Shown: in pieces, positions 1-27,963 of the stretch | How the letters are laid out: the number at the start of each line of letters is the position of its first letter | How positions within the stretch are numbered: position 1 is the first letter of the stretch | IMG/VR virus record: IMGVR_UViG_3300009605_000103 | Coordinates: 1 to 27,963 of that record | Direction: 5' to 3' (one strand) | Origin: a virus | Length of the DNA: 27,963 nucleotides | Notes under the pieces: generated by a model | Told to the model about the DNA's origin: nothing | The model's input: the letters and a program-made list of their open reading frames with translations, nothing else | Databases searched by the model: none | Position numbers and translations under genes: made by a program

Positions 1-1
1 C

Positions 2-529
2 GCCATCGACGGTGAACTATTAGCCAAACTGGTTTCAAGACTCAGAGGAAATAAGCACCTGCCCAAACCTATTTTGAAAAAAGTTGAACAGTACGATTAT
101 AGAGAATATGATGATGGAAGAGTGTATGTGTCCACTAGTGCCCAAAAAGTGTGGTGGCTCAACGGGGAACTACATCGCGAGGATGGACCTGCTTTGATAC
201 ATGCTAATGGATCAAAATGGTGGTATCTCAACGGAGAACGGCATCGCGAAGATGGTCCTGCTTTGATACATGCTGATGGAACAAAAGGTTGGTATCTCAA
301 CGGGGAACTACATCGCGAGGATGGGCCTGCTGTGATATATACTGATGGATCAAAGTTCTGGTATCTCAACGGGGAACTACATCGCGAGGATGGGCCTGCT
401 GAGATAGGGCCCGATGGAACAAAACAGTGGTGGCTCAACGGGAAACGACATCGTGAAGATGGTCCTGCTGTGATACGTGCCAATGGAAAAAAACAGTGGT
501 ATCTCAACGGGAAACTGCAGCAACAATGA
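2..529 (+). CDS. MORN-like repeat protein, 5' end outside window
   Basis: The reading frame is open from base 2, so the gene probably begins upstream; a TTG at 74 is only an internal possibility. After about 45 non-repeat residues come six 23-residue units built on the pattern W-x-L-N-G-(E/K)-x-H-R-E-D-G-P-A-x-I, then G-(S/T/K)-K. This resembles MORN-type or similar LNG-HR-DGPA repeats found in phages and giant viruses, which probably fold as stacked beta hairpins; the function is unknown. The last unit ends abruptly in a glutamine run and TGA at 527-529. A further W-F-L-N-G-K element lies in the same frame after the stop (575-592), so the gene has probably been shortened. The start of the next gene does not use this frame. 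I infer no catalytic role; a binding or surface role is only a guess. Confidence 0.7.
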   Translation, partial: AIDGELLAKLVSRLRGNKHLPKPILKKVEQYDYREYDDGRVYVSTSAQKVWWLNGELHREDGPALIHANGSKWWYLNGERHREDGPALIHADGTKGWYLNGELHREDGPAVIYTDGSKFWYLNGELHREDGPAEIGPDGTKQWWLNGKRHREDGPAVIRANGKKQWYLNGKLQQQ

Positions 530-598
530 AACACAACAAAACCACCTACGATGCAGCCGAAGGGATCACAACAGTGGTTTCTCAACGGAAAACCGTAT
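149..598 (+). repeat. 69-bp tandem repeats encoding LNG-HREDGPA units
   Basis: The codon for the Asn of the LNG motif recurs at 161, 230, 299, 368, 437 and 506, exactly 69 bases apart, with only scattered substitutions. A seventh, degenerate element follows 78 bases later at 584, beyond the stop codon. The near-identity of units 3 and 4 suggests recent unit duplication by slippage or recombination. Confidence 0.85.
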
Positions 599-614
599 CG
601 ATCGAGGAAAGAAT

Positions 615-1334
615 ATGAAGCTGCTGTTTGAAAGTTGGCGACGATATTTGAAAGAAGGCCGAGAACTAGAACAATATACGACCCTAATCTCCAGAGAAAT
701 AGTAAACGCTTTGAAAGATTCAGATGTCAAAGATGCTTTCAATCAAGCCAAACAAGCTTATTTTAAATTAGATATTGAACATATTTTGGATAATTTAGAA
801 TATGTCAAAGATGTCTATGTTAATATGTTGGAAGGAGATCTAGTTTATGCTCATGCAAAATACGAGTTTGACTTGGACGCAACAGAAGAACAAAGAAAAA
901 ATTCAGAAATTGTTGTGGATGTTATCTTGCCGATAGGTTATGAAAACTCAATATTTTCCGAATTGATTCCAGAGATTAAAGAATCATTGAGACACGAACT
1001 GGAACACAGCACGCAACCCACTGAAATGTTGATGAAGATTCAAAAAAAGATTCCTACGGGAGATGTTTGGAACACTCTTGAAAGCGCAGAAGCATATTTT
1101 ACCAACGAATCAGAAACAAAAGCTCATGTCGTTGGTATTTATAAGAAAGCAAAGATGTTTAAGGAACCCGCCGGCGAAGTATTAGATCAAGAGTTGATGA
1201 ATATTTATAGTACGGGATTACATTATGGATACACCGAAGAGGAACTGGGTCCGATAATGAGTAAGATTAGAGAATATTGGCGCTACTATATGCAGTCTCG
1301 CTTTCCTCACGCAGAGATTGACTGGGACAGATAA
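615..1334 (+). CDS. Capsid-tagged HExxH metallopeptidase-like protein
   Basis: This 239-residue protein is the first of ten starting with the shared tag; here MKLLFESWRRYLKE is followed by Gly, so a gp21-type cut after L-K-E (residue 14) is predicted. The start at 615 is chosen because the tag begins there and a GAGGAAAG ribosome site lies upstream; a longer frame from 477 only runs through old repeat DNA. A zinc-binding signature HELEH is at residues 127-131, and E167 in the segment SETKAHVVGIYKKAK is a plausible third ligand, as in gluzincin-type peptidases. The same two elements occur in the protein at 7888, so the two may be diverged paralogues. The substrate is unknown. No signal peptide or membrane segment is visible. 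Family assignment rests on motif only. Confidence 0.6.
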   Translation: MKLLFESWRRYLKEGRELEQYTTLISREIVNALKDSDVKDAFNQAKQAYFKLDIEHILDNLEYVKDVYVNMLEGDLVYAHAKYEFDLDATEEQRKNSEIVVDVILPIGYENSIFSELIPEIKESLRHELEHSTQPTEMLMKIQKKIPTGDVWNTLESAEAYFTNESETKAHVVGIYKKAKMFKEPAGEVLDQELMNIYSTGLHYGYTEEELGPIMSKIREYWRYYMQSRFPHAEIDWDR

Positions 1335-1335
1335 T

Positions 1336-2007
1336 ATGAAGTTGTTGTTTGAAAGCTGGCGAAAATTTCTAAGAGAGAATGCAATGGACGAAGTTCGCGC
1401 TTACTTGAACGAACTCGGTAGAAACATAGAAGATGTTAAATTGGAGCGAGACACAATACTGGCTTCTAACAAAGAAGATATAAAATTTTGGCTTAAAGAC
1501 AAAGTAAGACGAGAAGGTGAACCGACCGATCAAGAACAGATTGACCAGATTTGTGCTGATGGCGAGATAAAAAAACCAATCATAATTGATCTTGACGCAG
1601 ATTATACCGTTGAAGGTAGGCACAGATTGACGGCGGCTCTCAAGTGTAATCTGGATGTGCCTGTGATTATGATTTCTTCTCAAAAAGGACACCCGGTGGC
1701 CGAAGCGTCCGACGCTGTCGGATCAGGCCATCCACGACCAGCTAGTCTTCAATCTATTCCTGGCGCTTGGGAAATATTTGAAACAGGCGTTGGTGATTTA
1801 ATTAAAAACTTCCAAAATAGAGAGGATTTTGATAGTAAACTTTGGAATCTTTATAGAGCATCAGACATAACATATATACAGGCTAGTCAAATGATGTTTG
1901 ATATGATGGATAATAATTTATCAGATGACATTGATAATGCCTTACTTGATTTCATTACGAAACTAACAGGTCCGGACGACAATTCGCCCAAAGAGGAAAA
2001 TATATGA
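1336..2007 (+). CDS. Capsid-tagged ParB/sulfiredoxin-like protein
   Basis: The protein has 223 residues from the ATG at 1336, which gives the tag MKLLFESWRKFLRE with a predicted cut after L-R-E (residue 14); an in-frame TTG at 1318 is rejected. Residues 81-113 read as a ParB/sulfiredoxin core: a hydrophobic strand ending in D-L-D, then Y-T-V-E-G-R-H-R-L-T-A-A (90-101), then V-P-V-I-M-I. The G-x-H-R-x-x-A-A signature is the phosphate-binding loop of ParB, Srx and phage ParB-like nucleases. The C-terminal half is unassigned and helical. It ends in a TGA that overlaps the next ATG. ParB-like domains can bind CTP, cut DNA or act in transfer reactions, and the sequence does not say which applies. 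Confidence 0.6.
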   Translation: MKLLFESWRKFLRENAMDEVRAYLNELGRNIEDVKLERDTILASNKEDIKFWLKDKVRREGEPTDQEQIDQICADGEIKKPIIIDLDADYTVEGRHRLTAALKCNLDVPVIMISSQKGHPVAEASDAVGSGHPRPASLQSIPGAWEIFETGVGDLIKNFQNREDFDSKLWNLYRASDITYIQASQMMFDMMDNNLSDDIDNALLDFITKLTGPDDNSPKEENI

Positions 2008-2345
2008 AACTCCTATTTGAAAATTGGCGAGAGTTCTTGAAAGAAGAAACATATTATCACGGAGGCGGAAAAGACTTTTTATCTACTCGTATTGGAACAT
2101 TCTATTCAAAAGACAGAGTATACGCTGAAAAATATGCAGCACAACATAAAGATGGGCAAGTATCTGAAGTTGAAATTGATTTGTCTGAAGCAAGCGTTTA
2201 TCCCAAAGTTTTTTGGTGGCAAGAGTTTCAAGAAATTTGGCAACCACAGGAAATGTTTAAAGGATATGATATTGTTAAAGTTATAGAACCCAACGGAGAA
2301 GAGCCTTCGATTGTTGTGTTGAATCCTAAATTGGTGAGGAAATAA
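2004..2345 (+). CDS. Capsid-tagged ADP-ribosyltransferase-like small protein
   Basis: This 113-residue protein has the tag MKLLFENWREFLKE and a predicted cut after L-K-E at residue 14. The body then begins directly with Y-Y-H-G-G (17-21), followed by G-T-F-Y-S (31-35), A-E-K-Y-A (41-45) and a C-terminal G-Y-D-I-V with E-x-S-I-V-V-L-N-P (87-108). This order, Y-H-G strand, F-x-S strand, A-x-x-Y-A helix, G-Y-D and V-V-L-N-P ending, is what I expect of small ART-fold proteins with a PARP/diphtheria-type His. In T4 the internal head protein Alt is an ADP-ribosyltransferase injected with the DNA, so the role would fit. The catalytic Glu is uncertain, and it could be an inactive ART-like fold. The start overlaps the previous stop (ATGA). 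Confidence 0.5.
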   Translation: MKLLFENWREFLKEETYYHGGGKDFLSTRIGTFYSKDRVYAEKYAAQHKDGQVSEVEIDLSEASVYPKVFWWQEFQEIWQPQEMFKGYDIVKVIEPNGEEPSIVVLNPKLVRK

Positions 2346-2346
2346 G

Positions 2347-4587
2347 ATGAAACTCCTATTTGAAAACTGGCGAAAATACATAAACCTTCTCAACGAAGAA
2401 CAACTGCTTATAGAAGGCAGAATACAAGACGCAAAGAAGAAGTATCCCTGGTTAACCAAGAAAGGCCTGCTTGATATTCTCATTGAAAAGGATCCTTCTG
2501 GAAATCAAAAGTATCTTATACCGGCTGCACTTATCCTGGACAAAGAAATCAGCGAGAGACGCAGCGGAGGTGCGAAAGATGTTGGCAAGTTGGAAAACCT
2601 GCCGATAATGACACAACAAGATAATGAATTTAGTTCGGAAGGTATCGCGATGAAAGTCGCGAATCAAATTGAGAAGTATCATTTGTATAGCAAATACCTC
2701 GAAGGTGCCAATGCTGAGTTCAAAGATCTCCAAAAAGTACCAAATTTAGATACTTTGAACGCTGTTGTTCGTTATGGCGAAAGCCGAAAAAAGGAAAAAG
2801 ATGAAGAGAAGGCGAAAAAAGAACAACAAAAACAAGAAGCAATACAAAACTCCGAAATAATAATGAAAGACGACAATTTCTTGTTGGTTCGCCCACTTAC
2901 TACCGGCGCATCCTGCTATTGGGGCATGGGAACAAAGTGGTGTATTTCAGCGACACAGTCAGAGAACTATTTCAACAGTATTACCGCCGAAGGCAAAGGA
3001 TTCTATTTCCTTTTTATGAAGAACAAAAAGAATTTTTGGACCAGTTCTTATCGCCAATATCATAAGTTAGCTTTGGTTTATGGTGATCATGGTGAATTTG
3101 AGGAAGCTTATGATGCTGCAGATAATTCAATGGACAACGAGGAGGTCACAGAGATTATTGCAATGAACCTTCTTGGAGAAGACTTTGTTGACGCCTATAA
3201 ACTTGCTATTAATTATACTGAGTATATTCAAAGGTATGAAAAAGACCGAGACGTTCAGACACCACACTTGGAAGATGATTTTCGCGAAGAATATCCAGAA
3301 CAGCAGGCAGAGATATTGGCCACACTCGATAAACTTGGATTAGAACCCGACGACGATCTGGAAGAAGTTTGGGATAACGAAGTATTAGACATATGGAACA
3401 CTATTGATACTGAAGCACAACACCACTTTGAGATGAATCCTGCCGGCCCATCGGAAGAAGAGTACCAAAGGATTGAGGATGAGGCTGGATTACAACACGT
3501 CTATATTCACCGCGATTATGATGAGAATGAATACTGGAGTGGTGGTTTTGGGTTTGACTTTGGAGATTTAGATTTTGGCCCCAAGTTCCAACCTGAGGAT
3601 TTAGAGGATTTTGATTTAGAAGATGAAATGAGATCGCTGCTGGATGCTTATTACATTTATCCGGATTACTTGGAGGTTTATCAAAACGAAGTGAGAATAG
3701 ACATAAATCCAGACGAGTACGAGTCAGTGGGTATCGAAGGTTTTCGAAATTTTGTGGATTCCATGTCTAAAATTGATTCGGAATATGATAATATTCGCGA
3801 AGATTTAATCAAGTTATTCATTGAAGAAGGGGCTTTAGATATATCAGACGAACCTATTGGACAACTTAAAGCAAAACTCGCAGAGAAAGAGTTTAAGCAT
3901 TTCGTGGTTAGCGCCGAAGGAAGACGCGTAGAAATTTCTGTACAATTTGTTTATGAAAATATTACTATTTTCGATGAGGCAGCTAAAGAAATAATAGAGT
4001 TGATGGGGTTAGAGCATCTTGCGAAGTCTGGTACTGAAGACACCGGCGAGTGGAACCCGGATTGGATCGATCGTGTTATGGAGCATTACAAGGATATACA
4101 GAGAAAGATCGTATACTTCTTCAAGATTAAACTCATCAGTAGGGCGGACGACCTTCTTTATGATAAATTGGACGCTCTTATGGTCCGAGCCTATGCCGAA
4201 GCAGAGAAACAGCTGCAAATTCCAGGTATTGAAGCACCAGAAATAAAAAGGATGCTTCCAGCAACAGCATTCACATTTAATCCATACATGACCTCTGCTT
4301 CGCTCAAAGAAAAGAAAATCAAAACTCAGATGAGTGTTGAAGTAACTGGTGAATTGGATGAAACTCAGTCGGCAGTCATAGCAGAGTTTGTTGAGTACTT
4401 TGATGAGAACTATGATATTCTTTCTGAGGCAGTCAAAGAGGCAATAGACGAACTACTTAACAAGGCAGTTGTGAAAACACTTGAATCAAAAAAAGAAGAA
4501 CTCCCCGAGCGCGCCCGAGCCCTAGGCCTCGATGAAAACAAGAAGAGAAAAAAAGGAATAAAAATACTTTTGGGAAGAAGGCAATGA
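2347..4587 (+). CDS. Capsid-tagged large protein with GTKWC motif
   Basis: The protein has 746 residues and the tag MKLLFENWRKYI. Possible cuts follow L-N-E (residue 17) or L-I-E before Gly (residue 23). A charged, probably coiled-coil stretch at about 147-166 precedes a small domain at about 173-260 centred on Y-W-G-M-G-T-K-W-C (191-199), with a following N-Y-F and a G-F-Y-F-L-F strand. I have seen this G-x-G-T-x-W-C pattern in other phage proteins of unknown function. The next 200 residues are strongly acidic and aromatic; the last 180 are helical and end in a lysine/arginine-rich tail. Cys and Trp in the motif suggest a structural or active site, but I cannot assign a reaction. It starts one base after the previous stop and its own stop overlaps the next start. 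Confidence 0.55.
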   Translation: MKLLFENWRKYINLLNEEQLLIEGRIQDAKKKYPWLTKKGLLDILIEKDPSGNQKYLIPAALILDKEISERRSGGAKDVGKLENLPIMTQQDNEFSSEGIAMKVANQIEKYHLYSKYLEGANAEFKDLQKVPNLDTLNAVVRYGESRKKEKDEEKAKKEQQKQEAIQNSEIIMKDDNFLLVRPLTTGASCYWGMGTKWCISATQSENYFNSITAEGKGFYFLFMKNKKNFWTSSYRQYHKLALVYGDHGEFEEAYDAADNSMDNEEVTEIIAMNLLGEDFVDAYKLAINYTEYIQRYEKDRDVQTPHLEDDFREEYPEQQAEILATLDKLGLEPDDDLEEVWDNEVLDIWNTIDTEAQHHFEMNPAGPSEEEYQRIEDEAGLQHVYIHRDYDENEYWSGGFGFDFGDLDFGPKFQPEDLEDFDLEDEMRSLLDAYYIYPDYLEVYQNEVRIDINPDEYESVGIEGFRNFVDSMSKIDSEYDNIREDLIKLFIEEGALDISDEPIGQLKAKLAEKEFKHFVVSAEGRRVEISVQFVYENITIFDEAAKEIIELMGLEHLAKSGTEDTGEWNPDWIDRVMEHYKDIQRKIVYFFKIKLISRADDLLYDKLDALMVRAYAEAEKQLQIPGIEAPEIKRMLPATAFTFNPYMTSASLKEKKIKTQMSVEVTGELDETQSAVIAEFVEYFDENYDILSEAVKEAIDELLNKAVVKTLESKKEELPERARALGLDENKKRKKGIKILLGRRQ

Positions 4588-7097
4588 AGCTATTATTTGA
4601 AAATTGGCGAAAGTATATCGCAGAAGAAAAAGAACTAATACAAGAGTTCAAACAAGCAGACAAAGAAGTTCTGATGGCTGATAGTGATCGGTTTACCATT
4701 TCATATGAGATTGAGCTTCTTTCTAATAAATCAGCAGTGCTCGGCGGCGCCGAATCTGAACGTCCGAGTTTGGAAGAATATGCTAGCAATTATATAAGTT
4801 TTGATCATTTTTCTGAAGACGCAGGACAAAGAGATTTCGAAAGTTTTGTGGAGGACTCTCTTCTTGACGAGTATGATGCCACTGGTGATGGTTTGGTTGA
4901 TCGATATATTGCCGACGAGATTGCTCCGAATATGGGATATCCGCCCGATGAAGCAGCAAGTAACCAGATTGTAAAATTTGAAATCTCTGTTAGGAATTCA
5001 GATGACGGCCGGAAGTTATATGATACGGCGATTGAGAGTATTTCAAGAGATGGTTCTCCAGAAGCAAATGCTTTTATTGAGCTGTTGTTAAGCATCCCTG
5101 CGATTAAAGAAGAACTGGCAGAATTTACGGAAGTGAAAGCAGTTCAACTTGGATTGGATTTGGATCCTGAAGAGGAAACTGATAAGATTGTTCATATATT
5201 ATCAGGAATTGATAATGCTGAACTGTTTAGAAGATATGTTTTTGATCTTAAATCTGATATTTCGGGATTTCCACTGTGGCGACAGCGCGAAGATATGCTG
5301 ATTTCTTTGGAAGACTTTTTCGGATGGATCGAAATGGGAGATGAGTTCTCTGATGCGCTATTTGATGTCGATTCACTGCTTGAAGGAGAGATTTTGGAAT
5401 TAGACACGAGGTGGGGCGTGATGAACGATGCTTGGAATTTGTCAAGCAATTTTAAAGAGTCTGATTCCGAACATTTAAAAGAGATTGCTAGCATGGTTGA
5501 GCGCAAAGCCGAAACATATATGGAAGAAGAAGCCCAAAGCCAGTGGGAGGAATATCGCAGAGATCCCATCAGCTATCTAGCTGATATGGGTTTTGAAATT
5601 GAACATCGGTATGAGGAGGAATATGGCCATATTTATGACGAGTATGGCGATGAAGAGTTCGACGAGAGCAGCATGATAGGGCTTATGCAAAGATATCTTC
5701 CAAATTTTATGAACAAATATGCTCATCAATTGGATTATACACCGGATCCTACGTTGAGCCCAGATCCTCATGTTGAGTTTTCAATGTCAAATCCACCATA
5801 TATCGAAGGCCTGCAAGAATCTTTGGATTTCTTGGAATTATTTTTTGAAGATTATGATAATCAAGACAATTTTTATATGGATCGAAGAACCGGCCTTCAC
5901 ACCAACGTTGGTTATTTGGATGATGAAGGAAGATCAAACAAAGATTACAACTTAATGAAAGCATTGTTGTTTTTGAATCGTGATTTTGCGACAAAAGGCT
6001 TCGAGACACGCCAAGGAAGTAGTTGGGCCGGCCCCATCAAACAGACAGTTATTGAAGCAATCACAACACAGATAAGCAAAGAGGTTGCTCGTTATAAACC
6101 CTCCTCCAGACCCAATAGAGAATCAATATTAGGGAATTTTATTGAAAAGAACTTTGACATACTTGACAAAACTCTTTCCGATGTTGTTGAATATTCAACG
6201 AGGCATTCTGGCGGAAAGAATCTTGGATTTAATATCAAGTATATTGACAGTAGGGGATATGTCGAGTTTCGATATCCGGGTCACGATAACTTGGATTATG
6301 AAATAATGAAAAACGCTACATTATATTATGCTCATATTATTAAAGTCGCGACGGATCCAGAATACAAAAAAAATGAATATATAAAAAAATTGATTGGATT
6401 TATCAATAATCTAAAATATGTTGAGTATGAAAAAATAACCAGTTATGATGAAATTAAGGCTCTCAAACGAGGGACGTTGCTTACACTTCCTGTTACGCAC
6501 GATGCCATCGACGTAATGGACAGCCGCGAGCGTTTATTTGAACTTTATAAATATTTGACTTCCGAAGCAGAAAGAGAAATACATTGGCCAACGCCATCGG
6601 GTTATGATGCAAGAATTGATCAACGTGATCTTTGGCCGTCGTATTTTGTTTATAAAGGTATAAACACTAAGGCAAAATCTGTTATATTAGAACACATAAC
6701 TTGGACGCCGGGACAAAATCCACATTATGTGATTGCCGAAGTGGAAAAACCAATGATCTTTTTCGAGAGACAAATGCAAGAACAAACAAAAACTGGCTTA
6801 GGAATAAAAAACGCAGCAGTGGAAAAGCTTATTTTGGGTATGCACGATGTTCTTCGTAAAAAAGGGCAAATATCCTTCGAGGAAGTAGACGAATATATAA
6901 AAGAATCTCATGATATTTGGGATCTCAGAGATAAGCTTAAAACAATAAAATTCAATTTAGAACAGGGTTACTCATGGGCGGTAAGTGCAGAGGATGAAAA
7001 ATTGGCTGAGAAATATGCCGATATAGTGCTGTCATCGCCGCCCTCTTCAGAACAACAGGAGTTGCGACAGATGTTGAGGAAAAGAAGGACATCATGA
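4584..7097 (+). CDS. Capsid-tagged amidoligase-like large protein
   Basis: The protein has 837 residues and the tag MKLLFENWRKYIAE, with a predicted cut after I-A-E (residue 14), closest of all to the T4 internal protein ending F-I-A-E. Three elements match the amidoligase (COOH-NH2 ligase, glutamine-synthetase-fold) plan: S-Y-E-I-E-L (40-45), G-L-H-T-N-V (437-442) and G-Y-V-E-F-R (558-563), followed by an L-D-Y-E-I-M helix. These are the metal/ATP and substrate positions in that superfamily. A 390-residue acidic insert separates the first from the second, far longer than usual, and a further C-terminal domain (about 600-837) is unassigned. If active, it would join an amino group to a carboxyl group, perhaps on peptide or wall material; that is inference. 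ATGA overlap on both sides. Confidence 0.45.
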   Translation: MKLLFENWRKYIAEEKELIQEFKQADKEVLMADSDRFTISYEIELLSNKSAVLGGAESERPSLEEYASNYISFDHFSEDAGQRDFESFVEDSLLDEYDATGDGLVDRYIADEIAPNMGYPPDEAASNQIVKFEISVRNSDDGRKLYDTAIESISRDGSPEANAFIELLLSIPAIKEELAEFTEVKAVQLGLDLDPEEETDKIVHILSGIDNAELFRRYVFDLKSDISGFPLWRQREDMLISLEDFFGWIEMGDEFSDALFDVDSLLEGEILELDTRWGVMNDAWNLSSNFKESDSEHLKEIASMVERKAETYMEEEAQSQWEEYRRDPISYLADMGFEIEHRYEEEYGHIYDEYGDEEFDESSMIGLMQRYLPNFMNKYAHQLDYTPDPTLSPDPHVEFSMSNPPYIEGLQESLDFLELFFEDYDNQDNFYMDRRTGLHTNVGYLDDEGRSNKDYNLMKALLFLNRDFATKGFETRQGSSWAGPIKQTVIEAITTQISKEVARYKPSSRPNRESILGNFIEKNFDILDKTLSDVVEYSTRHSGGKNLGFNIKYIDSRGYVEFRYPGHDNLDYEIMKNATLYYAHIIKVATDPEYKKNEYIKKLIGFINNLKYVEYEKITSYDEIKALKRGTLLTLPVTHDAIDVMDSRERLFELYKYLTSEAEREIHWPTPSGYDARIDQRDLWPSYFVYKGINTKAKSVILEHITWTPGQNPHYVIAEVEKPMIFFERQMQEQTKTGLGIKNAAVEKLILGMHDVLRKKGQISFEEVDEYIKESHDIWDLRDKLKTIKFNLEQGYSWAVSAEDEKLAEKYADIVLSSPPSSEQQELRQMLRKRRTS

Positions 7098-7891
7098 TGA
7101 AGCTGTTGTTTGAAAATTGGAAGAAATATATAACAGAATTGCAGGATTTTGATTTCTCGACTCTTCAACTAAAAGACACTCTTGAACCAAACCTTTGGCA
7201 GAACGACGAATTGAATTCGCAGATTAGAGAGAAGTTAAAAGAAATAGCATTAGATTTTTGGGAAAAAACAGAGTTAAAAAATATTGATATTATTGATATA
7301 ATAGTAACCGGTTCAATAGCAAACTACAATTGGACAAAATATTCAGATATAGATTTGCATATTATTATTAATTTGGCTCAAGTAGATGACAACGTTGGTT
7401 TGGTTAATCGGTTCTTTAGGTATATGTCTTCTAGTTGGAATCGCATGCACAAGATTATGATCAAAGGTCATGAAGTTGAAATCTATGTTCAAGATGCCAA
7501 TGAGATACATGCTTCAACAGGAATGTATTCAGTGTTGAATGGTTATTGGACGGTCAAACCATCCAAGACAAAGGTGCAACTCGACAAAGAAGCGATCAGC
7601 AGGAAAGCAGAAGTGATGATGGAGAAGGTTGATGCTGCTGAAAAAATGTATGCTGCCGGCCAATATCAAGAAGCTCACGAAACTGCAGTCGAAATCAAGG
7701 AAAAGATTCGCAACATGAGAAGATGCGGCCTGACCGATGGAGGTGAGTTCTCGGCTGAGAATCTTGCGTTCAAGGTGCTAAGAAGAAATGGATACCTGGC
7801 AAAACTTTCTGAACTAAAGAACGATGCTTATGATTTAATGATGTCTCTGGATGGGGTTCGTTCATCGGCCATTAGGATAAGGATTGGATGA
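7097..7891 (+). CDS. Capsid-tagged Pol beta-type nucleotidyltransferase
   Basis: The protein has 264 residues. Two ATGs abut (7094 and 7097); the second is preferred because it gives the exact tag MKLLFENWKKYITE, with a predicted cut after I-T-E (14). The nucleotidyltransferase core is clear: V-T-G-S-I-A (70-75) followed by S-D-I-D-L-H (83-88), supplying G-S and the two catalytic Asp residues (84, 86). A third acid is probably E128 in H-E-V-E-I-Y. The C-terminal 110 residues are helical and basic, suited to binding nucleic acid or a protein partner. Members of this fold add nucleotides to RNA, small molecules or proteins (MNT/AMPylating types), and the target cannot be read here. The neighbouring CCA-type enzyme is a second nucleotidyltransferase in the same cassette. 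Confidence 0.75.
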   Translation: MKLLFENWKKYITELQDFDFSTLQLKDTLEPNLWQNDELNSQIREKLKEIALDFWEKTELKNIDIIDIIVTGSIANYNWTKYSDIDLHIIINLAQVDDNVGLVNRFFRYMSSSWNRMHKIMIKGHEVEIYVQDANEIHASTGMYSVLNGYWTVKPSKTKVQLDKEAISRKAEVMMEKVDAAEKMYAAGQYQEAHETAVEIKEKIRNMRRCGLTDGGEFSAENLAFKVLRRNGYLAKLSELKNDAYDLMMSLDGVRSSAIRIRIG

Positions 7892-8754
7892 AACTCCTAT
7901 TTGAAAACTGGCGGAAGTATTTGAAAGAGAGAAAAACAGATGTTCTTTATGAAAACATTACTGAATTTTTCTTAAAGTTCATTAGAGAACTGTCAAATTT
8001 TTATGATATTAAAGATTATAAGTGGGCCCTGGACCTGACTGATGAAGATGCTGGAGGCACGTTCGCTTACTTGTTTAAAACAAGACCAGAATCTGTGGAT
8101 GAGGAATTGTTCGAAGAATATCAAGCGATGACGCAGGATGAGACCATTATGTCTGATTTTGAGACATTTAAGGAGGCATTAACAAGATTCGAGGTAATGG
8201 TTGTTTGGGATCTTCGAGGCGGCGATGCGGCCGCAGACATGAGCACCGGAGGCCGCATGCGGTTAAGTGCTCCCCATATTGGCTTAAAAGAACAACAGTT
8301 TGATGAGTTCACAACGAAACAGATACATGCACAGATTCAACAAGCGATTTCTGAAGTTTCAGAAATTCTTGATCACGAACTTACTCATTATTTGAATGCG
8401 ATTAGGTCGGGACATAAACCATATAGAGCCCCTGGAGGACAAAAACAATTCAACCCAGACACTCAGGAATATATTGACTCCACTGAAGAAATACAAGCAA
8501 GGGTCATTGCAGCCATTAAATCGTTTAAGGATAGTGCTGTTTATAAAGATGGCGAATTTGTTGCAATGAGCCCTGAAGAATTTATGGAATGGTTCATCTA
8601 CTTTTACGGCCCGGGCAGTTGGGAAAGAACTTCGCCCAAATTAAGACAGAGAATATACAAGAGAGCACTCGACACAGAGAACGGGATATTTGCTAATTTG
8701 AAGAGACAATGGAAAAGGCAGAACCCGACTCCCGTTTTGGAGAGACATAAATGA
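7888..8754 (+). CDS. Capsid-tagged HExxH metallopeptidase-like protein (second copy)
   Basis: The protein has 288 residues and the tag MKLLFENWRKYLKE with a predicted cut after L-K-E (14). The zinc signature H-E-L-T-H is at residues 163-167, preceded by a hydrophobic helix (I-S-E-V-S-E-I-L-D). A downstream segment S-T-E-E-I-Q-A-R-V-I-A-A-I offers E200 or E201 as third ligand. The layout parallels the protein at 615 (HELEH, then S-E-T-K-A-H-V-V-G-I), so both probably belong to one phage peptidase-like family, with this one carrying a longer N-terminal region and an extra basic C-terminus. The substrate is unknown. Start and stop both overlap neighbours through ATGA, implying translational coupling. 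Confidence 0.6.
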   Translation: MKLLFENWRKYLKERKTDVLYENITEFFLKFIRELSNFYDIKDYKWALDLTDEDAGGTFAYLFKTRPESVDEELFEEYQAMTQDETIMSDFETFKEALTRFEVMVVWDLRGGDAAADMSTGGRMRLSAPHIGLKEQQFDEFTTKQIHAQIQQAISEVSEILDHELTHYLNAIRSGHKPYRAPGGQKQFNPDTQEYIDSTEEIQARVIAAIKSFKDSAVYKDGEFVAMSPEEFMEWFIYFYGPGSWERTSPKLRQRIYKRALDTENGIFANLKRQWKRQNPTPVLERHK

Positions 8755-9197
8755 AACTTCTATTTGAAAACTGGAGAAAGTTCTTGAATGAAATATCCCT
8801 TGGGACACCAACCAAAGATGTTTCATACACGGCTTTCGTACTAGATGATAATTCAAAACTTTTAGAATATGTTCCAGAAGGATGGAAAACTCTCGCACAC
8901 CATATGACAATTTTACCACCAGCAGAAATGAAGCGTCGTCTGCCTTCTCGTTGGCTGGATTATAACGGCTGTTTGAAAGTTGTTGGCCTTGCTCAAAATG
9001 ATATGGTCGTGACCGCTCGTGTTGATTTGGGAGACTTGCCAATGCCAATGAAAATATTAGGCCTACCACACATTACCATAGCGACAAACCCAGAAACGGG
9101 CGGCGAACCGCAAATGTCAAACGAACTAGTGGAAGAAGATTTTCAACCAATTGGTTCTTTTGAAGTGTGTGGGAAAGTGCAAGAGATTTTTAGATGA
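8751..9197 (+). CDS. Capsid-tagged 2H phosphoesterase-like protein
   Basis: The protein has 148 residues and the tag MKLLFENWRKFLNE with a predicted cut after L-N-E (14). Two H-x-T motifs, H-M-T at 51-53 and H-I-T at 107-109, sit about 56 residues apart, each on a hydrophobic strand, in a protein of the right size for the 2H phosphoesterase fold (LigT/2',5'-RNA ligase, cyclic phosphodiesterase, anti-CBASS Acb1). The first strand (S-Y-T-A-F-V-L) also fits. The 2H enzymes act on 2',5' or 2',3'-cyclic phosphates in RNA or on cyclic oligonucleotides. In this setting RNA end repair alongside the CCA-type enzyme, or removal of a defence signal, are both reasonable and unproven. ATGA overlaps on both sides. 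Confidence 0.65.
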   Translation: MKLLFENWRKFLNEISLGTPTKDVSYTAFVLDDNSKLLEYVPEGWKTLAHHMTILPPAEMKRRLPSRWLDYNGCLKVVGLAQNDMVVTARVDLGDLPMPMKILGLPHITIATNPETGGEPQMSNELVEEDFQPIGSFEVCGKVQEIFR

Positions 9198-10390
9198 AGC
9201 TTCTACTTGAAAATTGGTGGAAGTTCACAAGACTTCACGAAGCGATTGATCCAGCTACAATAGAGAAAATCCAATCTACTATTGAACAAGCCGGAGGAGA
9301 GAGTTATATAGTCGGCGGCGCTGTGAGAGACGAGTTGTTACCGGATACCCCTCCATCCAAAGATATTGACTTCTTGATAAGGAAGCTGCCACTAGATCAG
9401 ATTGCGACTGCCCTGACTCCTTTGGGAAAAGTTAGCTTGGTAGGCAAATCTTTTGGTGTTATTACTGCTATAATTGATGGAGAAGAATTTGACTTTGCTA
9501 TTCCAAGAATTGGCGAAGAAAAGACAGGAGAAAAGCACACAGATGTCGATGTCACGACAGATCCCAACGCCACAATAGAAGACGACTTAGGAAGAAGAGA
9601 TTTTACAATCAACGCCCTTGCCAAAGATTCTGCCGGCAATATCATAGATGTGTTCGGAGGACAAAAAGATTTACAAAACAAAACCATTAGGGCCGTTGGT
9701 GATCCAAATGAAAGGTTCTCAGAAGATCCGCTGAGAATGATGAGAGCGCTTCAGTTTGCTGTTCGTTTTGACTTTGACATTGAATCCGCTGCGCTCGCAG
9801 CGATTAGAAACAATATCGATAAAATCGACACCGTTGCTGCTGAAAGGGTTTTTATGGAGTTCAATAAGGCCTGGACAAAGGGTTCTGTTAATAGTGACAA
9901 GCTTGTTTCACTTCTTGAGGAGACTGGCATTGGAAGAAGGTTGTTTGGTGATGATTTTGATCCACAAATAGTCAGGATCGAGGGAACTCCCGAGGACAAA
10001 ATAAATGGAAACTTTGTTGCCTTCTTTCTAAACGGCGGTGATTTTAATTCTATGCGGCCAACAAACGCCATGATCAAGTACTTGGACATTTCCATAGCAG
10101 CTTCACGAGATGCCGGCGAGGTCTATGAATATGCCGTCGATCAGAAAGAAAAGATGCCATTGATTGCGAACGTTCTGAGACAACTTGGCTATTATCAGCA
10201 AGCAGAGAAAATAATGTCCGCTATTGATCTCCCATTAAAAGGATCTGAGTTGGAGATTGGTGGACAAGAACTTATGCAAATGGGCTTTAAGGGCAAAGAG
10301 ATAGGGCGGGCAGAAAAAGATGTTTTGTCTGCCATTCACAGAGGTGAGCTTGGAAATACTTATGATGAGATAGTGGGGTATTTAAAATGA
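9194..10390 (+). CDS. cca: Capsid-tagged CCA-adding/poly(A) polymerase-type enzyme
   Basis: The protein has 398 residues. The tag is the most divergent of the set (MKLLLENWWKFTRLHE, then Ala), with the predicted cut after L-H-E (16). The class II tRNA nucleotidyltransferase head is complete: G-G-A-V-R-D (41-46), D-I-D-F (57-60) with the two metal-binding Asp, G-R-R-D-F-T-I-N-A-L (133-142), and S-E-D-P-L-R-M-M-R-A-L-Q-F-A (176-189). Length is typical of bacterial CCA enzymes, though the tail domain after about 230 is weakly conserved. Such enzymes build or repair the 3' CCA end of tRNA from CTP and ATP; poly(A) polymerase shares the same motifs and cannot be excluded. A tagged, potentially virion-borne copy is unusual. 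ATGA overlaps tie it to both neighbours. Confidence 0.85.
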   Translation: MKLLLENWWKFTRLHEAIDPATIEKIQSTIEQAGGESYIVGGAVRDELLPDTPPSKDIDFLIRKLPLDQIATALTPLGKVSLVGKSFGVITAIIDGEEFDFAIPRIGEEKTGEKHTDVDVTTDPNATIEDDLGRRDFTINALAKDSAGNIIDVFGGQKDLQNKTIRAVGDPNERFSEDPLRMMRALQFAVRFDFDIESAALAAIRNNIDKIDTVAAERVFMEFNKAWTKGSVNSDKLVSLLEETGIGRRLFGDDFDPQIVRIEGTPEDKINGNFVAFFLNGGDFNSMRPTNAMIKYLDISIAASRDAGEVYEYAVDQKEKMPLIANVLRQLGYYQQAEKIMSAIDLPLKGSELEIGGQELMQMGFKGKEIGRAEKDVLSAIHRGELGNTYDEIVGYLK

Positions 10391-11247
10391 AATTGTTATT
10401 TGAAAACTGGAGAAAGTTTCTGAAGGAAGCAAACAACTTTACAGTTCTTTGTGAAAACCACAAGCAAGGTTTAATAACGGAAGAACAACTCTATAATAAA
10501 TGGGAACAAATGGTTATATTTGAAGCCTCTCAGGTTTTAAATGAAGGTTTATTGGACATTCTCAGGGGAGGATACGAGAAGGGAAAAGAGTTATTTACGA
10601 AAGCAGTTGAGAAAGTAGCATCTTTTTTCAAAAAACTTGTATTCCAAGCCTTAAAAATGATGTTAACGGCAAACGTTCAATTGGATAAGATTGCTGGAGT
10701 GTTAAAGAGCATCATGCAAAAGGTTGCAAAGTTTTGTTCAGCCCACAAAACACTTTGTAAGATTATCACAACTATTTTAGTTATGTTGGCAGTGACGGCA
10801 GTAATGGCTGGTTTGGCTGGTGAAGTAGAAGCTGCTATTAGCACTGGGGGATACACCGGTGAAGAAACTACTTTAAATGATACTGGACTTGATGCGATCA
10901 AAGGGTTTTTGTCTGTTGCGCAAGATGAATTCCCATCTGAAATAGGAGGCTCCCGGGAGTCGCGAATGTTCGCTCAAGCAGTTGAGTGGTTGGAACACGC
11001 TCAAGGAATGGACGAACTTGTTGACTTGAAAAACTCATCAGAAGAAGGCGCTGACATAATTCGGTGGGCCTATGAATCCATAAATGAGATGATAGACAGT
11101 GGAGAGATGGGGCGGTCGGACCTCCGCGAGCTTGCTGAAATTGGCGAACGGATTAGTGTTGAATCTGGTCGATTTACACGAACAATTCTCGGCGCGCCTG
11201 ATGAATTTTATGAAGGTCCAGTACAACTAGTTTCTCAACCAAGGTAG
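10387..11247 (+). CDS. Capsid-tagged protein with one membrane segment
   Basis: The protein has 286 residues and the tag MKLLFENWRKFLKE followed by Ala, giving the same L-K-E/A sequence that occurs at the likely cleavage site of the major capsid protein in this phage. A second possible cut, L-N-E/G, lies at residues 51-54. Residues 54-120 form amphipathic, lysine-rich helices; 123-146 are a hydrophobic helix rich in Ala, Val, Leu and Met, long enough to cross a membrane; the rest is acidic and helical. No enzyme motif is seen. A membrane-active or pore-forming ejection protein would fit, as would a toxin-like protein. It closes the tagged cassette: the next gene starts after the stop without overlap and lacks the tag. 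Confidence 0.6.
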   Translation: MKLLFENWRKFLKEANNFTVLCENHKQGLITEEQLYNKWEQMVIFEASQVLNEGLLDILRGGYEKGKELFTKAVEKVASFFKKLVFQALKMMLTANVQLDKIAGVLKSIMQKVAKFCSAHKTLCKIITTILVMLAVTAVMAGLAGEVEAAISTGGYTGEETTLNDTGLDAIKGFLSVAQDEFPSEIGGSRESRMFAQAVEWLEHAQGMDELVDLKNSSEEGADIIRWAYESINEMIDSGEMGRSDLRELAEIGERISVESGRFTRTILGAPDEFYEGPVQLVSQPR

Positions 11248-11251
11248 GATT

Positions 11252-11641
11252 ATGATTAAAGAACACAAAGATCCACACTACATCGTCAAAGTCGAAAAAG
11301 CCATAGCAAAGAAGTATGGCGAAGAGGCAATTCAAAATCCAAAAAAAGATTGGAATGAAGAAAAAGAAAAAGAATATCAAGAACAAATTGAAGAGTTTTA
11401 TAAAAAGCGAGACAAGATCAGAGACAAATCCGAGAAAGTAGAAGTGAGTGGAGTTTTCATTCCCAAGAAACTACTTATTAAGGGAAAAGAACGAACTTGC
11501 CCGGTTTGTGAAACTTATTCGTTTAAAACACAGGATGATGTTTATATGAATAAATATAATTGTTGTTTTAAGTGCTATATACAGTATGTAGAAAACCGGG
11601 AAGAACGCTGGCGTTCTGGCTGGAGACCACAAGGAGAATAA
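11252..11641 (+). CDS. Zinc-ribbon-like protein upstream of terminase
   Basis: The protein has 129 residues. The first 65 are highly charged and probably one long helix. The C-terminal half carries C83-x2-C86 and C104-C105-x2-C108, a likely treble-clef or zinc-ribbon metal site, ending in a basic and aromatic tail. It lacks the tag of the preceding ten genes. Its place two genes before the large terminase is where a small DNA-binding partner might be found, but it does not resemble T4 gp16 and I do not assign that role. A similar protein occurs, from memory, in other marine T4-type phages. Confidence 0.6.
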   Translation: MIKEHKDPHYIVKVEKAIAKKYGEEAIQNPKKDWNEEKEKEYQEQIEEFYKKRDKIRDKSEKVEVSGVFIPKKLLIKGKERTCPVCETYSFKTQDDVYMNKYNCCFKCYIQYVENREERWRSGWRPQGE

Positions 11642-11642
11642 A

Positions 11643-12188
11643 ATGGCTACAACATTAGAGATTATCAGAGGAATATCGCAAGCTTTGACTTATGCGTATG
11701 ACGGAGGGCACGACGCTCGCTATACGGATGACGGCGAAGCACATACCTTTGGCTTGAAGAGAGAAGAAGGAGATTCAATTCTTGATTCTCGTGTGATGGA
11801 TGGCTTTAAGGTCAAGTTTTCAGGAAATTTGTTGTGTATCCACTATCATTCTGAAGTAAAGCTAAAAGACGTTCACGACAAGAACTTCGAATCAGATACA
11901 GAAAGCATGATTAACGATATCGCAAAGTTTCTTAAGAAAGAATACAAGAAAGTAACCGGCGATGCCCTGACTTTGACTGCTGAAGGAGAAATGGAAGCTA
12001 TTGTTCAAAATACTTCCAGGGTTCGTTCTTGGGTTCAAGCTTATAAATGGTATAAGATTGGTGGAATTGGAGACGTTGAGCCTGTTGCTGAAGCAAGTGA
12101 AGAACGGCTGGAGAAGTCTTTTAAGAAGTGGTTGGAACTTGTCAAGAAGTCTCCCAAACCTAAAAACGTAACAAGAAAGAAAGACTAA
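11643..12188 (+). CDS. Conserved phage protein of unknown function
   Basis: The protein has 181 residues and starts one base after the previous stop, behind a GGAGAATAAA ribosome site. The N-terminal 110 residues look like a compact alpha/beta domain (G-L-K-R-E-E-G then D-S-R-V-M-D-G-F-K-V-K-F-S-G-N), followed by a helical segment and a lysine-rich tail. I recall close relatives as unannotated proteins next to terminase or portal genes in uncultured marine phages, which suggests a packaging or head-assembly role. No catalytic motif is visible. Confidence 0.65.
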   Translation: MATTLEIIRGISQALTYAYDGGHDARYTDDGEAHTFGLKREEGDSILDSRVMDGFKVKFSGNLLCIHYHSEVKLKDVHDKNFESDTESMINDIAKFLKKEYKKVTGDALTLTAEGEMEAIVQNTSRVRSWVQAYKWYKIGGIGDVEPVAEASEERLEKSFKKWLELVKKSPKPKNVTRKKD

Positions 12189-12200
12189 ATTTGGAAATGA

Positions 12201-13775
12201 ATGAGTTATCAATTATCCAAAAAGGAATTAGTTCAAGAGATTGTAAAATCTGGGAAAGATCCAAACTATTTTATTAACAATTATGTTAGAATATCTCACC
12301 CTGTACGCGGTTTAATTCCCTTTAAAACATATGATTATCAAGAAGAGCTTTTAGAAAGTTTTAATGATCACAGATTTAATGTTATACTTAAGGCTCGTCA
12401 AATGGGCATTACGACAATAATGGCGGGTTATATTTCTTGGATGATGCTATTTCATCGAGATAAAAACATTCTCGTGATGGCAACCAAGTTTCAGACGGCT
12501 TCAACGCTGGTCAAAAAAGTGAAAGCGATTATTAAAGCATTGCCAAGCTGGATACGACTAACAAATATTTCAGTTGATAACAGGACATCTTTCGAATTGG
12601 GAAATGGATCTCAAATAAAAGCCGCTTCTACCGCGTTTGATGCCGGCCGTTCAGAAGCGTTATCTCTTCTCATTATTGATGAAGCTGCACACGTTGAAGG
12701 ACTAGATGAATTGTGGACAGGTTTGTCACCAACCATTTCAACTGGTGGTCGTTGTATTGTAGCTTCCACACCAAACGGTGTTGGAAACTGGTTCCATCAG
12801 ACATACACTGAGTCTAACTTAGGACTAAATTCATTCAGCAATGTTAAACTAATGTGGGATCGCCACCCCGATCGTGATCAAAAATGGTTTGATTCAGAAA
12901 CAAAGAACATGTCTAAGAGACAAATTGCACAAGAATATATGTGCAACTTTAATGCTTCCGGTGAAACCGTCATTCATCCCGATGATATTAAAAGAATCAA
13001 TGAAGAAATCTGTGAGCCCAAATATAAGACAGGGTTTGATAGAAATTTTTGGATTTGGAAAGAATACGATTCTGCCTGCACCTATCTTTTGTCTGCTGAT
13101 GTTGCCCGAGGAGATGGAAAGGACTATTCCGTTTTTCACATATTAAATCTCAACACAATGGAAATTGTTGCTGAGTATCAAGGAAAACCGACGCCCGATA
13201 TATATGCAGAATATGTATATAACGTCGGCAAAGAATATGGAAACTGCATGATTGTTGTCGAGAACAACAATATTGGATACACAGTCGTAGAGAAAATAAA
13301 AGATTTGGGATATACAAACGTATATCATTCAATCAAGTCAACACACGAATATATTGAACAATTTGCGACAGAAGGCAGGAACGATTGTGTTCCAGGATTC
13401 ACGACTTCTGGAAAAACTCGCCCAATGATTATTGCAAAATTGGAAGAATTTATTAGAAACAAGATAATTAAGATATATTCTCCTCGCCTTCTCAACGAAA
13501 TAAAGACCTTTGTATGGAACAACAATAAACCAGAAGCAATGCGAGGATATAACGATGACCTCATGATGGCCTTGGCAATCGCCTGCTGGGTGAGAGACAC
13601 TGCGCTAATTGTTAATCAGAAAGGTATAGAGTATTCTAAGGTTTTTTTGAATTCAATGAAAAAAGTCGACTATACTATGAATACGACAATCCCGGGAATG
13701 AAAGGGTATGTGCCACATCACAACAAAGAAAAACAAAAAGAAACACAGCAATATGCATGGATATATAAAGGATAG
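12201..13775 (+). CDS. gp17: Terminase large subunit (gp17-like)
   Basis: The protein has 524 residues and is the DNA-packaging motor and head-filling nuclease, acting at the portal vertex. The ATPase half shows an adenine-binding Y-D-Y-Q (44-47), a Walker A variant K-A-R-Q-M-G-I-T-T (64-72), Walker B L-L-I-I-D-E (156-161) and coupling motif A-S-T-P-N-G (188-193). The RNase-H-fold nuclease half shows D300 in S-A-D-V-A-R-G-D, E354 in V-V-E-N-N-N and D452/D453 in Y-N-D-D-L-M-M-A. In the Walker A the usual Lys of G-K-T is Ile, and a Lys stands at the first position instead, as in some other terminases. It is somewhat shorter than T4 gp17. No intein is present. The portal gene follows after two bases. 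Confidence 0.95.
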   Translation: MSYQLSKKELVQEIVKSGKDPNYFINNYVRISHPVRGLIPFKTYDYQEELLESFNDHRFNVILKARQMGITTIMAGYISWMMLFHRDKNILVMATKFQTASTLVKKVKAIIKALPSWIRLTNISVDNRTSFELGNGSQIKAASTAFDAGRSEALSLLIIDEAAHVEGLDELWTGLSPTISTGGRCIVASTPNGVGNWFHQTYTESNLGLNSFSNVKLMWDRHPDRDQKWFDSETKNMSKRQIAQEYMCNFNASGETVIHPDDIKRINEEICEPKYKTGFDRNFWIWKEYDSACTYLLSADVARGDGKDYSVFHILNLNTMEIVAEYQGKPTPDIYAEYVYNVGKEYGNCMIVVENNNIGYTVVEKIKDLGYTNVYHSIKSTHEYIEQFATEGRNDCVPGFTTSGKTRPMIIAKLEEFIRNKIIKIYSPRLLNEIKTFVWNNNKPEAMRGYNDDLMMALAIACWVRDTALIVNQKGIEYSKVFLNSMKKVDYTMNTTIPGMKGYVPHHNKEKQKETQQYAWIYKG

Positions 13776-13777
13776 AT

Positions 13778-15712
13778 ATGGCAAGTATAAATAATCCCAA
13801 AAACCCAGATTCTAGGTTATTTAAAAAATTAACAAGGGTTTTTTCTGGGCCTATTATTGACTATCGTGCTCAAACGATTCGAAAGTATCGCCGGCATCAA
13901 TTAGATAAGTTTGCGAATACGTTTAAATCGTTGAGTGGTCAACCTTTTAAGCGGACCGCTCACAATCCATTTGAGAATCTTCAAACAAGCATGATTGCAA
14001 ATCAGAATCGCGTGGAGCGATATGCTGATTTTGATCAAATGGAATATGAACCGATTATTAATTCGGCAATGGACATATATGCAGATGAAATGACCACGTC
14101 TTCTGATTTACAGCCTTTGTTGAAAATCGATTGTCCCAATGAAGAAATCAAAGCGGTGCTGCACTCTCTGTATCATAATATAATGAACATTGAATTCAAT
14201 CTTTTTGGTTGGTGTCGAACGATGTGCAAATATGGTGACATGTTTCTTTATATTGACGTCAATGAAGATTATGGCGTCAAAAATGTCATTGCTTTACCCT
14301 ATGATCAAGTAGAAAGGATCGAAGGAGAAGATAAGACGAATCCAAACTATGTTCAATTTCAGTGGAATTCCGGTGGGTTGACTTTTGAGAACTGGCAAGT
14401 TGCGCACATTCGTATTTTGGGAAATGATAAGTATGCTCCATATGGAACATCAGTTTTGGAAGGTGCCCGGCGTATCTGGCGCCAACTGGTTCTTCTAGAA
14501 GATGCAATGATGGCTTATCGTATTGTTCGTTCGCCAGAACGTCGTGTGTTTTACATTGACACCGGCAATGTTCCTCCTCAAGATATTGAACAGTTTATGC
14601 AAAAAACAATCACCAATATGAAGAGAAACCAATTGGTTGATCCCACTACTGGTCGTGTGGATTTGCGATATAATCCTCTTTCTGTTGAAGAAGATTATTT
14701 CATTCCGGTGAGAGCCGGCATCAATTCTAGAGTTGAAACTCTTCCAGGTGGTTCTTATACTGGAGATATTGATGATGTCAAATATTTAAAGGACAAATTG
14801 TTTGCTGCTTTGAAGATTCCTCAATCGTATTTGTTTCGTGGAGAAGGAGCAGAAGAAGACAAAACAACGTTGGCTCAAAAAGATATTCGCTTTGCCAGAA
14901 CTATTCAGAGATTGCAAAGATCAGTTGTGTCAGAGCTTGAGAAGATCGGCATTGTTCACTTATATTCGTTGGGATATCGAACAAACGATTTAATATCTTT
15001 TAAACTTAAGTTGAACAATCCTTCGAGAATTGCTGAGATTCAAGAATTAGAGCATTGGAAAACAAAGTTTGATACGGCTGGGTCAGCCACTGAAGGTTAT
15101 TTCAGCAAGCGTTGGGTTTCAGAACACATATTTAGTCTTTCAGAAGAAGAATTCCTGCGCAACCAGAGAGAACAGTTTTATGATCGTAAATATGCTGCTG
15201 CTCTTGAAGCTGCAGCTGCCGGCGAAGAGGAGATGGAAGGTGGTCTCGGCGCCGGCGAAATGGGCGAATTAGGCGATGACTTCGGAGGAGAAGAATTCGG
15301 TGGAGAAGAGTTCGGAGAAGAAGAACTTGGCGGTGAGGAAGAGCTTGGCGGTGAGGAAGAGCTTGCCGGCGAAGAAGAAACACTCTTGGCCGCTCCAGGC
15401 CATCGAGATAGTGGTACTGGTTATGTAACTCCGGGTTCAAAAGGAAAAGTATATTTTCCGGTTAAAAGTGATAAAAGGGGTATAGGAGCAAACCACAGGC
15501 GAACAAAAGGTTCTTGGTCAGACGAGACTGCTCGTCCTACTACAAGAAACGTTTGGAAAGCTCCGAGTTTAATTAATCTAAGCGAAAGTCTTTCTGGGGA
15601 CAACGAATCTAATTATAATAATGAAGAACAGCTTCTAATTGAAGTAAATCAAGGTATTAGAGATTTGATTGCAGAATTGGAGAAAAAAGATAATGTCGAA
15701 GAAACACAATAA
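13778..15712 (+). CDS. gp20: Portal protein (gp20-like) with acidic C-terminal extension
   Basis: The protein has 644 residues and forms the dodecameric ring at the head vertex through which DNA passes; in T4 it also starts prohead assembly. Its identity follows from position after gp17 and from gp20-like segments, such as the E-P-I-I-N-S-A-M-D-I-Y-A-D-E stretch near residue 90 and the G-T-S-V-L-E-G-A-R region followed by the R-S-P-E-R-R-V-F-Y-I-D-T-G-N stretch. It exceeds the T4 protein by about 120 residues, mostly at the C-terminus: an Ala/Glu helix, a Gly/Glu low-complexity tract (about residues 482-536), then a basic linker and a helical tail. The tail contains N-E-E-Q-L-L-I-E, the same octapeptide found after the tag in the protein at 2347. 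A TATAAATA string lies at its start codons (13786-13793), possibly by chance. Confidence 0.93.
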   Translation: MASINNPKNPDSRLFKKLTRVFSGPIIDYRAQTIRKYRRHQLDKFANTFKSLSGQPFKRTAHNPFENLQTSMIANQNRVERYADFDQMEYEPIINSAMDIYADEMTTSSDLQPLLKIDCPNEEIKAVLHSLYHNIMNIEFNLFGWCRTMCKYGDMFLYIDVNEDYGVKNVIALPYDQVERIEGEDKTNPNYVQFQWNSGGLTFENWQVAHIRILGNDKYAPYGTSVLEGARRIWRQLVLLEDAMMAYRIVRSPERRVFYIDTGNVPPQDIEQFMQKTITNMKRNQLVDPTTGRVDLRYNPLSVEEDYFIPVRAGINSRVETLPGGSYTGDIDDVKYLKDKLFAALKIPQSYLFRGEGAEEDKTTLAQKDIRFARTIQRLQRSVVSELEKIGIVHLYSLGYRTNDLISFKLKLNNPSRIAEIQELEHWKTKFDTAGSATEGYFSKRWVSEHIFSLSEEEFLRNQREQFYDRKYAAALEAAAAGEEEMEGGLGAGEMGELGDDFGGEEFGGEEFGEEELGGEEELGGEEELAGEEETLLAAPGHRDSGTGYVTPGSKGKVYFPVKSDKRGIGANHRRTKGSWSDETARPTTRNVWKAPSLINLSESLSGDNESNYNNEEQLLIEVNQGIRDLIAELEKKDNVEETQ

Positions 15713-16508
15713 AAAACGCAATACGGTGTTTTTATACGAAATTTTGGTTAGAGAATTGACCAAAAGTATAATAAAGAAGAATAAAAAAAGAAAATCCAAC
15801 GTTCTTTCTATTCTTAAAGAACATTTTAAGAAAGGGACAATTCTCCAAAAAGAGTTACAATTATACAAAGACACCTTAACCAGCGAAGAAATGGACCCTC
15901 ACACTGCCGAGAAATACATTTTTGAAACAAAAGCAGCCCATCAAAGACTTGATAAAGGAGAAGTCTTTAGAGAACAAAGTGAAGTCATATCGAAGATAAA
16001 CAAGTTTTTATCAAAATCTGTTTTTTCCAATTTTGTTCCCAATTATAAAGATTTGGCTACACTGTCGCAATTGTTTGATGAAGATGTAACGGTTAAAAAT
16101 AGGGTTTTATTGGAAAAGAAAATTATTGCTGATCTCATTTCAACTTCAAAAGAGAAGAAAGTAATGAAGTCAATAGGAAATCTGGCCTATAAGACTTTTA
16201 TTGAGAAGTTTAATTCACAGTATGAAGGATTGTTAGAAGAACAGAAGCAATTACTAAACCATTATATTATTTCGTTTTCCAACGATAGCATCGATTTGAA
16301 AATTTATTTAAATGAAGAAATAACAAGATTAATAGAGATTGTGGACTCTTCATTAGAATTGGACGAGATTAAAGAAGATACAAATATGACTGATTCAACA
16401 AAGAAAGTGTTGAATCTCATTGCCGGCATCAAACTTAAACCGATTAATGAAAGCACGATAAGACAGGTTTTGAAAATACAAGGTCTTGCCCGGGAGATTC
16501 AGAGCTAA
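15693..16508 (+). CDS. Helical protein between portal and protease
   Basis: The ATG at 15693, with GGAG ten bases upstream, gives 271 residues; a TTG at 15669 in the same frame would overlap the portal further and is less likely. The N-terminus is extremely basic (S-K-K-H-N-K-K-R-N), and the remainder is alternating charged helices without a catalytic motif, ending in a conserved-looking I-R-Q-V-L-K-I-Q-G-L-A-R-E-I. In T4 the small core proteins gp67 and gp68 occupy this slot, but length and composition differ, so I give no symbol. A role in the prohead core or portal assembly is inferred from location alone. The stop overlaps the next start by one base (TAATG). Confidence 0.65.
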   Translation: MSKKHNKKRNTVFLYEILVRELTKSIIKKNKKRKSNVLSILKEHFKKGTILQKELQLYKDTLTSEEMDPHTAEKYIFETKAAHQRLDKGEVFREQSEVISKINKFLSKSVFSNFVPNYKDLATLSQLFDEDVTVKNRVLLEKKIIADLISTSKEKKVMKSIGNLAYKTFIEKFNSQYEGLLEEQKQLLNHYIISFSNDSIDLKIYLNEEITRLIEIVDSSLELDEIKEDTNMTDSTKKVLNLIAGIKLKPINESTIRQVLKIQGLAREIQS

Positions 16509-17056
16509 TGGCTGATATCACAATTACAATAGGCGATGAAGGAGAAGAGGAAGAAAATAGATTAACTTTCGAGTTAAACGCAAGAAAAACTCTTGAAGGC
16601 GACATTGTTATTCGAGATCATCCAGATATCGATGTTGTTGTGATGCCTGAGAAAATGAAAGTTGTTGCGTTTTCAAAAGATTCTTTGACAGAAGAAACAT
16701 ATCAAACACAAGATAAGCTATTTGACTTTTTAGTTAAGCGCGGTGTCGTCGACAGAGACAGCATTCAAGGTGGGAACGTTTTTGGTTCTATGGAAGCAAA
16801 GATTCCTGTGACTGAAGAAAACAATTCATCCAAATATGTTCTTTTGGGTATCGCCAAGTGGCTTGAAGTTGAAAAACCATACTTTGAATACTTAGAGAAG
16901 TTTGAGCAGATAGAAGAAGATCGGTTTACAGAACCATCTGATGAAGAATCTACTGATTTCGATCCAACTCGACATGCCGAAAAGAAAGGCGTTCTCAGAC
17001 CAATGTATATTAGAAGTCCCTATGGACTAAACTTTGCTTATGGATATAGAGAGTAG
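16508..17056 (+). CDS. Unknown acidic protein in head gene cluster
   Basis: The protein has 182 residues and is acidic. A beta-rich N-terminus (A-D-I-T-I-T-I-G-D-E-G) is followed by strands that include D-I-D-V-V-V-M-P, a middle helical part and an acidic linker, and it ends R-P-M-Y-I-R-S-P-Y-G-L-N-F-A-Y-G-Y-R-E. I do not recognise a family. It is coupled to the preceding gene through TAATG and lies among genes of prohead assembly, so a structural or assembly role is likely but not shown. Confidence 0.6.
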   Translation: MADITITIGDEGEEEENRLTFELNARKTLEGDIVIRDHPDIDVVVMPEKMKVVAFSKDSLTEETYQTQDKLFDFLVKRGVVDRDSIQGGNVFGSMEAKIPVTEENNSSKYVLLGIAKWLEVEKPYFEYLEKFEQIEEDRFTEPSDEESTDFDPTRHAEKKGVLRPMYIRSPYGLNFAYGYRE

Positions 17057-17057
17057 T

Positions 17058-17354
17058 ATGCTAGGGCTATTATACTTTATTCTCTGTTCTTTCGGTTTAA
17101 CATCAATACTGGTTTATGGAAAGATTCTTGATCACATCAGACCAAAGCATTGTTTCTTTCACTGCCCTGCTTGTATGGGGTTTTGGGTTGGTGTATTTTT
17201 GTTCTGCGTAAATGGATATACAGAACTATTTACATTTGATTATAATTTGATCAATGCTTTGCTTCTGGGATGGTTGAGTTCTGGAACAAGCTATGTATTA
17301 TCAATGTTGTTTAATGATAATGGATTAAAAGTTGATTTCGGAGGACAAGAATGA
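17058..17354 (+). CDS. DUF1360-like membrane protein
   Basis: The chosen start at 17058 lies one base after the preceding stop and gives 98 residues; ATG 17040 would add six residues inside the previous gene. Residues 2-20 form a hydrophobic helix. C36-P-A-C39-M-G-F-W then opens a second helix (about 40-52), and a third hydrophobic stretch spans about 64-84. The C-x2-C-x-G-F-W motif with flanking membrane helices is the hallmark of the DUF1360 family of phage and bacterial membrane proteins, whose function is unknown. Being inside the head cluster is odd for a membrane protein; anchoring of prohead assembly to the inner membrane, known for T4, is one idea. Confidence 0.65.
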   Translation: MLGLLYFILCSFGLTSILVYGKILDHIRPKHCFFHCPACMGFWVGVFLFCVNGYTELFTFDYNLINALLLGWLSSGTSYVLSMLFNDNGLKVDFGGQE

Positions 17355-17434
17355 AACGTTACATGATTCCAAGAGTTGCTAATTGCTGCCGAGGAAGCAT
17401 ATTCGTGCAGGTTGCGCCTGCATTAAGGATTTGA
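17351..17434 (+). CDS. 27-residue mini-gene between membrane protein and gp21
   Basis: An ATG at 17351 overlaps the upstream TGA (ATGA), has GGAGGA six bases before it, and runs 27 codons to a TGA one base before the gp21 start, so it fills the gap exactly. The peptide contains R-V-A-N-C-C-R-G-S-I-F-V and is basic with paired Cys. It could be a genuine small protein or serve only to couple translation into gp21. No family is recognised. Confidence 0.45.
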   Translation: MKRYMIPRVANCCRGSIFVQVAPALRI

Positions 17435-17435
17435 G

Positions 17436-18047
17436 ATGAACAAGAAAGTATTACTCAGAGAATATTATGAATTATGCGAAGGTGGTATTTGCCAAGATTA
17501 TTTAACTGAAGCTGAAAAGCGAATGGTTAATAACGATGGTACTGTCTTTCTTACCGGTATTGTACAGTGTGCCGGCAAAAAGAACGGCAACGGCCGAATA
17601 TATTCTGAAAACATTCTAAAACGAGAAGTCAATAACTATCAAAAGATCATAAACGAGAACAGAGCACTGGGAGAATTAGATCATCCAGAAGATTCAGTTG
17701 TTAATCTTCGCAATGCCTCACACATGATGAAGAGATTGTGGTGGGATGGCAGTAACGTCATGGGAAAGATTCAGTGTTTGAACACTCCATCTGGTAACAT
17801 TCTGATATCGCTTGCCAATTCTGGTGTTTCACTGGGTATTTCTTCACGAGGGTTGGGTTCTGTCACAGAAGGTCAAGATGGAACGATTGTTGAAGACGAT
17901 TTTCAGTTAATCTGTTTTGATATTGTGTCTGAGCCCTCGACGACAAATGCATATTTGAATCTTTCGGAGAGCAGACAAAAAACATTGTGGACAAAAGCAG
18001 ATCGAATTAATCGAGCGCTATATAGCATATTACATGTGTTAACATAA
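17436..18047 (+). CDS. gp21: Prohead core serine protease (gp21-like)
   Basis: The protein has 203 residues. It is the maturation protease of T4-type heads: inside the prohead it cuts scaffold, major capsid protein and internal proteins after (L/I)-x-E, then digests itself. The herpes-assemblin-like fold is indicated by G-E-L-D-H-P (79-84, catalytic H83), G-I-S-S-R-G-L-G-S (134-142, catalytic Ser 136 or 137) and C-F-D-I-V-S-E-P (160-167, probable D162). An N-terminal L-T-E/A (24-27) is a candidate self-processing site. It is the enzyme predicted to remove the tags of the cassette at 615-11247. The length is close to T4 gp21. An AGGAGG site follows its stop, serving the next gene. Confidence 0.93.
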   Translation: MNKKVLLREYYELCEGGICQDYLTEAEKRMVNNDGTVFLTGIVQCAGKKNGNGRIYSENILKREVNNYQKIINENRALGELDHPEDSVVNLRNASHMMKRLWWDGSNVMGKIQCLNTPSGNILISLANSGVSLGISSRGLGSVTEGQDGTIVEDDFQLICFDIVSEPSTTNAYLNLSESRQKTLWTKADRINRALYSILHVLT

Positions 18048-18059
18048 AGGAGGAATAAA

Positions 18060-18500
18060 ATGAAAATAACTGAAAAGCAATTAAATCAAATTATCCAGGA
18101 AGAGATTGATCAAGCAATTGAAGAAGGTTGGTTGGATCGACTAAAAGCCCGGGGAAAGGGTGTTAAAAGCCGCCTCAAAGGTGCTGCAAGTGGCCTGGGA
18201 GCGAAGGCTGCTGGCGCATTAGGTGCTGAAACTGCTGCCGGTGAATTGACTAAAAAGGCTGCTGAACGGAAAGCAACCGGCGCCACTGAAGAAGCAAAAT
18301 CGTTAATGCGTTCACACCATAAAAAGGTTGACAGAATTGTTGGAAATATGATTAATGATGCTAAAAAGCTTAATTTACTAGCAGATCCAGAAATGAAAAA
18401 AGCACTTAGTGCAGCTAAAAGTGTCGTTACTCGCATAGGTAGAATTTTAGATCCAAATTATGCAAGCCCTCACGCTCCAAAACCAGAACCAGAGGTTTAG
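18060..18500 (+). CDS. Ala/Lys-rich head-core or internal protein candidate
   Basis: The protein has 146 residues behind a perfect AGGAGG site. It begins MKITEKQLNQIIQEEI, an amphipathic helix ending in I-Q-E (14) and I-E-E/G (20-23), either of which fits gp21 cleavage. The body is basic and Ala/Gly-rich (R-L-K-A-R-G-K-G then an A-G-A-L-G-A region), as in DNA-condensing internal proteins, then helical, ending in a proline-rich tail. From memory, N-termini of the form MKIT-x-x-Q-L-x-x-I-I are common in marine phage proteins. Its location between protease and scaffold supports a head-core role; function is inferred from composition and place. Confidence 0.6.
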   Translation: MKITEKQLNQIIQEEIDQAIEEGWLDRLKARGKGVKSRLKGAASGLGAKAAGALGAETAAGELTKKAAERKATGATEEAKSLMRSHHKKVDRIVGNMINDAKKLNLLADPEMKKALSAAKSVVTRIGRILDPNYASPHAPKPEPEV

Positions 18501-18542
18501 TTGCGGTAGAAAGCTTAAAGAGAAAACAAAAATGAGAGATAA

Positions 18543-18926
18543 ATGAAAACAAACGAATTCAAAAAGATTCTCAAACCACTAATCAAACAATGTATCAAAG
18601 AAGTCATCTTTGAAGAAGGTGTTCTTTCCGGAATTATTAGTGAAGTAATGAAAGGCGTCAATGCTGCGCCGGTTGTTAGAGAACAGAGAGAACAAAAGGT
18701 TGCCAGTAAACCAACCAATGGGCATGCCAAAAAACAATTGCAAGAACAAAAAAAGAAAATGTTGGATGCGGTTGGGAGAGGCTCTTTTAATGGTATAGAC
18801 ATATTTGAGGGAACAAAACCATTGACAGAAAGTAATCAGCAATCTCCATTGGCAAATATTGAACCTGGAGATGCCGGCGTAGATATTAGTGGAATGTTTA
18901 ATTCCAATTGGAGTAAGTTAATTTAG
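18543..18926 (+). CDS. Small head-cluster protein, possible prohead core component
   Basis: The protein has 127 residues. The N-terminus MKTNEFKKILKPLIKQCIKE is an amphipathic, basic helix with an I-K-E at 18-20 and I-F-E at 22-24, both potential gp21 sites. The middle is Gln/Lys/Glu-rich and probably coiled. The C-terminal 35 residues (P-L-T-E-S-N-Q-Q then G-V-D-I-S-G-M-F-N-S-N-W-S-K-L-I) look like a conserved binding motif. From memory, similar small proteins sit beside gp21 in marine T4-type phages. A scaffold or core role is inferred; T4 gp67/gp68 are functional candidates but no clear similarity is visible. Confidence 0.6.
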   Translation: MKTNEFKKILKPLIKQCIKEVIFEEGVLSGIISEVMKGVNAAPVVREQREQKVASKPTNGHAKKQLQEQKKKMLDAVGRGSFNGIDIFEGTKPLTESNQQSPLANIEPGDAGVDISGMFNSNWSKLI

Positions 18927-18947
18927 GACTAATTATTAGAGGAAGAT

Positions 18948-19166
18948 ATGGGGATTAACGTTGAGATCTTTTCAAGAAGAGGAGAAGATCCAAAAAAAAC
19001 AATTAAGCGCTTCGTTAAAAAATGCAAAAGAGAAGGTTTTTTAAGAGAAGTTATAGAAAAACAAAGGTTTAAGAAGTCTTCTGAAAAAAGAAGAATGAAG
19101 AAAAAGAAAAGAGAAAAAGTTCTTCAAAAGCTTCGAAAACAATATGAAGAAAAGATGAGAGATTAG
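18948..19166 (+). CDS. rpsU: Ribosomal protein bS21-like protein
   Basis: The protein has 72 residues and is extremely basic. The pattern P-K-K-T-I-K-R-F-V-K-K-C-K-R-E-G (15-30), then E-V-I-E-K-Q-R-F-K-K-S-S-E-K-R-R (34-49) and a lysine/arginine helix matches bacterial bS21: the R-F-x-x-x-C-x-x-x-G core, the R-x-F-x-K-x-S/T turn and the basic tail. Phage-encoded bS21 is known in aquatic viruses and is thought to enter host 30S subunits and shift initiation towards phage messages, since bS21 lies near the anti-Shine-Dalgarno region. Here it sits inside the head cluster behind AGAGGAAG. A packaged DNA-binding protein is an alternative. Confidence 0.75.
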   Translation: MGINVEIFSRRGEDPKKTIKRFVKKCKREGFLREVIEKQRFKKSSEKRRMKKKKREKVLQKLRKQYEEKMRD

Positions 19167-19176
19167 GAGATAAACA

Positions 19177-19626
19177 ATGGCACTATATAATAGTTGGGGA
19201 AGAACAAGAAGCCCCAAGAATTTAGCCGGCAGTCAAGGTGGGACGGTTACACCTTTGGCGAATACAAACAACTTACAAGGTATTACTGCATCAACTGAGG
19301 GTTATGCTACAGAAAATCAAAGATATTTGCATGTCCTTGTTGAAGATGCGCATGATACCACGCCAGCTGCGTTGACTATATTTGGATATTGTCATGCTTT
19401 TTTAAGGTGGTTTGAGATACCAGAGTCAGCTCCTTTTCCAGTTGGTGACAACACCAATCCAACAGCTGCTTCTATAACAGTGGCTGATTCCGAAGTCGCT
19501 GTGGCGAGTCAAGTTCCAAGCGCCAGAGAATATCGAGTTTATCATATAGTGGGAATAGATAGGGTTGCTTTTGTTCACGAAGATTCTGGTGAAGTTAATA
19601 TCTTTGCCGCATGCTCCACTTTTTAA
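19177..19626 (+). CDS. Small beta-rich protein, probably virion structural
   Basis: The protein has 149 residues behind AGGAGATAAACA. It starts A-L-Y-N-S-W-G-R-T-R-S-P-K-N, a polar arm, followed by a Thr/Ala/Val-rich segment with regularly spaced strands and few charged residues, as in small capsid-surface or decoration proteins. No enzyme motif, signal peptide or membrane helix is seen. I recognise no family. Its place between the bS21-like gene and the fibre-like gene in the head cluster is the only functional hint. The 153 bases that follow hold no gene that I can support. Confidence 0.55.
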   Translation: MALYNSWGRTRSPKNLAGSQGGTVTPLANTNNLQGITASTEGYATENQRYLHVLVEDAHDTTPAALTIFGYCHAFLRWFEIPESAPFPVGDNTNPTAASITVADSEVAVASQVPSAREYRVYHIVGIDRVAFVHEDSGEVNIFAACSTF

Positions 19627-19779
19627 CATGACGAATGAACAATAATTCAAATCAGATATTCACTATCCTCTGTGAACTCTGCCAATCATCAATCTTCAAC
19701 TTGGAACTAATTTTAGACAATCGATATAGCTTATAACTGATTACGAACTAATTATGTTATTATAGGAGAATAATATCTA

Positions 19780-20988
19780 ATGCCAAATTTAGGATGGGCA
19801 TATATATCGGGTGCCGCGGCTGCAACTGTGGGTGGCGCCGACACACACGTTCAATTCAATTCAGGATCTACTCTTAGTGGATCTAGCAACTTTACATATG
19901 ATTATACCAACGATAAACTTGTACTTTCTGGAGGTTTAGATGTTTCTGGAACAATTACATCATATGCGTTCGAAACGATCACTACAACCACTTATTTAGG
20001 TGATACAAAATTTGGTAATGACACCGGCGACACTCACCAATTTACTGGCAGTGTTGAAATAAGTGCTTCAACTTTGTCTATAGATAAAGCTGGAGTCAAG
20101 ACCAGTTTGGAATACGATGCCGACTTTGAAGGGGCTCATTTTAGAATGACCTCTTCGGCCAATCCAGAAGAAATATATATTTTCGGAAACAATTCAATAC
20201 TTCCTGCTGCTGATCACCGAGTCGAGATCGCAATAGGCGGGAGGAATACTGCTGGAGGCCTGAATCTTCTCAAGCTTAAGGCTGGACCCACTGAGACTAA
20301 AATTCAGCCTGCCGCTTTATTTGGCATGACCACTGGCGAATTTAAGATTCAAGGGTCGGAAGCCAGTGTAACAAATGATGATGGTGGAGACATTGTGTTA
20401 ATCGGCGGTGTCGGAGACGGCACTGGAGCAACTGGAAGCATAATCTTTAGAGAAAGTGCCAATTATCAATTTACTGGCAGTGTTGAAATGAGTGGCGGCA
20501 ATGTGACCATAGGTAATGCAGCTATATTCTCGCCTGGTTTCGGGGTTGGTCTTAAGACTCACTCTTCATCGTTCACTAGCGCATACGATCAATCTGGTGA
20601 TATACTATTTGCAGGCACTGGTTCCGCAGCTGGAGTAGCCGCCGGCCATTTGGTTTATTTAGATTCAACAAAACAATGGAGCTTAGTTAATGCAGCTGCA
20701 ACTGGTTCCGGCGATGCAGCTTTTATTGCAATTGTCGGTGACACTGCTCCACCACATTCCAAAGGAGTTCTTACTCGTGGGTTGTGTCAACTAACAAGCT
20801 CTCTTATTACTGGATCTGCTGGCCCAGGCGCCTTTGATATTGGAGGACAAGTATATGCCAGCTTTGTTGCCGGTCAATATACAACTGTAATACCATCGGG
20901 TTCTGGAGAAGTTGTCAGAGTTATAGGACATTCAATTGATGTAGATTTGATATTTTTCAGTCCTTCACCAGATTTTATTGAGCTATAG
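19780..20988 (+). CDS. Fibre-like or head-appendage structural protein
   Basis: The protein has 402 residues and is rich in Gly, Ser and Thr with few Cys. Two copies of an F-T-G-S-V-E-(I/M)-S motif occur (near residues 88 and 230), each opening a beta-rich stretch, which suggests repeated beta-helical or trimeric shaft units. The last 120 residues form a domain I associate with marine phage fibre or capsid-surface proteins: G-H-L-V-Y-L-D, a G-V-L-T-R-G strand, G-G-Q-V-Y-A-S, and a V-V-R-V-I-G-H ending in F-F-S-P-S-P-D-F-I-E-L. The protein may be a head fibre given its place between head genes; tail fibre genes usually lie elsewhere. The ribosome site is ATAGGAG. Confidence 0.6.
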   Translation: MPNLGWAYISGAAAATVGGADTHVQFNSGSTLSGSSNFTYDYTNDKLVLSGGLDVSGTITSYAFETITTTTYLGDTKFGNDTGDTHQFTGSVEISASTLSIDKAGVKTSLEYDADFEGAHFRMTSSANPEEIYIFGNNSILPAADHRVEIAIGGRNTAGGLNLLKLKAGPTETKIQPAALFGMTTGEFKIQGSEASVTNDDGGDIVLIGGVGDGTGATGSIIFRESANYQFTGSVEMSGGNVTIGNAAIFSPGFGVGLKTHSSSFTSAYDQSGDILFAGTGSAAGVAAGHLVYLDSTKQWSLVNAAATGSGDAAFIAIVGDTAPPHSKGVLTRGLCQLTSSLITGSAGPGAFDIGGQVYASFVAGQYTTVIPSGSGEVVRVIGHSIDVDLIFFSPSPDFIEL

Positions 20989-21115
20989 GATAAAGTAGAG
21001 TAACTATATGAAAGTCGGAGATAACAGAAAATCAACACATATAGTCATTTTAAAGAACTAAATACTATTTATTTGTGAACATCTATTTATTAATAATGTA
21101 TTCAAGGAGTTATAT

Positions 21116-22114
21116 ATGTCATCAATGTTAGAACAGGCGATTGTCGATGCTAGTGCATTAAAAGAAGCCGCTGTCAAAAACGCAGAACAAACAATTATTG
21201 AAAAGTATTCTGCCGATATTAAAGAGGCAGTCGAATCTCTTCTAGAACAACCCGAAGAGGAAGAGTTGTTGGGAGGAGAAGCAGCACCATTAGCACCATT
21301 AGAAGGTGGAGGAGAAACATTTGATGATGTAGATGTTGCCGATGCAGCCACCGCCGGCGAAGATCTTTGTCCTTGTCCAGATGATGAAGCCATCGTGACC
21401 ATGGATTTGAGCGCTCTTCAGAAAGCTATAAGTGAAGAAGAGGGTGTACCAGAAGAGACAGAGGAAGAAGCAGCTGCTGAAGTGACTGCCGGGTTGCAGA
21501 TGCCAGAAGAAGACGAAGAACTTTTTGCATTAGAAGAAGATATCGAGATCGATGAAGAATTGATTGAAAAGCTTCTTGTTGATATGTCTCCTCAAATGAG
21601 TGGGTGGGCAGGCAGGCCCGAAGCAGAATTGGAGTTTGAGAAAGATTTAGATCTCGCCCGAATGCAAAGTTCTGAATACAAAGAAGAAAACGAAGAATTA
21701 AAAGAAAGTCTTAAAAAAGTAATTAAGACAAACAAACAACTAGTTAGTAACACGAAGCAACACAAGAAAGCAGTGATGATGCTTAAAGAAAAGCTCGAAG
21801 AAATGGTATCATCAAACGCTAGATTGCTTTATTCAAACAAGATTTTAAGTAGCACCTCCCTGAATGAGCGACAAAAAAGAAAAATTGTCGAAGCTATTTC
21901 AAAAGCGGATACGGTAGAAGAAGCTAGAGTTCTTTACGAAACGCTTCAAAGTGCAGTGGGTTCCAACTTTTCAAGAAAAAAAGAACCAAAATCACTGAAC
22001 GAAGCTTTGGAAAGAAGGAATTCTGTGCTTAGGGTTAATCGTCAAAAGACGCGTGATTCCGGCTTACCAAATCCGGTCCGAGATCGCATGCGAAAGCTTG
22101 CGGGAATTAAATAG
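21116..22114 (+). CDS. gp22: Prohead scaffold (gp22-like)
   Basis: The protein has 332 residues. It forms the internal core on which gp23 assembles and is degraded by gp21 during maturation. An Ala/Glu N-terminal helix contains A-L-K-E/A (14-18), a candidate cut site. An acidic low-complexity part (about 45-155) follows, then a long coiled coil (about 180-245), and the C-terminal N-A-R-L-L-Y-S-N-K-I-L with S-L-N-E-R-Q-K-R-K-I-V-E-A-I-S, which I recognise from gp22 proteins of T4-type marine phages. Gene order (21, 22, 23) supports it. The ribosome site AAGGAG lies eight bases before the start. Confidence 0.88.
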   Translation: MSSMLEQAIVDASALKEAAVKNAEQTIIEKYSADIKEAVESLLEQPEEEELLGGEAAPLAPLEGGGETFDDVDVADAATAGEDLCPCPDDEAIVTMDLSALQKAISEEEGVPEETEEEAAAEVTAGLQMPEEDEELFALEEDIEIDEELIEKLLVDMSPQMSGWAGRPEAELEFEKDLDLARMQSSEYKEENEELKESLKKVIKTNKQLVSNTKQHKKAVMMLKEKLEEMVSSNARLLYSNKILSSTSLNERQKRKIVEAISKADTVEEARVLYETLQSAVGSNFSRKKEPKSLNEALERRNSVLRVNRQKTRDSGLPNPVRDRMRKLAGIK

Positions 22115-22147
22115 TTTATTTTTAAAACAATAGGAGGTTTAAAAGAA

Positions 22148-23965
22148 ATGAGTATTTTAGAAAAATTAACTGAAGGTATCGTTGATCGAGATCTTCAAAA
22201 GGAGGGCGATGCCCTTCTTAATAAGTGGGAGGCAACTGGCCTTCTTGAAGGTCTCGGAGGAGATCGAAAGAAGTCTACTATGGCACGCCTTCTTGAAAAC
22301 CAGGCCAAGCAGCTTCTGAAGGAAGCTTCGTCTATGGCTGGTGGTGACGTCGAGGGTTTCGCGGCCGTCGCGTTTCCGATCGTCCGTCGAGTGTTCGGTG
22401 GACTTATTGCAAATGATCTTGTAAGTGTTCAGCCCATGAGTTTGCCCTCTGGACTGATCTTCTTCCTTGATTTTCAGTATACGGCTGCGAGATATGATTA
22501 TCGTGCAAATGATTCATTATACGGTGGTGGAAGGGTTGGCCAGGAGATCACTGGTGGTGTGGACCTTAGTCAAGAAGCTCGTGATGCGGGTGTTACCTCT
22601 ACTGGAGATAATGCTGATAAGGGGTTTTACAACCTTAACCAAGGTTATTCTTCGCCATCTGGAACGCTTCCTCTTGCAGCTAGCGCAATTGCCCCTGCCG
22701 CCGCAGTTACTGCTGCAAACGGCTTCCCGGGTGCAACCGCTAACTTGGCAGCTTTTACTGCAATCAGCGCGCTGTCGGAAGCTCAGAAGAAAGACTTGCG
22801 TTTTGATCCGGATCTTTTGAACGCCGAGAGTACTGATAAAGTTCAACAGGTACATGTTACTCTTACTGCCGCTGAACAGGCGAATATCAATATGGAAAAC
22901 ATGATTCTCCTTGATATTCGCCCACAGGCTAGCGGATCTGGCGTTGCATTTGGTCTGGATGCAAATGAAGATATTCGCCCAGTTCGTCGATTGACTAGAC
23001 GTGTTGATGTAGCTACCGTTGAGTTTACTATGCACGGTGATTCAACAGCTGCAGCTGCGGATACAGCAGTGGCAATTACAGTTCATTATCCGGAAAAGGA
23101 TGCTTTTGATGGTACTGCAGCTGCTGGTGACGCCAATGCTATTGGTGCTATTGCTGGAACCACTACGTGGGGTCTAGAGAATAACACAGAAATTCCCGAG
23201 ATCGACATCAAGGTCGATTCGGTGAGTGTCACTGCTGTAACTAAGAAGCTGAAAGCGAAGTGGACTCCGGAACTTGGCCAGGATCTCAACGCTTATCACA
23301 ACTTGGATGCAGAGGTTGAACTTACGAGTATTCTCTCTGAGCAGATTGCTCTTGAGATTGACCGGGAGATTCTTAATGATCTTGTACGACTGGCTACTGC
23401 TGGAACGTATTACTGGTCGCGCTCGCCTGGTCTGTTCGTTAATCGAGCAACCGGCACCGAGCTTGGTGCTACAGCAGCTGCTCCCGATTTCACGGGTACA
23501 GTTAGTGAGTGGTATGAGACTCTTGCTGAGACCATTAATGATGTGTCTGCACAGATTCATCGTAAGACACTTCGTGGTGGAGCTAACTTTATTGTTACTT
23601 CTCCTGAAGTTGCGAACGTCCTTGAGTTTACCTCTGGCTTTCGAGCTAGTGTGACTGCTGATGACGATCGTGGCACTGTCGGAACTGTCAAGGTTGGCGC
23701 TATGAGTAAGAAGTGGGACGTCTATGTTGACCCCTATTTCCCTCGTAACCTCGTCTTGGTTGGTCGTAAGGGTGGTTCGTTCCTTGAGAGCGGCTATGTT
23801 TATGCTCCTTATGTACCGCTGCAGGTTACTCCGACGATCTTCGGTATCGAAGACTTCGTGCCTCGCAAGGGCGTGATGACTCGTTATGCTAAGAAGATGG
23901 TCAGACCTGATATGTATGGTCTGGTTGTTGTTCGCGGCTTGCTCGGAGAGAGTGGAGCTAGCTAA
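22148..23965 (+). CDS. gp23: Major capsid protein (gp23-like)
   Basis: The protein has 605 residues and is longer than T4 gp23 (521). Identity rests on N-L-L-x-L-x-N-K-W style start (L-L-N-K-W-E), the maturation site L-L-K-E/A (cut after E59, codon 22322-22324), the strand region V-S-V-Q-P-M near residue 95 with G-L-I-F-F-L-D, and the C-terminal Y-V-Y-A-P-Y-V-P-L with M-T-R-Y-A-K-K-M-V. The extra length lies mainly in an Ala/Thr-rich region between about 140 and 330, probably a surface insertion. Codons end in G or C far more often than in neighbours: one line sampled (23761-23820) has 50% GC, against 33% in 21781-21840. This suggests selection for high expression. AGGAGG upstream; a strong terminator downstream. 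Confidence 0.95.
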   Translation: MSILEKLTEGIVDRDLQKEGDALLNKWEATGLLEGLGGDRKKSTMARLLENQAKQLLKEASSMAGGDVEGFAAVAFPIVRRVFGGLIANDLVSVQPMSLPSGLIFFLDFQYTAARYDYRANDSLYGGGRVGQEITGGVDLSQEARDAGVTSTGDNADKGFYNLNQGYSSPSGTLPLAASAIAPAAAVTAANGFPGATANLAAFTAISALSEAQKKDLRFDPDLLNAESTDKVQQVHVTLTAAEQANINMENMILLDIRPQASGSGVAFGLDANEDIRPVRRLTRRVDVATVEFTMHGDSTAAAADTAVAITVHYPEKDAFDGTAAAGDANAIGAIAGTTTWGLENNTEIPEIDIKVDSVSVTAVTKKLKAKWTPELGQDLNAYHNLDAEVELTSILSEQIALEIDREILNDLVRLATAGTYYWSRSPGLFVNRATGTELGATAAAPDFTGTVSEWYETLAETINDVSAQIHRKTLRGGANFIVTSPEVANVLEFTSGFRASVTADDDRGTVGTVKVGAMSKKWDVYVDPYFPRNLVLVGRKGGSFLESGYVYAPYVPLQVTPTIFGIEDFVPRKGVMTRYAKKMVRPDMYGLVVVRGLLGESGAS

Positions 23966-23985
23966 ACAATAGCTAACTAACAATT

Positions 23986-24015
23986 AAAGCCCGCCCGTCA
24001 GGGCGGGCTTTTTTT
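23986..24015 (+). terminator. Rho-independent terminator after major capsid gene
   Basis: An 11-base arm AAAGCCCGCCC (23986-23996), loop GTCA and complementary arm GGGCGGGCTTT (24001-24011) are followed by four more T residues. It lies about 20 bases after the gp23 stop and would end or thin the head transcript there. Confidence 0.9.
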
Positions 24016-24094
24016 GTATTTCTTTTGGAAGTTTAAACAAGTCACGACTATTTAATATGAAACGAATAACTAAATCAAAAGGGGAATTAAAAGG

Positions 24095-24559
24095 ATGAGC
24101 AAGTTAGGAAGATATTCAGCAGATAGAAAAAAGATAAAAACTATTTCCGCAGCAAAGACTGTTAAGGTTTCAGAATGTGGAACAATATTTGAACTTTCAG
24201 CATCCTCTACAGCATATAGTGTTATTTTGCCAGACATCGACACTGCTGGAAAAGGTTGTTGGTATAAATTTATCCTGACGGCCTTTGAGAGCGCCTATGG
24301 GAACGTGAATATCCGCGTTGCGCCGGAGGCTACTACTAATTATATTTTGGGTTCGGTTGCCGCCTCCGCTCTCGAAGGCAATCCGGCTGGACAGAACTTC
24401 CCGGGGAACGCGACTGCTTCGTTTGTTGTTGCCAAAGGGGCCCTAGGGGATACATTAGAATTGGTGGCAATTCCAAACTCCCAGTATGGCGGCCTCGATG
24501 GGTGGATCGCTAATGGTGTTGTGAGTGGTAGTGGAGCTATAACTGGTTCGGACGGTTAA
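24095..24559 (+). CDS. Decoration-like structural protein, first paralogue
   Basis: The protein has 154 residues. It begins MSKLGRYSADRKKIK and shares with the next protein a common frame: G-R-Y-(S/A)-A-x-R-x-K-I, A-x-K-T, C-G-T-(I/L)-F, L-P then A-G-K-G-(C/W)-W, and N-(V/I)-N-(I/V)-(R-V/T-V). The fold appears beta-rich with a Gly/Ser tail. I associate this N-terminus with small proteins next to the capsid gene in marine phages, probably head-surface decoration; no direct proof is visible. The start is behind AAAGGGGAATTAAAAGG, and a 13-codon open frame (24057-24098) overlaps the start as ATGA. Confidence 0.6.
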   Translation: MSKLGRYSADRKKIKTISAAKTVKVSECGTIFELSASSTAYSVILPDIDTAGKGCWYKFILTAFESAYGNVNIRVAPEATTNYILGSVAASALEGNPAGQNFPGNATASFVVAKGALGDTLELVAIPNSQYGGLDGWIANGVVSGSGAITGSDG

Positions 24560-24610
24560 TATGAAACAAATTAAGGCGAATAGCCTAAATCAAAAGGAGA
24601 TTTAAAAAAG

Positions 24611-25054
24611 ATGAGTAAATCAGGAAGATATGCAGCTAACCGGATTAAGATTGAAGAATTAACCGCGTCTAAGACTATCACAATAGCTGATTGTGGAACG
24701 CTTTTTAACGTGAATCCTGCAGCTGATGTGACTTTGACACTACCAGCTGCCGCCGATGCTGGCAAAGGCTGGTGGTGCGAAGTGATGGCAGACGAAGAAG
24801 ATGGCGATACTATGGACAATAATATTAATGTAACCGTAGGAGATGGAACTTTTTTTACTGGAATTCTCTGTGCTGCTGACGGCGGGGGCGGCTCTATCGG
24901 CAATGGAACGAGCAATAATTTTATTGGATGGAAGACCGCCGGTACTTCTGGTGAATTGGTGAGAATCGTTTGTCTGGGGGACAGATATGTTGCCCACGGC
25001 TTCATAATCGATGCGTCTGATACATTATTTGCAGACGCCGCCACTAATGCTTAA
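24611..25054 (+). CDS. Decoration-like structural protein, second paralogue
   Basis: The protein has 147 residues and is the tandem paralogue of the preceding gene, sharing G-R-Y-A-A-N-R-I-K-I at the N-terminus and the C-G-T-L-F and A-G-K-G-W-W blocks, then diverging (more acidic, with a Gly-rich loop G-G-G-G-S-I-G). The leader DNA is also shared: ATGAAAC(G/A)AAT and AAATCAAAAGG(G/A)GA occur upstream of both genes, so gene and leader were duplicated together. A function as alternative or co-assembling head decoration is inferred. A terminator follows. Confidence 0.6.
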   Translation: MSKSGRYAANRIKIEELTASKTITIADCGTLFNVNPAADVTLTLPAAADAGKGWWCEVMADEEDGDTMDNNINVTVGDGTFFTGILCAADGGGGSIGNGTSNNFIGWKTAGTSGELVRIVCLGDRYVAHGFIIDASDTLFADAATNA

Positions 25055-25080
25055 TAATAATTAAAAACCTTGTTAATATC

Positions 25081-25113
25081 AAACCCCACGTTTTCAACGG
25101 CGTGGGGTTTTTT
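25081..25113 (+). terminator. Rho-independent terminator after decoration-like pair
   Basis: AAACCCCACG (25081-25090), loop of ten bases, and CGTGGGGTTT (25101-25110) form a perfect ten-pair stem that continues into a T run ending TTTTTTATTG. It separates the decoration-like pair from the following basic protein gene. Confidence 0.88.
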
Positions 25114-25153
25114 ATTGAAAATCAACTATTTATTATACAACCCAGGAGGTATT

Positions 25154-25456
25154 ATGGGAAAGAGAAGAAGAAAACTGACAAGCCCCAAGTATGCTAAGAA
25201 GTATGCCGGTTTGAGAGCAACAATTGCGAGGTTGAAAAGCCACGAAAAAGTAGAATCAATTGTCGAGTCAAAACCAGTGGCAGAAAAACCCGTTCCTAAG
25301 ATCACAAAGAAAACATCCACAATTGTTGAAAAGGCTTCGATTGTCGAGTCAAAACCAGTGGCAGAAAAACCCGTTCCTAAGATCGCAAAGAAAACATCCA
25401 CAACTCGTAAAACCAGAAAAAGATCCAAACGAACTACTATAAAGAAAGATAAGTAG
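25154..25456 (+). CDS. Lysine-rich basic protein with internal duplication
   Basis: The start at 25154 has AGGAGGT four bases upstream and gives 100 residues; a longer frame from 25070 runs through the terminator and is rejected. The N-terminus M-G-K-R-R-R-K-L-T-S-P-K-Y-A-K-K is strongly basic. Two copies of S-I-V-E-S-K-P-V-A-E-K-P-V-P-K-I-(T/A)-K-K follow, 27 residues apart, and the tail is lysine/arginine. It resembles histone H1-like DNA-binding tails, so a DNA-condensing or head-interior protein is plausible. No fold is predicted with confidence. Confidence 0.6.
   Translation: MGKRRRKLTSPKYAKKYAGLRATIARLKSHEKVESIVESKPVAEKPVPKITKKTSTIVEKASIVESKPVAEKPVPKIAKKTSTTRKTRKRSKRTTIKKDK
25259..25403 (+). 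repeat. Direct 64-bp duplication, period 81 bp
   Basis: Bases 25259-25322 and 25340-25403 match except for one A/G difference (atcAcaaag against atcGcaaag). The near-identity, including third codon positions, shows a recent in-frame duplication in the basic protein gene. Confidence 0.9.
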
Positions 25457-25501
25457 TTTTGTAACGCCGGCAACTAATTATACCCGAGGAGATATAGTTT
25501 A

Positions 25502-26782
25502 ATGGCGGTTCCAACCTTAACACCATCAAGCACAACTAGCGCTATCAAGTTGCCATCTACAGGTACGCATGGTGACGTTACATTAGCAAATTTACCATTT
25601 GGTTATTATGCTACCGATGGTGCGCTAGCAGACACAAACTTTGTCTCTGGAGCAGTTGAGCAAGTATCCTATACATATAGGAAACTTGGTGGAGACATTT
25701 TAGATATAGAGATAACAACACAAAACGTTTATGCTTCTTATGAAGAGTCAGTGTTGGAATATAGTTACCTAGTCAATTCTCATCAATCTAAAAATGTATT
25801 GGATACTTTGTTGGGTAGAACCACTGGTTCGTTTGATCACCAAGGTCAACTTCTCTCAGGAGATGGATTATCCGGAAGTAACATTGCTCTTGCATTTCCT
25901 AAATTTCAATTTGGTTTTGCCAAACGCGTAGGAGATGCTACTTCTACTGAAGTCGGTATTGGTGGACAACAAACTATATATTCGGCGTCTTTTAATACTT
26001 CGGTTGGTACACAGGATTATGATTTGCAGTCAATAGTTTCATCTTCTGCAGCTACTGACAGCGCCGTTCCTTATTTTGGAAATGTGACAGATCGAAGAAT
26101 AACAATTCGAAAAGTATTTTATAAGACTCCGCACGCTATGTGGAGGTTTTATGGATATTACGGAGGTTTAAATACCGTAGGAAATCTTCACCAATATGGT
26201 CAGTTTGCCGATGATGCCAATTTTGAACTGGTGCCGGCTTGGCAGAACAAACTTCAAGCCATGGCTTTTGAATCAAACTTGTGGACTAGGACTTCACATT
26301 ACTCTTTCGAGATCAAAAACAATAAACTAAGATTGTTTCCAGATGTTACTATATCTCATCCAAAGAAGATGTGGATAAATTTTACAATTGATGAAGATCC
26401 TTGGGAGCCTAATGCAGCATATCGTGATAGTGTCAAAGGCATCAACAATATGAACACTCTTCCATTCGAGAATCTTCCATATAAGAATATCAACTCTATT
26501 GGTAAGCAGTGGGTTCGAAGGTTTGCTCTGGCACTTTCAAAGGAAACGTTGGGACAAGTTAGAGGAAAGTTTTCCACTATACCAATACCGGGAGAATCAG
26601 TTACATTAAACCATTCTGAACTGCTTTCGCAGGCAAAAGAAGAGCAAGAAAAACTCAGGGAAGAACTTAAAACAGTTCTCGATGAAATGGTTTATGCCAA
26701 GCTAGCTGAACAAGAGGCAACAATAACAGAAAATGTCAATAAGGTCAACTCTTCAATTCCGGGTGGAATATTTGTGGGGTAA
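25502..26782 (+). CDS. gp13: Neck protein (gp13-like)
   Basis: The protein has 426 residues and is a head-completion and neck protein that joins portal to tail. The C-terminal third fits gp13: W-V-R-R-F-A-L-A-L-S-K-E-T-L-G-Q-V-R-G-K-F, then I-P-G-E-S-V-T-L-N, then a helix with E-E-Q-E-K-L-R-E-E-L and the characteristic ending G-G-I-F-V-G. The N-terminal 200 residues are larger than in T4 (309 residues total) and Thr/Ser-rich. gp14- and gp15-like genes follow directly, as in T4. The start follows a GAGGAGATATAG site; upstream lies ACTAATTATA, a short AT motif also seen before other structural genes. Confidence 0.75.
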   Translation: MAVPTLTPSSTTSAIKLPSTGTHGDVTLANLPFGYYATDGALADTNFVSGAVEQVSYTYRKLGGDILDIEITTQNVYASYEESVLEYSYLVNSHQSKNVLDTLLGRTTGSFDHQGQLLSGDGLSGSNIALAFPKFQFGFAKRVGDATSTEVGIGGQQTIYSASFNTSVGTQDYDLQSIVSSSAATDSAVPYFGNVTDRRITIRKVFYKTPHAMWRFYGYYGGLNTVGNLHQYGQFADDANFELVPAWQNKLQAMAFESNLWTRTSHYSFEIKNNKLRLFPDVTISHPKKMWINFTIDEDPWEPNAAYRDSVKGINNMNTLPFENLPYKNINSIGKQWVRRFALALSKETLGQVRGKFSTIPIPGESVTLNHSELLSQAKEEQEKLREELKTVLDEMVYAKLAEQEATITENVNKVNSSIPGGIFVG

Positions 26783-26788
26783 TAGACA

Positions 26789-27277
26789 ATGGCTGACAAC
26801 AAATGGTCACAACCAGCAAATCCTCCACCTCCTCTGTTTTTAGGAGAGAAGGAGAGAAATCTAGTTAAACAGGTCAATGATGAACTCATTGAGCGAGTTG
26901 TTGGCCAACAAGTGCTGTATTATCCAATAAGCAAAGATCATACAGATTTTCATTCTCTTTATAGAGAGGCAATAGAGAAGACCTTTCTGCCACCGGTTAG
27001 GGTATATGCTCTAGTTGAGTGGGAAGGCCATGAAACAACGAACACTAGTGCTGGAATTGATCGAAGGTCAAGCATCACTGTTCATTTTCACAAAAGAAGA
27101 TTGACCGAAGATCAAGATTTGTTCGTCAGAGAGGGTGATTTTGTGTTATATGGATCTCATTATTATGAAATCGTGACATTGAACGAGACAAAACAGATTT
27201 TTGGCCAAGTTGATCACAAAATGGAAATTTCCGCAAAATGTATTAGAGCACGTAAGGGACTATTTGATGGTAGCTAA
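26789..27277 (+). CDS. gp14: Neck protein (gp14-like)
   Basis: The protein has 162 residues against about 256 in T4. The start is proline-rich (A-N-P-P-P-P-L-F-L). The core Q-Q-V-L-Y-Y-P-I-S resembles the C-x-Y-V-P-R strand of gp14, and G-D-F-V-L-Y-G-S-H-Y-Y-E-I-V with Q-I-F-G-Q-V-D-H-K-M-E-I matches its G-D-L-I-Y-F-P and Y-Q-V-G-Q segments in order. Its place between gp13- and gp15-like genes agrees. The shortened C-terminus is as I would expect in distant T4 relatives. Its stop overlaps the next gene by 11 bases. Confidence 0.65.
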   Translation: MADNKWSQPANPPPPLFLGEKERNLVKQVNDELIERVVGQQVLYYPISKDHTDFHSLYREAIEKTFLPPVRVYALVEWEGHETTNTSAGIDRRSSITVHFHKRRLTEDQDLFVREGDFVLYGSHYYEIVTLNETKQIFGQVDHKMEISAKCIRARKGLFDGS

Positions 27278-27963
27278 ACTAAGAGAAATACCATTCATGC
27301 CTTCAACACTTGAGACGATTGATTATGCTGTACATAATTGGTTGAATGAAGAATTAGATATTCACACTACAACAAATAAAGGCTGGAAGAAGGTTCCGAT
27401 TATTTGGGCAACAGCTGAACGCGCTATTCAATCAAAAGAAGATAATACCTTGAGAGATCAAGATGGTACGCTTATTTTTCCACGTATTATAATAGATAGG
27501 ACCAGTGTGGTGAAAGATCTGGCCAAAAAAGGCTCTGTTTGGGGCAACATACAAAGGATCAACGACGAAAAAGGCGGCTCGATAACAATTGCGAGAAGAA
27601 TAAAACAAGATAAAACCTCAAATTTTGCCAATGCTGATTCCAGAAGGTTAAGAGGAGGGGTTGCCGGCAACAAACAATCAACTTATCCAAAACGTGATTC
27701 TCTTGGGCGTCTCATTGAGAATAAAAAGATTGTTTATGAAACGATAACAATGCCCCTGCCAGTTTATTTGGATATTACATATAGCATTATTATTAAAACG
27801 GAATATCAGCAACAAATGAATGATTTGGTTACACCTTTTATGACAAAAACAGATGGATTAAATTATTTTGTTATGAAAAATGAAAATCATATGTATGAAG
27901 CGTTTATTCAAGGAGATGTTGGCTTGGATAATAACATTGCTTCTATGGAAACTGAATATAGAA
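27267..27963 (+). CDS. gp15: Tail terminator (gp15-like), cut by window end
   Basis: The frame is open from ATG 27267 to the window end (232 codons), so the gene continues outside. A ribosome site AAGGGA lies seven bases before the start; ATG 27297 is an alternative. The order K-V-P-I-I-W-A-T-A-E-R-A (near residues 43-54), F-P-R-I-I-I-D-R (about 72-79), then Y-L-D-I-T-Y-S-I-I-I-K-T-E-Y-x3-M-N-D-L-V-T-P-F matches T4 gp15: V-P-I-T-Y-A-S-K-E, L-P-R-I-N, and Y-E-L-S-I-F-T-R-Y with a following I-V-E-Q-I-L-P-Y-F. gp15 caps the tail tube and sheath and binds the neck. The assignment rests on motif order and on following gp13 and gp14. Confidence 0.68.
   Translation, partial: MVAKLREIPFMPSTLETIDYAVHNWLNEELDIHTTTNKGWKKVPIIWATAERAIQSKEDNTLRDQDGTLIFPRIIIDRTSVVKDLAKKGSVWGNIQRINDEKGGSITIARRIKQDKTSNFANADSRRLRGGVAGNKQSTYPKRDSLGRLIENKKIVYETITMPLPVYLDITYSIIIKTEYQQQMNDLVTPFMTKTDGLNYFVMKNENHMYEAFIQGDVGLDNNIASMETEYR

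Follow-up and report, generated by a model that had tools for sequence, protein, structure and literature searches.

An N-terminal leader shared by a run of otherwise unrelated phage proteins resembles the capsid-targeting sequence of T4 internal proteins

We analysed a stretch of 27,963 nucleotides of viral DNA (the window), which comes from an uncultured phage, probably a marine one. Ten consecutive genes at positions 615-11247 open with MKLLFENWRKxLxE or a near variant of it, as the first-pass annotation had reported, and all ten starts are where it placed them (615, 1336, 2004, 2347, 4584, 7097, 7888, 8751, 9194 and 10387). We call this leader tag A. The tagged genes are tightly packed, with 1-4 base overlaps or 1-base gaps. 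These genes and the head genes of the window are:

1-529, + strand: 3′ end of a further tagged gene that starts outside the window (positions 33641-34897 of contig G044, see below; begins MKLIFENWRKFLNEQ); WYLNGxxHREDGPA repeats in its C-terminal part
615-1334, + strand: tagged gene 1, 239 aa, MKLLFESWRRYLKE; HExxH at residue 127; no match in a Pfam search
1336-2007, + strand: tagged gene 2, 223 aa, MKLLFESWRKFLRE; weak phage-family matches only (phrog_7527, E 0.0015; ParB-like phrog_1033, E 0.085)
2004-2345, + strand: tagged gene 3, 113 aa, MKLLFENWREFLKE
2347-4587, + strand: tagged gene 4, 746 aa, MKLLFENWRKYINLLNE; predicted cut site shifted by 3; matches phrog_17056, a family of unknown function (E 3.9e-12)
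4584-7097, + strand: tagged gene 5, 837 aa, MKLLFENWRKYIAE; no significant family match found
7097-7891, + strand: tagged gene 6, 264 aa, MKLLFENWKKYITE; nucleotidyltransferase domain (PF01909, E 6e-5; phrog_36119, E 4e-48)
7888-8754, + strand: tagged gene 7, 288 aa, MKLLFENWRKYLKE; HExxH at residue 163; no match at E 0.01 in the phage records searched
8751-9197, + strand: tagged gene 8, 148 aa, MKLLFENWRKFLNE; two HxT motifs
9194-10390, + strand: tagged gene 9, 398 aa, MKLLLENWWKFTRLHE; tRNA (CCA-type) nucleotidyltransferase (PF01743, E 2e-25; phrog_2244, E 9e-58)
10387-11247, + strand: tagged gene 10, 286 aa, MKLLFENWRKFLKE; hydrophobic stretch
12201-13775, + strand: terminase large subunit, gp17-type (phrog_2, E 3.7e-55)
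13778-15712, + strand: portal protein, gp20-type (phrog_213, E 1e-70)
17436-18047, + strand: prohead protease, gp21-type (phrog_207, E 2.5e-56), the proposed tag cutter
18060-18500, + strand: gene with a tag-B-type leader (see below), MKITEKQLNQIIQEE, directly 3′ of gp21
18543-18926, + strand: small protein, MKTNEFKKILKPLIKQCIKE, conserved near gp21 in related head modules; its N-terminus resembles tag B
21116-22114, + strand: probable scaffold or core protein at the gp22 position, the proposed docking partner; named from position and relatives, not from a family match
22148-23965, + strand: major capsid protein, gp23-type (phrog_138, E 4.8e-73); its propeptide probably ends in LLKE, followed by A

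Position 8 is a Trp in all ten tagged genes when 7097 is taken as the start of gene 6; the ORF list has 7094, which adds one Met. The (L/I)xE tripeptides given by the first-pass annotation are also correct, and lie at residues 12-14 in eight of the genes, with gene 4 (15-17) and gene 9 (14-16) as the exceptions. A DNA pattern for MK(L/F)(L/F)FExW matches exactly at nine of the ten cassette starts, the exception being the start at 9194, which reads MKLLLENWW, while the same pattern backwards has no match in the window. Among 1,696 start codons with an open stretch of 14 codons, the ten score 7-13 of 13 identities to MKLLFENWRKYLKE and the next best scores 5; this separation excludes chance. In codons 2-9 of the tag, comparison of the ten genes gives 131 synonymous and 42 nonsynonymous differing pairs, as opposed to 7 and 341 in codons 20-27. 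Since the tag codons differ mainly synonymously, it is the protein that is conserved, not the DNA, and on the scan and the codon comparison together we reject a chance or DNA-level origin of the shared start. The claim that the proteins diverge completely after the tag likewise holds: once the first 20 residues are removed, the ten bodies show no relationship (best blastp E 0.8), which rules out duplication of one gene as their origin.

The ten-gene run is accurate for the window, but a longer one exists. The window is 99.989% identical, over its full length, to positions 34369-62331 of the 62-kb contig G044, in which 14 consecutive tagged genes span positions 31151-45615. It opens inside the fourth of these, one of four extra tagged genes. 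The second and fourth genes (at 31680 and 33641) are paralogues with 86% DNA identity over 519 bases, so mutual unrelatedness does not extend to all 14. We found no late-promoter signal preceding the cassette: a scan for TATAAATA gave four matches (shuffle mean 1.5), with none in front of the cassette on its strand, and was uninformative, as were scans for promoters (55; shuffle mean 50.1) and terminators (18; shuffle mean 12.8).

Tag A is present on at least 121 non-redundant viral ORFs, which remained from 166 matches (9194 was added by hand), 155 of them of at least 60 aa. W8 was required by the search pattern, so its conservation is not independent evidence; residue 11, which the pattern did not select for, is Y or F in 111 of the 121. 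An (L/I)xE tripeptide starts at residues 10-17 in 100 of the 121 ORFs (shuffles: mean 15, maximum 26), and its position floats. In 34 ORFs the tripeptide is missing at residue 12, and 18 of these carry it at 13-17 instead (shuffle mean 3.6, maximum 10), all 18 with Y, F or H at residue 11. With a longer linker, (L/I)xE thus lies 1-5 residues further on, but W8 and residue 11 keep their places. Counting against cleavage, 13 of the 121 ORFs do not have even (L/I/V/M)xE at residues 10-17, and the residue after the predicted site is E in 28 of 106 cases and A in only 15, whereas gp23 mostly has A. One tagged cassette gene (G044:33049) has no (L/I)xE near its tag. Modelling predicts the leader to be a helix. 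A slightly stricter tag pattern had no match in the genome_contigs collection, and searches of phage isolates with short queries found no match to tag A.

The leader of the T4 internal proteins, which we confirmed from the T4 sequence, is MKTYQEFIAE. Mutagenesis of T4 IPIII, in the part of PMC9026906 available to us, assigns targeting to residues 4 and 7 and processing to residues 8 and 10. These residues (Y4, F7, I8 and E10) align onto W8, Y/F11, L/I12 and E14 of the tag. The motif [WFY]xx[FY][LIVM]xE is kept in 33 of 84 homologues outside the strict tag-A form (shuffle mean 0.35), a class that mixes near-variants of tag A with other leaders. Near the N-terminus it is found in two of 203 T4 ORFs, which are IPII and IPIII; against this, it also appears in 4 of 255 ORFs of reversed-pattern loci. 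As expected of a T4-type capsid-targeting sequence (CTS), and like IPII and IPIII, the tagged proteins are otherwise differing or unrelated proteins with a short N-terminal leader, in which conserved counterparts of the aromatic or hydrophobic targeting positions 4 and 7 (W8, subject to the pattern, and Y/F11) are followed by a closing (L/I)xE, and the genome encodes gp21- and gp23-type proteins. Unlike in T4, the leader has 14-20 residues with a conserved LLFEN before W8, 14 tagged genes form a single run with several recognisable enzymes, and there is a second, interchangeable leader; the system is known here from uncultured viruses only. As the part shared with the T4 CTS is only a 7-residue core motif, convergence is not excluded.

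We searched for gp21 and gp23 in 50 of the 55 tag-A contigs of at least 45 kb, leaving out smaller ones, and for gp21 in 20 tag-B contigs chosen among the matches listed, including all 14 listed of at least 130 kb. The controls, not matched for habitat, comprised the four reversed-pattern contigs of at least 130 kb, the five random-pattern contigs of that size among the matches listed, two further contigs (104 and 123 kb), and 39 of 40 other random-pattern loci. All 12 tagged contigs of 130 kb or more among the loci fetched encode both a gp21-type protease and gp23. With tag B included, gp21 is present in 26 of 26 contigs of this size with either tag, among the matches listed. It is also common in the controls (7 of 13), where one of the seven matches is weak (E 1.6e-9). 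Tagged contigs overall, being fragments, have gp21 in only 17 of 50 cases, and one 122-kb tagged fragment has no match to gp21 or gp23. The gp23 propeptide ends with LxE in 17 of 17 related records. This end (LLENQAKQLLKE followed by A) visibly resembles the tag, a likeness for which no significance was computed.

The second leader, tag B (MKITKxQLKQIIKEEL), is carried by genes that adjoin gp21 among the head genes. It has hydrophobic residues in the same register as tag A, and in two pairs of related bodies one tag is exchanged for the other. In phage isolates, the only tag-B-like match was a weak one to uncultured LR756508 (E 2).

The first-pass annotation interpreted the cassette as probable head cargo. 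Several direct observations support this reading: the tag and its conservation as protein, the floating (L/I)xE, the agreement with T4 residues, and genes for gp21 and gp23, besides which we also find gp20 and the exchange of tags. On sequence evidence we consider it likely that tag A is a T4-type capsid-targeting propeptide on an unusually large, partly enzymatic cargo, although presence in the virion, cleavage and injection are inferred, with no virion, expression or cleavage data behind them. Further points against it are the lack of a late-promoter signal before the cassette, the tagged contigs without gp21, the frequency of gp21 in controls, and the untagged homologues of some cargo. The tag, made as an N-terminal helix, would dock each protein on the scaffold core during prohead assembly through residues around W8 and Y/F11, with gp22 as the inferred partner. 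The gp21 protease would then cut after (L/I)xE and free the protein inside the head, from which it would enter the next host along with the DNA. The tag would serve as a plug-in label on unrelated proteins; several of these are enzymes and would likely act within minutes of the start of infection, each such role being inferred. Because the label looks like a removable ticket for head entry, the phage probably carries and injects the tagged proteins.

It is also conceivable that docking on the prohead core and cutting of the tag do occur, but that the tagged proteins act in the head or its assembly and are not delivered as working enzymes. The available part of PMC9026906 describes slower head assembly by T4 IPIII mutants, and tag-B-type genes sit among head genes, but the bodies share no relationship, and recognisable enzyme families without an evident role in assembly are among them, so we regard this as unlikely. 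Alternatively, the leader could be a targeting or docking helix for a membrane, a replication site or the tail, with (L/I)xE a mere part of the helix that gp21 never cuts. The predicted helix and the common hydrophobic register of tags A and B would fit, yet such a helix should have fixed spacing, whereas (L/I)xE moves relative to W8 and residue 11, and the excess of gp21 in large contigs with tag A or B over controls also disfavours this idea, which we find quite improbable. The shared start could, finally, be a nucleic-acid element, such as a translation leader or a recombination site for gene shuffling, and not a peptide signal. Tight packing of the genes would fit, as would the help that common 5′ ends give to shuffling, but the mainly synonymous differences among tag codons leave hardly any room for this explanation.

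Returning to capsid targeting, we lean towards a broader reading, that a large uncultured lineage with gp21 and gp23 uses a small number of interchangeable N-terminal labels (A, B and lineage-specific ones) that address the virion interior and load at least a dozen proteins per phage, many of them enzymes. Recognisable enzyme families among the tagged proteins, taken from the Pfam search of the window genes and from the 25 listed of 38 families in a Pfam tally over an alignment of 116 of the 121 tagged ORFs (A1), include tRNA nucleotidyltransferase, Nudix, protein kinase, HD and exonuclease. Homologues of some cargo proteins lack the tag, and one untagged Nudix-like ORF sits in the same contig. 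Gene 8 has a conserved tag and a variable linker, and its structural model has a low-confidence tag and linker followed by a confident domain, for which a 2H-phosphoesterase-like fold is predicted. This fold match is modest (best E 2.8e-3; CNPase-type TM 0.50-0.60 by query length, 10-12% identity). A motif had suggested that gene 3 is an ADP-ribosyltransferase, which is unsupported, as its model is poor (mean pLDDT 54.5) and the searches gave no match.

The proteins that a phage injects along with its DNA shape how infection begins in its first minutes, and sequence makes them difficult to identify. Should the tag prove to be a label for head entry, injected proteins would become predictable in uncultured phages, and a true label code would make injected effectors readable directly from metagenomes, with more than 100 different tagged ORFs already at hand. 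With their matches to kinase, Nudix, nucleotidyltransferase and HD families, their HExxH members and many unknowns, the tagged proteins would be a candidate list for early takeover and counter-defence, and the tags would be new tools with which to load enzymes into T4-type heads.

In the accessible portion of PMC3012670, T-even internal proteins are a highly diverse set in which only the CTS is conserved, so the principle is already known. The first-pass annotation, which knew of no described T4-type cassette of such size and enzymatic variety, needs this qualification; what appears new is the size, the tag families and their exchange, the cargo and the spread in uncultured phages. Tag-A strings such as MKLLFENW are absent from the full text of the open-licence papers searched, and no description of such a tag was found in titles and abstract starts of the open-licence literature searched (supplements excluded). 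Head ejection proteins of phiKZ and SPN3US, in the available text of PMC5694885 and PMC9026906, similarly lose N-terminal propeptides to a gp21-type protease that cuts after Glu, but these propeptides mostly exceed 100 residues and the phiKZ site is S/A-x-E, unlike the short leader and (L/I)xE found here. Polyvalent proteins of phages and conjugative elements, as far as the accessible part of PMC5512222 describes them, resemble the cassette in being a phage-deployed set of conflict-related domains, but fuse many domains in one polypeptide, where the genes of the cassette are separate and each bears a tag of its own. Flavobacterium phage immuto, whose gp23 places it among the closest isolates, gives no tag-A match even when two mismatches to the DNA pattern are allowed; it has the same head gene order and its own repeated N-termini, of the MENFDLKKFLVENKLT and MKKSQLRQIIKE types.

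Two features of the window, a complete virus record of 27,963 bases, are central here:

615 to 11247, forward strand: ten consecutive tagged genes, with starts of the form MKLLFENWRK(F/Y)LxE or close to it (tag A)
downstream of the cassette: terminase, portal, gp21-type prohead protease, a scaffold called gp22-like from its position, and gp23, the major capsid protein

The first-pass annotation described a cassette of ten genes that share a start and then diverge. All ten tagged starts are confirmed, and the bodies indeed differ (beyond residue 20 the best E-value is 0.8), but the run is longer. In G044, a 62 kb viral contig whose positions 34369-62331 match the entire window at 99.989% identity, the run comprises 14 tagged genes (31151-45615), and window bases 1-529 are the 3′ part of the fourth. 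The tagged genes are tightly spaced: neighbours either overlap by 1-4 bases or lie a single base apart. Two of the four extra genes are paralogous; in the same region (G044 31680-34897; window 1-529), tandem WYLNGxxHREDGPA repeats lie at the C-terminus of a tagged protein.

The shared start is not due to chance, and what is conserved is the protein. Among 1,696 window start codons with an open 14-codon stretch behind them, 10 are consensus-like (7-13 of 13 positions), and the runner-up matches 5. Pair differences among the ten genes are 131 synonymous versus 42 nonsynonymous in tag codons 2-9, as compared with 7 versus 341 in codons 20-27. Tag A is also widespread in viruses: a pattern that set only residues 1-6 and 8 matched at least 118 IMG/VR stretches, while the reversed pattern had 32 matches in the entire collection. 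A slightly stricter pattern had no match in bacterial and archaeal genomes (genome_contigs), and short queries with the tag found none among 50,697 phage records. The 166 listed matches reduce to 121 non-redundant ORFs, and an alignment of 116 of these has the consensus MKLLFENWRKYLxE and almost no conservation beyond it.

Residues that the pattern left unselected are nonetheless kept in these listed ORFs: R9 in 110/121, Y/F11 in 111/121 and E14 in 98/121. The proposed gp21 cut site, (L/I)xE, starts at residues 10-17 in 100 of the 121 (15 expected). Thirty-four ORFs lack it at residue 12; 18 of them carry it at 13-17 (shuffle expectation 3.6, maximum 10 in 2,000 shuffles), all with Y, F or H at residue 11, another eight carry V or M at 12 rather than L/I, and the remaining eight show neither. 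The predicted cut site thus floats while the docking residues, whose role is itself inferred, stay put. Some observations weaken this reading: even a relaxed site is absent from 13/121 ORFs, one cassette gene has no site near its tag, and the residue behind (L/I)xE is more commonly E than A, unlike in gp23.

The T4 genome encodes the leader MKTYQEFIAE, which lines up with tag A at Y4/W8, F7/Y-F11, I8/L-I12 and E10/E14. Mutation of T4 IPIII assigned targeting to positions 4 and 7 of this ten-residue leader and processing to 8 and 10 (PMC9026906). The corresponding motif, [WFY]xx[FY][LIVM]xE, is retained in 33 of 84 homologues whose leaders depart from the strict tag form (0.35 expected), including short leaders such as MNKQWKNFIKE. 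Near the N-terminus it occurs in 2/203 T4 ORFs, namely IPII and IPIII, as against 4/1,104 ORFs from random-pattern loci and 4/255 from reversed-pattern loci. A shared ancestry of the tag and the T4 leader has not been demonstrated.

G044 also holds six genes with the leader MKITKTQLKQIIKEEL or similar (tag B), one of them directly 3′ of gp21. Among the matches listed for tag B there are 161 non-redundant ORFs, 149 with the first (L/I)xE at 12-14, and hydrophobic residues 8, 11 and 12 share the register of tag A. In two pairs, a tag A and a tag B protein have a common body beginning just after the tags (67% over 57 residues in the better pair). Judged from their sequences, the two tags appear to do one job. 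Genes of tag B type adjoin gp21 in the window and in two related loci (L135, L139), and a small protein with a tag-B-like N-terminus lies downstream of gp21 in the window and in 13/13 related modules with a located gp21. Possibly this small protein belongs to the prohead core and is a source of tag B. This protein (window 18543-18926; related loci L128, L129, L134-L142, L144, L145) reads MKKSELKKxLKPLIKECIKE...EEGLLSxVVSEVVKG.

Contigs with tag A contain gp21 in 17/50 cases and gp23 in 17/50; at 130 kb or more, both are present in 12/12. For tag B, gp21 was found in 14/14 displayed contigs of at least 130 kb and in 18/20 tested overall, and 7/13 control contigs of at least 130 kb have it, one match being weak (one-sided Fisher, p 0.0097 for tag A, 0.0005 for both tags pooled). 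As the controls were not habitat-matched, this co-occurrence supports the association but does not prove it. LxE closes the propeptide in 17/17 related gp23 proteins; the ending is LTE in L143 and LL(K/R)E in the other 16.

Most likely, by analogy with T4, the leader would dock each protein onto the prohead scaffold core, closure of the shell would trap it, gp21 would free it by cutting after (L/I)xE, and the freed proteins would exit together with the DNA when the next cell is infected. Leader, site and protease are read from sequence. That the proteins dock, are cut, packaged and injected is inferred, without virion or expression data. T-even internal proteins are already described as a highly diverse set in which only the capsid-targeting sequence is conserved (PMC3012670), so the present system varies a principle already known. 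Apparently new are the leaders themselves, the exchange between them, how many proteins are carried and of what sort, and how widely the system occurs in uncultured phages; full-text search of open-licence literature for four tag strings returned no papers.

The window cargo comprises a tRNA nucleotidyltransferase, a second nucleotidyltransferase, two HExxH-motif proteins, a 2H-phosphoesterase-like fold and several unknowns. Family matches among 116 tagged proteins include five protein kinases, three Nudix proteins, and NT5C, HAD-type, HD, exonuclease and GDSL members. In the gene 8 family (window 8751..9197) the tag is kept and the linker varies in length, and the gene 8 model has low confidence over both, followed by a confident domain. 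In three gene 8 relatives (L472, L473, L488) the C-terminus carries an additional conserved segment, PVxFxKxLxxRxxxxxxIKxIIMxKFNKPE, which the window gene lacks.

A further weak point is that some cargo proteins have untagged relatives. Those of the gene 6 nucleotidyltransferase (7097..7891) in Molly, Lak and other large phages have N-termini different from tag A, and the displayed alignments begin only at query residue 15-23. In Maribacter phage Molly_1 (L456), MNLK(T/S)LVE(T/S)(D/N)K opens two different ORFs, one of them the gene 6 relative, and is possibly another lineage-specific leader. Flavobacterium phage immuto (NC_055915; L127, L314-L319) has repeated N-termini of its own, of MENFDLKKFLVENKLT type, MKKSQLRQIIKE type and MKKQILSEQFxRMQxLAGIITES, and its gene directly 3′ of gp21 begins MENNFDIHKWQAKFLKES. 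Elsewhere in the window, a Lys/Thr-rich ORF contains two 67-base direct repeats that are 97% identical (25256-25403).
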